From Micromonospora coxensis (GTDB taxonomy: Bacteria > Actinomycetota > Actinomycetes > Mycobacteriales > Micromonosporaceae): DNA of 64,000 nt. Location: NCBI RefSeq assembly GCF_900090295.1, contig NZ_LT607753.1, forward strand, positions 5,952,001 to 6,016,000. Reading direction: 5' to 3'. A program made the translations under genes and the position numbers. Positions 1-64,000 of this stretch are shown one piece after another (the first letter of the stretch is position 1; every line of letters begins with the position of its first letter). The notes beneath the pieces are model-generated. The model saw only the letters and a program-made list of their open reading frames with translations, ran no database searches and had not been told where the DNA came from.

Positions 1-220
1 GGTCCACCCCGACCGCGTCGCCGCCGAGGTTGGCCAGGTTGCGGCCGAGCCCGCAGCCGACGTCGAGGGTCCGGCCGAGGTGCAGGCGGCGCAGGTTCCA
101 CCGGTACGGCGCCTGTACGTCGAGCAGTTGCTTCCAGCGCGCGCCGCCGAGGCGTTGCAGCCGGCGGGTGTAGTCCTCACCCTCGGTGCTCGCCGCGGTG
201 TCCTGACGTGTGTGTTCCAT
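1..220 (-). CDS. class I SAM-dependent methyltransferase, N-terminal part
   Basis: Only the first 73 codons lie in the window; the gene runs off the left edge. The reverse strand from the ATG at 220 reads MEHTRQDTAASTEGEDYTRR and reaches DVGCGLGRN followed by GGDAVGVD. That is motif I of the Rossmann-fold methyltransferases (glycine-rich SAM loop), with the acidic residue after strand 2 in GVD. Substrate unknown. It is divergent from the sugar operon that starts at 576, with 355 bp between them. The methyl acceptor and any link to the neighbours cannot be judged from this fragment. Confidence 0.75.
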   Translation of the reverse strand, partial: MEHTRQDTAASTEGEDYTRRLQRLGGARWKQLLDVQAPYRWNLRRLHLGRTLDVGCGLGRNLANLGGDAVGVD

Positions 221-575
221 CGCCGGCCCCTTTGCCTGTAGCGGATACGGACAAGGTGGTGCTCACGCACCTCCGGCGTCACGCGCGCAGCGCGTACCGC
301 CGGCCTCCCCCCGCACCCGCCCGTCGCGGGCCCCCGCACGATGCTACGGACGACGCGGCCTCCCGTCAGCATGATCGAGCGGGTGCTTCGTGGTGTGTCG
401 CGGCGACTGCGGAGGGTGATCGGATCTCGGGCCCCGCCGGGGAGGGGCGCCGGCACGAAGGAGGGCGCAGGCCCGCGAAGCACGCATCGCGCGCCGAGGA
501 CGCTATTGATCAATAACAAGACATATGGCGATTTACCTTGGTAATCTCGAATCCGGTACGTCCCGGGAGTGCGCC
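221..575. other. intergenic region between divergent genes
   Basis: No convincing gene: reading frames here have no family resemblance and are Arg/Pro-rich in the manner of GC-rich non-coding DNA. The only AT-rich patch is at about 503-540, just before the operon start, and it carries the palindrome listed separately. It probably holds the promoters of both flanking transcripts, but I see no clear -35/-10 pair. Confidence 0.5.
504..515. promoter_or_regulatory. perfect 12-bp palindrome, candidate operator of the sugar operon
   Basis: TATTGATCAATA is its own reverse complement and sits about 60 bp before the ATG of the dehydrogenase, in the only AT-rich stretch of the intergenic region. Short even palindromes of this kind are bound by dimeric repressors (LacI, GntR or ROK families) ahead of sugar-catabolic operons. 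No regulator gene is visible next to it, so the binding protein would be encoded elsewhere. Function is inferred from position and symmetry only. Confidence 0.4.
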
Positions 576-1613
576 ATGGGCAACTGGGTTGTCTCTCTGG
601 CCGGGCCGCGGCGCGTGAGCCTCGAGCCCTGCCCCACCGATCCGCTCGGCCCGGGCCAGGTCCGGGTCCGCACCTGCTTCTCCGGCATCTCCGCCGGCAC
701 CGAACTCACCCTGTTCCGGGGCAGCAACCCCCGGCTCAGCAAGGACTGGGACGATCTCACCCGGATGTTCGTCCCCCGGCAGACCCCGGTGCCGTACCCG
801 CTGGTCGGCTTCGGCTACGAGGAGGTCGGCGAGGTCGTCGAGGTGGCGGCCGACGTCGACGACCGCGTCCCGGGGCAGCTCGTCTGGGGCATCTGGGGGC
901 ATCGGGCCGAGGCCGTCCTGCCGGCCGGCGCGGTCACCCCGCTCGCCCCCGGGCTCGACCCGCTCGCCGCCGTGTTCGCCCGCCCCGGCGCCATCGCGCT
1001 GACCGCCGTCCTCGCCGGCGACCTGCACCTCGGCGACTGGGTCGGGATCTTCGGCCAGGGCGTCATCGGGCTGCTCGCCACCCGGCTCGCCACGCTCTCC
1101 GGCGCCCGGGTGGTCGCTGTCGACCGGGTGCCCGCCCGGCTGGCGATGGCCGCCCGCCTCGGCGCGCGACGGACCGTCGACGCCGGCGTCGAGTCCGCGG
1201 CCGGCGTGCTGCGTACGCTCAGCGACGGCCGGGGCGCGGACGTCTGCCTGGAGCTGTCCGGGGCGTATCCGGCGCTGCACGAGGCCATCCGCGCCACCAC
1301 CCACGCCGGCCGCGTCGTGGCGGCCGGCTTCTACCAGGGCGGCGCCGAGGGGCTCGGCCTCGGCGAGGAGTTCCACCACAACCGGATCCAGCTGGTGGCG
1401 GCCCAGGTCTCCGGGCCCGCCCCCGCGCCCGGCCTGGCCGGCCGGTGGTCCGGCGCCCGCATCGCCCACACCTTCATGGACCTGGTGGCCGAGGGCAGCG
1501 TCGACCCGCTGCCGCTGGTGAGCCACGTCGTGGACGCCCGCGCGGTGGCCGACGCGCTGGCGTTGCTCGACCGCGGTGCCGATGACGTCCTCCAAGTCGT
1601 GCTGAGGTTCTGA
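576..1613 (+). CDS. zinc-binding dehydrogenase family oxidoreductase (BchC-like MDR)
   Basis: About 345 aa of the medium-chain dehydrogenase/reductase fold. The start is the ATG at 576 (MGNWVVSLAGP), with GGGAG about 7 nt upstream; an in-frame ATG at 525 would add 17 residues unlike the family. The N-terminal part has SGISAGTELTLFRG, as in BchC-like members, which lack the usual catalytic-zinc GHE motif. The NAD(P) loop is GQGVIG in the middle of the protein. It probably oxidises an alcohol of a sugar or cyclitol. It is the first gene of a coupled operon: its TGA overlaps the next ATG by one base (1613). The substrate cannot be named; the isomerase and hydrolase downstream point to carbohydrate breakdown. 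Confidence 0.7.
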   Translation: MGNWVVSLAGPRRVSLEPCPTDPLGPGQVRVRTCFSGISAGTELTLFRGSNPRLSKDWDDLTRMFVPRQTPVPYPLVGFGYEEVGEVVEVAADVDDRVPGQLVWGIWGHRAEAVLPAGAVTPLAPGLDPLAAVFARPGAIALTAVLAGDLHLGDWVGIFGQGVIGLLATRLATLSGARVVAVDRVPARLAMAARLGARRTVDAGVESAAGVLRTLSDGRGADVCLELSGAYPALHEAIRATTHAGRVVAAGFYQGGAEGLGLGEEFHHNRIQLVAAQVSGPAPAPGLAGRWSGARIAHTFMDLVAEGSVDPLPLVSHVVDARAVADALALLDRGADDVLQVVLRF

Positions 1614-2431
1614 TGACCCTGCCACTCGCCTGCCAGGAGCAGTTGCTCCCCGGCGCCGACCTGCCCCAGAAGTTCGCCCTCGCCCGCGCCCTCGGCTACG
1701 ACGGCATCGAGCTGCGCGGGCGGGGTGACCTCGCGTTCGCCCGCCGCCTGCCGGAGCTGCGCCGGGCCCGCGCCGAGGGGGTGGTCATGCCCACCGTCTG
1801 CGTGGAGATGGACCACTTCATCGGCGACTTCGTCCCGGCGCTCTCCCGGGACGCGGTGGCCAACCTGCGCTCCCAGCTGTCCGTCATCGCCGAGCTGGGC
1901 GGCGTCGGCGCGATGACCCCGGCCGCCTGGGGGATGTTCTCCCGCCGGCTGCCGCCGTTCGAGCCGCCCCGCTCACCCGCCGGTGACCGGCAGGTGCTCG
2001 TCGACGCCCTCGGCGAGCTGGGCGAGCACGCCCGTGCCGAGGGCGTCACCCTCTTCCTCGAACCGCTCAACCGGTACGAGGACCACATGGTCAACCGGCT
2101 CGACGAGGCCGTGGCGCTCTGCGCGGCCGTCGGGCTGCCGTCGGTGCGGGTGGTGGCCGACACCTTCCACATGAACATCGAGGAGGACGACGTGCACGCC
2201 GCGCTGCGCGCCGCCGCGCCGTACCTGGGGCACGTGCAGGTCAGCGACTCCAACCGGTACCAGCCGGGCGCCGGGCACCTGGACTGGCCGGCGCTGCTGC
2301 GCACCCTGGGCGACATCGGCTACCCGGGCTGGCTGGCCGTGGAGTGCCGGCTGCGCGGGGACCCGGTCCGGGCCCTGCAACAGGCGGCCACCGTGCTGCG
2401 CCACGCCCGGCCCCGGCAGGCGGCGGCATGA
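1613..2431 (+). CDS. sugar phosphate isomerase/epimerase (xylose isomerase-like TIM barrel)
   Basis: A 272-aa AP-endonuclease-2/xylose-isomerase-type TIM barrel. Family signs are LGYDGIELRGRG near the N-terminus, the metal-ligand glutamate in LFLEPLNRYEDHMVN, the VVADTFHMNIEE segment, and GHVQVSDSNRYQPGAGHLD with YPGWLAVECRLRG near the end. These strands carry the Glu/Asp/His ligands of the divalent metal. Enzymes of this group isomerise or epimerise sugars, keto-sugars or inosose derivatives. It overlaps the upstream stop by one base and the downstream start by four, so all three proteins should be made together. With the dehydrogenase it suggests an oxidation-then-isomerisation route on a free sugar; the sugar itself is unknown. 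Confidence 0.75.
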   Translation: MTLPLACQEQLLPGADLPQKFALARALGYDGIELRGRGDLAFARRLPELRRARAEGVVMPTVCVEMDHFIGDFVPALSRDAVANLRSQLSVIAELGGVGAMTPAAWGMFSRRLPPFEPPRSPAGDRQVLVDALGELGEHARAEGVTLFLEPLNRYEDHMVNRLDEAVALCAAVGLPSVRVVADTFHMNIEEDDVHAALRAAAPYLGHVQVSDSNRYQPGAGHLDWPALLRTLGDIGYPGWLAVECRLRGDPVRALQQAATVLRHARPRQAAA

Positions 2432-3822
2432 GCGCCGGGACCGCCGGCACGGCGACCGGCGAGCCCGCACCCCGGCCCGCCGGGCCCGGCCGGCGCGTCG
2501 CCGACCCGGCTCCGGGGGAGCGGATCGCCGCGCTCCGCCGGCTGGCGATCGCCACCCTCGACGCGAACTGGGAGCACGACCACACCGTGCCGTCGCGCAC
2601 CCTCTACCCGCACCAGTGGAGCTGGGACTCCGCGTTCATCGCGATCGGGTCGGCGCACGTACGCCCGGACCGGGCCTGGCGGGAGCTGCACACCCTGTTC
2701 GCCGCCCAGTGGGCCGACGGGCGGGTGCCGCACATCGTGTTCAACCCGGCGCTGCGGGTCGGGTCGTACTTCCCCGGTCCGCAGTTCTGGGGCTCGACCG
2801 CCGCCGACGGGGCGCCCGCCGTCGCGACCTCGGGCATCGTCCAGCCGCCGGTGCACGCCCAGGCGGCCTGGCTGGTGCACCGGCGGGCCCCCGCCGAGGC
2901 GTCGCGGGAGGCGCTGCGCCGGCTCTACCCGCGGCTGGTCGCGCAGCAGCGGTACCTGACCCGACGCCGCGACGTCGGCGGCGCCGGGCTGGCCTGCATC
3001 GTGCACCCGTGGGAGTCCGGCCTGGACAACAGCCCCGCCTGGGACGCGCCGATGGACGCCGTCCCCGCCGACGCCGCGGTGATGCGGGCGTACCGGAGGC
3101 ACGACACCGCGTACGCCGACGCCGCGCACCGCCCCACGGACCTGGACTACGCGCGCTACGTCGCGATCGTCGACTCCTACCGGGCCCACCGCTACCGCGA
3201 CGACACCCTGGCCGGTCGGCATCCGTTCCTGGTCGAGTGCCCGCTGTTCAACGCGGCGCTGGGCGCGGCGGAGCACGCGCTGGCCCGGATCGCCGGGGTC
3301 GTCGGCGCGGACCCGGGCCCGCACCGGGAGCGCGCCGCCCGGGTCACCGAGGCGCTGGTGCGCCGGCTGTACGACCCGGACACCGGCACCTTCCATCCGC
3401 GTGACCTGCGCACCGACCGGCTGCTGCCGGCCCGTACGGTGCTCGGGCTGATGCCGCTGCTCCTGCCCGACCTGCCCGCCCGACAGGTCGAGGCGGTGAT
3501 CGTCGAGGCGTGCTCGCCGCGATTCGGCCTGGCGGCGCGGATGGAGCGCCCGCTGCCCACCCACGACCGCACCGCGCCGGACTTCGAGCCGCTGCGCTAC
3601 TGGCGCGGTCCGGCCTGGATGAACACCAGTTGGCTGCTCTGGCGCGGGCTGCTCACCCACGGCCGGCGCGACCTGGCGGCCGGGCTGCGCGAGTCCATGC
3701 TGGAGCTGGTGGCCACCGGCGGCTGCCACGAGTACTTCCACCCGGACACCCGGGCGGGGCTCGGGTCGGCGGCGTTCAGCTGGACGGCGTCGCTGCTGCT
3801 CGACACCCTCGCCGAGGGCTGA
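2428..3822 (+). CDS. MGH1/GH63-like glycoside hydrolase
   Basis: 464 aa from the ATG at 2428, which overlaps the previous stop (ATGA). An (alpha/alpha)6-barrel hydrolase of the mannosylglycerate-hydrolase/GH63 type. Visible signatures are HDHTVPSRTLYPHQWSWDSA (substrate-contacting Trp-Asp), HPWESGLDNSPAWD (family acid motif), PLLPDLP, RYWRGPAWMNTSWLLWRGL and CHEYFHPDTRAGLGSAAFSW near the C-terminus. No signal peptide is seen, so it should act in the cytoplasm on an imported glucoside or mannoside. As third gene of the operon it probably releases the sugar handled by the other two enzymes. Substrate (trehalose-like, glucosyl- or mannosylglycerate) is not decided by sequence. Confidence 0.75.
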   Translation: MSAGTAGTATGEPAPRPAGPGRRVADPAPGERIAALRRLAIATLDANWEHDHTVPSRTLYPHQWSWDSAFIAIGSAHVRPDRAWRELHTLFAAQWADGRVPHIVFNPALRVGSYFPGPQFWGSTAADGAPAVATSGIVQPPVHAQAAWLVHRRAPAEASREALRRLYPRLVAQQRYLTRRRDVGGAGLACIVHPWESGLDNSPAWDAPMDAVPADAAVMRAYRRHDTAYADAAHRPTDLDYARYVAIVDSYRAHRYRDDTLAGRHPFLVECPLFNAALGAAEHALARIAGVVGADPGPHRERAARVTEALVRRLYDPDTGTFHPRDLRTDRLLPARTVLGLMPLLLPDLPARQVEAVIVEACSPRFGLAARMERPLPTHDRTAPDFEPLRYWRGPAWMNTSWLLWRGLLTHGRRDLAAGLRESMLELVATGGCHEYFHPDTRAGLGSAAFSWTASLLLDTLAEG

Positions 3823-3885
3823 GGCGCGGTCCCGTGCCGGTCCCGTCCCGTGCGCGACCCTGTGCCGGCGTGGCCCCGGCCGTGC

Positions 3886-4587
3886 TCAGGCGTGGTCGGT
3901 GGAGCCGGCGGCGACCCGCAGCGCGCCCAGCGGCGCGTCGTCGATCGCGTACCCGAGCGCGTCGACCACCTCGACCACGCCGCTGACCCGCGCGGTCAGG
4001 CGCAGCGCCAGGTGTACGCTCGACCAACGGTCGAGCTGGCCGGTGAGGGTCACCACGCCACCGTGGACGGTCACGTCGACCGTGTCGTCGGCGACGCCGA
4101 GGACCCGGCGCAGCACGTCGCCGACCACGTCCCGGCGGATGTCGGCGTCCGGGCGCAGGTGCACCCGGAGCAGGTCGCCCCGGGTCACGATGCCGACCAG
4201 CCGGCCCAGGTCGTCGGTCACCGGGAGCCGTTTGACCTGGCGGCGGTCCATGATCCGGGCCGCCTCGGTGACCGTGGTGTCGGGGGAGACGCAGACCGGC
4301 GGAGTGGTCATCAGATCGGCGGCCAGGGTCGCCCCGGCCTTGGCCCGGGCCTCCCCGTCGTGCCGGCTGGGGAAGATCCGCCGCTCGTGCGGGCGGCCCA
4401 GCAGCTCGACCTTGTGCAGCAGGTCGGCCTCGGAGACCACGCCGAGCACCCGCCGGGCGCCGTCCACCACCGGCACCGCGGTGACGTGCCGGCCGGTCAG
4501 CAGGTCCACGATCTCGCGGTACGCGGCACCCTCCCGGACCGCCGCGACCTCCGTCGTCATCACGTCCTGCACCTGCCACGTCCGCAT
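3886..4587 (-). CDS. CBS-domain pair plus BON domain protein
   Basis: 233 aa. Two CBS domains: the first starts at VQDVMTTEVAAVREG and reaches VVSEADLLHKV (about 6-65), the second at LAADLMTTPPVCVSPDTTV and ends at GIVTRGDLLRV (about 88-145). A BON domain follows (about 150-220: DVTVHGGVVTLTGQLDRWS). CBS pairs bind adenosyl ligands such as AMP/ATP; BON domains contact membranes or lipids. No membrane segment is present. In actinomycetes such proteins are often stress- or dormancy-linked. It is transcribed alone, convergent with the hydrolase, and lies downstream of the arsenate reductase genes on the same strand with about 140 bp between. The ligand is unknown. Confidence 0.85.
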   Translation of the reverse strand: MRTWQVQDVMTTEVAAVREGAAYREIVDLLTGRHVTAVPVVDGARRVLGVVSEADLLHKVELLGRPHERRIFPSRHDGEARAKAGATLAADLMTTPPVCVSPDTTVTEAARIMDRRQVKRLPVTDDLGRLVGIVTRGDLLRVHLRPDADIRRDVVGDVLRRVLGVADDTVDVTVHGGVVTLTGQLDRWSSVHLALRLTARVSGVVEVVDALGYAIDDAPLGALRVAAGSTDHA

Positions 4588-4636
4588 GGCGACCTCCTCG
4601 TCCCGCCCTCGACGCTAGGCGGCGCGGGCGGGGGCG

Positions 4637-4659
4637 GGCAGGGGCGCAGGGGCCCTGCC
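4637..4659 (-). terminator. possible terminator of the leftward ars transcript
   Basis: GGCAGGG (4637-4643) and CCCTGCC (4653-4659) form a 7-bp perfect stem with a 9-base loop, about 75 bp after the arsenate reductase stop. No U-run follows, as is usual in such GC-rich genomes. Confidence 0.35.
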
Positions 4660-4730
4660 GCCGGGCCGGAAGTCCCGCCGGTCCACCAGCGGCTCGGCGA
4701 TCGCCCGGTGCGTCGGGACCGGCGGGGAGG

Positions 4731-5390
4731 CTACGACGTCGTGATCCGCAGCTCGTCGAGGAGCCGGCGGACGCGACGTTCGATCTCGTCCCGGATCGGT
4801 CGTACACCGGCCAGGTCGAGACCGGCCGGGTCGTCGAGATCCCAGTTCTCGTAGCGGGTGCCGGGGAAGACCGGGCAGGCGTCCCCACAGCCCATGGTGA
4901 CCACCACGTCGGCGGCCCGGACGACCTCGTCGGTCCACGGCTTGGGGAACTCCTCCGAGATGTCGATGCCCCGTTCGGCCATCGCCGCGACGGCGGCCGG
5001 ACTGACCTGGCCGGCGGGCTCGCTGCCGCCGGACCAGGCCACCGCACGGTCGCCGGCCAGGTGGGTCAGGAACCCGAGGGCCATCTGGGAGCGGCCGGCG
5101 TTGTGGGTGCACAGGAAGAGCACCACGGGCCGGCCGTCGAGGTGGTGGCCCTCGACCCGGGCGAGGGCGTGCAGCCGCTGACGGGCGAAGCGTTCGGCGA
5201 GCAGCGGCAGGTAGTGGGGGATGGTGCTGCCGGTGGCGAACTGGTCGTAGCTGGCGTGCAGGAACCGTTCGACGGTCTCGGGGCCGTAGCTGCCGTCGAA
5301 CTCGGCGGCCAGCCGGGCCGCCGCGGTGTGTAGGGCGAGGTGCTGGTCGACGGAGAGGTCGGCGCGCGGGTGCGGGCGGGTGTCGGTCAT
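4731..5390 (-). CDS. arsC: arsenate reductase with N-terminal three-helix domain
   Basis: 219 aa from the ATG at 5390. The N-terminal 80 residues (LALHTAAARLAAEFDGSYGP onward) form the helical bundle found before many actinobacterial arsenate reductases. The low-molecular-weight phosphatase fold follows, with P-loop CTHNAGRS (the CX5R thiolate loop) and later VVVTMGCGDACPVFPG and the ENWDLDDPAG loop with its acidic residue. It reduces arsenate to arsenite using a thiol system (mycothiol/mycoredoxin or thioredoxin; which one cannot be told). Its start overlaps the stop of the ArsR-ArsC fusion gene by 4 bp (ATGA), so the two are one operon with a repressor-reductase first product. Confidence 0.9.
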   Translation of the reverse strand: MTDTRPHPRADLSVDQHLALHTAAARLAAEFDGSYGPETVERFLHASYDQFATGSTIPHYLPLLAERFARQRLHALARVEGHHLDGRPVVLFLCTHNAGRSQMALGFLTHLAGDRAVAWSGGSEPAGQVSPAAVAAMAERGIDISEEFPKPWTDEVVRAADVVVTMGCGDACPVFPGTRYENWDLDDPAGLDLAGVRPIRDEIERRVRRLLDELRITTS

Positions 5391-6073
5391 GACTGGCTCC
5401 GGAGGAGGACGGCGGGGGCGAGACGGTCGACGCGGTCGGCGAGGTCGGCGTACGCGGCTTCGAACGCCGCGTCGGTGTCGGCCCGGACCGGGTCGGGGAC
5501 GGACCAGTGCAGCCGGGGACGCACGGGTCCGGTGAGTTCCTCGTGGGCGTTGTCGCACACGGCGATCACCAGGTCGTCGTCGCGGACGACGTCGTCGACG
5601 TGCGCGGTGCCGGTCGGGTCGAGGTCCAGCCGGTGGCGGTGGGCGACCGCCACCGCCCGGGGGTGGACCCGGCTCGCCGGCCTGGTGCCGGCCGAGGCGG
5701 CGGCACCGTGGGTACGCCGTCGCCACAGGGCGGCGGCGAGCTGCGAACGGGCCGAGTTGTGCGTACACACGAAGACGACCCGGTCCACCCCGGGCAGTGG
5801 CGGCGCGGCGAGCGCGGCCATCGCCTCCGGCCGCAGTCGCAGGTACGTACGCCGTCGGTCGCCCTCGGAACGGGCCCTGACGACGAGGCCCGCCTCGGTG
5901 AGCACCTTCACGTGGTGGGCGACCAGGTTGGTCGGCAGGTCGAGGGTCTGGGCGATCTCGCCGGGCGAGGCGTCGCCGATGGTGAGCGCGTCCACGATCG
6001 CGAGCCGTGAGGCGTCCCCGAGCGCGGCGTGGATCCGGGCCCGCGCGATCACGGAATCAAGCTCAGTTTTCAT
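5387..6073 (-). CDS. ArsR repressor fused to a low-MW phosphatase-type arsenate reductase
   Basis: 228 aa with two domains. Residues 1-88 are a winged-helix ArsR-type DNA-binding domain (ALGDASRLAIVDAL, then GEIAQTLDLPTNLVAHHVKV as recognition helix). Residues about 95-228 are an LMW-PTPase/arsenate reductase with loop CTHNSARS and acid region near HWSVPDPVRAD. Such fusions are known in actinobacteria. The protein could repress its own operon and also reduce arsenate, tying activity to expression. I see no obvious ArsR thiol cluster in the DNA-binding half, so the inducer may act through the phosphatase half or another site. It precedes arsC with a 4-bp overlap. Candidate operator repeats surround its start codon. 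Confidence 0.85.
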   Translation of the reverse strand: MKTELDSVIARARIHAALGDASRLAIVDALTIGDASPGEIAQTLDLPTNLVAHHVKVLTEAGLVVRARSEGDRRRTYLRLRPEAMAALAAPPLPGVDRVVFVCTHNSARSQLAAALWRRRTHGAAASAGTRPASRVHPRAVAVAHRHRLDLDPTGTAHVDDVVRDDDLVIAVCDNAHEELTGPVRPRLHWSVPDPVRADTDAAFEAAYADLADRVDRLAPAVLLRSQS

Positions 6074-6095
6074 TGAGTCAATTCTCGTTGAGCTT
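6059..6095. promoter_or_regulatory. candidate ArsR operator around the start of the fusion gene
   Basis: AAGCTCA (6059-6065) and TGAGCTT (6089-6095) form a perfect inverted repeat, and the smaller palindrome TTGAGTCAA lies between them (6073-6081), overlapping the ATG at 6073. The AT-rich, symmetric element is typical of ArsR-family sites that block transcription or translation start. The most likely ligand is the ArsR domain encoded immediately downstream (leftward). Confidence 0.5.
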
Positions 6096-6142
6096 CCTGC
6101 TCGATGTCAAGGAGGATCCCGTCGTCCATCCGCGCGGGCGGT

Positions 6143-6481
6143 TCAGCAGCAGGTGGTCAGGTACGACCGGAGCTCGGCGAGGGCGGCGAGCGTCCCCTCG
6201 CGGTCGGCCCGGTACCAGACCGTCTTGCCGTCACGGCGTGCGGTGACCACCGCGCCCCGGCGCAGCAGCGTCAACTGCTGCGACGCCGTGGCCTGGCTGA
6301 TGCCGGCGCGCTCGGCGACCTCGCCCACCGACAGCTCCGCGCCCCGGGCGAACAGCATCATGATCCGCTGCCGGGTGGGGCTGGCCAGGGCCTTGAGGAA
6401 CTCCTGCGTGCGCGGGTCCAGTCCGGCGGGGGCGTCGCCGCTGGTGGGGTCCGCCGGCTCTCCGGTCAGCGCCTGACTCAT
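6143..6481 (-). CDS. arsR: ArsR/SmtB-family transcriptional repressor
   Basis: 112 aa starting at MSQALTGEP (ATG 6481, with GAGAGGG upstream); a longer frame to 6553 would run through the operator and is rejected. Winged-helix core: FLKALASPTRQRIMMLF, then SVGEVAERAGISQATASQQL as recognition helix and the wing VTARRDGKTVWYRAD. It ends in a vicinal Cys pair (...YLTTCC), a plausible arsenite/metal site. It is divergent from the ArsO-like flavoprotein gene, with a near-perfect inverted repeat in the 62 bp between them, so it probably represses both. It differs from the other regulators here in where its cysteines are, which suggests different inducers. Confidence 0.88.
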   Translation of the reverse strand: MSQALTGEPADPTSGDAPAGLDPRTQEFLKALASPTRQRIMMLFARGAELSVGEVAERAGISQATASQQLTLLRRGAVVTARRDGKTVWYRADREGTLAALAELRSYLTTCC

Positions 6482-6503
6482 GGTCACACCCTCTCTCCCG
6501 GAC

Positions 6504-6537
6504 ATCATATTGTCATTTAACGAAACGACGATATGAT
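6504..6537. promoter_or_regulatory. ArsR operator between divergent arsR and arsO-like genes
   Basis: ATCATATTGTC (6504-6514) and GACGATATGAT (6527-6537) are 11-bp inverted arms with one mismatch and a 12-base AT-rich spacer. The element fills the short divergent promoter region (6482-6543) and would cover both start sites. Its symmetry and location fit an autoregulatory site of the 6143-6481 repressor. Confidence 0.65.
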
Positions 6538-6543
6538 CTCTGA

Positions 6544-7635
6544 ATGACGTCACGAACCGAACCCGTGGTGGTCGTCGGCGGCGGCCAGTCCGGCCTCGCC
6601 GCCGCCCGGGCCGCCCGCCTCGCCGGCCTGCGACCGGTCGTCCTGCACGCCGGAGCGGAGCCGGTCGGCTCCTGGCCGGACTACTACGACAGTCTCACCC
6701 TCTTCTCGCCCGCCCGGCACAGCGCGCTGCCCGGGCTGGCGTTCGGTGGCGACCCCGACCGCTACCCGCGCCGGGACGAGGTCGTGGCGTACCTGCGCCG
6801 CTACGCCGACGGCCTCGACGTCGACATCCGCACCGGGGTCCGGGTCCACGCGGTGCACCCGCGTCCCGACGGGGGATACCTGGTCCGTACCGAGGCGGGG
6901 GACGAGATCGCCGCGGCGGGGGTGGTCGCCGCTGGCGGATCCTTCGGCAACCCGTACCTGCCGCGCCTGCCGGGCCAGGACGACTACACCGGGGAACTGC
7001 GACACGTCGCCGGCTACCGCCGGCCCGACCGGTACGCCGGCCGGCGGGTGGTGGTGGTCGGCGCCGGGAACTCCGCCGTCCAGGTCGCCCACGAGATCGC
7101 CGGGTACGCGCGGGTCACCCTCGCCACCCGGGGGCCGGTGCGGTTCCTGCCGCAACGCGTCCGAGGCCGGGACCTGCACCACTGGCTGGACGTCACCGGC
7201 CTGGACCGGCTGCCGGCCGCCGTCGTGCGCCGCGTCGTCCGGGGCGCGACGGTGATCGACAGCGGCGTCCACCGGGCCGCCCTCGCCGCCGGGCTGATCA
7301 CCCGTCGGGAGATGTTCACGGCGTTCACCCCCGACGGTGTCGTCTGGAGCGACGGGGCGGCGGAGCCGGTCGACGCGGTCCTGTTCGCCACCGGCTACCG
7401 CCCGGACGTCGGGTACCTCGACCCGCTCGGTCTGCGGGAGCCGGGCGCGCCCCGGCCGGTGGGCGGGGTCTACGCCGACCGTCCGGGCCTCGTCCACCTG
7501 GGGTGGGAGTTCCAGCGGTCCTTCGCCTCCAACACCTTGCGCGGGGTCGGCCGGGACGCGGCGCACGTGATCGCCGCGCTCGCCGGGCACCTGTCCGGCC
7601 GGCCCGGGCGTCGGGCGGGTGCGCCGGCGCGGTGA
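6544..7635 (+). CDS. arsO: ArsO-like FAD/NADPH monooxygenase
   Basis: 363 aa. Two dinucleotide-binding folds are visible: VVVVGGGQSGLAAARAA at the N-terminus (FAD) and RRVVVVGAGNSAVQVAHEIA at about 170 (NADPH). ATGYRP near 280 is the conserved turn of this flavoprotein group. Other marks are GSWPDYYDSLTLFSPARHSA and PYLPRLPGQDDYTGELRHVA. It belongs to the class often encoded in ars operons and named ArsO, whose reaction is still poorly defined; oxidation of trivalent arsenicals is one proposal. It is divergent from the arsR at 6143-6481 and shares its operator, which supports an arsenic role. It ends 8 bp before the convergent regulator at 7644. Confidence 0.75.
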   Translation: MTSRTEPVVVVGGGQSGLAAARAARLAGLRPVVLHAGAEPVGSWPDYYDSLTLFSPARHSALPGLAFGGDPDRYPRRDEVVAYLRRYADGLDVDIRTGVRVHAVHPRPDGGYLVRTEAGDEIAAAGVVAAGGSFGNPYLPRLPGQDDYTGELRHVAGYRRPDRYAGRRVVVVGAGNSAVQVAHEIAGYARVTLATRGPVRFLPQRVRGRDLHHWLDVTGLDRLPAAVVRRVVRGATVIDSGVHRAALAAGLITRREMFTAFTPDGVVWSDGAAEPVDAVLFATGYRPDVGYLDPLGLREPGAPRPVGGVYADRPGLVHLGWEFQRSFASNTLRGVGRDAAHVIAALAGHLSGRPGRRAGAPAR

Positions 7636-7643
7636 GTGGGGGT

Positions 7644-8021
7644 CTACGACCCGACGGCCGGTTCGACGGTGAGCAGTGCCGCCAACTGGCGCAGGATGCC
7701 GGGACGGGCCCGGTAGTAGACCCAGGTGCCACGCCGCTCGGCGTCCACCAGGCCCGCCTCCCGCAGCGTCCGCAGGTGGTGGGAGATCGTCGGCCCGGTC
7801 AGGTCGAAGGCGGGGGTGAGGTCGCAGACGCACGCCTCGCCGTCCTCGGCCGAGGCGATCATCGACATCAGCCGCAGCCGTACCGGGTCGCCGAGCGCCT
7901 TGAACGCGGGGGCGAGGATCGCGGCGGTCTCGGCCGGCACGCGACCCTGCGCCAGGGGCGGGCAGCAGGGCGTCTCCCCGTTCAGGTCGGCGACGGTGAG
8001 CGGCAGCGCTTGTTTCGGCAT
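7644..8021 (-). CDS. arsR: ArsR/SmtB-family repressor with CxC arsenic-sensing helix
   Basis: 125 aa. After an N-terminal extension with ETPCCPPLAQG comes the winged helix: FKALGDPVRLRLMSMIAS, then ACVCDLTPAFDLTGPTISHH, and the wing VDAERRGTWVYYRA. The CVCDL motif at the start of the DNA-binding helix is the classic As(III)/Sb(III) site of ArsR repressors. With the extra N-terminal CC it offers several thiolates. It is divergent from the small regulator and acetyltransferase genes at 8176 and 8502. A perfect 10-bp inverted repeat begins 19 bp before its start codon. It is the best candidate for the arsenite sensor of the island. Confidence 0.92.
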   Translation of the reverse strand: MPKQALPLTVADLNGETPCCPPLAQGRVPAETAAILAPAFKALGDPVRLRLMSMIASAEDGEACVCDLTPAFDLTGPTISHHLRTLREAGLVDAERRGTWVYYRARPGILRQLAALLTVEPAVGS

Positions 8022-8039
8022 GGGTCTAGGTTGACATCT

Positions 8040-8070
8040 GTCTAATCAACGTGCAACCGTTTGATTAGAC
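8040..8070. promoter_or_regulatory. perfect ArsR-type inverted repeat
   Basis: GTCTAATCAA (8040-8049) and TTGATTAGAC (8061-8070) are exact inverted arms with an 11-base spacer. They lie in the divergent region between the CxC arsR (7644-8021) and the arsR-arsN operon (8176 on). The right half plus downstream flank recurs at 9040-9062, before the second flavoprotein gene. Most likely the operator of the CxC repressor. Confidence 0.75.
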
Positions 8071-8137
8071 GGCCGTCGAGACAGGCGGTCGCAGGTGGGG
8101 TCCGGCCGGGCGGGGTGGCGACGGCCGGGTAAGCTCG

Positions 8138-8160
8138 ATCGTCAATCGGCGATCGACGAT
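8138..8160. promoter_or_regulatory. second inverted repeat, before the arsR at 8176
   Basis: ATCGTCAATC (8138-8147) and GATCGACGAT (8151-8160) are 10-bp arms with one mismatch and a 3-base spacer, ending 15 bp before the ATG at 8176. The sequence is unlike the 8040-8070 site, so it is probably bound by the 8176-8502 regulator itself. Confidence 0.55.
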
Positions 8161-8175
8161 GATGAGGTGGGAGAG

Positions 8176-8502
8176 ATGGGTGACCTGCTCGACCGGGACG
8201 CGGCCCGGACGTACGCGTCCTGGTTCCGCGCCCTGGCCGACCCGACCCGGGTGCAGATCGTGGAGTACCTGGCCCGGCACGCCCGGCCGATGAGCGTGGG
8301 GGAGATCGTCTCGGCGGTCGGGCTCGCCCAGTCCACCGTCTCCCAGCACCTCAAGATCCTGACCGAGGTGCGGTTCGTGCTGGTCGAAGCGGTCGGCACG
8401 GCCCGCCACTACCGCGTCAACGACGCCTGCGTCGGCTGCTTCCCCTCCGCCGCCGACGTCGTCATGGGGCGTCCCGCCCCCACGCCGAACGGAGTCTGCT
8501 GA
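8176..8502 (+). CDS. ArsR-family repressor with C-terminal CVGC motif
   Basis: 108 aa from ATG 8176, preceded by GGTGGGAGAG; upstream in-frame starts would run through the inverted repeat. Winged helix: FRALADPTRVQIVEYLARH, then VGEIVSAVGLAQSTVSQHLK as recognition helix, and wing VLVEAVGTARHYRVN. The C-terminal NDACVGCFPSAADVVMG holds a CxxC pair and the last residue is Cys, so it may sense a thiophilic ligand through its C-terminus rather than through the DNA-binding helix. It overlaps the downstream acetyltransferase gene by one base. Coupling of this regulator type to an ArsN-like enzyme suggests an organoarsenical or arsinothricin-type inducer; that is inference. Confidence 0.87.
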   Translation: MGDLLDRDAARTYASWFRALADPTRVQIVEYLARHARPMSVGEIVSAVGLAQSTVSQHLKILTEVRFVLVEAVGTARHYRVNDACVGCFPSAADVVMGRPAPTPNGVC

Positions 8503-8999
8503 TGGCCGACGTCACCGTCCGCCCGATGACGGCCGCGGACGCCGAGCGGGTGCTGGCGATCTACCAGGCCGGGCTCGACGGGGGCGACGCGAGCTTCGAG
8601 ACGGTCGCGCCCACCTGGGCGGCGTTCGACGCCGGCCGGCACGCCGCGCACCGCCTCGTCGCCGTCGACGCCGACGACACCGTGCTCGGGTGGGTCGCCG
8701 TCTCGCCCACCTCGGCCCGCCCGGTGTACGCCGGGGTGGTCGAGCACTCCGTCTACGTCGACCCCGCCGCGCGGGGGCGGGGGGTGGCCGCGCTGTTGCT
8801 GGACGCCCTGATCGCCGCCACCGAGGCGGCCGGGATCTGGACCATCCAGTCCGGGATCTTCCCGGAGAACACCGCCAGCCTCGCCCTGCACCGCCGGGCC
8901 GGTTTCCGGGTCGTCGGCACCCGGGAGCGGGTCGGCCGGCACCACGGCCGCTGGCGCGACGTGGTGCTGCTGGAGCGGCGCAGCCCCGTCGTGCGCTGA
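8502..8999 (+). CDS. arsN: ArsN-like GNAT acetyltransferase (phosphinothricin/arsinothricin type)
   Basis: 165 aa, a complete single-domain GNAT of the phosphinothricin N-acetyltransferase family. Marks: VTVRPMTAADAERVLAIYQ at the start, VEHSVYVDPAARGRGVAALL (acetyl-CoA loop with RGRGVA), TIQSGIFPENTASLALHRRA and GFRVVGTRERVGRHHGRWRD. Family members acetylate the amino group of phosphinothricin or methionine sulfoximine; ArsN homologues in ars operons acetylate arsinothricin, an arsenic-containing glutamate analogue. Genome context, after an ArsR gene with a one-base overlap, favours arsinothricin detoxification over a general role. A glufosinate/phosphinothricin substrate cannot be excluded. 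Confidence 0.78.
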   Translation: MADVTVRPMTAADAERVLAIYQAGLDGGDASFETVAPTWAAFDAGRHAAHRLVAVDADDTVLGWVAVSPTSARPVYAGVVEHSVYVDPAARGRGVAALLLDALIAATEAAGIWTIQSGIFPENTASLALHRRAGFRVVGTRERVGRHHGRWRDVVLLERRSPVVR

Positions 9000-9039
9000 C
9001 CGACCCCGGCCGGACCTGCCGGGGCCCCGTCCGCCCTTC

Positions 9040-9062
9040 TGATTAGACAGTTTTCGAGACAG
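9040..9062. promoter_or_regulatory. repeat of the ArsR half-site before the second flavoprotein gene
   Basis: TGATTAGAC (9040-9048) and TCGAGACAG (9054-9062) repeat, with the same 14-base phase, the blocks at 8062-8070 and 8076-8084. The five bases between them differ. The copy sits 12 bp before the ATG at 9075 and overlaps its ribosome-binding region (GAGGAG). Conservation of two separated blocks suggests one regulator or promoter element acting on both transcripts. Confidence 0.55.
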
Positions 9063-9074
9063 AGGAGTTGTCCC

Positions 9075-10475
9075 ATGAGTGTCCTGGACGAGCTGCCCGT
9101 CGTGGTGATCGGCGCCGGACCGGTCGGCCTCGCCGCCGCGGCGCACCTGCACGAGCGTGGCCTGCCCTTCACCGTCCTGGAGGCCGGTGCCGGCGCCGGC
9201 GCGGCGGTACGGCAGTGGGGGCACGTGCGGGTGTTCTCCCCGTGGCGCTACGACGTCGACCCCGCCGCCCGCCGGCTGCTCGACGAGTCCGGCTGGGTCG
9301 CCCCCGACCCCGACGCCCTGCCCACCGGGGCCGAACTCGCCGCCGACTACCTCCAGCCGCTCGCCGAACTGCCGGCGATCAAGCCGCACGTGCGTTTCGG
9401 CGCCCGGGTGCGGGCGATCAGCCGGCTCGGGCTGGACCGGCTGCGCACCGCCGGCCGGGAGAGCACGCCGTTCCTGGTCCGCCTCGCCGACGGCGAGGAG
9501 CTGCTCGCCCGCGCGGTGATCGACGCCTCGGGCACCTGGGGCACCCCCAACGTGCTCGGCGCGTCCGGCCTGCCCGCCCGCGGCGAGCAGGAGGCCGGGG
9601 CGTTCCTGGAGCACGCCCTGCCCGACGTGCTCGGCGCGGACCGGGACCGGTTCGCCGGGCGGCACACCCTGGTCGTCGGGGCCGGCCACTCCGCCGCCAA
9701 CACGCTGCTGTCCCTGGCCGAGCTGGCCGCGGCCGTGCCGGGCACCGAGGTGACCTGGGCGATCCGGTCGGCCAGCCCGACCCGGACCTACGGCGGCGGC
9801 GACGCCGACGCCCTGCCCGCCCGGGGCGCGCTCGGCGTCCGGCTGCGCGAGCACGTCGACGCGGGGCGGATCCGCCTGCTCACCGGCTTCTCGGTGCACG
9901 CCCTGACCCCGACCGGCGCCCGGGTCGCGGTGGTGGTGCGCCACGCCGACGGCACCGAGGAGTCGCTGCCGGTGGACCGGGTCGTCGCGGCGACCGGCTT
10001 CCGGCCGGACCACTCCCTCGCCGCCGAGCTGCGGCTGGACCTGGACCCGGTGCTGGGCGCCACCCGCGCGCTCGCCCCGCTGATCGACCCGAACGAGCAC
10101 TCCTGCGGCACGGTGCCCCCGCACGGTGTCGACGAGCTGTCGCACCCCGAGACCGGCTACTACGCCGTCGGCATGAAGAGCTACGGCCGGGCCCCCACCT
10201 TCCTCATGGCCACCGGCTACGAGCAGGTCCGCTCGGTCGTCGCCGCCCTCGCCGGCGACTGGGACGCCGCCCGTGACGTCCAGCTCGAACTGCCCGAGAC
10301 CGGGGTGTGCAACAGCGACCCCGCCGACTCCGCCACCGGGGAGAGCTGCTGCGGTCCCGCCCCGGCCGCGCGCGGGCTCGCCACCGGCGTCGCGGGTGGG
10401 CTGCTCGCCGCGCCGCTGTCCCTGGTCACGCTCGACGCGGCCCCCTCCGGCGCGCAGGCCGGCTGCTGCGGCTGA
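9075..10475 (+). CDS. FAD-dependent oxidoreductase with cysteine-rich C-terminal tail
   Basis: 466 aa. N-terminal FAD fold PVVVIGAGPVGLAAAAHLHE, second nucleotide fold TLVVGAGHSAANTLLSL near 200, and ATGFRPD near 310: a two-dinucleotide flavoprotein related to flavin monooxygenases and thioredoxin-reductase-like enzymes. After about residue 410 the sequence becomes a low-complexity tail with C412, a CC pair at 425-426 and another CC at 464-465, just before the end. Such thiolate pairs fit binding of trivalent arsenic or a redox relay. Flavoproteins of this type are common in actinobacterial ars islands, with no settled reaction. The gene follows a repeated ArsR half-site and overlaps the MFS gene by one base, so the pair is probably arsenic-induced. 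Confidence 0.7.
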   Translation: MSVLDELPVVVIGAGPVGLAAAAHLHERGLPFTVLEAGAGAGAAVRQWGHVRVFSPWRYDVDPAARRLLDESGWVAPDPDALPTGAELAADYLQPLAELPAIKPHVRFGARVRAISRLGLDRLRTAGRESTPFLVRLADGEELLARAVIDASGTWGTPNVLGASGLPARGEQEAGAFLEHALPDVLGADRDRFAGRHTLVVGAGHSAANTLLSLAELAAAVPGTEVTWAIRSASPTRTYGGGDADALPARGALGVRLREHVDAGRIRLLTGFSVHALTPTGARVAVVVRHADGTEESLPVDRVVAATGFRPDHSLAAELRLDLDPVLGATRALAPLIDPNEHSCGTVPPHGVDELSHPETGYYAVGMKSYGRAPTFLMATGYEQVRSVVAALAGDWDAARDVQLELPETGVCNSDPADSATGESCCGPAPAARGLATGVAGGLLAAPLSLVTLDAAPSGAQAGCCG

Positions 10476-11737
10476 TGCGCGCCACCGTCCCGGCGCCCGC
10501 CGACCCCACGGTCGACGGGCGCCGGGCCCACGCGTGGCGGCTCGTCGCCGCCCTCGCCGTCACCCAGACGGTCGGCTACGGCACCCTGTACTACGCCTTC
10601 CCGGTCCTGTTGCGACCGATGGCGGCCACCCTCGGCGCGTCCGCCACCACCGTCACCGGCGCGCTCACCGTCTCGGTCCTCGGTGGAGCGCTCATGGCGG
10701 TGCCGGTCGGGCGGTGGCTCGACCGGCACGGCGGCCGCGCCCTGATGACCGTCGGCTCGGTCGCCGCCACCGCGTTGCTGCTGGCCTGGTCCCAGGTGCG
10801 GACCGTCGGGCAGCTCTACGCCGTGCTGGTCGCCATCGGGGTCACCGGCGCGATGGTCCTCTACGAGCCGGCCTTCGCCGTCGTCGTCTCCTGGTTCGGC
10901 CCGGACCGGCGCCCGACCGCCCTGCTCGTGGTGACCCTCGTCGCGGGGTTCGCCAGCACCGTCTTCATGCCTCTCACCGGCCTGCTGGAGGCGCACCTCG
11001 GGTGGCGCGGCGCGTTGCTGGTCCTGGCCGCCGTGCACGGGGCGGTCACCGTGCCGCTGCACGCCCTCACGGTGCGCCGTCCCCGCTCCGGCCACCCGAC
11101 CGGCCGCACCGGGCGGGCCGACGACGCCGACCGGCGGGCCCTGGTGGTCACCGCGATGCGGGACGCGAGGTTCCGGATCCTGGCCGCCGCCCTCACCGCG
11201 CACGGGGTGGCGACCAGCGTCATGACGGTCCACCTCGTCGGGTACCTGGTCTCCCGCGGTCACCCGCCCACCGTCGCCGCCGCCACCGCCGGCCTGCTCG
11301 GCGTCCTCTCCGTCACCGGCCGGCTCGTGCTGGCCGGCGCCCGCCGGCGGGTGCCCGTCGCGACCGTCGTCGCCGTCGTCTTCGGCGTCCAGGCGGTCGC
11401 GGTCGCCGCCCTGCCGTGGTTGGCCGGCAGCCGGGCCGGCGCCGTGGTCGGCGTCGTCGGTTTCGGACTCGGCTTCGGCGTGGCCAGCCTCGCCACCCCC
11501 GCGCTGCTCGCCGACCGGTACGGCGCGACCGCCTACGCCAGCATCGCCGGCCGGCTGGCCGCGGCGGTCACCGTCGCCAAGGCGGTGGCCCCGGTGGCCG
11601 CGGCCACCGCGCTGGGGGGACCGGGCGGCTACCCGCTCCTGCTGGCGGTGGTCGCGGCGTGCTGCGCCGTCGCCGCCGTCGGCATGCTCGCCCGCGCCGG
11701 CTCCCCGTCACCGGTCGGTCCCGGCCCCTCCGGCTGA
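10475..11737 (+). CDS. MFS transporter, probable arsenical exporter
   Basis: 420 aa from the ATG at 10475, which shares a base with the previous stop. It has about 12 hydrophobic segments and the loop-2 MFS signature GRWLDRHGGRALMTVGS near residue 80. The central loop (RRPRSGHPTGRTGRADDADR) separates two six-helix halves. It is the only membrane transporter in the island: no Acr3 or ArsB gene is present. It could therefore export arsenite, an oxidised or methylated arsenical, or an acetylated product of ArsN. Substrate is inferred only from position behind the ars-type flavoprotein. An unrelated drug-efflux role is possible. Confidence 0.75.
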   Translation: MRATVPAPADPTVDGRRAHAWRLVAALAVTQTVGYGTLYYAFPVLLRPMAATLGASATTVTGALTVSVLGGALMAVPVGRWLDRHGGRALMTVGSVAATALLLAWSQVRTVGQLYAVLVAIGVTGAMVLYEPAFAVVVSWFGPDRRPTALLVVTLVAGFASTVFMPLTGLLEAHLGWRGALLVLAAVHGAVTVPLHALTVRRPRSGHPTGRTGRADDADRRALVVTAMRDARFRILAAALTAHGVATSVMTVHLVGYLVSRGHPPTVAAATAGLLGVLSVTGRLVLAGARRRVPVATVVAVVFGVQAVAVAALPWLAGSRAGAVVGVVGFGLGFGVASLATPALLADRYGATAYASIAGRLAAAVTVAKAVAPVAAATALGGPGGYPLLLAVVAACCAVAAVGMLARAGSPSPVGPGPSG

Positions 11738-11987
11738 GCGGTGGCGGCGCGGCCGGGCGTGATCGGAAACGGCCGCCCGTGCGCCCTGAGCCCGGTGCGG
11801 GCGGTCGGTCGCCGGTCGTTTCGGGCGCCCGACCGCCCGCCAGGGCCGTTTGCGCCGGCCGGGGGCGGGTAACCGCGCACGGATTCCCGCTCCGGGGCCG
11901 GGCGGACGCGGTGTCGGAATGCCGACCCGGGTCCGGATCGGGGCCGGGTCGTACGGGCGGGAGCTCGGTGGACGGCAGGAGGCCGTG

Positions 11988-12398
11988 GTGCGCTTTCCCC
12001 TCTTCGTCGACGCGGTGGCCCGTCGGGCGGAGCTGCGGCCGGACCAGGCGGCCGCGATCTCCCGCGCGGTGCTGCGCACGGTGGCCGAGCGGGTTCAGGC
12101 CGGCGAGGCCGACGACCTGGCCGCGCAGCTCCCGGACGACCTGAGCGCCTATCTGGCCGGGCCGGCGGAGGCCGGCGGGGCGGGGCGGCCCGACACGTAC
12201 GGCCCGCTGGAGTTCCTGCGCCGGGTGGCCGAGCGGGCCGGTGTCGAGCCGGCCACCGCGCAGGTCGGTGTCCGGGCCGTCTTCGCCACGCTGAGGGAGG
12301 CGGTGACCGTCGGGGAGTTCCAGGATCTCGTCGCCCAGTTGCCGGAAAGTTTCACCCGGGGCATCGACCCGGCGCCGCCGCGGCCGTACGATGGGTGA
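11988..12398 (+). CDS. DUF2267 family protein
   Basis: 136 aa from GTG 11988, chosen because AGGAGG lies 5 bases upstream (11977-11982); the neighbouring GTG at 11985 is too close to it. The protein contains two repeats of a helical unit, RRAELRPDQAAAISRAVLRT and AERAGVEPATAQVGVRAVFATLREAVTVGEFQDLVAQLP, each with the GE(F/A)xDLxxQLP ending typical of DUF2267. Function of the family is unknown; members are small cytoplasmic proteins often near stress genes. A paralogue is at 55654-56067. It stands alone between the arsenic island and the NRPS/PKS operon and probably marks the edge of each. Confidence 0.8.
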   Translation: MRFPLFVDAVARRAELRPDQAAAISRAVLRTVAERVQAGEADDLAAQLPDDLSAYLAGPAEAGGAGRPDTYGPLEFLRRVAERAGVEPATAQVGVRAVFATLREAVTVGEFQDLVAQLPESFTRGIDPAPPRPYDG

Positions 12399-12729
12399 CG
12401 CCCGGAGCGCCCGCGCACCCCTCCTGAGCAGCCGTTAAGGGGCCGGACGGGGCGGAAAAACAGTGGCCTTCGGGGCCTCTCGCCGAAAATTTACTTGCCG
12501 GTAGGCACTTAAGCGGAAACTCCTCTACGCGCTAGAGGGATGATCGGTTGAATTTCGGCGACCGATCACCGCCGGCCCGTCGGACCTTCGGGCCGACTCC
12601 GATCGATGGCCTTCCTCCCCGGCCATCGAGCCATATTCTGCATCCATTGTGAAGTCCTGGGGGGGATCATGATCACAATCATCCATTCCTGCGTGCCCAT
12701 CCCCAGTGGAGCTCACCCGGCTCCCTGAG
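12399..12729. promoter_or_regulatory. probable promoter/operator region of the NRPS/PKS operon
   Basis: A 331-bp gene-free stretch, lower in GC than its surroundings, before the operon. It holds several symmetric elements. CCTCTA (12522-12527) and TAGAGG (12533-12538) frame a 17-bp near-palindrome. TGATCGGT (12541-12548) and ACCGATCA (12561-12568) are perfect 8-bp inverted arms with a 12-base spacer. GATCATGATC (12665-12674) is a 10-bp palindrome. They look like dimeric-regulator sites, and since no regulator is encoded in the operon the controlling protein must be encoded elsewhere. No precursor-peptide-like open frame was recognised. Confidence 0.5.
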
Positions 12730-16196
<3,467 letters not shown>

Positions 16197-16200
<4 letters not shown>

Positions 16201-19200
16201 ACTGGTTCCTCTCCGCCGGCCGCCGTGACCCGGCACCGGTGCAGCTGTTCTGCCTGCCCTACGCCGGCGGCGGCGCGAGCGTCTTCCGGCACTGGCAGGA
16301 CGGGCTCGGCGCGGACGTCGAGGTGCTGCCGGTGCAGCTGCCGGGGCGGGAGAACCGGATCAGCGAGGACCCGGAGTTCCGGGTGGCCGACGTCGCGTCC
16401 GCCGTCGCCGGGCGGGTCCGCGGCCCGTACGTCATCTACGGCCACTCGATGGGCGGCCGGGTCGGTTTCGAGGTGGTCCGCGAGCTGCGCCGCAGCGGTG
16501 GTCCGCTGCCGCTGCGGCTCTACGTCGGCGGCGCCCGCGCCCCGCACGTGACCGCGCCCAGCCTCTTCGACGGGCTGTCCCGGGTGGACGACGACGAACT
16601 GCTGCGCCGTCTCGGCGCGGGGGGCGGCCTGCCCGCCGAGCTGCTGGCGCACCCCGAGCTGGTCGAGCTGCTGCTGCCGCTGCTGCGCGCCGACTTCGGC
16701 CGGGTGGACAGCTACCGCTACGTCCCGGACGAGCCGCTGCCGGTGCCGATCGTGGCGTTCAGCGGCCGGCACGATCGCGCCGTGACCCGCGCGCACAGCG
16801 ACGCCTGGCGCGAGCACACCGCCGCCGGCTTCACCCTGCGGGACATCGACGGTGGGCACTTCTTCCTCACCGACCGGCTCCCCGAGCTGCTGGCCGCGAT
16901 CCGCGCCGACCTCGACGGGGCCGTGCCCGCCGCCGCCGACCCGGCCGCCGACCCGGCCGCGTCCGGCGGCCGGGCGGCCGCTGTCGGTCCGGTCGCGTCC
17001 GGCGGCCGGGCGGCCACTGCTGGCCCGGTCGCGTCCGACGACAGGGCGGCCACTGCCGGCCCGGCCGCGTCCGACGACCGGGGGGCCATTGTCGGTCCGG
17101 CCGCGTCCGGTGAGCGGGCGGCCGGTGTCGCCGGCCCGGTGGGCGGGCACCGGGTGCCGCTCGGCGACACCGGGTGGTCGGTGTGGCGCGACGCCATCCT
17201 GCGCACCACCGGCTTCCCCGCCGACGGGCTGACCATGCTCTCCGCCCCCACCGCCGCCACGGCCGCCGACGAGCTGCTCGCCACCGGCGACGGCGCGGAG
17301 CGCTACGACAAGGAGGTCGCCGAGGCGTTGACGGCGACCGGGCGCCGGCTCACCGAGCTGGCCGCCGATCCGCTGCTGCGCGAGGCGGTCACCTGGCAGA
17401 ACCGGGACGCCCTGGTCGCCCTCGACGGTCTGGCGCGCGGCGGCCCCGACCCGGCCCGCAACGTGCGGCGGCGGGATCGCGAGCGGGCCCTGTTGAAGTA
17501 CTGGCAGCGGTACTGCGGCAAGAACGAGACGGTCGGCTTCTTCGGGCCGAGCTGCTGGGTCACCCTCGACCCGGCGCGGCCGGAGACCGTTGACGCGCGT
17601 CCGGGACCGGGCCTGACCCGGCGCCGCTGGGTGTGGTTCGAGTCCTGGGCGCTCAGCGCCTACGCCGACCGGATCGGCGCGGACCCGGCGGTGCGCCGGT
17701 GGTGGCCGCCGATGCTCTGCCCGCAGGTGAGCCTCGCCGGCCGGGCGCTGCGCCGGCCGGGCCGGCCCCCGGTGACGCTCGCCCCGGTCGAGGCGGCGCT
17801 GCTGGCCGCCGTCGACGGCCGCCGCCCGGCCCGCGAGCTGGTCGCCGACCCGACGATCGGGCTGCGCCGGCCGGAGGACGGCTACGCGCTGCTGGACCGG
17901 CTGGTCGAACGCGAGCTGATCACCTGGGACGCGGGCCTGCCGGTGAGCCCGGACGCGGAGGACGTGCTGCGGCGACGGATCGAGGCGATCGGCGACGAGA
18001 CCGCCCGCCGCGACGCCCGCGCCGGCTTCGACCGGCTGTGCGCCGCCCGCGACGCGGTGGCCGCCGCGGCCGGCGACCCGGAGCGGCTGCGCGTCGCCCT
18101 GGACGCGCTCGACGCCACCTTCACCGAGCTGACCGGGGAGTCCCCGCGCCGCCGCGCCGGCCAGATGTACGCCGGGCGCACCCTCTGCTACGAGGACACC
18201 AGCCGGGACCTCGACGTGGTCTTCGGCAAGCCGCTGCTGGACCGGATCGCCGCCCCGCTCGGGGTGCTGTTGCAGGCGGCCCGCTGGCTGGTCGACGCAC
18301 TGGAGCGGGCGTACGGTGCCGCGTTCCGGGAGCTGCACGACGAGCTGCGCGCCGAGGCGGGTGACGCCCCGGTGGCCCTGTCCGACCTGTGGTACCTGGC
18401 GCAGGGCATGTTCTGGGGCGACGGGCCGCGACCGGTCGACGCCGTCGCCGCCGAGTTCGCCGACCGGTGGGCCGGGCTGTTCGGCCTCGCCACCCTTCCG
18501 CCCGGCACCACCGAGGTCCGGCTCTCCGTGGCCGACCTGGCCGCCCGCGTCGCCGAGGTCTTCCCGGCCGCGCGACCGGCCTGGCCCAACGCCCGGCTGC
18601 ACAGCCCGGACCTGCAGATCTGCGCCACCGACGTGGCGGCGCTGGCGCGCGGCGAGTACACCGTGGTCCTCGGTGAGCTGCACGCCGCCTGGGCGTCCTT
18701 CGACTGCCACGTCTTCACCCCGTCGCACCCGGACGTGGGCCGGCTGCGCGACGCGCTCACCGAGGACCTCGGCGAGCGGCGGATCCGGCTGCTCCTGCCG
18801 ACCGAGTGGCCCCGCCGCACCAGCCGGGTCGCCGAGGCGCTGACCGGTCCGACCGACCGGCAGCTGGCCTTCGTCGCGGCGCCCGGCGCCGACCCGGACC
18901 GGGTGCTGCCCACCGTGGACCTGACCGTCACCGAGTCCGACGGCCGGCTGTTCGCCACCGCCCCGGACGGTGCGCGCTGGACCCTGACCGAGGTCTTCTC
19001 CCCGCTGCTCAGCGCGCACGCCGTCGACGGGTTCAAGCTGGTCGCCGCCGCGCCGTACACGCCCCGGATCACGCTCGGCGAGATGGTGGTGGCCCGGCAG
19101 ACCTGGCGTACCACGGTCGGCGCGAGCGGGCTGGCCGCCGTCACCAGCGAACGGGACCGGTTCCTCGCGGTCCGGGACTGGCGTCGCCGCCTCGGCCTGC

Positions 19201-19457
19201 CCGAGCAGGTGTACGTCAAGTTCGGCACCGAGACCAAGCCCTGCTTCGTGGACCTGAGCAGCCCCGCGTTCAGCGCCATGCTCTGCGCCATGGCGCGGGC
19301 CGCCCGCACCGACGGCGGTGACGACGCCTCGCTGCTGGTCAGCGAGATGCTGCCGACGGCCGAGGACGCCTGGGTGCCCGACGCGGCGGGCCGCCGCTAC
19401 TTCAGTGAGCTGCGGCTGCACATCGTGGACGCCGACGAGCGGGAGGCCCGCCGATGA
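16197..19457 (+). CDS. type II thioesterase fused to a LanB-like (lantibiotic dehydratase-type) domain
   Basis: 1086 aa; ATG overlaps the previous stop by 4 bp. Residues 1-245 are a type II thioesterase: LFCLPYAGGGASVFRHW, GHSMGG with Ser84, and GGHFF with His221. Then comes an Ala/Gly-rich linker (about 245-318) made of 12-residue repeats. Residues about 318-1086 are a lantibiotic-dehydratase N-terminal (glutamylation-type) domain: LGDTGWSVWRD, VTWQNRDALVALDGLA, LKYWQRYCGKNETVGFFGP, AGQMYAGRTLCYEDTSRDLD. The C-terminal elimination domain (SpaB_C type) of full-length LanB is missing. LanB-family proteins use aminoacyl-tRNA: glutamyl-tRNA to activate Ser/Thr for dehydration, or, in PEARL enzymes, aminoacyl-tRNA to extend a peptide. 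The substrate here is presumably a carrier-bound amino acid; this fusion is unusual. Confidence 0.85.
16959..17138 (+). repeat. five tandem 36-bp units encoding the TE-LanB linker
   Basis: Units start at 16959, 16995, 17031, 17067 and 17103 and encode 12-residue repeats: ASGGRAAAVGPV, ASGGRAATAGPV, ASDDRAATAGPA, ASDDRGAIVGPA, ASGERAAGVAGP. The first four are close copies at DNA level and the fifth has diverged. They lie exactly between the thioesterase and the LanB-like domain, so they act as a flexible spacer and probably grew by slippage after the two genes fused. Confidence 0.9.
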
Positions 19458-21763
19458 GTCACCTGATCCCCCTCGGCGACACCGGCTGGTCGGTGTGGCG
19501 CGACGTCGTGCTGCGTACCGCCGGCTTCCCGGCGGGCGGACTGGCCGCCTTCGCCGCGCCCGAGGCGGCGGACGCCGCGGACGCCCTGCTGGCCGGCGAG
19601 GGCGCCGCCGACGTGTTCGAGAAGGCCTTCGCGGCGGCGCTGGCCGACGGCTCCACGGTGGCCGGCGAGATCGCCGCCGACCCGCTGCTGCGCGAGGCGG
19701 TCACCTGGCAGAACCCGGAGATGCTGATCGCGCTGGACGGCCTGCTGCGCACCGATCCGGCGGTGCGCAACGTGCGGCGGCGCAAGCGGGAGCTGAGCCT
19801 GCTGCGCTACTGGCAGCGCTACTGCGGCAAGGCCGAGACGATCGGCTTCTTCGGCCCGGTCTGCTGGGGCCGGCTCGACCCGGACGACCCGGCCACCCGG
19901 CTGCGGCCCGGCCCGGCGCTGGTGTCCCGGCGCGAGGTCCACTTCGAGGCGTGGGCGCTGATCGCGTACGCCGACCGGCTCGCCGACGACCTGGCGGTGC
20001 GGCGCTGGTGGGCGCCGACGCTGCCGCCGCACCTGAGCCTGTCCGACCGGCGGGTCACCCGGCCGCTGCTGCCCCCGACCGAGCTGACCGCCGTGGAGGC
20101 CCGGCTGCTGGCCGCCTGCGACGGACGCACCCCCGCCGTGACCCTCGTGCAGCGGCTGCTGGCCGACGGGGAGACGGGCCTGCGCAGCGCCGACGACGCC
20201 TACCTGCTGCTCGACCGGCTGGTCGACCGGAGCCTGCTGACCTGGGACGCCGGCCTGCCGGTCAGCCCCGAGGCCGAGCACGTGCTCCGCGAGCGCATCG
20301 ACGCCATCGGTGACGCGCCGGTGCGCGCCGAGGCGGCGGCCGCCTTCGGCCGGCTGTGCGCGGCCCGCGACGCGGTCGCCGCGGCGGCCGGCGACCCGGA
20401 ACGGCTCGGCGCCGCGCTGGCCGCGTTGAACGCCGAGTTCACCGCCGTCACCGGCCGCCCCGCCACCCGTCAGGCCGGGCAGATGTACGCCGGCCGCACG
20501 GTGCTCTACGAGGAGACCGCCCGCGACCTGGACTTCACGGTCGGCTCGACGGTGCTGGACGCGCTGGCCGAGCCGCTGGCGATCGTGCTGACGGCCGCGC
20601 GGTGGCTGACCGCCGAGGTCGGCGCCGCCGGGGAGCGGCTCTTCGCGGACCTGCACGCCGAGCTGCGGGGCGACGGGCCGGTGCGGCTGGCCGACGTCTG
20701 GGCCCTGGCCCAGGGGCTGCTGCTCGCCCCGGACGGCCCGATCGCCCGGGCCGGCGCCGGGCTGACCGCCCGCTGGGCCGAGCTGATCGGCCTGGACGCG
20801 GTGACACCGGGGCAGACCGAGCTGCGGTTGCGCAGCGCCGACCTGGCGGAGCGGGCCCGCGTGCTGTTCGCCGCCGACCGCCCCGGCTGGCCGTCCGCCC
20901 GCCTCCACAGCCCCGACGTGCAGATCGCCGCCGACGGGCTGGACGCGCTCGATCGGGGCGACTTCCTGCTGGTGCTCGGCGAGCTGCACCCGGCGTACGT
21001 GCCGTTCGACAGCGCGGTGCTGACCCCGTTCCACCCCGACCAGCCGGCGCTGCGGGCGGCGCTGGACGCCGAACTCGGCCCGGCCCGGGCCCGGGTGCTC
21101 TACCCGGAGAGCTTCCCGCGGATGACCACCCGCATCACGTACGCCCTCAACGGTCCCCGGGACCGGCAGTTCGGCATCGACACGGCCCGGGGCGCCGACG
21201 TCGACCGGCTGGCCCGCTCCACCGAGGCCCTGGTGGAGGACGACGGCGGTCAGTGGGTGGCGGTGCTGCCCGACGGCACCCGCTGGCCGCTGATGGAGAT
21301 CTTCGCCAACCTGCTCGGCGCGATGCTGCTGGACAGCTTCAAGCTCCTCGCACCGGCTGCGCACACCCCCCGGATCACCATCGACCGGCTGGTCGTGGCC
21401 CGGCGGACCTGGCGGACGACGGTCAGCCGGACCGGCCTGGCCGGCGTCACCGGCGAGGCCGAGCGGTTCCTCGCCGTCCGCCGGTGGCGGGCGGACCTGG
21501 GGCTGCCCGAGCGGGTGTTCGTCAAGGTGGGCACCGAGATCAAGCCCTGCTACGTCGACCTCACCGCCCCGCTGCACGCCCAGTCCCTCTGCGCCATGGT
21601 CGACGCCGCCGCGAAGAGCGGCCCCGACGTCACCGTGACCGTCAGCGAGCTGCTGCCCGACCCGGCGGACGCCTGGGTGACCGACGCGCAGGGGCGCGGC
21701 TACGTCAGCGAGCTGCGCCTGCAGATCACCGATCCAGTCAGCTACCGGGGAGAGCACGGGTGA
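19454..21763 (+). CDS. stand-alone LanB-like protein (glutamylation-type domain only)
   Basis: 769 aa, the size of the LanB-like part of the preceding protein and clearly its paralogue: shared stretches include IPLGDTGWSVWRD, ADPLLREAVTWQN, YWQRYCGK.ET.GFFGP, TWDAGLPVSPEAEHVLRERI and RDAVAAAAGDPERL. The tRNA-binding/transfer type N-terminal LanB fold is complete, and the SpaB_C elimination domain is absent. No LanC cyclase, leader peptide or precursor gene lies nearby, and both neighbours are NRPS/PKS genes, so a ribosomal peptide is unlikely to be the substrate. ATG overlaps the previous stop by 4 bp. Candidate roles: aminoacyl-tRNA-dependent dehydration of a carrier-bound Ser, or delivery of an amino acid from tRNA to the line. 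The two copies may work as a pair. Confidence 0.87.
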   Translation: MSHLIPLGDTGWSVWRDVVLRTAGFPAGGLAAFAAPEAADAADALLAGEGAADVFEKAFAAALADGSTVAGEIAADPLLREAVTWQNPEMLIALDGLLRTDPAVRNVRRRKRELSLLRYWQRYCGKAETIGFFGPVCWGRLDPDDPATRLRPGPALVSRREVHFEAWALIAYADRLADDLAVRRWWAPTLPPHLSLSDRRVTRPLLPPTELTAVEARLLAACDGRTPAVTLVQRLLADGETGLRSADDAYLLLDRLVDRSLLTWDAGLPVSPEAEHVLRERIDAIGDAPVRAEAAAAFGRLCAARDAVAAAAGDPERLGAALAALNAEFTAVTGRPATRQAGQMYAGRTVLYEETARDLDFTVGSTVLDALAEPLAIVLTAARWLTAEVGAAGERLFADLHAELRGDGPVRLADVWALAQGLLLAPDGPIARAGAGLTARWAELIGLDAVTPGQTELRLRSADLAERARVLFAADRPGWPSARLHSPDVQIAADGLDALDRGDFLLVLGELHPAYVPFDSAVLTPFHPDQPALRAALDAELGPARARVLYPESFPRMTTRITYALNGPRDRQFGIDTARGADVDRLARSTEALVEDDGGQWVAVLPDGTRWPLMEIFANLLGAMLLDSFKLLAPAAHTPRITIDRLVVARRTWRTTVSRTGLAGVTGEAERFLAVRRWRADLGLPERVFVKVGTEIKPCYVDLTAPLHAQSLCAMVDAAAKSGPDVTVTVSELLPDPADAWVTDAQGRGYVSELRLQITDPVSYRGEHG

Positions 21764-24700
21764 CCGACATCCTGTCCATCAGCGCCGTCGACGGGGAGAC
21801 CCTGCCGTGGCCGGAGGCGACCCTGGCCGACCTGATCGCCGCCCAGGCCGCCCGCACCCCGGACGCGGTCGCGGTGCGCCAGTGGGACGACCGGCTCACC
21901 TACGCAGAGCTGGTCGGTCAGGCGGCCGGGCTGGCCGCCGCGCTGCGGGCCCGGGGCGTCGGCCGGCACACCCGGGTCGGGGTCTGCGGCCGACGCCGAC
22001 CCCGGCTGGTCGTCGACGTCCTCGGGGTGCTCCTGGCGGGTGGCTGCTACGTGCCGGTGGAGCCGGACGGCCCCCGCGAGCGGCTGCGCGAGATCCTCGC
22101 CGACGCGCAGGTGTCGCTGCTGGTCGGCGACGCCGCGACCGAGTTGACCGAGGCGGCCGACCTGCCGGGCGTCGAGGTGGTCGAGTCGGCGGGCCCGGCC
22201 CCGCTGGCCCCCTGCCCGGCCCGGCCCGGTGACCCCGCGTACGTGCTGTTCACCTCCGGCTCCACCGGCCGGCCCAAGGGGGTGCTGACCTCCCACCGCA
22301 ACCTGGTCGAGTTCGTCACCGGCTGCGCGGCGGTCAGCGACGCCGACGCCGGGGTGCGCAGCCTCGGCATCGCCTCGCTCGGTTTCGACGTCTCCGTCAT
22401 GGACCTCTTCCTGCCGCTGCTGCTCGGCGGGGCGGTGCAGCTGGTCGGCGCCGAGGACCGCGCGGACCCGGTCCGGCTCGCCCGGTTCATCACCGCGCAC
22501 GAGGTGAACTGGGGTTTCATCACCCCGATCGTGCTGTCCCTGCTGGACCCGGCCGAGGTGCCGGGCTGGCGCACGGTGTTCTGCGGCGGCGAGGCGGTCC
22601 CCGCCGAGCTGGCCGCCCGCTGGGCGCCGGGGCGGCGTTTCATCAACGGCTACGGCCCGACCGAGACCACCGTGCTGGCGCTCACCGGCGAGCTGACCGG
22701 CGCCGAGAGCGACCCGGTGCCGATCGGCCTGCCGCTGCCCAACCACCGGGCGTACGTCGTCGACGCCGAACTGCGCGCGGTGCCGCCGGGGGAGACCGGC
22801 GAGCTGTTGATCGGCGGCCCCGGCCTGGCCGACGGCTACCTGCACCGGCCCGGCCTGACCGCCGAGCGGTTCGTCCCCGACCCGTTCTCCGGCCTGCCCG
22901 GCGAGCGGCTGTACCGCACCGGTGACCTGGTCCGGCAGGCGCCCGACGGGCGGATCGTCTACCTCGGGCGCGCCGACCGGCAGGTGAAGATCCGGGGCCA
23001 GCGCATCGAGCTGGGCGAGGTCGAGGCCGTGCTGGCCGGCGTCCCCGGCGTCGACCGGGTCGTCGTCGAGGCGGTGTCCGGGCCGGCCGGCGCCGAACTG
23101 GTCGCGGTCCTCACCCCGGCCGACGCGCCGGACGACGAGACGATCCGGGGGTACGCCCGGACACGGCTGACCGCCGCGATGCTGCCGGCCCGGCTGCTGC
23201 GCCGCGACGACCTGCCGGTCAGTCCGGTCACCGGCAAGCTGGACCGGCCGGCGCTGCGCGCCCTGGCCCTGGCCGCGCTGCACACCGGCCCCGACGATCC
23301 GACCGGCCCGGCCGATCCGACCGATCCGACCGGCCCGGCCGACCCGGTGACCCGGACGGCGACCCGGATCTGGGCGCGGCTGCTCGGCGCGGTCCCCGGA
23401 CCGGACACCGACTTCCTCGCCGCGGGCGGCAACTCCATCGCCGCGATGCGCCTGGTCGCCGCGCTCCGCGCCGAGCTGGGCCGGCACGTCGACACCCGGG
23501 ACGTGCTGACCGGGCGCACCTTCGGCGGCCTGGTCGCCCGGCTGCGTACCGCCGCGCCGGCCGAGGCCGAGGAACTGCGCACCGGCAACCCGCCCACGCT
23601 CTCCCCGCCGCAGCGCCGGCTCTGGTTCGTCGACCAGCTCGCCCCCTCCAGCGCCCCGTACAACATCGCCGTCGCGCACCGGCTGAGCGGCCCGCTGGAC
23701 ATCGCCGCGCTGGGCGTGGCGCTGCGGGCCGTCGCCGAGCGGCACGACGTGCTGCGCTGGCGGATCCCGCAGACCGCCGGGGTGCCGTACGCGGTCTGCG
23801 AGGAGCCCACCGACGTGGCCGTGCCGGTGGTCGACCTGACCGGCAGCGCCGACGCCGAGGCGGAACTGGCCGGGATGCTCGCCGCCGGCGCCGCGCACGC
23901 CTTCGACCTGGCCACCGGGCCGCCCTGGCAGGTGACCGTCTACCGGCTCGGCGCCGAGGCGCACGTGCTGGCGATGACCCTGCACCACGCGGTCTTCGAC
24001 GGCTGGTCCGAGGCGGTCCTCTACGACGACCTCGCCGCCGCGTACGCCGCGGCCGTCACCGGTGCGCCCCCGACGCTGCCGCCGCTGGCCGCCACGTACG
24101 CCGACTACGCGGTGTGGCGGGCCGAGCGGGACCGCCGCCGGGGCGCGGCGGACCTCGCCTGGTGGACCGAGCACCTGCGCGGCGTGCCCACCGTGCTGGA
24201 GCTGCCCCGCGACCGGCCCCGCCCGGCGGTGCAGACGTACGCCGGCGCCGAGTCGGCGGTCACCCTCTCCGCGGCCGCCGACCGGGCGGTACGCGCCCTG
24301 GCCGCCCGGCGCGGCACCACCGTCGCCACGGTGCTGCTCGCCGGCTTCGCCGAGCTGCTGCGCCGGCTCACCGGCGGCGACGACCACGTGATCGGGGCGA
24401 TCGTCGCCGACCGCCGGGTGGCCGCGTTCGACGACGTGGTCGGCTTCTTCATCGACACCGTGCCGGTGCGGCTGCGCACCGGCGGGGCCGGCTTCGGTGA
24501 GCTGGTCGACCGGTGCGCCGCCGAGCTGCACGAGGTCACCGCCCACCCGGGCGCACCGCTGGAACGGGTCGTGGAGGCCCTCGGCGTCGGCCGCGACACC
24601 TCCCGCGCGCCGCTGGTGCAGGTGCTGTTCAACGTGCTCAACTTCGCCGCGCCCCGGCTGACGCTGACCGGGCTGACCGGCGCGCCGGTCCCGGTGCCCA

Positions 24701-25302
24701 AGCCCGGCTCGCCCTTCGACATCACCGTCTACGTGGTCGAGTCCGACGGCCGCCTCGGCGTCGAGGTGGTGCACAACCCGGACCTGTTCGACGCCGACCG
24801 GATCGACGCGCTCCTGGCCGACCTGGCCGAGCTGGTCGGCGCGCTCGCCGCCGACCCGGACGCACCGGCCGACGCGGTCGCCGCCGCGCTGCCCCGGCCC
24901 ACCGTACGGACGGCGCAGCTCGGCGCGATGACCGTGGCCGCCACCGAGCCGCCCCGCGCCCCGCTGCCGGCCGGCCCGGGCGGGCTGACCGACACCGAGG
25001 AGCTGATCGCCGGGATCTGGCGCGAGGTCCTCGAACGCGACCAGGTCGGGGTCACCGACAACTTCTTCGACATCGGCGGGCACTCCCTGGCGCTGGCCGC
25101 GGTGCACGCCCGGCTCACCGCCGCCACCGGCCGGTCGATCACGATGCTCGACCTCTTCCGCCACCCCACCATCCGGGCGCTCGCCGCCAACCTCGACGGC
25201 GCCGCCGACCGGCCGGAGCTGGCCCGCGCCGCGCTGCGCGCCGCCGCCCGGCGCAGTCGTACCCGCCGCAACCCACCTCGCCGCCCCGGCGGCACCGCGT
25301 GA
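21760..25302 (+). CDS. NRPS, A-PCP-C-PCP
   Basis: 1180 aa from GTG 21760, overlapping the previous stop (GTGA). Domains: adenylation (about 15-515; VLFTSGSTGRPKG, NGYGPTETT, YRTGDLVRQAPDG, TGKLDRPAL), carrier 1 with LAAGGNSIAA (Ser559), condensation (about 600-1030; HHAVFDG, His742-His743), carrier 2 with FFDIGGHSLAL (Ser1109), then a basic Arg/Pro tail. A spacer rich in DPTGPADP repeats joins A and carrier 1. Pocket residues are D-V-M-F-F-G-G-V-L-K, a hydrophobic pocket I cannot assign. The second carrier has no adenylation domain of its own, so it must be loaded by another A domain acting in trans, by an extended chain, or by a tRNA-dependent step such as the adjacent LanB-like proteins could supply. 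Confidence 0.9.
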   Translation: MTDILSISAVDGETLPWPEATLADLIAAQAARTPDAVAVRQWDDRLTYAELVGQAAGLAAALRARGVGRHTRVGVCGRRRPRLVVDVLGVLLAGGCYVPVEPDGPRERLREILADAQVSLLVGDAATELTEAADLPGVEVVESAGPAPLAPCPARPGDPAYVLFTSGSTGRPKGVLTSHRNLVEFVTGCAAVSDADAGVRSLGIASLGFDVSVMDLFLPLLLGGAVQLVGAEDRADPVRLARFITAHEVNWGFITPIVLSLLDPAEVPGWRTVFCGGEAVPAELAARWAPGRRFINGYGPTETTVLALTGELTGAESDPVPIGLPLPNHRAYVVDAELRAVPPGETGELLIGGPGLADGYLHRPGLTAERFVPDPFSGLPGERLYRTGDLVRQAPDGRIVYLGRADRQVKIRGQRIELGEVEAVLAGVPGVDRVVVEAVSGPAGAELVAVLTPADAPDDETIRGYARTRLTAAMLPARLLRRDDLPVSPVTGKLDRPALRALALAALHTGPDDPTGPADPTDPTGPADPVTRTATRIWARLLGAVPGPDTDFLAAGGNSIAAMRLVAALRAELGRHVDTRDVLTGRTFGGLVARLRTAAPAEAEELRTGNPPTLSPPQRRLWFVDQLAPSSAPYNIAVAHRLSGPLDIAALGVALRAVAERHDVLRWRIPQTAGVPYAVCEEPTDVAVPVVDLTGSADAEAELAGMLAAGAAHAFDLATGPPWQVTVYRLGAEAHVLAMTLHHAVFDGWSEAVLYDDLAAAYAAAVTGAPPTLPPLAATYADYAVWRAERDRRRGAADLAWWTEHLRGVPTVLELPRDRPRPAVQTYAGAESAVTLSAAADRAVRALAARRGTTVATVLLAGFAELLRRLTGGDDHVIGAIVADRRVAAFDDVVGFFIDTVPVRLRTGGAGFGELVDRCAAELHEVTAHPGAPLERVVEALGVGRDTSRAPLVQVLFNVLNFAAPRLTLTGLTGAPVPVPKPGSPFDITVYVVESDGRLGVEVVHNPDLFDADRIDALLADLAELVGALAADPDAPADAVAAALPRPTVRTAQLGAMTVAATEPPRAPLPAGPGGLTDTEELIAGIWREVLERDQVGVTDNFFDIGGHSLALAAVHARLTAATGRSITMLDLFRHPTIRALAANLDGAADRPELARAALRAAARRSRTRRNPPRRPGGTA

Positions 25303-25316
25303 CGAAGGACAGCCTC

Positions 25317-28300
25317 ATGAGCAACCCGACCGATACCGACCTGCCGGCCGACGACGGCATCGAGCCCATCGCCATCGTCGGGCTGGCCGCCCGCCTGCCC
25401 GGCGCGGCGGACGTGAACGAGTTCTGGCGCAACCTGGTCGACGGGGTCGAGTCGGTCACCGAACTGACCCGGGAGGAGCAGCTGGCCCGCGGCGCCACCG
25501 CCGAGGAGGTCGACGACCCGGGCTGGGTCAACCGGGCCCCGCTCGTCGACGGGTACGACGAGTTCGACGCGGGCCTGTTCGGGATGACCGCCCGGGAAGC
25601 GGAGATCACCGACCCGCAGCACCGGCTGTTCCTGGAGAGCTGCTACACCGCCCTGCAGGACGCCGGCTACGACCCGGCCCGCTACGACGGCGCGGTCGGC
25701 GTGTACGCCGGCACCGGCGGCAACACCTACCTGCACCGGTACGTGCTGCGCAACAAGCGCGTCGGCGGTGGCCCGCACAGTGCGGTCTCCATCGCCAGCG
25801 GCAACTCGCCGAACTACGTCGCCACCAACGTGTCGTACCGGCTGGACCTGCGCGGGCCGAGCCTGACCGTGCACACCGCCTGTTCCACCTCGCTCGTCGC
25901 GTTCCACCTCGCCTGTGAGGCGCTGCGCAACGGCGAGTGCGACATGGCCCTCGCCGGTGGCGTCAACATCGAGCTGCCGCACGTCGGCTACCTGGGCATG
26001 GACGGCTTCACCTCGCCCGACGGCCGGTGCCGCCCGTTCGACGCCGCCGCCAACGGCACGGTCTGGGGCAGCGGCGTGGGCGTCACCCTGCTCAAGCGCC
26101 TCTCCGACGCGATCGCCGACGGCGACGCGATCCGCGCCGTGGTGCTCGGCAACGCCATCAACAACGACGGCGCCGGGAAGGTCGGCTTCACCGCCCCCAG
26201 CGTCGACGGGCAGGTGGAGGCGATCGCCCAGGCGGTCGGCATGGCCGGGATCGACCCGCGCACCATCAGCTACGTCGAGGCGCACGGCACCGGCACCGCG
26301 ATGGGCGACCCGATCGAGGTCACCGCGCTGTCCACCGTCTACACCAAGGACACCGACGACCGGGGCTGGTGCGGCATCGGCTCGGTCAAGTCGAACATCG
26401 GCCACCTCAGCCAGCCCTCCGGCATCGTCAGCGTGATCAAGACGGTGCTGGCGATGGAACACGGCCTGATCCCGCCGACCATCAACTACGAGACCGCGAA
26501 CCCGGCGATCGACTTCGCCGACACCCCGTTCTACGTGGCGAACACCCTGACCAAGTGGGACACCGACGGCACGCCCCGCCGCGCCGGGGTCAGCTCGTTC
26601 GGCATCGGCGGCACCAACGCCCACGTGGTGCTCGAGGAGGCGCCGGCGGCGTACCGGGAGCGGCGGGTCCGTCCGGCGCACCTGCTGCCCGTCTCGGCGC
26701 GGACCGCCGGCGCGCTGGAGACCGCGGTGCGGCGGCTCGCCGAGCACCTGGAGTCCGCCACCGACCGGGGGCCGGAGTACCTCGCGGACGTCGCGCACAC
26801 CCTGCGCGTCGGCCGCCGGCAGTACCCGCACCGGGTCGCCGTGGTCGCCACCGACCTGGCCGACGCGGTCGCCGCGCTGCGCACGAAGCGTCGCCGGCAG
26901 GCCGGCGTGGTCGAGGGCACGGCGCCCCGGCCGGCCTTCCTCTTCTCCGGCCAGGGCTCGCAGTACGCCGGCATGGGCGCGCAGCTCTACGCCGAGGAGC
27001 CGGACTTCGCCGCCGCCGTGGACGAGTGCGCGCAGCTGCTCCGCCCTGAGCTGGGCCTGGACATCCGCGACCTGATCCTCGGCCGCGACCCGGAGGCCGG
27101 CGAGAAGCTCACCGAGACCCGCTACACCCAGCCCGCCCTCTTCGTCGTCGAGTACGCCCTGGCCGTGCTCTGGCAGTCCGCCGGCGTGCGGCCGGCCGCG
27201 ATGATCGGCCACTCGATCGGCGAGTACGTCGCCGCGACCGTGGCCGGGGTGCTGAGCCTGCCGGACGCCCTGCGGGTGGTCGCCGCCCGGGGCCGGCTGA
27301 TGCAGTCCGTCGCGCCGGGGTCGATGCTCGCCGTGCCGCTGGACGAGTCGGTGGTCGCCGAGCGGCTGCCCGAGGGGGTCACGGTCGCCACCGTCAACGG
27401 CCCGGGCACCTGCGTCGTGGCGGGCCCGAGCGACGCGGTCGCCGCGTTCGCGCAGACGCTGGACGTCAAGGCCAAGGCGCTGCGCACCTCGCACGCCTTC
27501 CACTCGCCGATGATGGAGCCGATCCTGGCCGAGTTCACCGCCCTGATGGGCACGGTGACGCTGCGGCCGCCGACGGTGCCGTTCCTGTCCAACGTGACCG
27601 GTGACTGGATCACCGACGAGCAGGCCACCGACCCGGCGTACTGGGCGGCGCACCTGCGCCGACCGGTGCGCTTCGGCGCCTGCGTGGCGACCCTGCTCGC
27701 CGAGGGCACCTGGTCGCTGCTGGAGTGCGGCCCGGGCCGGCAGCTGGCGAACCTGGCCCGGATGCAGGTGGCCAAGGCGTCCGAGGCGCAGCGGGCGCTC
27801 GTCCCGCTGGGCAGCCTACCCGGCCCGGGCGAGCCCACCGGTGACCTCGCCACCCTGCTCGGCACGGCCGCGGCGCTCTGGTGCGCCGGCGTCCCGGTGC
27901 GGCTGGGCGCCGACCCGGACGCCCGGCGGGTGCCGCTGCCGACGTACCCGTTCGAGCGTCGCCGCTACTGGGTGGACCCGGACCCGCAGGAGCAGGTGGC
28001 CGCGGCGCCGGTGGAGACCGGCCCGCGTCCGCTGCCGGAGTGGTTCGCGGTGCCGGTCTGGCGGCAGGCCGCCGCCGACCCGGCGGCCGCGCCGCTGGGC
28101 CGCTGCCTGGTCCTCGTCGACGGTCCGCGCGGCGACGCGCTGGTCGCGGCGCTGCGGGCCGCCGGCGCCGAGCCGACCGTGGTACGCCCCGGCGACGGTT
28201 TCGCCGCCGTCGACGGCGGCTACCGGCTGCGCCCCGGCGTCCGGGAGGACCACGACGCGTTGGTGGCCGCCCTCGGCGCCGACCTGCCGGACCGGCTGGT

Positions 28301-30785
28301 GCACGCCCTCGCCCTGGACGGCGCGCCGGCCGGCACCGACCTCGCGGCCGCCCGGGCCGCCCAGGACCGGGGCTTCTTCAGCGCCCTGCACCTGGTGCAG
28401 GCGCTCGCCGGCGCCGGGCTGACCGCCGAGGAGCGCACCCTCACCCTCGACCTGGTCACCTCCGGCATCGGCGACGTCACCGGCGCCGACCTGCTCCGGC
28501 CGGAGCACGCCACCCTCGCCGGCCTGGCCCGGGTGCTCCCGGCCGAACTGCCCGGGCTCGCCGTCCGGCTGCTCGACGCGGACCCGGCCGGCTCCGACGT
28601 GGACCCGGTGGTGGCCGAGCTGCGCCGCCCGGTCGACCCGCGGCGGGCCGAGCTGGCGTTGCGCGGGCGGCGTCGCTGGGTGACCGACTACGAGCAGGTG
28701 ACCGTGGACGCCGAGGCCGGGCCGGGCCCGCTGCGCGAGGGCGGCCGGTACGTCGTCACCGGTGGCCTCGGCGGCATCGGCGTCACCCTCGCCGAGGACT
28801 TCGCCCGCCGGGTGCGGGCGAAGCTGGTGCTGCTGGCCCGCTCCGGCCTGCCGCCGCGCGAGGAGTGGGACCAGCACCTCGCCGTGCACGGCGGCGCCGA
28901 CCGGGCCGGCCGGGCGATCGCGGCGATCCGCCGGATGGAGGCCGCCGGCGCCTCGGTGCTGGTCCTCGCCGCCGACGTCACCGACCCGGCCGACCTGCGC
29001 CGGGTTCGGCAGGCCGCCGAGGAGCGGTTCGGCGGCATCGACGGCATCGTGCACGCCGCGGGCCTGCCCGGTGGCGGCATGGCCGAGGTGAAGGAGCGGG
29101 CCGAGGCGGAGCGGGTGCTCGCCCCGAAGCTCACCGGCACCCTCGCCCTGGCCCAGGTCTTCGGTGACCTGCCGATGGACTTCGTCGCGCTCTGCTCCTC
29201 GATCACCTCGGTGATCGGCGGGTTCGGCCAGGTCGACTACTGCGCGGCCAACGCCTTCCTCGACGCGTACGCCCGCTCCGGGGCGGGCTTCCGGGCCCCG
29301 GTGGTGGCGCAGAACTGGGGCGGCTGGGCCGAGGTCGGGATGGCCGTGGAGACCGACTCGCCGGCCGGTTTCCGGGCCGCCGGTCGGGACACCGTGACCA
29401 GCGCGGTGGAGCACCCGGTGCTCACCACCAAGGTCGTCGGCGCGGACGGCACCGTCCTGCACGGACTGGTCTCCGCCGACACCCACTGGCTGCTCGACGA
29501 GCACCGCATCGGCGGGGTGCCGGTGGTGCCCGGCACCGCCCACCTGGAGTCGGTGCGCGCCGCGGTGGTCGCCGCGCTGCCCGCCCCGGCCGCCGACGCG
29601 GCGGTCGAGCTGCGCGACGTGGTCTTCCTGGAGCCGTTCTCGGTGCCGGACGGGACCGTCGCCCAGTACCGGGTCGAGCTGACCCCCACCGACGAGGGGG
29701 TCGACTTCACGGTGCGCAGCCTCGCCGCGGGCACGACGCGCACCCACGTGCGCGGCGCGGCCGGCTGGACCACCGAGCCCGCCCCGCCGGCCCGGGTGCC
29801 GGCGGTCACCGGCCGCCGGGTCGACGACGACGCGTCGTTCGGCCGGGGCCGCACCAGCATGCTCACCTTCGGTCCACGGTGGCACGCGCTGGCCGAGCAC
29901 CACCTGGGCGAGGGGGAGGAGCTGGCGCACGTCGTCGCCCCCGCCGAGGTGGCCGCCGACCTGCCCGCCTGGGGGCTGCACCCGGCGCTGCTGGACGTGG
30001 CCACCGCGTTCGGCCGTGGCCAGGGCGAGGGCACCTACCTGCCGCTGTCGTACGGGCGGATCGTGGTGCGCGGGCCGCTGCCGGCGCAGTTCCACAGCCA
30101 CCTGCGGCACCGGACCGGGGCGAGCGTCGAGGTGGTCGCCGCCGACCTGTCGTTGACCGACGCGCAGGGCCGCGAACTCGTCGCGATCGGCGACTTCGTG
30201 CTGCGCCGGGTCGACCAGGGTGCGGTGACCGGGGGACTGGCCGCCGCCGGCGCCGGCGAGCCGAGCACCCCGGCCGGTGACGCGGTGACCGAGGACATCC
30301 GCCCGGTCGACGGGGCCGAGGCGTTCCGGCGCAGCCTGAGCGCCGGTCTCGGCGCCCAGGTGGTCATCTCCACCCGCACCGTCGAGGACGTCCGGCACCG
30401 GTCGTCGCGGGTGAGCACCAGCGACCTGGAGTCCGACGGCGAGTCGGCCGTGGCCGTCCCGACGGCCGCCGCGGCCGGTTCCGCCGCGCCGCGCACCGAG
30501 CTGGAGAGCACCATCGCCGCGGTCTGGCGGGACGGCCTGGGCGTGGCCGAGGTCGGCGTCGACGACGACTTCTTCGCCCTCGGCGGCAACTCCCTGGTCG
30601 CGGTGCAGCTGATCGCCGCGATGCGCAAGGCGACCGGGGTGCGGCTGCCGATGCGCAGTCTCTTCGAGACCCCGACCGTGGCCGGGCTGGCCGCCCGGAT
30701 CGAGGAGCTGCGCGCCGCCGCCCCCGCCGACGCCCCGGCCGCCCCAGCCACCGTTGCCGCCATCCCGCGGCTGCCCCGCGCCTGA
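25317..30785 (+). CDS. type I PKS, KS-AT-KR-DH-ACP
   Basis: 1822 aa from ATG 25317, with GAAGGA 7 bases upstream; a GTG at 25299 overlapping the previous stop is the alternative. KS about 18-440 (Cys189 in HTACSTSLV, EAHGTGTAMGD, KSNIGHLSQP). AT about 540-860 (FSGQGSQ, GHSIGE with Ser633, and HAFHSPMM, the malonyl-CoA type). KR about 1000-1350 (GGLGGIG at 1149, QVDYCAANAF). DH about 1375-1620 with HRIGGVPVVP (His1396) and HPALLDVA (Asp1560), placed after the KR rather than before it. Carrier with FFALGGNSLVAV (Ser1759). It adds one malonate unit, then ketoreduces and possibly dehydrates, giving a beta-hydroxy or alpha,beta-unsaturated acyl group. The carrier is followed by a C domain in the gene at 31950, so chain transfer to Asn is likely. 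Confidence 0.92.
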   Translation: MSNPTDTDLPADDGIEPIAIVGLAARLPGAADVNEFWRNLVDGVESVTELTREEQLARGATAEEVDDPGWVNRAPLVDGYDEFDAGLFGMTAREAEITDPQHRLFLESCYTALQDAGYDPARYDGAVGVYAGTGGNTYLHRYVLRNKRVGGGPHSAVSIASGNSPNYVATNVSYRLDLRGPSLTVHTACSTSLVAFHLACEALRNGECDMALAGGVNIELPHVGYLGMDGFTSPDGRCRPFDAAANGTVWGSGVGVTLLKRLSDAIADGDAIRAVVLGNAINNDGAGKVGFTAPSVDGQVEAIAQAVGMAGIDPRTISYVEAHGTGTAMGDPIEVTALSTVYTKDTDDRGWCGIGSVKSNIGHLSQPSGIVSVIKTVLAMEHGLIPPTINYETANPAIDFADTPFYVANTLTKWDTDGTPRRAGVSSFGIGGTNAHVVLEEAPAAYRERRVRPAHLLPVSARTAGALETAVRRLAEHLESATDRGPEYLADVAHTLRVGRRQYPHRVAVVATDLADAVAALRTKRRRQAGVVEGTAPRPAFLFSGQGSQYAGMGAQLYAEEPDFAAAVDECAQLLRPELGLDIRDLILGRDPEAGEKLTETRYTQPALFVVEYALAVLWQSAGVRPAAMIGHSIGEYVAATVAGVLSLPDALRVVAARGRLMQSVAPGSMLAVPLDESVVAERLPEGVTVATVNGPGTCVVAGPSDAVAAFAQTLDVKAKALRTSHAFHSPMMEPILAEFTALMGTVTLRPPTVPFLSNVTGDWITDEQATDPAYWAAHLRRPVRFGACVATLLAEGTWSLLECGPGRQLANLARMQVAKASEAQRALVPLGSLPGPGEPTGDLATLLGTAAALWCAGVPVRLGADPDARRVPLPTYPFERRRYWVDPDPQEQVAAAPVETGPRPLPEWFAVPVWRQAAADPAAAPLGRCLVLVDGPRGDALVAALRAAGAEPTVVRPGDGFAAVDGGYRLRPGVREDHDALVAALGADLPDRLVHALALDGAPAGTDLAAARAAQDRGFFSALHLVQALAGAGLTAEERTLTLDLVTSGIGDVTGADLLRPEHATLAGLARVLPAELPGLAVRLLDADPAGSDVDPVVAELRRPVDPRRAELALRGRRRWVTDYEQVTVDAEAGPGPLREGGRYVVTGGLGGIGVTLAEDFARRVRAKLVLLARSGLPPREEWDQHLAVHGGADRAGRAIAAIRRMEAAGASVLVLAADVTDPADLRRVRQAAEERFGGIDGIVHAAGLPGGGMAEVKERAEAERVLAPKLTGTLALAQVFGDLPMDFVALCSSITSVIGGFGQVDYCAANAFLDAYARSGAGFRAPVVAQNWGGWAEVGMAVETDSPAGFRAAGRDTVTSAVEHPVLTTKVVGADGTVLHGLVSADTHWLLDEHRIGGVPVVPGTAHLESVRAAVVAALPAPAADAAVELRDVVFLEPFSVPDGTVAQYRVELTPTDEGVDFTVRSLAAGTTRTHVRGAAGWTTEPAPPARVPAVTGRRVDDDASFGRGRTSMLTFGPRWHALAEHHLGEGEELAHVVAPAEVAADLPAWGLHPALLDVATAFGRGQGEGTYLPLSYGRIVVRGPLPAQFHSHLRHRTGASVEVVAADLSLTDAQGRELVAIGDFVLRRVDQGAVTGGLAAAGAGEPSTPAGDAVTEDIRPVDGAEAFRRSLSAGLGAQVVISTRTVEDVRHRSSRVSTSDLESDGESAVAVPTAAAAGSAAPRTELESTIAAVWRDGLGVAEVGVDDDFFALGGNSLVAVQLIAAMRKATGVRLPMRSLFETPTVAGLAARIEELRAAAPADAPAAPATVAAIPRLPRA

Positions 30786-30811
30786 CGTCGAGATACAGGA
30801 GTGACAGAGCA

Positions 30812-31765
30812 ATGAGCGACACGATCGCCACGCTGCCGGTGGTCGTCGAGAGCGACGGCACACCGCTGACCGAGCTGATCGGCCGGCGCCGCGCGGAGCT
30901 GCGCGCCACCCTCACCGAGCACGGCGGGCTGCTGTTCCGCGGCTTCGACGTCGGCGGGGTGGACGGCTTCGACGCGGTCGTCCGGGCGTTCTCCGGCGAG
31001 CCGCTGACCTACACCGAGCGGTCCTCACCCCGGCACGCCATCAAGGGCCGGGTCTACACCTCGACCGACTACCCACCGGACGAGGAGATCTTCCTGCACA
31101 ACGAGAACTCGTACCAGGCGTCCTGGCCGCTGACGCTGTTCTTCTACTGCATCACCCCGCCGGACACCCTCGGCGCGACCCCGCTGGCCGACGTCCGCCG
31201 GGTGTACGAGGCGATCGACCCGGACGTGCGGGAGGAGTTCGTCCGGCGGCGCTGGATGCTGGTGCGCAACTTCCACGCCGACTTCGGCACCCGTTGGCAG
31301 GACGTCTTCGGCACCGCCGACCGGGCCGAGGTCCAGGCGTACGCGGCGCGCAACCGGATCGAGCTGGAGTGGGTCGGCGCCGACGGCCTGCGTACCCGGG
31401 CGGTCCGTGACGTGGTGCACCTGCGGCCCGGCTCGGACACCCCGCGCTGGTTCAACCACGCCACCTTCTTCCACGTGAGCACCCTGCCGAAGGACTACCA
31501 GGAGGGGCTGCTCGCCATGTTCGGCCCCGACGGGCTGCCCTCGAACACCTACTACGGCGACGGCGGCGAGATCCCCGCCGACGTGCTGGACCACCTGCGG
31601 GCCGCGTACCGGGCGGCCAGCGTCCGCTTCGACTACCACCGCGACGACGTGCTGGTGGTCGACAACATGACCGCCGCGCACGCGCGGGAGCCGTTCACCG
31701 GCCCCCGCAAGATCGCCGTCGCGATGGCCGAACCGCACACCCCCGAGAGCGCTGGAGACAACTGA
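30812..31765 (+). CDS. TauD/SyrP-like Fe(II)/2-oxoglutarate oxygenase
   Basis: 317 aa; ATG 30812 with AGGAG upstream. A clavaminate-synthase/TauD-type dioxygenase: the HxE iron ligands are in FLHNENSYQ near residue 95, the distal His in DNMTAAHAREPF near 290, and the 2-oxoglutarate-binding Arg in GPRKIAVAMAE. ITPPDTLGATPLADVRRVYE is typical of SyrP-like members encoded in NRPS clusters. Such enzymes hydroxylate the beta-carbon of Asp, Asn or similar residues, free or carrier-bound. The neighbouring module with an Asn-like pocket makes beta-hydroxylation of Asn/Asp the best guess. Its stop shares a base with the mbtH start, so it is cotranslated with the NRPS genes. Confidence 0.87.
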   Translation: MSDTIATLPVVVESDGTPLTELIGRRRAELRATLTEHGGLLFRGFDVGGVDGFDAVVRAFSGEPLTYTERSSPRHAIKGRVYTSTDYPPDEEIFLHNENSYQASWPLTLFFYCITPPDTLGATPLADVRRVYEAIDPDVREEFVRRRWMLVRNFHADFGTRWQDVFGTADRAEVQAYAARNRIELEWVGADGLRTRAVRDVVHLRPGSDTPRWFNHATFFHVSTLPKDYQEGLLAMFGPDGLPSNTYYGDGGEIPADVLDHLRAAYRAASVRFDYHRDDVLVVDNMTAAHAREPFTGPRKIAVAMAEPHTPESAGDN

Positions 31766-31953
31766 TGGCCGAGCCCCGATTCCTGGTCGTGCGCAACGAC
31801 GAGGAGCAGTACTCGATCTGGTCGGCCGACCGTGAGCTGCCCGCCGGCTGGCACGACGCCGGCTTCGCCGGCTCCCGCGAGGAGTGCCTGGCCCACGTCG
31901 AGGTGGTCTGGACCGACATGCGCCCCCGCTCGGTACGGGAGGTCTCGTCGTGA
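31765..31953 (+). CDS. MbtH family protein
   Basis: 62 aa, normal length for MbtH. Contains the family signature NDEEQYSIWSADRELPAGW followed by CLAHVEVVWTDMRPRS, with the conserved Trp residues that clasp an adenylation domain. MbtH proteins bind NRPS A domains and are needed for their folding or activity. It sits directly before the Asn-type NRPS, with a 4-bp overlap (GTGA), and after the oxygenase. It may serve any of the four adenylation domains of the line. Confidence 0.96.
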   Translation: MAEPRFLVVRNDEEQYSIWSADRELPAGWHDAGFAGSREECLAHVEVVWTDMRPRSVREVSS

Positions 31954-34900
31954 CCCGCGAGTGGACCTTCCCCGCCTCCTTCGCGCAGGAGCGGGTGTGG
32001 CTGGCCAACCAGCTCGACCCCGGGTCCCCGGTCTACAACGTCTCCGGCCCGTGGCGGGTCCCGGCCGGTGTCGACGCCGCCACCGCGATCGAGGTGCTCG
32101 ACCGGGTCGTCGCCCGGCACGAGGCGCTCCGCACCCACCTGCGCGTCGACGACGGCGCCCTGGTGCAGGTCGTGCGGGAGCACGAGCCGGTGACGGTCCC
32201 CGTCGAGGACCTGCGCGAGCTGCCGGAGGCCGAGCGCGCGGCCCGGTTCGAGGCGCTCTGCGTCGACCTCGCCCGCACGCCGATCCCGTTGGACGCCCCG
32301 CCGCTGTGGCGGGCCCGGCTGGTCCACCGCGGCGACGCCTGGCTGCTGCTGTTCGTGGTGCACCACGCCGTCTTCGACAGCCGGTCGGCGGTGCTGATGG
32401 TCGACGAACTCGACGCCTTCGCCCGGGCCGCGTCGACCGGCGCGAGCGCCGCCGTGCCCGAGCTGCCCATCCAGTACGCCGACTTCGCGGCCTGGCAGCG
32501 GGACCAGCTCAGCGGCGCGGAGCTGGACCGGCAGCTCGACTTCTGGAAGCGGCACCTGACCGGCGCGCCGGCCGTCACCGGGCTGCCCCTGGACCGGCCC
32601 CGCCCCGCCCAGCTCGGCTTCGCCGGCGACGAGGTCCGCTTCGCCCTGCCCGACGGGCTGCTCGACCGGATCGGCCGGCTCGCCGTCGGCGCGTCGGCCA
32701 CGCCGTACATGGTGCTGCTGGCCGGCTTCGCCGCGCTGCTGTCGCGGATCTCCGGCGACAGCGACGTGGTGGTCGGCGTCTCCACCGCCGGGCGGGACAG
32801 CGCCGAGGTGATGCCGCTGATCGGCATGTTCGTCAACCCGGTCGCGCTGCGCTGCGACGTCGGCGGCGACCCGAGCTTCACCGAACTGCTCGGCCGGGTT
32901 CGCGACGGCCTGGTCGACGCGATGGAGCACGGCCAGACGCCGTTCCAGCGCATCGTCGAGGCGGTCGACCCGCAGCGCGACCCGTCGGTGCAGCCGATCT
33001 TCCAGACCGCGCTGAACTTCATCCCCGACTCCGGCCTCGACCCGGTGGAGCTCGGCACCGCCAAGGACGACCTGGCCTTCGACGTCACGGCCGGGGAGAG
33101 CCGGCTGGTCTACCGCACCGACCTGTTCGACCGGTCCACCGCCGAGTCGGTGGTCGCCCGTTACGTGCGGCTGCTCGAGGCGGCGGTCGCCGACCCGCAG
33201 CGGCCGGTCTCCGCGCTGCCGCTGCTCGACGACGCCGAGCGGGAGCTGGTCCTCGGCGGGTGGGCCGGCGCCGGCACGGCGGGTGTGCTGCCCACCGTCG
33301 TGGACGAGGTGCAGCGGCAGGCCGCCGCCACCCCGGACGCCACCGCGCTGGTCTGCGCCGACGTGCGGCTGACGTACGCGCAGCTGAACGCCGCCGCGAA
33401 CCGGCTCGCCCGGGTGCTGGTGGCCCGGGGCGCCGGCCCGGAGACCCGGGTGGCGCTCGCCCTGCCCCGCTCGGCGGAGCTGCTGGTCGCCGTCCTCGCC
33501 GTGCTCAAGGCCGGCGCCGCGTACGTCCCGGTGGACACCGGCTACCCGGCCGGCCGGATCGCGTACCTGCTCGCCGACGCCGAGCCGGCGCTGGTGCTGG
33601 CCCTGCCGGAGACCGCCGCGCTGGTCGGCGGCGACCCGGTGCTGCTGGACGGCACGACCGGCGCCGACCGGTCCGACGCCGACCTCACCGACGCCGAGCG
33701 GACCGCCCCGCTGCGCCCCGAGCACCCGGCGTACGTGCTCTACACCTCCGGCTCCACCGGCCGGCCCAAGGGCGTGGTGGTGGAGCACCGGGCCGTCGCG
33801 GCGTACCTGGCCTGGGCCCGGGACACCTACCCGGGGCTGGCCGGCACCGCGCTGCTGCACTCGCCGGTCTCGTTCGACCTCACCGTCACCGGCCTGCTCG
33901 GCCCGCTCACCGCCGGCGGCACGGTCCGGCTGGCCGCGATCGACTCGCCGCAGGCCCGCGAGGGTGGACGCCCCAGCTTCCTCAAGGTCACCCCGAGCCA
34001 CCTGCCGCTGCTCGACGCGGAGCTGTCCCCGACCACCGACCTGGTGATCGGCGGGGAGGCGCTCACCGGGGAGCAGCTGGCGGGCTGGCGCGCCGCCCAC
34101 CCGGACGTGGCGGTAGTCAACGAGTACGGCCCGACCGAGGCGACCGTCGGCTGCGTGGCCGCCCGGATCGGGCCCGGTGAGCCGGTGGCCGCCGGCCCGG
34201 TGCCGATCGGCGGGCCGACCGCCGGGGCGCGGGCGTACCTGCTCGACGCCGCGCTGAACCCGGTGCCGTCGGGCGTGGTCGGGGAGCTGTACGTCGCCGG
34301 CGACCAGCTCGCCCGCGGCTACCTGGGCCGGCCCGCGCTCACCGCCGAGCGTTTCCTGCCCTGCCCGTACGGGCCGCCGGGGCAGCGGATGTACCGCACC
34401 GGCGACCTGGCCCGCCGCCGCGCCGACGGCACCCTGGACTACCTGGGCCGCCGCGACGACCAGGTCAAGGTGCGCGGCATGCGCATCGAGCTGGGCGAGA
34501 TCGAGTCGGCGATGCTGGCCCACCCGGAGGTGCGCGAGGCGGCGGTGGCGGTACGCGCCGAGTCCGGCGAGCCGACGCTTGTCGGCTACCACGTCGGCAC
34601 CGCCGAGGAGGCCCACCTCGCCGCCGAGCTGGCCCGGGAGCTGCCCGCGCACCTGGTGCCGACCGCGTTCGTCCGGCTCGACGCGCTGCCGCTGACCCCC
34701 AACGGCAAGCTCGACCGGGCGGCGTTGCCCGCCCCGGCCGCGACGGCCTCCGGCGACGGCTACGTCCCGCCGCGCACCGACGCCGAGACCCTGGTGGCCG
34801 AGGTGTACGCCGACATCCTTCAGGTGGAGAAGGTGGGCGCGCACGACGACTTCTTCGCCCTCGGCGGCAACTCGCTGCGCGGGATGCGGGCGATGGCCCG

Positions 34901-35069
34901 GATCCGCGCCGAGGTCGACGTCGAGCTGCCGATGCGGGCGCTGTTCAGCAGCCCGGTGGTGGCCGACCTGGCCGCGGTGATCGAGCAGCGCATCGCCGCC
35001 GAGCTGGACCAGCTCTCCGACACCGAGGTCGCCGCGCTGCTGGCGGCCGAGAAGGACACTCCCGCATGA
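31950..35069 (+). CDS. NRPS module, C-A-PCP, Asn-like adenylation pocket
   Basis: 1039 aa from GTG 31950 (overlaps mbtH stop). Condensation domain about 1-430 with HHAVFDS (His138-His139; the usual final Gly is Ser). Adenylation about 445-930 (VLYTSGSTGRPKG, NEYGPTEAT, YRTGDLARRRADG, NGKLDRAAL). Carrier with FFALGGNSLRG (Ser975). Pocket residues read as D-L-T-K-V-G-E-V-G-K. Textbook codes are DLTKLGEVGK for Asn and DLTKVGHIGK for Asp, so Asn is favoured and Asp possible. Its C domain should accept the ketide chain from the PKS carrier, and the oxygenase two genes upstream may hydroxylate this residue. Overlaps the last NRPS gene by 4 bp. Confidence 0.92.
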   Translation: MTREWTFPASFAQERVWLANQLDPGSPVYNVSGPWRVPAGVDAATAIEVLDRVVARHEALRTHLRVDDGALVQVVREHEPVTVPVEDLRELPEAERAARFEALCVDLARTPIPLDAPPLWRARLVHRGDAWLLLFVVHHAVFDSRSAVLMVDELDAFARAASTGASAAVPELPIQYADFAAWQRDQLSGAELDRQLDFWKRHLTGAPAVTGLPLDRPRPAQLGFAGDEVRFALPDGLLDRIGRLAVGASATPYMVLLAGFAALLSRISGDSDVVVGVSTAGRDSAEVMPLIGMFVNPVALRCDVGGDPSFTELLGRVRDGLVDAMEHGQTPFQRIVEAVDPQRDPSVQPIFQTALNFIPDSGLDPVELGTAKDDLAFDVTAGESRLVYRTDLFDRSTAESVVARYVRLLEAAVADPQRPVSALPLLDDAERELVLGGWAGAGTAGVLPTVVDEVQRQAAATPDATALVCADVRLTYAQLNAAANRLARVLVARGAGPETRVALALPRSAELLVAVLAVLKAGAAYVPVDTGYPAGRIAYLLADAEPALVLALPETAALVGGDPVLLDGTTGADRSDADLTDAERTAPLRPEHPAYVLYTSGSTGRPKGVVVEHRAVAAYLAWARDTYPGLAGTALLHSPVSFDLTVTGLLGPLTAGGTVRLAAIDSPQAREGGRPSFLKVTPSHLPLLDAELSPTTDLVIGGEALTGEQLAGWRAAHPDVAVVNEYGPTEATVGCVAARIGPGEPVAAGPVPIGGPTAGARAYLLDAALNPVPSGVVGELYVAGDQLARGYLGRPALTAERFLPCPYGPPGQRMYRTGDLARRRADGTLDYLGRRDDQVKVRGMRIELGEIESAMLAHPEVREAAVAVRAESGEPTLVGYHVGTAEEAHLAAELARELPAHLVPTAFVRLDALPLTPNGKLDRAALPAPAATASGDGYVPPRTDAETLVAEVYADILQVEKVGAHDDFFALGGNSLRGMRAMARIRAEVDVELPMRALFSSPVVADLAAVIEQRIAAELDQLSDTEVAALLAAEKDTPA

Positions 35070-38000
35070 CGGACCTGAAGGATCCCACCCGCGAGGCGGC
35101 CCGGGCGGCGCTGATCGCCCAACGGCTGCGCCGGCGCCAGGCCGCGCCGACCGCCCGGATCACCCCCCGGCCCGAGGGCGCGCCGGTGCCGCTGTCGTAC
35201 GCCCAGGAGCGGGTCTGGTTCATGGACCAGATCGCGCCCGGCGAGGCGGCGTACCACATCGCGGTGCCGTTGCGGGTGCGCGGACCGCTCGACGTGACGG
35301 CGCTGCGCGCCGCCCTGGCGGCGCTGACCGCCCGGCACGAGTCGCTGCGCACCCGCTTCCCGGCCGACGCCGACGGCCGTCCGACGGCGGTGATCGAGGA
35401 GTCGGTGACCGTCCCACTGACCATCGTGGACGCCCCCGACGAGGCGGCCGCGCAGGCGCTGGTGGAGGCCGCCGCGGCCGAGCCGTTCGACCTGGTGACC
35501 GGGCCGCTGCTGCGCGCCCTGCTGATCCGGCTCGCCGACGACGACCACGTGCTCTTCCTCGGCAAGCACCATATCGTCGGTGACGGCTGGTCGGTCGACG
35601 TGCTGCTGCGCGACTTGATCACCTGCTACCGGGGCGGCGAGCCACCCGCCCTGCCGGTGCAGTACGGCGACTTCGCCCACTGGGAGGCCCGGGAGCTGGA
35701 CGGGCCGGCCGCCCGGGAGCACCTGGACTGGTGGAAGCGGCGGCTGGCCGGGATCACCCCGTTGGAGCTGCCGCTGGACCGGCCCCGTCCGGCCACCCAG
35801 ACCTACCGGGGCGACTTCGTCGAGTTCCAGGTGGACCGGGCGGTCACCGACGGGCTCGCCGCGTTGACCCGGGAGTGCGGCGGCACCCTGTTCATGACGC
35901 TGCTCGCCGCGTACCAGGTGCTGCTGTCCCGGCACGCCCGGCAGGACGACTTCGCCGTCGGGGCGTCCGTGGCCGGCCGGTCCGCGCCGGAGCTGGAGAA
36001 CGTCGTCGGCATGTTCGTCAACATGCTGCCGCTGCGCGCCGAACTGGCCGGCGACCCCACCTTCACCGAACTGCTCCAGCGCACCCGCCGGGCGGTGCTC
36101 GACGGCTTCGAGCACGCCGAGGTGCCGTTCGCGAAGGTGGTCCACGAGCTGGGCCTGCCCCGCGACGTCAGCCGCTCGCCGGTGTTCCAGGCCATGTTCG
36201 TGCTGCAGAACTACGAGATGGGTCGTTTCACGGAGGCCTCCGGCAACACCGAGGTGACCTTCCGGTGGACGCCGATGGAGCTGCGTGCCACCCGGTTCGA
36301 CTTCGAGCTGCACGCCGTCGAGGTGGCCGACGGGATCTGGGGCAAGCTGGTCTTCAACACCGACCTGTTCGACCGGGAGACCGTCGAGCGGGCGGCCCGG
36401 CGCTGGGTCACCCTGCTGCGGTCGATCGTCGCCGCCCCGGACACCCCGGTCTCCGCGCTGGACCTGCTCGCCACGGACGAGCGGGAGCTGCTCGCCGGGT
36501 GGAACGACACCGCCGCCGAGTTCCCGGCCGCGCAGACCCTGCACGGGCCGATCGCGCAGCGCGCGGCGGCCACCCCGGACGCGGTCGCCGTCACCATCGA
36601 CGGCCGGTCGGCGACGTACGCCGAGCTGAACGCCGCGGCGAACCGCGTCGCCCACCGGCTGCGGGCGGCCGGCGTCGGGCCGGAGACCCTGGTCGGGGTC
36701 TGTGCCGAGCGGTCGGTGGAGCTGGTGGCGGGCCTGCTCGGCGTGCTCAAGGCCGGCGGCGCCTACCTGCCGCTGGACCCGGAGTACCCGGCGGACCGGC
36801 TCGCCTTCATGGTCGACGACGCCGCCGCGCCGGTGGTGCTGGTGCAGCGGCACCTGCGCGACGTGCTGCCGGACACCGGCGCGACCGTGCTCGCCCTCGA
36901 CGACGAGGCCGTCTGGGCCGACCAGCCCACCGACGACCCGGTCCCGCTGGCCGGCCCGCAGCACCTGGCGTACGTCATCTACACCTCCGGCTCGACCGGC
37001 CGGCCCAAGGGGGTGCCGAACACCCACCGGGGCATCGTCAACCGGCTCGACTGGATGCAGAAGACGTACCGCCTCGGCGCCGACGACGCGGTGCTGCAGA
37101 AGACACCGGCCAGTTTCGACGTCTCGGTGTGGGAGTTCTTCTGGCCGCTGCGCGAGGGCGCCCGGCTGGTGCTGGCCAGGCCCGGCGGGCACAAGGACGC
37201 CGGCTACCTGCGGGACCTGCTGGTCGCCGAGCGGATCACCACCGCCCACTTCGTGCCGTCGATGCTGACCGTCTTCCTCGCCGAGGACGGCGTCGAGGCG
37301 GCGACCGCGCTGCGCCGGGTGATCTGCTCCGGTGAGGAGCTGCCGCTGGTCTCGGCGGTCGACTTCACTGCCCGCCTGCCCTGGTGCGAGCTGCACAACC
37401 TGTACGGCCCGACCGAGGCGGCCATCGACGTCAGTGCCTGGCACTGCGACCCGGCGCTGCTGCCCGGCCTGACCGGCGTGCCGATCGGCGGCCCGATCGC
37501 CAACCTGCGGCTGCACGTGCTCGACGAGCGCGGTGAGCCCTGCCCGATCGGGGTGGCCGGCGAGCTGCACATCGGCGGGGTGGGGCTGGCCCGCGGCTAC
37601 CACCGCCGGCCGGCGCTGACCGCCGAGCGGTTCGTCCCCGATCCGTTCTCCGGCGAGCCGGGCGCGCGGCTCTACCGCACCGGCGACCTGGCCCGCTGGG
37701 TGATCGCCCCGTCCGCACCCGGCGAGGCCGCCGGGTCGGCGGCCGACGGCCGGCCGGCCGGCGTCATCGAGTTCCTCGGCCGGATCGACCACCAGGTCAA
37801 GCTGCGCGGCCTGCGCATCGAGCTGGGGGAGATCGAGAGCGCGCTGCGCGAGCAGCCCGAGGTGACCGAGGCCGCGGTGATCGTCCGGGAGGACAGCCCC
37901 GGCGACAAGCGGCTCACCGCCTACCTGGTCGGGGCGGCCGAGCACACCGCGCTGCGGGCCGCGCTCAAGGAGACCCTGCCCGAGTACATGGTGCCGGCCG

Positions 38001-40600
38001 CGTTCGTCACCCTGGACGCCCTGCCGCTGACCCCCAACGGCAAACTCGACCGCCGGGCGCTGCCGGCCCCGGTGGTGACCCGGGAGGCGTCGGTCGCGCT
38101 GGTCGAGCCGCGCGACGACACCGAACGGCTGCTGGCCGGCATCTGGCGGGACGTGCTCGGCGTCGACACGCTCGGCATCGACGACGACTTCTTCGACCTC
38201 GGCGGGCACTCCATGCTGGCCACCCAGGTGGTGGCCCGGATCCGCAAGGCGGAGCACGGCGGGCGTGCGGTCGGCGTGATGGACCTGTTCCAGCAGCGGA
38301 CCATCCGCGACCTGGCCGCGTTCATGACCGGCGGCGACGGCGGTGACGAGCCGCGTCGGCTGCTCTACGAGCTGACCAAGCCGATCCCCGCCGCGCAGCG
38401 GGTGCTCAGCTACGTCTGCGTCCCGTACGGCGGCGGCAGCGCCATCGTCTACCAGCCGCTGGCCGACGCGCTGCCCGCCGGCCACGCCCTGTGGTCGCTG
38501 GCCATCCCCGGCCACGACGTCGGCCTGTCCGAGGACGCGCTGCCGTTCGAGGAGCTGACCCGCCGGGTCGCCGACGAGATCCTGGAGCGCGTCGAGGGCC
38601 CGATCGCGCTCTACGGCCACTGCGGCGTGGGCAGCGCCATCGTCGCCGAGGTGGCCCGCAAGGTGGAGGCCGCCGGCCGGGAGCTGGAGGCCCTCTACAT
38701 CGGCGCGATGTTCCCCTTCGCCCGTCCCAAGGGCGCCTTCGCCGCCCTGCGCACCCGGCTCGAACGGCTGCGCAGCAACCGGCACTACGCCAGCTGGCTC
38801 AAGTCGATGGGGGTGGACACCGACGAGCTGGATCCGGAGCAGGCCGACCGGATCATCAGCAACATGCGGGCCGACTCCCGCGCCTCCGAGGAGTACTTCA
38901 CCGGCCTGCTCGACCGGGGCGCGGCGAAGCTGCGCGCGCCGATCGTCTCGGTGGTCGGTTCGGAGGACCCGGTCACCGACTACCACACCGAGCGGTACGC
39001 CGAGTGGCAGTTCCTCAGCGACACCCTCGGCCTGGTGGTGCTCGACCAGGCCGGGCACTTCTTCCTCAAGTACCGCGCCGAGGAGCTGGCCGAGATCGTC
39101 ACCCGGGTGCACCCCGCGGTGGCCGCCGGGGACGTCTCGGCGCTCGGCCCGGCCGCCCGGGGCGAGGACGCCGGCTGGGTGGTCGCCGACCACCAGCGGG
39201 TCGGCGTCGACGACGGCCGGGCCAAGGACGTGGTGAAGCCGAGCATGGCCCGGTTCGTCGCGGTCACCGTCGGGCAGCTCGTCTCCACCACCGGTTCGGC
39301 GCTGACCGCGTTCGCCCTGCCGATCTGGTTGTTCACCCGGACCGGCTCGGTGGCCGACCTGGGCCTGCTCTGGGCGTTGGCGCTGATCTGCGGTGTGCTG
39401 ATGCTGCCGGTGGCCGGCGCGGTCACCGACCGGGTCAGCCGGCGGAAGATCATGATGATCGCCAGTTGCAGCGCCGGCTCGGTCCAGTTGGTGCTCGCCG
39501 GGCTGCTCTGGACCGACACCCTCGCCCTCTGGCACATCTACGCCCTCGTCGCGTTGAGCCAGGTGGCGGCGTCGTTCCAGCGGATCGCGTTCCAGTCGGC
39601 GGTGCCCCAGCTGGTGCCGAAGCGCTACCTCGGCCACGCGATGGGCATCACCCAGCTCTCCACCGGCGTGGCGATGCTGCTCATGCCGGTCTTCGCCGCC
39701 GGCCTGCTCGCCGCGATCGAGCTGAAGGGCATCCTGCTGATCGACGTGGCCAGCTACCTGGTCGCGGTGCTGACCCTGGCCGTGGTCCGGTTCCCGGACC
39801 TGCTCGGCTGGCGGCCCCGGGAGCGGCTGCTGGTGGCCATCGCCAACGGCCTGCGCTACTCGTGGCAGCACCGGGGCTTCCGGTTGATGCTCGCCTACTT
39901 CGCCATCGGCAACATCTTCCTCGCCCCGGCGCTGGTGCTCACCACGCCGCTGGTGCTCTCCTTCGGCACCGCGACGCAGGTGGCCCAGGTCGCGCTGGCC
40001 GAGGCGGTCGGCGCGGTGGCCGGTGGCGTGCTGATGGCGATCTGGGGCGGACCCCGGCACCGGCGGATGATCGGCGTGCTGATCGGCAACCTCGGCACCG
40101 CGATCGGCTGCGTCCTGATCGGCCTGGACGCCTCGCTGGTCATGGTCTGCGTCGGCTTCTTCTGGCTGGCCATGGCGATGACCACCGCGCAGTCGATCTA
40201 CGCGACGATCGTGCAGGTCAAGGTGCCGCAGCGGTTCCACGGCCGGGTGTTCAGCCTGAACCAGACCATCACCTGGTCCACCCTGCCGATCGGGTTCGCG
40301 GTCCTGGCCCCGGTGGCGACCGGGCTGTTCGAACCGATGCTCGCCCCGGACGGGGCGCTCGCCGGGTCGGTGGGCGCGGTGATCGGCACCGGCACCGGCC
40401 GTGGCATCGGCTTCGCGTACGTCTGCTTCGGGCTGGTCCTCGTCCTGATCACCCTCGGCGGCTTCGCGATCCGGATGCTGCGCCGCTTCGACATCGAGGT
40501 GCCGGACTCGCTGCCCGACGACCTGATTGGCGCGCAGGAGCGGGAACGCCGGCTCGCCGCCCGGGCCGCCGAGCGGGATCGGGAGGCGGTGCCCGCCTGA
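35066..40600 (+). CDS. terminal NRPS, C-A(Ser)-PCP-TE fused to an MFS exporter
   Basis: 1844 aa. C about 40-470 (HHIVGDG, His168-His169). A about 490-1010 (VIYTSGSTGRPKG, NLYGPTEAA, YRTGDLARW, NGKLDRRAL) with pocket D-V-W-H-I-S-L-I-D-K, one conservative change from the serine code DVWHLSLIDK. Carrier with FFDLGGHSMLA (Ser1049). Thioesterase about 1105-1330: YVCVPYGGGSAIVYQ, then GHCGVG with Cys1186 where Ser is usual, Asp1301 in SEDPVTD and His1331 in GHFFL. From about 1390 a whole MFS transporter of the EntS/MFS_3 type follows, with about 12 hydrophobic helices, and the protein ends in a charged tail. The chain thus ends on Ser and is released by a Cys-type TE beside its exporter. The reading frame is unbroken through the fusion. 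Confidence 0.92.
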   Translation: MTDLKDPTREAARAALIAQRLRRRQAAPTARITPRPEGAPVPLSYAQERVWFMDQIAPGEAAYHIAVPLRVRGPLDVTALRAALAALTARHESLRTRFPADADGRPTAVIEESVTVPLTIVDAPDEAAAQALVEAAAAEPFDLVTGPLLRALLIRLADDDHVLFLGKHHIVGDGWSVDVLLRDLITCYRGGEPPALPVQYGDFAHWEARELDGPAAREHLDWWKRRLAGITPLELPLDRPRPATQTYRGDFVEFQVDRAVTDGLAALTRECGGTLFMTLLAAYQVLLSRHARQDDFAVGASVAGRSAPELENVVGMFVNMLPLRAELAGDPTFTELLQRTRRAVLDGFEHAEVPFAKVVHELGLPRDVSRSPVFQAMFVLQNYEMGRFTEASGNTEVTFRWTPMELRATRFDFELHAVEVADGIWGKLVFNTDLFDRETVERAARRWVTLLRSIVAAPDTPVSALDLLATDERELLAGWNDTAAEFPAAQTLHGPIAQRAAATPDAVAVTIDGRSATYAELNAAANRVAHRLRAAGVGPETLVGVCAERSVELVAGLLGVLKAGGAYLPLDPEYPADRLAFMVDDAAAPVVLVQRHLRDVLPDTGATVLALDDEAVWADQPTDDPVPLAGPQHLAYVIYTSGSTGRPKGVPNTHRGIVNRLDWMQKTYRLGADDAVLQKTPASFDVSVWEFFWPLREGARLVLARPGGHKDAGYLRDLLVAERITTAHFVPSMLTVFLAEDGVEAATALRRVICSGEELPLVSAVDFTARLPWCELHNLYGPTEAAIDVSAWHCDPALLPGLTGVPIGGPIANLRLHVLDERGEPCPIGVAGELHIGGVGLARGYHRRPALTAERFVPDPFSGEPGARLYRTGDLARWVIAPSAPGEAAGSAADGRPAGVIEFLGRIDHQVKLRGLRIELGEIESALREQPEVTEAAVIVREDSPGDKRLTAYLVGAAEHTALRAALKETLPEYMVPAAFVTLDALPLTPNGKLDRRALPAPVVTREASVALVEPRDDTERLLAGIWRDVLGVDTLGIDDDFFDLGGHSMLATQVVARIRKAEHGGRAVGVMDLFQQRTIRDLAAFMTGGDGGDEPRRLLYELTKPIPAAQRVLSYVCVPYGGGSAIVYQPLADALPAGHALWSLAIPGHDVGLSEDALPFEELTRRVADEILERVEGPIALYGHCGVGSAIVAEVARKVEAAGRELEALYIGAMFPFARPKGAFAALRTRLERLRSNRHYASWLKSMGVDTDELDPEQADRIISNMRADSRASEEYFTGLLDRGAAKLRAPIVSVVGSEDPVTDYHTERYAEWQFLSDTLGLVVLDQAGHFFLKYRAEELAEIVTRVHPAVAAGDVSALGPAARGEDAGWVVADHQRVGVDDGRAKDVVKPSMARFVAVTVGQLVSTTGSALTAFALPIWLFTRTGSVADLGLLWALALICGVLMLPVAGAVTDRVSRRKIMMIASCSAGSVQLVLAGLLWTDTLALWHIYALVALSQVAASFQRIAFQSAVPQLVPKRYLGHAMGITQLSTGVAMLLMPVFAAGLLAAIELKGILLIDVASYLVAVLTLAVVRFPDLLGWRPRERLLVAIANGLRYSWQHRGFRLMLAYFAIGNIFLAPALVLTTPLVLSFGTATQVAQVALAEAVGAVAGGVLMAIWGGPRHRRMIGVLIGNLGTAIGCVLIGLDASLVMVCVGFFWLAMAMTTAQSIYATIVQVKVPQRFHGRVFSLNQTITWSTLPIGFAVLAPVATGLFEPMLAPDGALAGSVGAVIGTGTGRGIGFAYVCFGLVLVLITLGGFAIRMLRRFDIEVPDSLPDDLIGAQERERRLAARAAERDREAVPA

Positions 40601-40606
40601 GCCGGC

Positions 40607-40649
40607 CGGCAGGTGGGGATCCGCCCGGGACCCGGATCCCCACCTGCCG
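40607..40649. terminator. strong bidirectional terminator at the end of the biosynthetic operon
   Basis: CGGCAGGTGGGGATCCG (40607-40623) and its exact reverse complement (40633-40649) form a 17-bp stem with a 9-base loop. It begins 7 bp after the NRPS stop and ends 4 bp before the stop of the convergent gene, so it can end transcription from both sides. Confidence 0.9.
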
Positions 40650-40652
40650 CCG

Positions 40653-41897
40653 TCACCACGGCGCGGGCGGGTCGGTCAGGTCGTCCGCCGCCGGCTCCTC
40701 CGGCTCCGCCACCCAGGCGGAGAAGACCGGCACGCCGTGCCAGGGCCCCGTCCCGCCCCGCCGGTCGGTGGCCACCGCCACCACCGCGTACGGGTGGCCG
40801 AAGCGCAGCTCGGCGGTGCGGCGTACGCCGTCGGGGGGCAGGCTCTCCAGCACGGCCATCCCGGTGACCGCGGCGGCCTCGAAGCCGTACCGGCCGTAGC
40901 GGGCCATCGCCGCCTGCCGCGCCTCGACGTTCGGATCGGCCGCACCGAGCAGCCCGCCCAGCGCCCGCGCCGCCGTACCGAAGCCCAGCGTCGGGTCGGT
41001 CAGTTCGTGCTCGTCGCGCGCGGACCAGCAGGGCAGTACCGCCTCGTACCGCTCCTCGCGGCCGTCTCGGGCCCACACGGGCACCTGCTCCTCCCGCAGC
41101 GACCAGGCCGGTCCGGCGCCGAGCGGCAGGTCGAACAGGGACCGGCAGTCCGCCGGCGGGCCGTCCCCGTCGAGCGCCGCGCCGCTCAGCTCGTGGGCGG
41201 CGGCCAGCACGTCGCCGGGAGCCACCGTCGGGTCGGCGGCCACCGACAGCACCACCAGCCCGCCCCCGTCGCGCTCCACCGCCGACGCGGCGTGCACGGC
41301 GACGTCGCCCGCCGTCGCCGTCGCCGCGATCCACGCCCGGTGACCGTGCTCCGGGGCGCGCAGCACCCGGTCGAGCCGGCCCGCCCACGGCCCGGCCCCG
41401 CCCAGCGCCGCGCCCGGGGCGAGGTCGAACGGGTCCGCCCACGAGATCCGGGTGGCCAGGGCGCTGGCCAGCATCACCAGCACCCGGGGCGAGGCGGCCA
41501 GCGGGAAGCGGTCGATCAGGCCGAGGGTGTGCTCGCGGGCCCAGGCGTCCAGGCCCGCCTGGTCGGGCAGCGGGCCGGTCGCGGTCGTCCGGGGCAGGCC
41601 GCTCCGCCACCCGTCCAGCCCGGCCGGGTCGGAACCCGGCCGGTGCCAGAGCGCGGTCGCCGAGCCGACCAGCGGGTGCGGCGCGTCCAGCAGCGTGGTG
41701 GCCAGCCCGGCGGCGGTCGTCGCGTCCACGCCGAGGACGTCGTCCAGTTCGTCGCGGAGTCCACCGGTGGCGGCCGGCGCGGCCAGGGCGAGCAGCAGCC
41801 AGGCGCCGAGCGGGGAGGCCACGTGGTGCCGGCCGCCGATCACGGCGTGCAGCCGGGCGGCGTACCGGGCCAGCGGGGCGTGCAGGGTCGTCGTCAT
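40653..41897 (-). CDS. serpin-like protein
   Basis: 414 aa, cytoplasmic by appearance (no signal peptide). Resembles the serpin fold: HVASPLGAWLLLALAAPAATG (the SPxS/G helix B region), ELDDVLGVD, ASALATRISWADPF (the strand ending in W..PF), and near the end ELRFGHPYAVVAVA with VPVFSAWVAEPEEP, which matches the HPF...G.P.F.G.V..P end of serpins. The region where the reactive loop would be is degenerate, so protease inhibition is doubtful. Actinomycetes carry many such divergent homologues of unknown use. It is convergent with the NRPS operon and lies 40 bp from the NUDIX gene on the same strand. Confidence 0.5.
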   Translation of the reverse strand: MTTTLHAPLARYAARLHAVIGGRHHVASPLGAWLLLALAAPAATGGLRDELDDVLGVDATTAAGLATTLLDAPHPLVGSATALWHRPGSDPAGLDGWRSGLPRTTATGPLPDQAGLDAWAREHTLGLIDRFPLAASPRVLVMLASALATRISWADPFDLAPGAALGGAGPWAGRLDRVLRAPEHGHRAWIAATATAGDVAVHAASAVERDGGGLVVLSVAADPTVAPGDVLAAAHELSGAALDGDGPPADCRSLFDLPLGAGPAWSLREEQVPVWARDGREERYEAVLPCWSARDEHELTDPTLGFGTAARALGGLLGAADPNVEARQAAMARYGRYGFEAAAVTGMAVLESLPPDGVRRTAELRFGHPYAVVAVATDRRGGTGPWHGVPVFSAWVAEPEEPAADDLTDPPAPW

Positions 41898-41937
41898 GCC
41901 ACCACTGTGCCCACCGGTGGCCCGGTCGGCATCCCGG

Positions 41938-42453
41938 TCAGGACCAGAGTTCGAACGGCTCGTCGATCCGGTCGCCGGCCAGGAACGGGGTCAGCAGCTC
42001 GGGCAGCCGACCCGGGTAGAACCGGTCCGGGGCGGCCACCACCTCCGCGACGGGCCACCAGCGGAACCCGAAGTAGTCCTCCACCTCGTAGTCCAGCCGG
42101 TCGGCGCCGTCGACGTCCGGGGCGACGGCGTCGAGCCGTACCGTCATCACCACCTCGTCCTGCAGGTGTCGCCGCTGCCGGTGCACGAAGCTGGCCCGGC
42201 GTCGCCACGACGGCGGCCCGAGCCGGTCGGCGGTGACCACGAACCCGGTCTCCTCGCGCAGCTCGCGCAGGGCCGTCTCGGTGTACGTCTCGCCCGGGTC
42301 GACCCCGCCGCCCGGCAGCTCCCACCAGGTGCCCAGCCGGGGGTGCTCGGGGTCGCGGGTGTGGAACAGCAGGATCTGCCCCCGCGCGTCGCGCACCACC
42401 AGGCGCACGGCGGTGCGTTCCACCACGGGCAGGTCGCCCGGCAGCTCGATCAT
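41938..42453 (-). CDS. NUDIX hydrolase
   Basis: 171 aa. The Nudix box is complete in GGGVDPGETYTETALRELRE followed by ETGF, with the REx2EE glutamates that bind divalent metal. The strand before it has RLVVRDARGQILLFHTRD and WWELPGG. The box hydrolyses a nucleoside diphosphate linked to another group; which one (dNTP, sugar nucleotide, NAD-like) cannot be told. The C-terminal part (FGFRWWPVAEVVAAPDRFYP) is ordinary for the fold. It is divergent from the methyltransferase gene starting at 42495, with about 40 bp between, and runs toward the serpin-like gene on the same strand. Confidence 0.9.
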   Translation of the reverse strand: MIELPGDLPVVERTAVRLVVRDARGQILLFHTRDPEHPRLGTWWELPGGGVDPGETYTETALRELREETGFVVTADRLGPPSWRRRASFVHRQRRHLQDEVVMTVRLDAVAPDVDGADRLDYEVEDYFGFRWWPVAEVVAAPDRFYPGRLPELLTPFLAGDRIDEPFELWS

Positions 42454-42494
42454 CGGTCCCCCTGGCCCGCCCGACCCCTGGCAGGATGGCGGTC

Positions 42495-43232
42495 GTGACG
42501 GATGTCTTCGGTGAGGTCGCGGCCAGTTACGACGAGGCGCGGCCGGGTTACCCGGCGGCGGTCGCCGACACCATCCTCGCCTATCACGGCCGGACGCCGT
42601 CGCGGCTGGTCGAGGTGGGGGCGGGCACCGGGCTCGCCACCGCGACCCTGCTCGCGGTGGGCGCGCCGATGACCTGTGTGGAGCCCGACGCGCGGATGGC
42701 CGAGGTGCTGTCGGCCCGCTTCCCGGCCGTGGAGGTGGTCCCCGTCCGGTTCGAGGCGTGGACTCCGCCGCCCGGCGGGGTGCCGGTGCTGGCCTGTGCG
42801 ATGGCCTGGCACTGGCTCGACCCGGCGACCCGGTGCGTCCGGGCGTACGACGCGCTCGCGCCGGGTGGCGCCCTGGCCGTGTTCGCCCACCGCTACGACT
42901 ACGTCGACCCGGCCCAGGGCGCGGCGATCCGGGCGGCGTTCGAGTCGGTCGACCCGGTCCGGCAGGCCGACCCGGCGGACGGCTGGTTCGGCACGGAGAT
43001 CACCGAGAGCGGGCTCTTCACCGATGTGCGCACCGAGTCGTTCCGCCGGGACGAGCCGCTGTCCACGGCCGCCTACCGACGACTGGTCAGCACCTTCTCC
43101 CCGCAGCTGCGCCGTCCGCCGGCCCTGCGGGAGCGGGTGCTGACGGCGGTCGGCGCGGCGGTCGACGGGTTCGGCGGCACGGTGACCCTGGACCTGCGCA
43201 CCACGCTGGTGCTGGCCCGCCGTCCCGGCTGA
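42495..43232 (+). CDS. class I SAM-dependent methyltransferase
   Basis: 245 aa from GTG 42495, with CAGGA 8 bases before; an ATG at 42486 is the alternative and would add three residues. Starts VTDVFGEVAASYDEARPGYP, a common opening of methyltransferase_11-type enzymes, then VEVGAGTGLATATLL (SAM loop), MTCVEPDARMAEVL, and CAMAWHWLDPATR as motif IV. The C-terminal half is alpha/beta and unassigned. Acceptor unknown; similar proteins act on small molecules. It is monocistronic or cotranscribed with the PemK-like gene 50 bp downstream. Confidence 0.82.
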   Translation: MTDVFGEVAASYDEARPGYPAAVADTILAYHGRTPSRLVEVGAGTGLATATLLAVGAPMTCVEPDARMAEVLSARFPAVEVVPVRFEAWTPPPGGVPVLACAMAWHWLDPATRCVRAYDALAPGGALAVFAHRYDYVDPAQGAAIRAAFESVDPVRQADPADGWFGTEITESGLFTDVRTESFRRDEPLSTAAYRRLVSTFSPQLRRPPALRERVLTAVGAAVDGFGGTVTLDLRTTLVLARRPG

Positions 43233-43282
43233 CGGGCGCGGCCGGGAGGCGCGGCGGCCCGGGGACGGCTAGGCTGCCCGCC

Positions 43283-43777
43283 GTGGCAGGTCTGTTGAGG
43301 AACGTCGCGGCCCGGCTCAACCGGGTGACCGGGAGGGCGCCGGCGCCGGCCGGCTCGCCGGGGGTGATCCCCGCCCAGGTGGCCCGCCGGCGCCAGGTCG
43401 GCGCGTTGCAGCGCCGGGAGCTGACGTACGCCCCGGAGCTGGACGGCCAGGCCGACCCGGGCGAGATCGTGTGGACCTGGGTGCCGTACGAGGACGACCC
43501 CCGGCAGGGCAAGGACCGCCCGGTGCTGGTGGTGGGCCGGCACAGCCGGACGCTGTTCGGCCTGATGCTCTCCAGCCAGGGCGAGCGCGACGGGCAACGG
43601 CACTGGCTGGCGCTCGGCCCGGGGGAGTGGGACCGGGACAACCGCCCGAGCTGGGTGCGGCTGGACCGGGTGCTCACCATGCGCGAGGACAGCATCCGCC
43701 GGGAGGGCGCGGTGCTGGACCGGGACCGCTTCGACCGGATCGGCCGGGCGCTGCGCGCCGGCTACGGCTGGCGCTGA
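43283..43777 (+). CDS. PemK/MazF-like family protein
   Basis: 164 aa from GTG 43283. A basic N-terminal extension (about 50 residues) is followed by the SH3-like MazF/PemK barrel: GEIVWTWVPYEDDPRQGKDR then PVLVVGR, LMLSSQGE, and the strand WLALGPGEWDRDNRPSWVRL. MazF-type toxins are ribosome-independent RNases, but no antitoxin gene lies before or after it. In actinomycetes such solitary homologues are common and probably not active toxins. Codon use is like the neighbours. The role in the cell is open. Confidence 0.7.
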   Translation: MAGLLRNVAARLNRVTGRAPAPAGSPGVIPAQVARRRQVGALQRRELTYAPELDGQADPGEIVWTWVPYEDDPRQGKDRPVLVVGRHSRTLFGLMLSSQGERDGQRHWLALGPGEWDRDNRPSWVRLDRVLTMREDSIRREGAVLDRDRFDRIGRALRAGYGWR

Positions 43778-43860
43778 CCGGCGCGTGCCGCGCCCGTGCT
43801 CGGGTGGGCGCAGGGCCGGACGAGGTCGTCCGGGTGACGACGGTGTCCGGCGGCGCTGGG

Positions 43861-44511
43861 TCAGCACTCCGCGAGGCGGGGGGTGTCGACGAGTTGCCGG
43901 GGCGCCCGGCGGCCGGTGACGCCCTTGGCCCGGTACATCGCGGCGTCGGCGGCGCAGAGCGCCTCGGTGAGCTGGGTGGGGCCGGTGACCGGGGCCAGGC
44001 CGACCGAGGCGGTGACCCGGACGGTGCGCCCGGCCAGCGGGATCGGGGCGGCCATCGCCTCGCAGAGCCGCCGGGTGGCGTGGTCGATCCAGCGGCGGTC
44101 GACCGAGGGGGTGCTGAGCAGCCCGGCGAACTCGTCGCCGCCGAGGCGGGCGACGAGGTTGTCCCCGGCGAACGCGGTCAGCCGCTGCGCGACGCTGATC
44201 AGCACCTGGTCGCCGGCGGCGTGGCCGTAGCGGTCGTTGACCTGCTTGAAGTCGTTGAGGTCGAGCACCACGGCGATCAGCGGCTGCCCACCGGCGTCGG
44301 TGAGCAGGGCCGCGGCGATGCGGTAGAAGGCCCGGCGGTTGGGCAGCCCGGTCAGCGGGTCGTGGCTGGCGGCGTGCCGTTCCGCGGCGAGTTCGGCCTG
44401 CAGGTACGCGATCTCGGCCTCCGCCCGTAGCGCTCGGCGGCGCAGCTGCCACACCGAGACCAGCGCGCCTGCCGCGGAGATGCCGGACGCGAAACTCAAC
44501 GGATCCGGCAC
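43861..44511 (-). CDS. diguanylate cyclase (GGDEF)
   Basis: 216 aa from GTG 44511 with GGAGG upstream. One hydrophobic N-terminal segment (SFASGISAAGALVSVWQL), a short coil, then the GGDEF domain: HDPLTGLPNRRAFYR, VVLDLNDFKQVNDRYGHAAG, and the active loop RLGGDEF. The position where the RxxD inhibitory site should be has AGDN, so product inhibition is probably absent. It would make cyclic di-GMP from two GTP at the membrane. No sensor domain is present beyond the anchor. It is divergent from the DUF397 gene, across a region with an inverted repeat. Confidence 0.9.
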   Translation of the reverse strand: MPDPLSFASGISAAGALVSVWQLRRRALRAEAEIAYLQAELAAERHAASHDPLTGLPNRRAFYRIAAALLTDAGGQPLIAVVLDLNDFKQVNDRYGHAAGDQVLISVAQRLTAFAGDNLVARLGGDEFAGLLSTPSVDRRWIDHATRRLCEAMAAPIPLAGRTVRVTASVGLAPVTGPTQLTEALCAADAAMYRAKGVTGRRAPRQLVDTPRLAEC

Positions 44512-44780
44512 GAGACCTCCCTCGCGACGTCGTGGACGGCCGGGCGGCGTCGGCCGGCGGGCCGTGCCGGGCCGTCGTTTTCCCAGGTGGCTGCCCGGGT
44601 GGGGTAACCGAAAGTGAACGGATGGGTACCGTTCACGTGCGTTATCATGCTCGCTGTCCGATGCAGATGCAATAGCAGATGCACGTGCAGCACGGCCCGG
44701 CCCGGCGTCGCGACCGCACTGGCCGCGTCAGGCGTCCACTCGCGACACCGGCGGGCTCTCCACGCACAGAAAGACCCCTC
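44512..44780. other. divergent promoter region between GGDEF gene and DUF397 gene
   Basis: No gene. It contains a perfect inverted repeat (44614-44636, listed separately), a possible -10 element TATCAT close after it, and three copies of GATGCA in the stretch 44658-44690. These fit a regulated rightward promoter for the DUF397/XRE pair. Nothing else stands out. Confidence 0.4.
44614..44636. promoter_or_regulatory. inverted repeat, candidate operator of the DUF397/XRE pair
   Basis: GTGAACGG (44614-44621) and CCGTTCAC (44629-44636) are exact 8-bp arms with a 7-base spacer, followed about 8 bp later by TATCAT, a plausible -10 box. The likely binder is the XRE regulator encoded at 45155-46042. 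Confidence 0.5.
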
Positions 44781-45020
44781 ATGCAGCAGCCCGAGAATGG
44801 CGTACCGGTCACCCAGCTACCGCCGTTGCGGTGGCGCAAGAGCCGGCGGAGCAACCCCAGCGGCAACTGCGTCGAGCTGGCCGCGCTCCCCGGTGGGGCG
44901 GGCATCGCGGTGCGCAACTCGCGTCACCCGGAAGGGCCGGCGCTGATCTACACCGTGGCCGAGATCGCGGCCTTCGTCCGCGGCGCCCGGGACGGGGACT
45001 TCGACGACCTGATCCACTGA
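44781..45020 (+). CDS. DUF397 protein
   Basis: 79 aa from ATG 44781. Complete DUF397 core: LRWRKSRRSNPSGNCVELAA, AVRNSRHPEGPALIYT and EIAAFVRGARDGDFDDLI. DUF397 proteins are small actinobacterial partners of XRE/DUF5753 regulators of the WhiJ type and take part in developmental or antibiotic control in Streptomyces. It is paired with such a regulator 134 bp downstream. It may act as an antagonist or cofactor of that regulator. The start has only a weak ribosome site. Confidence 0.9.
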   Translation: MQQPENGVPVTQLPPLRWRKSRRSNPSGNCVELAALPGGAGIAVRNSRHPEGPALIYTVAEIAAFVRGARDGDFDDLIH

Positions 45021-45154
45021 CCGGCCGGCTCCCGCCGTCGGGACGGAATCAGCCGTGTGGACCAGTACACCTCACCGTGGGTCCATGGCATGCTTACACG
45101 TCGGTCGGGTCGGGCTGTCCGGTCGACGTAGGGCGCGCACGCGGAGGGCGGCAC

Positions 45155-46042
45155 GTGACGATGGCTACCGCGGAGGGGGGTCCGGCGACCGGACCCACCG
45201 TGCTGCGCATGCTGCTCGGCGCCCAGCTCCGCCGGCTGCGCGAGGCCAGCGGCGTGACCCGGGAGGGCGCCGGCTGGGAGATCCGCGCCTCCGAATCCAA
45301 GATCAGCCGGATGGAGCTGGGCCGGGTCGGCTTCAAGGAGCGCGACGTCGCCGACCTGCTCACCCTCTACGGCGTCGACGCCCCCGAGGAGCGGGCGGCG
45401 CTGCTCAAGCTCGCCCGGGACGCGAACAGCCCCGGCTGGTGGCACCGCTACGGCGACGTGCTGCCCAGCTGGTTCCAGTCGTACCTCGGGCTGGAGGCCG
45501 CGGCGTCGCTGATCCGCACCTACGAGGTGCAGTTCGTCCCCGGGCTGCTGCAGACCGCCGGGTACGCGCGGGCCGTGGTCCTGCTCGGCCACCGGCACGC
45601 CACCGCCGAGGAGGTCGAGCGCCGGGTGGAGCTGCGGCTGCGCCGCCAGCAGCTGCTGCGCCGCGAGCGCCCGCCGCAGTTGTGGGCGGTGGTCGACGAG
45701 GCCGCCCTGCGCCGGCCGATCGGCGGGCCGCAGGTGATGCGCGAGCAGCTCGACGCCCTGGCGGCGGCGACCCGCTCGCCGCACGTCCGGCTCCAGATCA
45801 TCCCGTTCGCCGCCGGCGGGCACGCCGCCGCCGGCGGCGCCTTCACCATCCTGCGCTTCGGTGACGACGACCTGCCCGACATCGTCTACATCGAGCAGCT
45901 CACCAGCGCCATCTACCTCGACAAGCGCGAGGACCTCGACTACTACGCGGTGGCGATGGAGCGGCTCTGCGTGGAGGCCGCGCCGCCGGAGCGCACGCCG
46001 GAGATCCTGGCCCGCATCCGCGACGAGCTGTACCCGGCCTGA
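45155..46042 (+). CDS. XRE-family regulator with DUF5753 domain
   Basis: 295 aa from GTG 45155, 6 bases after GGAGGG; an ATG at 45161 is two codons later. The N-terminal helix-turn-helix is LGAQLRRLREASGVTREGAG followed by WEIRASESKISRMELGRVGF. From about residue 95 the DUF5753 ligand-like domain follows (IRTYEVQFVPGLLQTAGYAR, RRQQLLRRERPPQLWAVVDE, IVYIEQLTSAIYLDK). Such regulators work with DUF397 proteins and act on development or secondary metabolism. This pair lies about 4.5 kb beyond the biosynthetic operon, so a link to it is possible but unproved. Confidence 0.92.
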   Translation: MTMATAEGGPATGPTVLRMLLGAQLRRLREASGVTREGAGWEIRASESKISRMELGRVGFKERDVADLLTLYGVDAPEERAALLKLARDANSPGWWHRYGDVLPSWFQSYLGLEAAASLIRTYEVQFVPGLLQTAGYARAVVLLGHRHATAEEVERRVELRLRRQQLLRRERPPQLWAVVDEAALRRPIGGPQVMREQLDALAAATRSPHVRLQIIPFAAGGHAAAGGAFTILRFGDDDLPDIVYIEQLTSAIYLDKREDLDYYAVAMERLCVEAAPPERTPEILARIRDELYPA

Positions 46043-46050
46043 CCGCCCGC

Positions 46051-46073
46051 CCGGGGCGACACGGGCGCCCCGG
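46051..46073 (+). terminator. hairpin after the XRE regulator gene
   Basis: CCGGGGCG (46051-46058) and CGCCCCGG (46066-46073) form a perfect 8-bp stem with a 7-base loop, 8 bp after the stop. There is no U tract. Confidence 0.55.
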
Positions 46074-46154
46074 ATGCCACTACGATGGTCCCCGACCGAC
46101 GACAGTGGACGGACGCCGTCGTCGCGGGTCGCGCGAGAGGTCGTGGAGGCAGCT

Positions 46155-47003
46155 GTGAGCACCGACGCCCCGGGTGTCACCCCGAACCCCGTCCACCCGA
46201 GCGACCGGATCGACACCTCGGTGGCGCACCCGGCCCGCCGCTACAACTACTGGCTCGGCGGCAAGGACAACTTCCAGGCCGACCGGGAGTCCGGCGACGC
46301 GATGGCCGCGCGCTTCCCGACCATCCGGACCAGCGCCCTGGAGAACCGCCGTTTCCTGCAGCGGGCGGTGGGCTACCTGGCCCGCGAGGCCGGCATCCGG
46401 CAGTTCCTCGACATCGGCACCGGCATCCCCACCGCCGACAACACCCACGAGGTCGCCCAGCGGATCGCCCCCGAGTCGCGGGTGGTCTACGTGGACAACG
46501 ACCCGATCGTGCTCGCGCACGCCCGGGCGCTGCTGACCAGCTCGCCCGAGGGCGCCACCGCCTACATCGACGCCGACCTGCGCGATCCGGAGAAGATCCT
46601 GCACCACCCCGACCTGCGGCGCACGATCGACCTGTCCCGGCCGGTCGGGCTGATGCTGGTGGCGATCCTGCACTTCGTGCCGGACTCCGACGACCCGTAC
46701 GCGGCGGTGCGCCGGCTGCTCGACGCGCTGCCGCCCGGCAGCTACCTCGCCGCCTCGCACGCCACCCACGAGTACCTCCCCCCGCAGATCGCCGAGGAGG
46801 CGAAGGCGGCGGCGAAGGGCGGCGGCCCGCACGGGATCATCAACCTGCGCACCCTGGAGGAGTTCACCGGCTTCTTCGCGGGCCTCGACGTGGTCGAGCC
46901 GGGCATCCGCTCGGTCGCCGAGTGGCGGGCCGAGTCCGAGCCGCAGCCGCGTCCGTCGGTGGTCGAGGTCAGCATGTACGGCGGGGTCGCCCGCAAGCCC
47001 TGA
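46155..47003 (+). CDS. SAM-dependent methyltransferase, PF04672 (DUF574) family
   Basis: 282 aa from GTG 46155, 5 bases after GGAGG. Family-specific opening DTSVAHPARRYNYWLGGKDN, then FLDIGTGIPTADNTHEVA (SAM loop), YVDNDPIVLAHARALL and LVAILHFVPDSDDPYAAV. The family is large and nearly confined to actinobacteria, with no known acceptor for most members. It is read rightward after the XRE gene and followed by the kinase. Probably a single-gene unit. Nothing suggests a role in the biosynthetic operon. Confidence 0.9.
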   Translation: MSTDAPGVTPNPVHPSDRIDTSVAHPARRYNYWLGGKDNFQADRESGDAMAARFPTIRTSALENRRFLQRAVGYLAREAGIRQFLDIGTGIPTADNTHEVAQRIAPESRVVYVDNDPIVLAHARALLTSSPEGATAYIDADLRDPEKILHHPDLRRTIDLSRPVGLMLVAILHFVPDSDDPYAAVRRLLDALPPGSYLAASHATHEYLPPQIAEEAKAAAKGGGPHGIINLRTLEEFTGFFAGLDVVEPGIRSVAEWRAESEPQPRPSVVEVSMYGGVARKP

Positions 47004-47108
47004 TCCCCGGCACGGGTGCGCCGAAATTCCGGAAAAATCCCTCCATCCGGGTCGCTGCCCGGCACGGCGGTTGGTGTGCGATCAGCACAGCAGGCAGACT
47101 GGACCACC

Positions 47109-48551
47109 ATGTCTTCGCTCACGCCTGCCCTGCGCCTGCACGACCGCTACGTCCTGGTCGAGCGGATCGGCCTGGGCGGGATGTCCGAGGTGTGGCGCGC
47201 CGACGACGAGGTGCTGCACCGGCCCGTCGCGGTCAAGGCGCTCGCCGCGCAGCTCGCCAGCGACCGCGAGCTGCGCGCCGTGATCCAGCGTGAGGCGCGC
47301 GCCGCCGCGCGGCTGGCCCACCCGCACGTCACCCAGGTCTACGACTACGGCGAGGCGGCCCTGCCCGGCGGCGTCGTCGTGCCGTACCTGGTGATGGAGC
47401 TGGTGGCGGGGCAGAGCCTCGCCGACCGGCTCACCGGTGGCCCGCTCGCCTGGCCCGACGCGGTCCGCACCGCCGGCCAGATCGCCGCCGCCCTGGCCGC
47501 CGCGCACCGCATCGGCGTGGTGCACCGCGACGTCAAGCCGGCCAACGTGATGCTCACCGAGACCGGCGCCAAGGTGCTCGACTTCGGCATCGCCGCCCTC
47601 GCCGGTCCCCGGCACCCGCTGACCGGCGCCGAGGGCGAGCTGATGATGGGCACCCCGGCCTACTTCGCGCCGGAGCGGCTGACGCCCGGCCCGCCGAACC
47701 CGGCCAGCGACGTGTACGCCCTCGGCGCGCTGCTCTACCGCGCCCTCACCGGCCGGCCTCCACTGCCCGTGCAGACCTGGGAGGACGCGCTGGAGGTGCA
47801 CGCCGCGCGGCCGCCGGTGCCGCCGCTGCGGGTGCCCGGGCTGCCCGCCGACGTCGCCGAGCTGACCATGGCCTGCCTCGCCGCCGACCCGGCCCGCCGC
47901 CCCACCGCGGCCCAGCTCGCCGGCCGGTTCGGAGCCGCCCCGCCGGCCGATCCGCCGACCGCGCTGCTGCCGACCGTGCCCGCGCCGGCCCATCCGCCCA
48001 CCCTGATCGACCGCTCCGCCGCTGCGGCCCGGCCCGCCGCCGGCCGGGTCGCGCCGCCGGCCCCGGCCCCCCGGCGGTCGAACCGGGCGCTCGGCGTGCT
48101 CGTCGCCGCCGGTGTCGCGCTGCTCGTCGGCCTGGTCGGCGTGCTCGCCGTCGACGGCGACGAGTCCGAGCGGCCCACCCCGGCCGCCCCGGCTCCCACG
48201 ACGCCCGTGCCGGAGCCGACGACCGTCGAGCCGCCCCCGCCCACCACCAGCGCCCCGTCCCGTGGCGAGCGGCCCACGCCCCGTACGGCACGCCAGCTCG
48301 CCGCCGAGTTCGCGGCGCTGATCGACCGGGCCGAGGCGGCCGGCGACGTCGACCCGGCGACGGCCGAGGAGCTGCGCGACCGGCTGTCCCGGCTGGAGGA
48401 CGGCAAGCCCAAGGACCGGATCAAGCGGCTGCGGGAGCTGGCCGGCACCCTCGCCGAGGCGGTGGAGAAGGACCGGATCGACGACGGCACCGCCGCCGAC
48501 CTGCGGGACCTGCTCGCCGGCTGGCCCCGCTCGCGCGGCGACGACGACTGA
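47109..48551 (+). CDS. membrane Ser/Thr protein kinase
   Basis: 480 aa. Kinase domain about 12-270: RIGLGGMSEVWRADD (P-loop), VAVKALA (Lys), HRDVKPANVML (catalytic loop), DFGIAAL, GTPAYFAPERL. A Pro/Ala-rich juxtamembrane stretch leads to one TM helix (about 315-337, ALGVLVAAGVALLVGLVGVL), then a Pro/Thr-rich spacer and a charged helical extracellular end (about 390-480) in place of PASTA repeats. The kinase should phosphorylate Ser/Thr in the cytoplasm in answer to a signal bound outside. ATG 47109 was chosen over an upstream frame start that has no homology. Confidence 0.92.
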   Translation: MSSLTPALRLHDRYVLVERIGLGGMSEVWRADDEVLHRPVAVKALAAQLASDRELRAVIQREARAAARLAHPHVTQVYDYGEAALPGGVVVPYLVMELVAGQSLADRLTGGPLAWPDAVRTAGQIAAALAAAHRIGVVHRDVKPANVMLTETGAKVLDFGIAALAGPRHPLTGAEGELMMGTPAYFAPERLTPGPPNPASDVYALGALLYRALTGRPPLPVQTWEDALEVHAARPPVPPLRVPGLPADVAELTMACLAADPARRPTAAQLAGRFGAAPPADPPTALLPTVPAPAHPPTLIDRSAAAARPAAGRVAPPAPAPRRSNRALGVLVAAGVALLVGLVGVLAVDGDESERPTPAAPAPTTPVPEPTTVEPPPPTTSAPSRGERPTPRTARQLAAEFAALIDRAEAAGDVDPATAEELRDRLSRLEDGKPKDRIKRLRELAGTLAEAVEKDRIDDGTAADLRDLLAGWPRSRGDDD

Positions 48552-48601
48552 CCCGGCCGGGACCGGCGCGACCCGCTCGCCCACCGGGCCGGGTGTCGTC
48601 G
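48542..48601. terminator. hairpin between the convergent kinase and nitrilase genes
   Basis: The end of the kinase gene (CGACGAC at 48542-48548 and ACCCGGCC at 48551-48558) pairs with GGCCGGGT (48587-48594) and GTCGTCG (48595-48601). This is a 15-bp stem with a 2-base bulge and a 28-base loop. Confidence 0.55.
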
Positions 48602-48674
48602 GCGCCGTCGTGTCGAGCCCGGCGACCGCCTCCGGGTCGGGCCGGTCCGGCAGCGTCCGGCCCCGGGCCGCCGC

Positions 48675-49376
48675 TCAGCCGAGCGTGGCCCGCACGACCT
48701 CGCCGGGCTCCGCGCCGGCCCGGGCCACCGCGGTGCCGTCCGGCCGCCACACGCCCGAGCCGCCGGCCGTGCGCGGGTACCGGCTGCCGGACGGGCCGGC
48801 GAAGCTCGCCGTCGCCACCCAGACCCGGTGCGCGGCGGCGACCCGCCGGGCCCGCTCCTCGGGCACCCCGGCGTCCTCGGGCGACTCCAGCACCCCGGCG
48901 ACGTAGACGTCGGCGCCGAGCGCCACCGTGCGCGCCGCGTGCGCGTCCACGCCGGTGTCCTTGCAGACGGCCAGGCCCAGCCGCCAGCCGTCCACGTCGC
49001 ACACCGCCGGCTCGTCGCCGGGCACGAACCGCGCGGACTCCGCCGCGCCGAGGAACATCTTGCGGTACACCACCCGCACGCCCGTCGCGTCGACCGCGAG
49101 CATCCCCAGCCACGGCCGGTCCGCGTCGCCGACCGGCGCGCCGACCAGGGCGAGGGCGCCGGTCGCGGCGCACGCCTCGACCAGCGGCGCGAGCCGTGCG
49201 TCGGTGACGTCGAGCGGCGCGGCGTCCAACTCGTACCCGGTGAGGGAGAGTTCGGGGAAGACCACCACCCGGGCGTCGGCGACGTGCACCGCCGCCGCGT
49301 GCGCCGCGACGTTGGCGACGACGTCGTACGGCACGCAGGGCGGCTGGGCGACGGCGACGGTGAGCGGTGGACGCAC
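48675..49376 (-). CDS. carbon-nitrogen hydrolase (nitrilase superfamily)
   Basis: 233 aa from GTG 49376, behind AAGGGG. The catalytic triad is visible: Glu in VVFPELSLTGYELD, Lys in VYRKMFLG and Cys in LAVCKDTGVD. Such enzymes hydrolyse nitriles, amides or carbamoyl groups. Closest in style to the short bacterial amidases; the amide substrate is unknown. It faces the kinase and is divergent from the DedA gene with about 90 bp between. No signal peptide, so cytoplasmic. Confidence 0.85.
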   Translation of the reverse strand: MRPPLTVAVAQPPCVPYDVVANVAAHAAAVHVADARVVVFPELSLTGYELDAAPLDVTDARLAPLVEACAATGALALVGAPVGDADRPWLGMLAVDATGVRVVYRKMFLGAAESARFVPGDEPAVCDVDGWRLGLAVCKDTGVDAHAARTVALGADVYVAGVLESPEDAGVPEERARRVAAAHRVWVATASFAGPSGSRYPRTAGGSGVWRPDGTAVARAGAEPGEVVRATLG

Positions 49377-49463
49377 GGCGACCCCTTCGGGTGGATCCGG
49401 ACTCCGCGAGGCGGTGGGCGGGATCGCGTGGTCGATCCGCCGCGCGCCTCGTAGCTTTGTCCC

Positions 49464-50249
49464 ATGATCCCAAGCTCTCTGGCGCTCAGTTCCCGCACGG
49501 TCGTGTCCGCCGCCGAGCCGCCCTCGGACGGGCTGGTCGGCCACGTGACCGGCCTGGTGGAACGGCTCGGCGGGCCGGGCGCGGGGTTGGCCGTGGCGCT
49601 GGAGAACCTCTTCCCGCCCATTCCCAGCGAGGTGATCCTGCCGCTGGCCGGCTTCACCGCCGCCCAGGGGAAGATCAGCCTGGTCGGCGCGATCGTGTGG
49701 ACCACGCTCGGCTCGGTGCTCGGCGCCTGGGTGCTGTACGGCATCGGCGCGGCCCTCGGCCGGGACCGGATGCGGGCGATCGCGGCCCGACTGCCGCTGA
49801 TCAAGCTCAGCGACGTCGACCGGACGGAGGCGTGGTTCCTCCGGCACGGCGTCAAGGCGGTGTTCTTCGGCCGGATGATCCCCATCTTCCGCAGCCTCAT
49901 CTCCATCCCGGCCGGGGTGGAGCGGATGCGGATCGGGACCTTCCTGCTGTACACGACGCTGGGCAGCCTGATCTGGAACACCACCTTCGTGATGGCCGGC
50001 TACCTGCTCGGCGACAACTGGCACCTGGTCGAGTCGTACGTCGGCTCCCTGCAACGGGTGGTCATCGTGGTCTGCGTCGCCGCGGCCGGCTGGTTCGTGG
50101 TCGGCCGGGTTCGCCGGGCCCGTCGGGTGCGGGCCGCCGCGTCCGCCCCCGAGCCGGACGAGGCGCCGTGGGGCGTCGTGGCGGTGGAGAGCGCCGGACC
50201 GGGCCGGGGGACGGTCTACCGGGCGTCGTCCTGGTCCCGCGACGGCTGA
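49464..50249 (+). CDS. DedA-family membrane protein
   Basis: 261 aa with about five hydrophobic segments. Family marks: ALENLFPPIPSEVILPLAGF with the essential acidic residue, FFGRMIPIFRSLISIPAGVE and the NTTFVMAGYLLGDNW loop. DedA proteins are flippases or transporters of undecaprenyl phosphate or phosphatidyl lipids and support envelope homeostasis. The last 50 residues are a soluble charged tail. It starts close to the nitrilase gene on the opposite strand and is followed by an SRPBCC gene 85 bp away; cotranscription is possible but not shown. Confidence 0.9.
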   Translation: MIPSSLALSSRTVVSAAEPPSDGLVGHVTGLVERLGGPGAGLAVALENLFPPIPSEVILPLAGFTAAQGKISLVGAIVWTTLGSVLGAWVLYGIGAALGRDRMRAIAARLPLIKLSDVDRTEAWFLRHGVKAVFFGRMIPIFRSLISIPAGVERMRIGTFLLYTTLGSLIWNTTFVMAGYLLGDNWHLVESYVGSLQRVVIVVCVAAAGWFVVGRVRRARRVRAAASAPEPDEAPWGVVAVESAGPGRGTVYRASSWSRDG

Positions 50250-50334
50250 CCCGGGGCCGTCGAGGAGACGTCCGGCCCGCTCGGCGGCGATCCCCGTCGG
50301 TCCCCGGGCAGGTGGGAGCCGTAGAGTCGCGCCC

Positions 50335-51405
50335 GTGATCGAGATCGGCGCGCGGGTCGACCTGGCCCACCCACCGCACCGGCTCTGGCGTGCTCTGACG
50401 GACCGGGAACTGCTCGCCCGCTGGTTCGCCGACGTCGACGCCGGGCCCGGGGGACGGCTGCTGCTGCACACCGCCGGACTGCCGGGCTTCGACGCCGCCG
50501 TCGACGCCGAGGTGGTCGAGTCGCGGGCGCCGGAGTCGCTGGTGCTGCGCTGCGACGAGGCCGGCCGCCGCAGCCGGCTGAGCTGCGCCGTCGTCGGTAC
50601 CGCCGAGGGGTGCCGGCTGACGGTCACCGAGACCCTGGAACAGGGCGCCTGGCCCGCCGGGCTGCGCGCCGACCGGGAACGGCACCACGAGCAGGCGCTG
50701 ACCGTGCGGCTGCCCGCCATGCTCGACTGGCTGGCCTTCCGCGAGGTCGACCTGCGCCGGGACGAGGGCACCGCGACGGCGGAGCTGCCGCTGCTGCCGG
50801 CGTACCGGCCGCCGGGGCGCGGGCGTCGGCGGGTGCTGGTGTGGACCGCCGGCGCGGTGGTCGCGGTCCTGGTCGGCGGCGCGGTGGCGGTCTGGGCCCT
50901 GCTGCCCGACCCCCCGCAGCGCTCCGCCGGGCTCGACCCGCTGCCGCCGCCCACGGTGGCCGCCACCACCAGCCGCCCGCCCCGGGCCTCCGGCCCGGCC
51001 ACTCCCGGCCGCTCCGTCACGGCGGCGACCGCCCGCCCGAGCCGCAGCGCCTCGCCCCGGGCCTCCCGGACCCCCGCACCGGTCACCCCGCAGCCCGGGG
51101 TACGCGCCCGCTACGAGACGGCCTCGACCCGGCTGTTCGGCTGGACCGGCGAGGTGGTGCTCGACAACACCGGCGACGGCCCGGCGGAGGGCTGGACGGT
51201 GGTGGTCACGCTCGCCGCGTCCGGCACGGTCACCGGCGCCAGCGGGGCCGACTGGCGGCAGGACGGCGAGACCGTCACCTTCACCGGCACGCCCGTCCCG
51301 GCGGGGCGGTCCCGGACGATCCGCTTCGACGTCCGCGACGCCGACCCCCTCAGCCGGTCGCCGCGCGGCTGCACGGTCGACGGCGAACCCTGCGCCGGTC
51401 TCTGA
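50335..51405 (+). CDS. SRPBCC domain, TM helix and CBM2-like ectodomain
   Basis: 356 aa from GTG 50335. Residues 1-140 are an SRPBCC/AHSA1-like helix-grip fold (VDLAHPPHRLWRALTDRELL, ARWFADVDAGPGGRLLL, LSCAVVGTAEGCRLTVTETL). One TM helix at about 165-187 (VLVWTAGAVVAVLVGGAVAV) is followed by a Pro/Thr/Ser-rich spacer and then about 100 residues similar to carbohydrate-binding module 2 (TGEVVLDNTGDGPAEGWTVV, GADWRQDGETVTFTGTPVPA, CTVDGEPC with two Cys). Topology predicts the SRPBCC inside and the CBM outside. The combination is odd: the ligand-binding fold may sense a small molecule, the outside part may bind cell-wall polysaccharide. No known function. Confidence 0.75.
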   Translation: MIEIGARVDLAHPPHRLWRALTDRELLARWFADVDAGPGGRLLLHTAGLPGFDAAVDAEVVESRAPESLVLRCDEAGRRSRLSCAVVGTAEGCRLTVTETLEQGAWPAGLRADRERHHEQALTVRLPAMLDWLAFREVDLRRDEGTATAELPLLPAYRPPGRGRRRVLVWTAGAVVAVLVGGAVAVWALLPDPPQRSAGLDPLPPPTVAATTSRPPRASGPATPGRSVTAATARPSRSASPRASRTPAPVTPQPGVRARYETASTRLFGWTGEVVLDNTGDGPAEGWTVVVTLAASGTVTGASGADWRQDGETVTFTGTPVPAGRSRTIRFDVRDADPLSRSPRGCTVDGEPCAGL

Positions 51406-51638
51406 CCCGGCGCGAGAACCCACCGACGCGTCCCGGCCGGCGCGGTACGCCCGCGTGGTGACCGGCCGTCCGGGCGCGCCCACCGCTGCGGTCCCGCCGC
51501 CGCGGAGATCGGCGTCGTCGACGAGGTCGAGCCCGACGAGGGCCGCCGCCGCATCGCGCGCCGCCGCGGCGGGGTCGCCGGTGATCCGATCGTCCGTCGC
51601 TTACGTACTGCCCTGCGGGGACCGGGAGAGGGGCGCGC

Positions 51639-52556
51639 ATGGCGGGATCGGAGCCGGACAGCAACGCCCGTCCGGCGGCGGGGGAGACGGCCGGACACGC
51701 GCCGCCGGTCGTCGAGGTGACCGGGGCGCCCACCGATGAGCCGGCGGACCGGTCGCCGTACCCGAGCGCGGCCCGACTGCTCGCCGCCGCCGCGATCGTG
51801 GTGCTGGCCCTGGGCGCGCTGGCGGTGACCGCCACCCTGGCCAACCCCGACCGGCTCGGGATCGCCTTCTCCGGAGGCCGGCCGAGCGCGCCGACGCCCG
51901 CCCCCGCCGCACCCGGTCGGGGCGGGACGGCCCGGGCCGCGGCCGCCGAGCAGGCGCTGACGGCCCCGCTGGGCGACCTGCGGCGGGGCACCTTCGAGCT
52001 GGTGGACGGGTTGTCGTCGTTCCGGCTGCGCACCGAGGACCTCGGCGACGACCTCTACCAGATCAGCAGCCCGGCCGACTCGGTCGTGCTGCCCCGGCCG
52101 GAGGTGCGGGGCGAGCGGGTGCAGGTGCGCCTGGTCAAGACCGGCGGCCACGGCCGGGGCGCCGTCGACGTGGTGCTCAACTCCCGGGTCACCTGGCGGC
52201 TGCGCCTGATCGGCGGGGTCAGCGAGCACCTGCTCGACCTGACCTCCGCCCGGCTGTCCGGGGTGGAGCTGATCGGCGGCGCGGCCCGCATCGACCTGCG
52301 CCTGCCCGAGACCCGGGGCGCCCTCACCGTGCGGATGACCGGCGGGGTCCACCAGTTCGTGGTCCACGCGCCCGGCCGGCCGCCGGTCCGTATCCGCGTC
52401 GGCGCCGGCGCCGGCGAGGTCACCCTGTACGACGACCGGCGCGACGGGGTCGGCGCCGGCGAGATGATCAGCTCCCCGAACTGGGACCGCGCGGTCGACC
52501 GGGTCTACGTCGACCTGGTCGCCGGCGCCCACACCGTCACGGTGCGCCCCGACTGA
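51639..52556 (+). CDS. TM-anchored beta-rich protein, unknown function
   Basis: 305 aa; ATG 51639 behind GAGAGGGG. A disordered N-terminal 45 residues precede one TM segment (about 46-67, ARLLAAAAIVVLALGALAVT). Outside, a Pro/Ala linker is followed by repeated short strands from about residue 110 (LRLIGGVSEHLLDLTSARLS, VELIGGAARIDLRLPETRGA, VRMTGGVHQFVVHAPG), which look like a right-handed beta-helix or DUF4097-type adhesin. It resembles no enzyme I know. Gene context (SRPBCC-CBM2 protein before, pirin after) does not define it. About 230 bp without a gene lie upstream. Confidence 0.6.
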   Translation: MAGSEPDSNARPAAGETAGHAPPVVEVTGAPTDEPADRSPYPSAARLLAAAAIVVLALGALAVTATLANPDRLGIAFSGGRPSAPTPAPAAPGRGGTARAAAAEQALTAPLGDLRRGTFELVDGLSSFRLRTEDLGDDLYQISSPADSVVLPRPEVRGERVQVRLVKTGGHGRGAVDVVLNSRVTWRLRLIGGVSEHLLDLTSARLSGVELIGGAARIDLRLPETRGALTVRMTGGVHQFVVHAPGRPPVRIRVGAGAGEVTLYDDRRDGVGAGEMISSPNWDRAVDRVYVDLVAGAHTVTVRPD

Positions 52557-52603
52557 TCGCCGGTCCGCGCCGTCGTCCGGGTGGCCCGGCATAGAGTCGG
52601 GCG

Positions 52604-53575
52604 ATGGACCGTACCGAATCGCTGCCGGCGCAGACCCGACCGCCCGGCGTGGCCCCGGCCGACCCGGGCAGCGTGCTGCTGCCCGGTCACGACGTCCCCC
52701 TCGGGCGCTACACCACCGTGCGCCGGCTGCTGCCGCAGCGGCAACGCCGGATGGTCGGCGCCTGGTGCTTCGTGGACCACTTCGGCCCGGACGACGTGGC
52801 GCAGCGCCCCGGCATGGAGGTCCCCCCGCACCCGCACACCGGCCTGCAGACCGTCACCTGGCTGCTCGACGGAGAGATCGTGCACCGGGACAGCCTCGGC
52901 AACGTCCGGCCGATCCGCCCCGGCCAGCTCAACGTGATGACCTCCGGGCACGGCATCGCGCACTCCGAGCGGTCGCCGGCGACCCACCCGCCGGTGATGC
53001 ACGGCGTACAGCTGTGGGTGGCGCTGCCCGATCCGGCGCGGGCCGGCGCGGCCGACTTCGCCCACCACGCCGAGCTGCCCCGCTGGCGCGACGGCGAGCT
53101 GGACCTGACCCTGCTCGTCGGTGAGCTGGGCGGCGAGCGCTCCCCGGCGGTGGTGCACACCCCGCTGCTCGGCGCCCAGTTGGAGGTGCGCGGGCCGGCC
53201 CGGGCCACGCTGCCGTTGCGCCCCGACTTCGAGTACGGCCTGCTGGCGATGTCCGGCGCGGCGGAGGTGGACGGGCTGGCCCTGGCCCCCGGCGCGTTGC
53301 TGTACCTCGGCGCGGGGCGGGACCGGTTGGCGCTGTCCGCCGACCCGGGCAGCCGGCTGATGCTGCTCGGCGGGGAGCCGTTCGAGGAGCCGCTGGTGAT
53401 GTGGTGGAACTTCGTCGGGCGCTCGCACGAGGAGGTGGCCGCGGCCCGGGACGACTGGATGGCCGGCCGCCGCTTCGGCTCCGTGGCCGACGACGCGGCC
53501 CCGCCGCTGCCCGCCCCGGAGATGCCGACCACCCGGCTCAAGGCCCGCGACCGGCGCGGCGGCCTGCGCGGCTGA
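52604..53575 (+). CDS. pirin family protein
   Basis: 323 aa. Bicupin of the pirin type: first cupin with PPHPHTGLQTVTWLLDGEIV followed by HRDSLG and MTSGHGIAHSE, giving the His-His-His-Glu metal site; second cupin from about residue 190 (TLPLRPDFEYGLLAMSG). MVGAWCFVDHFGPDD near the start and GEPFEEPLVMWWNFVGRSHE near the end are typical. Pirins bind Fe and include quercetinases and regulators; the substrate is unknown here. It lies 48 bp downstream of the TM-anchored beta-rich protein gene on the same strand. Confidence 0.93.
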   Translation: MDRTESLPAQTRPPGVAPADPGSVLLPGHDVPLGRYTTVRRLLPQRQRRMVGAWCFVDHFGPDDVAQRPGMEVPPHPHTGLQTVTWLLDGEIVHRDSLGNVRPIRPGQLNVMTSGHGIAHSERSPATHPPVMHGVQLWVALPDPARAGAADFAHHAELPRWRDGELDLTLLVGELGGERSPAVVHTPLLGAQLEVRGPARATLPLRPDFEYGLLAMSGAAEVDGLALAPGALLYLGAGRDRLALSADPGSRLMLLGGEPFEEPLVMWWNFVGRSHEEVAAARDDWMAGRRFGSVADDAAPPLPAPEMPTTRLKARDRRGGLRG

Positions 53576-53615
53576 CCGGCAGGAGTGCCCACCGCCCGGA
53601 CGGGTAGTCGCCGGT

Positions 53616-54278
53616 ATGACCAGTCTGATCGCGGGTACCGAGGACCGGAAGCGCCTGGTGCGCCGGCTCGCCGGTGGTGGCCGGGGCTTCGCCGAGCAGT
53701 ACGGCTTTCGGGTCACCAACAATCCGTCCAGCCTGTTCCAGCTGCTCTGCCTGGCGGTGCTGCTGGCCCGCCGGGGCGACTTCCGGCGGGCCCTGGACGC
53801 CGCCCACGCCCTGCCGGACAACGGCTGGGACAGCGCCGCCCGGCTGGCCCGCTCGCTGCACGCCGACCGGGTGCGCGTGCTGCGCGAGGCCGGCCAACGC
53901 GGCGACGTCGACGCGCTGGCCGACCTGCTCGGCGACCTGGCCCGTACCGTCGTCGAGCGCTATCGGGGCGACCTGCGCCGGCTGCGTGCCACCGCCGGGC
54001 ACGACCCGGCGCGGGAGCGGGCGTTGCTGACCGCGTTGCCCGGGGTGGACGACCAGGTGGCCGACCTGTTCCTGCGCGAGACGCAGGCGTTGTGGCGGGA
54101 GGTGGCCCCGGTCGCCGACCGCCGGGCCCTCGTCGCGGCCCGCCGCCTCGGCCTGGGGCGCTCCGCCGACGACCTGGCCGCGCTGGCCGGCAGCGGGGAG
54201 TCGGAGCGGCTGGCGTGGCTGGTCGGCGCGCTCGCCCGGGTCGACCTGGAACAGCGCTACGCGGAGGTGGCGCGGTGA
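53616..54278 (+). CDS. helix-hairpin-helix/endonuclease III-like protein
   Basis: 220 aa, all helical. It looks like an HhH-GPD DNA-glycosylase fold: NPSSLFQLLCLAVLLARR early and LTALPGVDDQVADLFLRETQ as the hairpin (LPGVDDQVAD for LPGVGxxxA). Asp-containing VAPVADRRALVAARRLGLG follows, as the D..V.R in glycosylases. The catalytic Lys of endonuclease III is not obvious, and the iron-sulfur Cys cluster is missing. Similar short proteins are annotated as endonucleases in actinomycetes. It could bind DNA without cutting. Starts 40 bp after the pirin gene. Confidence 0.55.
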   Translation: MTSLIAGTEDRKRLVRRLAGGGRGFAEQYGFRVTNNPSSLFQLLCLAVLLARRGDFRRALDAAHALPDNGWDSAARLARSLHADRVRVLREAGQRGDVDALADLLGDLARTVVERYRGDLRRLRATAGHDPARERALLTALPGVDDQVADLFLRETQALWREVAPVADRRALVAARRLGLGRSADDLAALAGSGESERLAWLVGALARVDLEQRYAEVAR

Positions 54279-54484
54279 GTCGCGGCCCACACTTCGTCGA
54301 AAATCAGCCGTACGGAGGATGTCATACCGTATGGTAGGCGTGGCAGTGATGCCCGCCCGGTTCGGGCGAACATCCACCGCCTGGCGGTACGCGACCCGGT
54401 TCGGGCGTGGACCCGCCAGCGACAGGTACGTGTGGCGCCCCAGGTCGCGGTTCGTGGCCGGGGGCGCCCGCCTGTTGCGCCCGC

Positions 54485-55138
54485 TCAGCGGGCCAGGCCG
54501 GCGAGCAGGTTCACCGTCGCCGCGATGATGATCGCGCCGAACAGGTACGACAGCAGCGCGTGCCGCAGCACCGTCCGACGCATCTCGTGGCTGGTCAGGT
54601 TCGTGTCCGACACCTGGAACGTGGCCCCCACGGTGAACGCCACGTAGGCGAAGTCCGCGTAGCAGGGCTGTCCCGGCTGGTTGAACTCGATGCCGCCGTC
54701 CGGGCCGGTGTAGTACAGCCGGGCGTAGCGGGTGGTGAAGACGGTGTGCACCACGCACCAGGACAGCAGCACGCTCGCCATCCCCAACGCGCCGTAGAGG
54801 TCCCTGGACAGCGCCGGCTGCCCGGTGCGGGTGCTGATCAGCACCAGCGCGACGGCCAGCAGGCTCGCCAGGCACGCCACCAGCAGCAGCACGTCGCGCA
54901 CGGCCCGGTTCGGGTCCTCGTACACCGCCAGCTCGCCGGTGCGCCGGGCGTCCAGCGGCCACAGCGTCCGCCAGACCAGCACCAGCCAGCTCACCGCCGC
55001 CGCGTCCCAGCCGACCAGCGGGCCGAGGCCGGGGGAGACCAGCGCGCCGAAGAGCCCCCCGGCCACCACCCCGACCACGCCCATCACGCTCAGCTGGACG
55101 GCGGCCGGGGTGTGCCCGTGCGGTCCCCGCAGCGTCAC
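54485..55138 (-). CDS. DUF1345 membrane protein
   Basis: 217 aa from GTG 55138, weak ribosome site. Five or so hydrophobic segments; family marks WLVLVWRTLW, SWCVVHTVFTTRYARLYY, FAYVAFTVGATFQVSDTNL and RHALLSYLFGAIIIAATVNL. DUF1345 proteins are integral membrane proteins of unknown function. It is read leftward, with a 15-bp GC-rich tandem repeat just upstream and the DUF2795 gene before that. About 200 bp of unassigned sequence separate its stop from the HhH gene. Confidence 0.82.
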   Translation of the reverse strand: MTLRGPHGHTPAAVQLSVMGVVGVVAGGLFGALVSPGLGPLVGWDAAAVSWLVLVWRTLWPLDARRTGELAVYEDPNRAVRDVLLLVACLASLLAVALVLISTRTGQPALSRDLYGALGMASVLLSWCVVHTVFTTRYARLYYTGPDGGIEFNQPGQPCYADFAYVAFTVGATFQVSDTNLTSHEMRRTVLRHALLSYLFGAIIIAATVNLLAGLAR

Positions 55139-55160
55139 GTCCGCCGTCCGGGTCGCCGGC

Positions 55161-55214
55161 CGCCCGCCGCCGCGCCGCCCGCCGCCGCGCCGCCCGCCGC
55201 CGCGCCGCCCGCCG
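55161..55214. repeat. 15-bp tandem repeat, 3.6 copies
   Basis: The unit CGCCCGCCGCCGCGC begins at 55161, 55176 and 55191 without change, and 9 further bases follow (55206-55214). It lies between the DUF2795 stop and the DUF1345 start and is not in frame with a plausible extension of either. Probably a simple slippage repeat. Confidence 0.9.
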
Positions 55215-55228
55215 TCACCGCGGACGGG

Positions 55229-55498
55229 TCAGATGCCGCGCAGGTGCTGGGACACCCGCGGGTGCCGGTCGCGGGCCTGGGCGGCCCGCTGTGACGCGTC
55301 GACCTCCGGCGCGGCGTCGATGCCGGCGGAGCGGGCCACCTCGGTGCCGTTGGCGTAGTCCACCGGCGGCAGCGCGCGCAACGCCTGGAGCACCTCCGGC
55401 GGCGCGCCCTCCCGTTCGGCCTCGCGCACGACGTCGTCCTTCTCCGCCGGGTAGTCCAGGCTCGACAGGTACTGCAGGACGTCGGTGTAACTCGCCAT
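55229..55498 (-). CDS. DUF2795 protein
   Basis: 89 aa from ATG 55498 (MASYTDV), behind GAGGGAG; a longer frame to 55534 lacks a ribosome site. The core is YTDVLQYLSSLDYPAEKDDV then EAEREGAPPEVLQALRALPP and YANGTEVARS, the typical DUF2795 sequence. Function unknown; such small proteins occur near stress or DNA-repair genes. Divergent from the DUF2267 gene at 55654. Confidence 0.88.
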   Translation of the reverse strand: MASYTDVLQYLSSLDYPAEKDDVVREAEREGAPPEVLQALRALPPVDYANGTEVARSAGIDAAPEVDASQRAAQARDRHPRVSQHLRGI

Positions 55499-55653
55499 GG
55501 CGTGAGCTCCCTCGCCGCCTCGATATCCGGTCACGACCGGCGCCGGTTACCCCCTCGGCCCGGCCTCACGCGCCGCCCGGGCGGAAATCCGCGCCGTTTC
55601 CGACGCCCCGTCGCGGGTACGCGAGCCCTCCGACGTCGAGGGGAGCGCGCCCG

Positions 55654-56067
55654 ATGAACTACGACACCTTCGTCGACCAGGTGGCCCGGCGCAGCCGGGT
55701 CGACTCCGAGCGGGCCGTGGCGTTGATCCACGCCACCCTGGAGACGCTGACCGAGCGGTTGACCGGGGGTGAGGTGCTCGACCTCGCCACCCAGCTCCCG
55801 ACGCCGTTGCAACTGGTCCTCAAACCCACCCCGAGCACCGAGGCGGCCGACCGGTTCGGCGCCGCCGAGTTCGTCGCCCGGGTCGGGCGGCGGGCGGGGA
55901 TCGACGAGCCGGCGGCCCGCGACGCCGTACGGGCGGTCTTCACCACCCTGCGCGAGGCGGTCAGCGGCGGCGAGTTCGACGACCTGGTGGGCCAGTTCCC
56001 GCGCGACTACCGGGAGCTGGTGGAGCCGGCGCTGGCCCCCGGCGCGAGCGTGCTGCGCCGCGCCTGA
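55654..56067 (+). CDS. DUF2267 family protein
   Basis: 137 aa from ATG 55654, with GAGGGGAG before it. Same architecture as the protein at 11988-12398: two helical units, SRVDSERAVALIHATLETLT and RAGIDEPAARDAVRAVFTTL, with LREAVSGGEFDDLVGQFP at the end. Function unknown. It is divergent from the DUF2795 gene, and the two probably belong to the same stress-type regulon. It is followed by a riboswitch-controlled terC gene. Confidence 0.85.
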   Translation: MNYDTFVDQVARRSRVDSERAVALIHATLETLTERLTGGEVLDLATQLPTPLQLVLKPTPSTEAADRFGAAEFVARVGRRAGIDEPAARDAVRAVFTTLREAVSGGEFDDLVGQFPRDYRELVEPALAPGASVLRRA

Positions 56068-56177
56068 GCGGGCGTCCCGCAGGGGGTGGCGCGTGGACAC
56101 GCACACAGCCGTTGACCAGGGCAACCAGCTGGTGTGCCGGATTGGCGGCCGGTCTGAGCCTGCCCTAACCTTGACCG

Positions 56178-56278
56178 CACGAGGGGAGTACTTCCCACGA
56201 ACCATGCCGGTCAGTACGGCGTGCTCCAGGCACGCCTCGGGTGGTTGCCCACGAAGTGTGGGTGAAGGAGACCTCGAA
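56178..56278 (+). ncRNA. yybP-ykoY manganese riboswitch
   Basis: CGAGG (56180-56184) and CCTCG (56272-56276) form the closing stem. Inside are the family's hallmark GGGGAGTA (56183-56190), a mid-element GGTCAGTACGG and a 3' GGAGACC. yybP-ykoY RNAs bind Mn2+ and control terC/mntP/alx-type exporters; the next gene is terC. The 3' end lies close to the ribosome-binding site of that gene, so translational control is possible. A -10-like TAACCT lies about 10 bp upstream. Confidence 0.8.
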
Positions 56279-56304
56279 CATGGCACGGTGTTCGAGGAGG
56301 CTCC

Positions 56305-57321
56305 ATGACGGATGTGTCGTACCTGGCCGCCGATCTCCAGTCGGTCGGCACGCCCACGCTCTGGGCGGTCACCATCGCGGGCGTGCTCGCCCTGCTGGTG
56401 CTCGACTTCCTGGTGACCCGCCGCCCGCACGAGGTCTCGCTCAAGGAGGCCCTCGGCTGGTCGGCGTTCTACATCGCCCTGCCGCTGGCCTTCGGCGGCT
56501 GGATCTGGGCGCGCTACGGCTCGCAACAGGGAGTGGAGTACCTCACCGGTTACCTGGTCGAGAAGTCCCTCTCGGTCGACAACCTCTTCGTCTTCATGCT
56601 GCTGCTGGCCGCCTTCGCGGTGCCGGCCGTGCTGGCCCAGCGGGTGCTGCTCTACGGCATCGCCGGCGCGCTCGTGCTCCGCGCGATCTTCATCGCGCTG
56701 GGCGCCGCCGCCCTGCAGACCCTCGACTTCGCCTTCCTGCTCTTCGCCGTCATCCTGATCGTCACCGCGATCAAGCTGCTGCGCGACGCCCTCTCCGGGC
56801 ACGAGCAGGAGGTCGACATCAACAAGATGCGCTCGGTGCGGCTGCTGCGCCGGTTCATGCCGGTGGTCGACGAGTACCACGGCACGAAGATGACCATCCG
56901 GCAGAACGGCAGGCGGGCGCTCACCCCGCTCGCCCTCGTGGTGGTCGCGGTCCTCGCCACCGACGTGGTCTTCGCGGTCGACTCGGTGCCCGCCGTCTAC
57001 GGCATCACCGAGGACCCGTACCTGGTCTTCGCCACCAACGCCTTCGCCCTGCTCGGCCTGCGTGCGCTCTACTTCGTGCTGCACGCCGCGCTGAGCCGGC
57101 TGGTCCACCTCAGCTACGGCCTGGCGGTCATCCTGGCCTTCATCGGCGTCAAGCTGGGCCTGCACTGGGCGCACGGCATCTGGAAGGGCGTGCCGGAGAT
57201 CCCGACGCTGGCCTCCCTCGGCGTCATCATCGGCGTGCTGGTGGTGGTCACCCTCACCAGCCTGCGCGCCACCCGCGACCAGCGCCCCGGCGACCGTGAG
57301 GTGGTCGCCGAGCGGCGCTGA
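56305..57321 (+). CDS. TerC family membrane protein
   Basis: 338 aa with about nine hydrophobic segments. TerC marks: YLVEKSLSVDNLFVFMLLLA (acidic residue in a TM helix), LFAVILIVTAIKLLRDAL, and VVAVLATDVVFAVDSVPAVY with the second acidic pair. The family exports divalent metal, mostly Mn2+, across the membrane. Control by a yybP-ykoY riboswitch directly upstream fits. ATG 56305 follows GAGGAGG. It is monocistronic, with the MoCo operon starting 80 bp later. Confidence 0.93.
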   Translation: MTDVSYLAADLQSVGTPTLWAVTIAGVLALLVLDFLVTRRPHEVSLKEALGWSAFYIALPLAFGGWIWARYGSQQGVEYLTGYLVEKSLSVDNLFVFMLLLAAFAVPAVLAQRVLLYGIAGALVLRAIFIALGAAALQTLDFAFLLFAVILIVTAIKLLRDALSGHEQEVDINKMRSVRLLRRFMPVVDEYHGTKMTIRQNGRRALTPLALVVVAVLATDVVFAVDSVPAVYGITEDPYLVFATNAFALLGLRALYFVLHAALSRLVHLSYGLAVILAFIGVKLGLHWAHGIWKGVPEIPTLASLGVIIGVLVVVTLTSLRATRDQRPGDREVVAERR

Positions 57322-57403
57322 CGCGGGCGGTCCCCCCGGTCGCCGCCGGCCGGGGTACCCGCGAACGCCTCCGCCCGCCGGGCGGCGGTGGTACGACTGA
57401 CGG

Positions 57404-58003
57404 GTGGGAATCGTGTCACCGGGCTTCCAGGGCCGGCGCCGCTCCAGCGGGCCGGCCCTGCCGCCGGGGCAGTACCTGACCGAGGACTTCCCGGTGCTGT
57501 CGGCCGGGCCGACGCCGAAGGTGCCGCTGGACACCTGGGAGTTCGTGCTCGGCGCCGAGTCCGGCGCGGAGTTCCGCTGGAGCTGGCCGGAGTTCACCGG
57601 CCTGCCGCAGGAGACGCCGACGGTGGACATCCACTGCGTCACCCGCTGGTCCAAGCTGGGCACCAGCTGGCAGGGCGTCTCGCTGGACGCCCTGCTCGAC
57701 GGCGTGGACACCGCCGCCCGGTACGCGCTGGTCCACTCGTACGGCGGGTACACCACCAACCTGCCCCTGGACGACCTGCGCGGCGGCCGGGCGTGGGTGG
57801 TGCACACGTACGACGGCGCGCCGCTGCCGGCCGCGCACGGCGGCCCGGCCCGGCTGCTGGTGCCGCACCTGTACCTGTGGAAGTCCGCGAAGTGGGTGCG
57901 CGGCATCCGGCTGCTCGTCGACGACCAGCCGGGCTTCTGGGAGACGGCCGGCTACCACGACTACGGCGACCCGTGGCGCGAGCAGCGCTACCAGGGCGAC
58001 TGA
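57404..58003 (+). CDS. sulfite oxidase-type molybdopterin oxidoreductase
   Basis: 199 aa, a single Moco domain of the sulfite-oxidase fold. The molybdenum-ligand Cys is in VDIHCVTRWSKLGTSW, and RYALVHSYGGYTTNLPLDDL, PHLYLWKSAKWVRGIRLL and WETAGYHDYGDPWREQRY are typical. It has no N-terminal Tat signal, so it should be cytoplasmic, unlike YedY-type MsrP. The electron partner is probably the flavin reductase in the next gene, whose GTG begins one base after this TGA. A zinc-ribbon protein follows. The substrate (sulfite, sulfoxide or other) is unknown. Confidence 0.85.
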   Translation: MGIVSPGFQGRRRSSGPALPPGQYLTEDFPVLSAGPTPKVPLDTWEFVLGAESGAEFRWSWPEFTGLPQETPTVDIHCVTRWSKLGTSWQGVSLDALLDGVDTAARYALVHSYGGYTTNLPLDDLRGGRAWVVHTYDGAPLPAAHGGPARLLVPHLYLWKSAKWVRGIRLLVDDQPGFWETAGYHDYGDPWREQRYQGD

Positions 58004-58004
58004 G

Positions 58005-58766
58005 GTGACCGCGCCCACCACCGGCCCTCCGGTGGCCGCCCCGCTGACCTGGCGGGTGGCCCGGCTGGCGCACCGCCGGGCCGAGACCCCGACCGCGCAG
58101 ACCCTGGTCCTCGACGTGCCGGGCTGGCCGGGGCACCTGCCGGGGCAGCACGTCGACGTGCGGTTGACCGCCGAGGACGGCTACCAGGCCGCCCGGTCGT
58201 ACTCGCTGGCCGGGCCGGCCGACGGGGAACGGATCGCGCTGACCGTGCAGCGGGTGCCCGACGGCGAGGTGTCGCCGTACCTGATCGACACCTGGGCCGA
58301 GGGTGACCCGGTCGAGGTGCGCGGCCCGGTCGGCGGCTGGTTCGTCTGGCGGCCGCAGGAGAGCGCGCCGGTGCTGCTGGTGGCCGGCGGCTCCGGGGTG
58401 GTGCCGTTGATGGCGATGGTCCGCGCCCGGCGGGCCGCCGGCAGCCGGGCGCCGTTCCGGCTGATCTACTCGGTGCGCACCCCGGCCGACGTCATCTACG
58501 CCGACGAGCTGCGCCGCCGCGTCCGCGACGACCACGGCCTGGACGTGGCGTACGTGTACACCCGGCAGGCGCCCGAGGGGTGGCGGGGCGAACCGCACCG
58601 GATCGGGCTGGCCGACGTCAACACCCACGGCTGGCCGCCGGAGCTGGAGCCGCTCTGCTACGTCTGCGGCCCCACCGGCTTCGTGGAGACCGTCGCGGAC
58701 CTGCTGGTCGGGCTGGGACACCCGACCCGGCGGGTGCGCACCGAACGCTTCGACCCCACCGGTTGA
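58005..58766 (+). CDS. FAD/NAD(P)H oxidoreductase (ferredoxin reductase-like)
   Basis: 253 aa from GTG 58005. FAD-binding part with GQHVDVRL and RSYSLAGPADGERIALTVQR (RxYS motif), then the NAD(P)-binding part LLVAGGSGVVPLMAMVRARR and CYVCGPTGFVETVADLL. No 2Fe-2S domain is present. It should pass electrons from NAD(P)H to the adjacent molybdopterin protein. Spacing to the DUF6510 gene is 16 bp, so the three genes are one operon. Confidence 0.9.
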   Translation: MTAPTTGPPVAAPLTWRVARLAHRRAETPTAQTLVLDVPGWPGHLPGQHVDVRLTAEDGYQAARSYSLAGPADGERIALTVQRVPDGEVSPYLIDTWAEGDPVEVRGPVGGWFVWRPQESAPVLLVAGGSGVVPLMAMVRARRAAGSRAPFRLIYSVRTPADVIYADELRRRVRDDHGLDVAYVYTRQAPEGWRGEPHRIGLADVNTHGWPPELEPLCYVCGPTGFVETVADLLVGLGHPTRRVRTERFDPTG

Positions 58767-58782
58767 ACGGCGAGGAGATCCG

Positions 58783-59070
58783 ATGACCGACCTGTCCTAC
58801 CTGGACGGCAACATGCTCGACGGTCCGCTGCGCGAACTCTTCGCCGTCGACCTGAGCGCCGCCACCGGGCGCTGCGACAACTGCGGGATGCGCGGCCCGG
58901 TGGCGGGACTGCACGTCTTCTCCCACGCCCCCGGCCTGGTGGCCCGCTGCCCGTCCTGCGCCGAGGTGATGCTGCGGCTGGTCCGCGCTCCCGACCGGGC
59001 CTGGCTGGACCTGCGCGGCGCCACCTTCCTCCAGGTACCGATGCCGCTGGACCGGCCACCGTCGCGCTGA
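58783..59070 (+). CDS. DUF6510 zinc-ribbon protein
   Basis: 95 aa. Two Cys pairs, CDNCGMRG and CPSCAEV, about 30 residues apart, form a zinc ribbon or rubredoxin-like site, preceded by LDGNMLDGPLRELFAVDLSA. The family is usually encoded next to sulfite-oxidase-type molybdoenzymes and flavin reductases in actinobacteria, as here. It may be an electron-transfer or assembly partner; function not shown. Confidence 0.82.
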   Translation: MTDLSYLDGNMLDGPLRELFAVDLSAATGRCDNCGMRGPVAGLHVFSHAPGLVARCPSCAEVMLRLVRAPDRAWLDLRGATFLQVPMPLDRPPSR

Positions 59071-59148
59071 GCGCCGCCGGTCGGGCCGTGCCGGTCCGGT
59101 CGTATCCCGCTGGACAGCGCGGCGGGCGGCCCGCGAGAGTGGTCCGCC

Positions 59149-59679
59149 GTGAGACACCTGCGCACCGCCGGCGTCGTCGGCATCCGCCGTCCCCGGCCCA
59201 CCGACGCCGCCGAGTTCGTCGCCGCCGCCCGGCGCAGCCGCGAGCTGCACCATCCCTGGCTCGCCGCGCCGGACACCCCACAGGCGTTCGCCGCGTACCT
59301 GGCCAAGAGCCGCCGCCGCGACCAGCAGAGCTTCCTCATCTGCGACCGGCCGAGTGGGCGCCTCGCCGGCTACGTCAACATCAGCGGGATCATCATGGGC
59401 CCGTTGCGCGGCGGTTTCATGGGCTACGCCGCGTTCCTGCCGTACGCCGGGACGGGACACGCCTCGACCGGCGTCGGGCTGGTGCTGGCGCACGCCTTCG
59501 ACACGCTCGGCCTGCACCGGGTGGAGGCGAACATCCAGCCGGGCAACGAGCCCTCGCGGCGGCTGGCCCGCAGGCTCGGCTTCCGGCAGGAGGGGTACTC
59601 GCCGGACTACCTGTTCATCGACGGCGCCTGGCGCGACCACGAGCGCTGGGCGATCACCGCCCCGCCGTCCGACGGCTGA
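59149..59679 (+). CDS. RimJ/RimL-type GNAT acetyltransferase
   Basis: 176 aa from GTG 59149. GNAT of the RimJ type: IRRPRPTDAAEFVAAARRSR, then SGRLAGYVNISGIIMGPLRG, VGLVLAHAFDTLGLHRVEAN and IQPGNEPSRRLARRLGFRQE, ending with DYLFIDGAWRDHERWAIT. It acetylates an amino group, probably a protein N-terminus. Target unknown. It is convergent with the small basic protein gene and separated from it by a strong hairpin. Confidence 0.9.
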   Translation: MRHLRTAGVVGIRRPRPTDAAEFVAAARRSRELHHPWLAAPDTPQAFAAYLAKSRRRDQQSFLICDRPSGRLAGYVNISGIIMGPLRGGFMGYAAFLPYAGTGHASTGVGLVLAHAFDTLGLHRVEANIQPGNEPSRRLARRLGFRQEGYSPDYLFIDGAWRDHERWAITAPPSDG

Positions 59680-59682
59680 GCG

Positions 59683-59707
59683 CCGGGGCGGCCCACGACC
59701 GCCCCGG
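59683..59707. terminator. bidirectional terminator between convergent genes
   Basis: CCGGGGCGG (59683-59691) and CCGCCCCGG (59699-59707) form a perfect 9-bp stem with a 7-base loop. It lies 3 bp after the acetyltransferase stop and 6 bp before the end of the convergent gene. Confidence 0.75.
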
Positions 59708-59713
59708 CCCCGC

Positions 59714-59875
59714 TCAGCGGCCCGGCCCGCGCGCCTCCCGGCGCTGCCCGCCGAGCCGCTCGATGCGGCCCTGCTTGTGCTCCACCCGCCGGCGCTGGCG
59801 GGGCGTGAGCTGCTTGCGCCCGCTCTGCCTCAGGTAGATCGGCTGTCGCTGGTCGTTGGACATCGGCATGGTCAT
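59714..59875 (-). CDS. small basic protein, unknown function
   Basis: 53 aa from ATG 59875 behind AGGGAGGAC; later in-frame ATGs at 59869 and 59863 are alternatives. Highly basic (QRQPIYLRQSGRKQLTPRQR then RRVEHKQGRIERLG), low in hydrophobic residues. It resembles short conserved proteins of Micromonosporaceae by my recollection. Basic charge suggests nucleic-acid or ribosome contact. Ends at a strong terminator, and ribosome site and codon use look genuine. Confidence 0.6.
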   Translation of the reverse strand: MTMPMSNDQRQPIYLRQSGRKQLTPRQRRRVEHKQGRIERLGGQRREARGPGR

Positions 59876-59990
59876 GGGGCTGTCCTCCCTCCGGCCGGAG
59901 CTGACGGTGGACCACCACGCTGCGCCGATGCCGGGTGAGCCGACCCCACCCGGGAAGGGTGAGGCGGCGGCCGGCCGCCGCCTCACCCGG

Positions 59991-61073
59991 TCAGATCCGG
60001 GAGGTGAAGGCGGCCAGGAACCGGTGCGGGGTGATCACCCCGGCGTTGTCGAAGCAGACGACGTCCACCTCGGCGTCGAGCGCGTACGACCACGGCTGGG
60101 TCAGGTGGCAGTAGTGCGACCCGCTGCCCTGCGCCACCACCTGGGCGTGCGTCTCCTTGGCTCCGAGCTGCGGGAACGTGGCCAGGTACCGGCCGGCCGG
60201 CGCGATCGCCACGACGCTGTTGACGCCGACGCCGAGCACCGAGTTGTCGTTGGTCGGGCCGCCGACGGCGGTGCCCAGGTGACCGAAGCGGGTCGGCGGG
60301 GCGAGCGAGCCGATCACCGACCGGTCCCGGTGGTACGACAGGGTGAAGTCGCTGTCGGCCGCCGCGCCGGCCTGGTCGAAGCAGTTGACGTACACCACCA
60401 CGTCGGCGCCCGAGGCGAACCACTGCAGCACCTTGCACCGGCGCTGCGCCGCGTTCGGATGCACGGCGGTGACCTGCACACCGCCGGCGAGCACGCCGGC
60501 CAGCCCGACCCCCGGCAGCTTCACCGAGTACTGCCCGAGCAGCAGGTGGGCCACCCCGTTCGCCACGCCGGTCGAGTTGTACGACTGGGCGAGCCCGCCG
60601 CCGGACTGGTGCACCCAGGCGTGGGAGGTGCCCGCCGGCAGCACCCCGGAGCTGGTCGTCCAGAGCACGGTGAAGGGCGTGTCGTCGCGCTCGCCGCCCG
60701 GCTTGTGGCACTGCACGTCGACGATCTGGTCCGCCCCGGACTGGTACCAGCGGACCACCTCGCAGTAGTGGCCGGTCCGGTTCACCGGGGTCACGTGCGG
60801 CACGCCGCGCGAGCCGGCGCCGATCTGCGGGAACCGGACCAGGAACCGGCCCGGCGCGATCTTGGCGCCCTGCGCCCAGGCGGCGGGGAAGGCCGTCTTC
60901 CAACTGCCCCACTGCCGGCTGGTGTCGAGCACCGTCCACGCCGGCACGGTCGGGTCCTTGACGTACGCGAAGCCCCACCGGTCGGCGGTGGCCGCCGCCG
61001 CCGGAGCGGCGGTGAGCGCGCCGACCGCCAGGACGGTGGAGAGCGCGGCGGCAGCGAGCGAACGCAGTCGCAT
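59991..61073 (-). CDS. secreted protein with three internal repeats
   Basis: 360 aa from ATG 61073, behind a perfect AGGAGG. A Sec signal peptide is clear (MRLRSLAAAALSTVLAVGAL then TAAPAAAA). The mature protein has three units of about 100 residues, each with a paired-Cys strand motif: YCEVVRWYQSGADQIVDVQC, RCKVLQWFASGADVVVYVNC and YCHLTQPWSYALDAEVDVVC, followed by a (H/F)D/K-x-x-G turn and a phenylalanine/tyrosine strand. This suggests three similar beta-rich domains, each with one disulfide. No enzymatic motif is seen; it may bind the cell wall or a ligand outside. It is read leftward toward the small basic protein, 115 bp away. Confidence 0.82.
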   Translation of the reverse strand: MRLRSLAAAALSTVLAVGALTAAPAAAATADRWGFAYVKDPTVPAWTVLDTSRQWGSWKTAFPAAWAQGAKIAPGRFLVRFPQIGAGSRGVPHVTPVNRTGHYCEVVRWYQSGADQIVDVQCHKPGGERDDTPFTVLWTTSSGVLPAGTSHAWVHQSGGGLAQSYNSTGVANGVAHLLLGQYSVKLPGVGLAGVLAGGVQVTAVHPNAAQRRCKVLQWFASGADVVVYVNCFDQAGAAADSDFTLSYHRDRSVIGSLAPPTRFGHLGTAVGGPTNDNSVLGVGVNSVVAIAPAGRYLATFPQLGAKETHAQVVAQGSGSHYCHLTQPWSYALDAEVDVVCFDNAGVITPHRFLAAFTSRI

Positions 61074-61332
61074 GTTTCCTCCTGTGACGAGAGCCGTGTG
61101 TCGCCCAGGAGCGTGCGCCGCCGCCGACCCGGTCACTGTCGGCTACCGCACCATGACGTGTCGGGTGTGCGCCGCTGTCAACTCCCCGGCTTCGGGAACG
61201 CGACCGGGGACCGGTGGCCGGCATCCTCACCCCGTCCGGCGACGTCTGTCCATGTCCATCGCCCTCGATCAGCGGGTTCCACCCGGACCGGGTGATGCCC
61301 GGCTCGCCCCCGGCCCTCCTACCGTGGGCACC

Positions 61333-63486
61333 ATGGCTGCCGTCCGCCCGACCCCGGCCGACCCGATGCCGGGCGTGTTCGTCGCCGACCGCGAGACCGG
61401 TGACCAGCGTGCTTTGCCACCCGAGCTGGGCCCGGACTCGATGGCCGTGCTCAGCGGCCCCACCTTCATGTACTCCGACCGCGCCGGGGACGTGCCGCCC
61501 GGCGGCATCGGTGGTCTGGTCCACCTGGACACCCGCCTGATCAGCGGCTGGGTGCTCACCATCGACGGCAACCGGCTGCTGGTGCTGCGCGCCGAGACCA
61601 TCGACCACTACTCCGCGCAGTTCATCCTCACCAGCCCCGCGCTGCCCGGGCTCGCGCCGGACACCGTCGGCGTGCGCCGGCTGCGCTACCTGGGGCAGGG
61701 CTTCCACGAGCGGATCGAGCTGCTGTCGTACAAGGGCGAGCCGTGCGCCGTCGAGCTGCGGCTGGCCGTGCGCGCCGACTTCGCCGACCTGTTCGAGATC
61801 AAGTCCGGGGTGCGCGACCGGTCCGAATCGATCCTGCGCCAGCACACCCCGGAACAGCTCTTCTTCTCCTACGACCACGAGGACTTCTCCGCCTGGACCA
61901 CGGTGCGCTGCTCGATCCCGGCCGACCGGGTCGAGGGCGACGACCTGGTGTGGCGGGTGACGCTGCAACCCCGCCAGCAGTGGCAACTCGACCTGCGCGT
62001 GCCGCTGCCACCCGGGATGGGCGTCGTCGAGACCGGGCGCGCCGACTTCGCCGAGGTCATCCACGGCCGCCGGAACGACCCGATCCGGCGCTGGATCGAG
62101 ACCCGGGCGAAGCTGCGCAGCGACCACCCGAGCCTGGAGCGGGCCATCCGGCAGTCCCGCTACGACCTGGCCGCGCTGCGGCTGGACCTGGAGGTCCGGG
62201 GCCAGCGCATCATGCTGCCCGGCGCCGGCCTGCCCTGGTTCCTCACCCTCTTCGGCCGGGACACCCTGATCACCGCGTACCAGACCCTGACGGCCGGGCC
62301 GATGCTCGCCCAGGGCGCGCTGTTGGCGCTGGCCCGGCTGCAGGGGCGGCGCTGCGACAACTTCACCGACGAGGAGCCGGGCCGGATCCTGCACGAGGTG
62401 CGCAGCGGCGAGCTGACCCGCACCGGCCGCAAGCCGTACGCCCCGTACTACGGCACCGCCGACGCCACCCAGCTGTGGCTGATCCTGCTGTCCGAGTACT
62501 GGCGCTGGACCGGCGACCACGACCTGGTCCGGTCACTGCGGGACAACGCCCTGGCCGCGCTGAACTGGATCGACCACTTCGGCGACCGGGACGGCGACGG
62601 CTACGTCGAGTACGCCACCCGCTCGCCGGAAGGGCTGGGCAACCAGTGCTGGCGCGACTCGCCGGACGGGGTCCGCTTCTCCGACGGCCGGATCCCGGTG
62701 CTGCCCGTCGCCACCTGCGAGATCCAGGGCTACACGTACGACGCGAAGCTGCGCCTGGCGGAGCTGGCCGACGGTCCGCTGGCCGATCCGGCGCTGGCGG
62801 CCCGGCTGCGCGAGGAGGCGGCCGGGCTGTACGAGCGGTTCAACCGGGACTTCTGGCTCGACGAGCGCGGCGGCTTCTACGCCGTCGGGCTGGACGGCGA
62901 CAAGAACCCGATCGACTCCAAGACCTCGAACATGGGGCACCTGCTGTGGAGCGGCATCGTCCCGCCGGAGCGGGCCGAGCGGGTGGTGCGCCAGCTGATG
63001 CACCCCGACATGTTCTCCGGCTGGGGCATCCGCACCCTGTCCCGCGAGGACCGGCCGTTCAACGCCCTCGGCTACCACCTGGGCACCGTCTGGCCGCACG
63101 ACAACTCCCTCGCCGTGCTCGGGATGAGCCGCTACGGCTTCCGGGCCGAGGCGAACCGGGTGAGCCTGGCCCTGCTCGACGTCGCCGACCAGTTCGACCA
63201 CCGGCTGCCGGAGGCGCTGAGCGGGTACCCGCGCGACCGCACCCTGTTCGCCGTGCCGTACCCGACGGCGTGCAGCCCGCAGGCCTGGGCCGCCGGCGCG
63301 CCGCTGGCCGTGGCCCGGGCGATGGCGGGCCTGGAGCCGGTGGACGGCCGGCTGGTGCTCGACCCGGACATCCCGCCGGAGGTGGGCCGGATCCACGTCG
63401 ACGGCGTGCGCGCGTTCGGCCGGCTGTGGGAGATCGAGGCGATCGGCCGGACCGGACACGTCCGACTCCAGGACGCCCGGCCCTGA
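61333..63486 (+). CDS. glycogen debranching-like glycosyl hydrolase
   Basis: 717 aa from ATG 61333; an in-frame GTG at 61324 and ATG at 61253 upstream are alternatives. The N-terminal part (GPTFMYSDRAGDVPPGG, GLVHLDTRLISGWVLTIDG) is the glycogen-debranching N-terminal domain, the rest an (alpha/alpha)6 barrel of amylo-alpha-1,6-glucosidase type (LPWFLTLFGRDTLITAYQTL, GRKPYAPYYGTADATQLWLI, NQCWRDSPDGV, GTVWPHDNSLAVLG). Cytoplasmic. It probably trims branched glucans or related oligosaccharides. It is followed by the NADH dehydrogenase gene 43 bp later, and about 260 bp of sequence without a gene lie before it. Confidence 0.85.
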   Translation: MAAVRPTPADPMPGVFVADRETGDQRALPPELGPDSMAVLSGPTFMYSDRAGDVPPGGIGGLVHLDTRLISGWVLTIDGNRLLVLRAETIDHYSAQFILTSPALPGLAPDTVGVRRLRYLGQGFHERIELLSYKGEPCAVELRLAVRADFADLFEIKSGVRDRSESILRQHTPEQLFFSYDHEDFSAWTTVRCSIPADRVEGDDLVWRVTLQPRQQWQLDLRVPLPPGMGVVETGRADFAEVIHGRRNDPIRRWIETRAKLRSDHPSLERAIRQSRYDLAALRLDLEVRGQRIMLPGAGLPWFLTLFGRDTLITAYQTLTAGPMLAQGALLALARLQGRRCDNFTDEEPGRILHEVRSGELTRTGRKPYAPYYGTADATQLWLILLSEYWRWTGDHDLVRSLRDNALAALNWIDHFGDRDGDGYVEYATRSPEGLGNQCWRDSPDGVRFSDGRIPVLPVATCEIQGYTYDAKLRLAELADGPLADPALAARLREEAAGLYERFNRDFWLDERGGFYAVGLDGDKNPIDSKTSNMGHLLWSGIVPPERAERVVRQLMHPDMFSGWGIRTLSREDRPFNALGYHLGTVWPHDNSLAVLGMSRYGFRAEANRVSLALLDVADQFDHRLPEALSGYPRDRTLFAVPYPTACSPQAWAAGAPLAVARAMAGLEPVDGRLVLDPDIPPEVGRIHVDGVRAFGRLWEIEAIGRTGHVRLQDARP

Positions 63487-63528
63487 CCGGCACGTTTGCC
63501 GGGGCGGGCGACGGGAACGGCAGCGGGC

Positions 63529-64000
63529 ATGACGAAACCTCGTGTGGTGATCGTGGGGGCCGGGTTCGCCGGTTACCACGCGGCGAAGACGTTGAGCCGG
63601 CTGGCCCGCGACCGCGCCGAGATCGTGGTGCTGAACTCCACCGACTACTTCCTCTACCTGCCGCTGCTGCCGGAGGTGGCCGCCGGAGTGGTGGAGCCCA
63701 CCCGGATCTCGGTGCCGCTCACCGGCACCCTCGACGGGGTACGGATCATCGTCGGCGAGGCCGACCACGTCGACCTGCACAACCGCTGGGTGGGCTTCAC
63801 CCAGCCCGAGGGCGACCGCGGCCGGATCGCGTACGACCGGTTGGTGCTCTGCGTCGGCAGCGTCAACAAGCTGCTGCCGATCCCCGGGGTGACCGAGTAC
63901 GCGCACGGCTTCCGCGGCCTGCCCGAGGCGGTCTACCTGCACGACCACGTGATCCGCCAGATCGAGTTGGCCGAGCAGGCCGAGGACCCGGCCGAGCAGC
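63529..64000 (+). CDS. type II NADH dehydrogenase (FAD), N-terminal part
   Basis: The first 157 codons are present; the gene runs off the right edge. VVIVGAGFAGYHAAKTLSRL is the FAD fold. VVLNSTDYFLYLPLLPEVAA then VEPTRISVPL, YDRLVLCVGSV and HGFRGLPEAVYLHDHVI are typical of NDH-2-type respiratory oxidoreductases. It would oxidise NADH and reduce menaquinone at the membrane. The C-terminal membrane-anchor part is not in view. Confidence 0.88.
   Translation, partial: MTKPRVVIVGAGFAGYHAAKTLSRLARDRAEIVVLNSTDYFLYLPLLPEVAAGVVEPTRISVPLTGTLDGVRIIVGEADHVDLHNRWVGFTQPEGDRGRIAYDRLVLCVGSVNKLLPIPGVTEYAHGFRGLPEAVYLHDHVIRQIELAEQAEDPAEQ

Follow-up and report, generated by a model that had tools for sequence, protein, structure and literature searches.

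The window, a stretch of 64,000 nucleotides from Micromonospora coxensis (contig NZ_LT607753.1, 5.95-6.02 Mb), carries an NRPS/PKS operon in the order A-T-KS, TE-PEARL, PEARL, A-T-C-T, KS-AT-KR-DH-T, TauD, MbtH-like, C-A-T and C-A-T-TE-MFS; all features of this operon given below lie on the + strand. The first protein, NP1 (12706..16200), is an A-T-KS protein assigned by Pfam and the KS His motif, its KS Cys motif and linker being read by eye. This KS is without an AT, and the end of the protein looks, again by eye, like a post-AT linker. Genes upstream of 12706 differ between several relatives, with two in common in the genome G138, which makes 12706 the probable start of the cluster. No tRNA gene is present in the window.

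The next two genes are joined to each other and to their neighbors by 4-bp overlaps (16197/16200, 19454/19457 and 21760/21763). These overlaps on both sides, together with the Pfam domains of the neighbors, confirm an earlier note on this DNA that placed the pair between NRPS/PKS genes in a coupled operon. TEP (16197..19457, open over that whole span, 1086 aa) is a fusion protein in which a PEARL-like Lant_dehydr_N domain (aa ~312-1086) follows a thioesterase (TE), recognized by Pfam, a GHSMG motif and the PEARL residues. Its thioesterase domain (aa 16-238, 16242..16910; PF00975, E 3.2e-35) is followed by a repeat-rich linker, which Tandem Repeats Finder resolves into about five copies of a 36-bp tandem repeat (16952..17130). 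PRL (19454..21763, likewise open throughout) is a stand-alone PEARL-like protein of 769 aa, assigned by Pfam and the PEARL residues. The earlier note was thus right about two LanB-like domains, while it overlooked the N-terminal thioesterase of TEP.

NP2 (21760..25302), an A-T-C-T protein recognized by Pfam and motifs and forming its own clade in the C-domain tree, has a second T domain without an A domain and the C motif LHHAVFDG. It is followed by a PKS module, KS-AT-KR-DH-T (25317..30785, from a Pfam run on 25302-30785), a TauD/TfdA-type dioxygenase (30812..31765, PF02668) and a 62-aa MbtH-like protein (31765..31953), an ORF in the sole sizeable gap that was named by sight. Two further NRPS proteins close the operon: NP3 (31950..35069), a C-A-T module from a Pfam run on 31884-35069, and NP4 (35066..40600), in which Pfam and the sequence place C-A-T-TE fused in frame to an MFS transporter. 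The A-domain codes were read by hand with residue positions and a specificity table that we take to be the appropriate ones; the NP3 code, DLTKVGEVG-K, resembles that for Asn and the NP4 code that for Ser, and the codes of A1 and A2 gave no assignment. The TauD dioxygenase adjoins the Asn-type A domain (30812-35069) and, judging from the code of the latter, is perhaps an Asn hydroxylase, which suggests a beta-hydroxy-Asn unit. The TE of NP4 (near aa 1117-1346) has Cys instead of Ser at the nucleophile position (GHCGVG). Cys-type thioesterases occur in enzymes making strained or hindered rings. NP4 orthologues in other Micromonospora are similar in length (1858, 1836, 1829 and 1843 aa in G138, G021, G086 and G013), and in the divergent sister cluster G057 the product of gene 11 likewise pairs a Cys TE (GHCVGG) with a Ser-type A domain, by a hand-read code.

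Domains and active-site residues of TEP and PRL

In profile searches Lant_dehydr_N (PF04738) was found in both proteins (E 5.6e-31 and 1.5e-35) and Lant_dehydr_C in neither, as had been claimed from the letters alone. Pfam detected no elimination domain in the cluster; PF14028 has two matches in the genome, both at 603-606 kb beside a full LanB, so that the ordinary LanB of this genome is about 5.4 Mb away from the cluster in contig coordinates. NCBIfam gave no match for TEP or PRL, and a search of solved-structure sequences with PRL or with profile A1 found no LanB. Neither LanC nor a precursor peptide was found among the Pfam-scanned ORFs of the window or in the two gaps whose ORFs were listed, again in accordance with the earlier note. 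The RiPP reading was rejected because no precursor-like ORF was recognized in these two gaps, the other gaps of the operon being shorter than 30 bp. Since neither an elimination domain nor a precursor peptide was seen, the target is likely a small molecule; to this extent the earlier reading holds, while the dehydration of Ser that went with it is not supported. With tblastn a PRL homologue, near or distant, turns up within the genus in 95 of 160 genomes (E up to 1e-10) and within the family in 152 of 354 (E up to 1e-15), and because homologues are so widespread the observation is not a product of chance.

For BhaBCTrp, the available text of PMC11962472 names D558, E575, R715, F755, E813 and R815 as ATP residues and R197, Q201, Y205, R208 and R429 as contacts of the tRNA 3'-CCA end, R34 being named as well. 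BhaBCTrp itself stood outside our alignment, and its residues were mapped by motif, by spacing and through SnaE and four putative Salinispora-like PEARLs, whose genus and PEARL label are our own reading. PRL has, in the same order, R21, Y119, R122, D488, E510, R650, F689, E753 and R755. All of these except F689 were scored, and by motif and spacing the eight scored positions correspond to R34, Y205, R208, D558, E575, R715, E813 and R815 as given in that text. E510 and R650 are 140 residues apart, as are E575 and R715. The equivalents in TEP are identical except for Tyr in place of F689, and R197 and Q201 look, by eye, like K and S here.

These residues are kept over a wide range of homologues. 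Nine positions (without F689 and with K126) are conserved in 116 of the best 120 of 760 homologues, and the four misses are gaps (P0060, P0067, P0070 and P0089), P0060 having also G for R650. The eight scored positions are kept in all 63 TEP and in 55 of 57 PRL sequences, both misses being pieces of broken genes (G068 and G100). Among relatives from other loci, with PEARL genes below 700 aa excluded, they are kept in 44 of 46 placed in NRPS context, the exceptions being L163, with Leu for E753, and L170, which is gapped at R21, and in six of six in other contexts. The scored residues align with those of SnaE and mostly with those of the four putative Salinispora-like PEARLs, one of which is gapped at R21 while two have D and H instead of Glu at E510. 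The RiPP PEARLs (TglB, BhaB and AmmB series) also have the scored ATP and tRNA positions in common with TEP and PRL, by motif and spacing, and several of them act in succession in one pathway (Bha, Amm; available text of PMC12945691). They lengthen a ribosomal carrier peptide, however, and no such peptide was seen in this cluster.

LanB proteins (NisB, MibB) belong to the same Lant_dehydr_N family, and the LanB of this genome has the Tyr and Arg of the tRNA helix in common with TEP and PRL. Unlike LanB, TEP and PRL have no elimination domain, and their cluster is without LanC or precursor as far as seen. Moreover, most of the ATP-site residues that TEP and PRL have are replaced in this genome's own LanB: in two alignments (the hhalign one read by eye) D488, E510 and R650 correspond to Ser, Ala and Pro, and in one alignment only E753 corresponds to Gln but R755 to Arg. 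The hhalign alignment of the family with LanB spans 631 columns (probability 98.2, E 2.8e-14) and ends before E753, and the letters of one Salinispora LanB-like protein differ between two alignments. The distant LanB and Salinispora rows are therefore weak controls, given the Arg retained at R755 and letters that depend on the alignment.

Copy number and probable loss in related loci

To follow the pair in Micromonospora-type loci we hand-picked 66 loci among the matches listed, 65 within the genus and one outside. Both genes are present in 58 of them (broken or partial in G068, G100 and G097) and TEP alone in eight. TEP, whole or in pieces, is found in all 66, and no locus has PRL without at least pieces of TEP. 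The absence of PRL amounts to five changes on a TEP tree of 63 rows, built by a quick method, and all five are forced by well-supported branches. PRL groups with proteins from Streptosporangium and Actinokineospora and not with TEP, which indicates that the two are old paralogues; an origin of PRL as a fresh tandem duplicate was rejected on the same grounds. Because PRL is an old lineage and the basal G031 and G313 have both genes, we read the five changes as losses, the direction being less sure in a clade that branches near the base and comprises G013, G032, G049 and G071. G026 retains an in-place PRL remnant of 200 aa (L065, 9970-10572). Loss through fusion of TEP with PRL was rejected as a general explanation, since a PRL-like last stretch occurs only in G010 and G127, the five other single-copy loci being TEP-like to the end. 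Loci without PRL but with the rest of the cluster are natural knock-outs, and the metabolites of PRL-less species compared with those of their close relatives would reveal the contribution of each enzyme.

When named genomes were scanned with a protein of Microtetraspora fusca, 53 loci were obtained, 38 of them with a C or KS domain in view. In 31 of the 53 the run of PEARL genes is directly followed by A-T-C-T, twice with an extra T. The 31 loci span 14 genera: Microtetraspora, Streptosporangium, Micromonospora, Nonomuraea, Actinocrispum, Bailinhaonella, Streptomyces, Saccharothrix, Catellatospora, Rhizocola, Labedaea, Virgisporangium, Amycolatopsis and Actinokineospora. When only loci with both flanks readable and copies above 700 aa are counted, one PEARL is present in 15 loci, two in 10 and three in one, Streptosporangium minutum (L143), whose three full-length tandem PEARLs are all among the residue keepers. 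In Streptosporangium canum (L144, 10004-14435) one PEARL is followed by an uncalled stretch and the tail of another; the uncalled stretch is possibly an assembly gap hiding further copies. Four Actinomadura loci (L165, L168, L173 and L178) have a PEARL relative near a stand-alone gene of the AMP-ligase type, with no C or KS in view.

Upstream of A-T and KS, many sister clusters (for example L080, 9889-12368) encode two further proteins, one with DUF6002 and one of NAD-binding type that has no Pfam match and that we take to resemble 'OCD'; these two may make an unusual starter amino acid. DUF6002 gave no match in the genome of the window, in a search that returned nothing in its controls either. 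In most loci A-T and KS are present and the A domain of the second module is missing. In Phytohabitans flavus (L158) the module equivalent to the second one of NP2 contains an A domain of its own, and A-T-KS was not seen nearby. From this exception it can be suggested that A-T-KS feeds the T domain lacking an A, and A-T-KS is the likelier source of its unit.

Proposed ligation and its precedents

We consider it likely, from the sequence evidence presented, that TEP and PRL are two PEARL-type amide-forming ligases which serve the NRPS/PKS line. This chemistry is the most likely one because the scored PEARL residues are kept, because those of the ATP site are mostly replaced in LanB, and because SnaE offers a precedent. 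Each ligase would use ATP to phosphorylate a free carboxylate, carried by an intermediate or product of the assembly line, and an aminoacyl-tRNA would supply the amino group to which the activated carboxylate is coupled. Once the tRNA had left, the molecule would be longer by one residue per enzyme. TEP would be the basic enzyme, with PRL adding a further residue where it is present, presumably in that order.

Gene inactivation has shown that the addition of Thr through an amide bond requires SnaE, a protein with the annotation lantibiotic dehydratase, whose target is the carboxylate freed when the C domain of SnaA joins two Arg by a urea (PMC11212132). SnaE is about 35% identical to PRL and TEP and pairs in the tree with G047, outside the group of TEP and PRL, on long branches. 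The SnaE pathway of Stackebrandtia nassauensis likewise combines a PEARL-like protein lacking the elimination domain with an NRPS/PKS cluster and no precursor. The A-T-C-A-T then KS-AT-T of threopeptin resembles NP2 and the following PKS, and both clusters hold a TE. However, threopeptin has one PEARL where this cluster has two and its relatives one to three, and A-T-KS, TauD and two NRPS modules are additional here. The C domains differ too, since that of threopeptin is of the ureido-forming EHHxxHDG type and that of NP2 has LHHAVFDG and falls in another clade.

This last difference bears on where the free carboxylate would come from. The C motifs in this cluster are LHHAVFDG (NP2), HHAVFDS (NP3) and KHHIVGDG (NP4), whereas in the cluster taken to be that of threopeptin (G348) the SnaA motif EHHLVHDG was found at residue 744. 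A 27-base pattern that stands for EHHxxHDGW is absent from the genome of the window and present in 35 of the 354 family genomes. When 53 C domains were placed in one tree, 30 ureido-type rows form one group and 17 NP2-type rows another, each well supported; the ureido-type rows are 29 of the 30 loci fetched by motif plus SnaA, the only C domain from a characterized pathway. Chain reversal of the ureido type, as in threopeptin, was thus rejected by the C motif, the genome pattern and the C-domain tree. It follows either that the free carboxylate has another source than in the SnaE pathway or that the NP2-type C domain has a chain-reversing mechanism of its own. The match of the layout A-T-C-(A)-T then KS-AT-T to SnaA and SnaB points, by analogy, to the first amino acid of NP2 as the one whose carboxylate would be ligated. 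We tentatively propose, as a possibility well short of probable, a two-way assembly line: the HHAVFDG-type C domain after the loading A-T would be a second, independently evolved class of chain-reversing domain which frees a carboxylate, one to three PEARLs would extend this carboxylate residue by residue from aminoacyl-tRNAs, the NRPS/PKS would extend the other end, and the number of PEARL genes would set the length of the tRNA-derived tail.

The main alternative keeps the same chemistry and moves it to the C-terminus, where the Ser carboxylate of the released peptide would be lengthened by TEP and then by PRL. Such lengthening of carrier peptides is a known PEARL reaction according to the available text of PMC11962472, and a TE comes after the last A domain, whose specificity looks to be for Ser. 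This TE has Cys, however, the type associated above with strained or hindered rings, and in 31 of the 53 named loci the PEARL genes lie directly before A-T-C-T and not beside the terminal module, so we regard this site as conceivable but rather unlikely. It would also be possible to see in the A-less T domain of NP2, next to which the PEARL run lies in those same 31 loci, a carrier protein to which TEP and PRL transfer the aminoacyl group from tRNA. But charging of a carrier would require no ATP and the ATP-site residues are kept; the Phytohabitans flavus module has its own A domain in the presence of PEARLs, and A-T-KS is the likelier source of the unit, which together make carrier charging improbable. 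Equally little probability can be given to TEP being the sole catalyst with PRL as a paralogue retained as partner or scaffold: PRL is missing from eight of the 66 loci in which TEP is kept, yet its eight residues are intact in all but the two broken-gene pieces among 57 sequences, and the three tandem PEARLs of Streptosporangium minutum keep them as well. The formation of dehydroalanine from a carrier-bound Ser by LanB-like glutamylation and dehydration, as the earlier note had it, draws on the LanB homology over 631 columns and on the Ser-type code (hand-read) of the last module, but is very improbable in a cluster without an elimination domain, with ATP-site residues kept, and with a characterized NRPS relative, SnaE, that forms amides (PMC11212132). 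Albopeptide, cited earlier as a LanB precedent, does not serve as one: in the available text of PMC10880069 its Dha and Dhb come from the C2 and C3 domains of AlbB with no involvement of a LanB, and because condensation domains carry out these dehydrations the proper precedent is SnaE (PMC11212132).

What the literature searched already describes, then, is one characterized PEARL in an NRPS pathway, SnaE, together with fusions of some family members to TE or T, among the approximately two thousand NRPS/PKS clusters which contain SnaE-like proteins (PMC11212132). Tandem PEARLs or PEARLs of variable copy number in NRPS clusters were not found in this literature, which extended to few subscription journals and to no SI files; among the papers listed, NRPS-associated PEARLs are reported only in the SnaE paper and in a preprint of it. 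In its main text PMC11212132 makes no mention of tandem, two lantibiotic, multiple PEARL, Micromonospora or Streptosporangium, and the review PMC12945691 contains neither the term NRPS nor threopeptin. The present clusters are a related group in which the number of PEARLs varies and the explanation of the free carboxylate given for SnaE does not fit. If one residue is indeed added per PEARL, the length of the tail could be adjusted by adding or removing genes, which would be useful for peptide making.

Two other systems resemble parts of this one. The livipeptin pathway also forms an amide in a tRNA-dependent manner beside an NRPS, there C-minus, although its enzyme is of the L/F-transferase type and, by its description in the available text (PMC10548850), of another fold family. 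LgnA, in the part of PMC8748450 available, is a type II TE which moves aminoacyl chains between T domains; in common with TEP it is a type II-like TE that belongs to an NRPS pathway whose T domains exceed what its condensations need, but it is a separate protein and dehydration in its pathway is carried out by a C domain, whereas the TE of TEP is fused to a PEARL. By analogy, hydrolysis, editing, or chain transfer as described there for LgnA are candidate roles of this fused TE.
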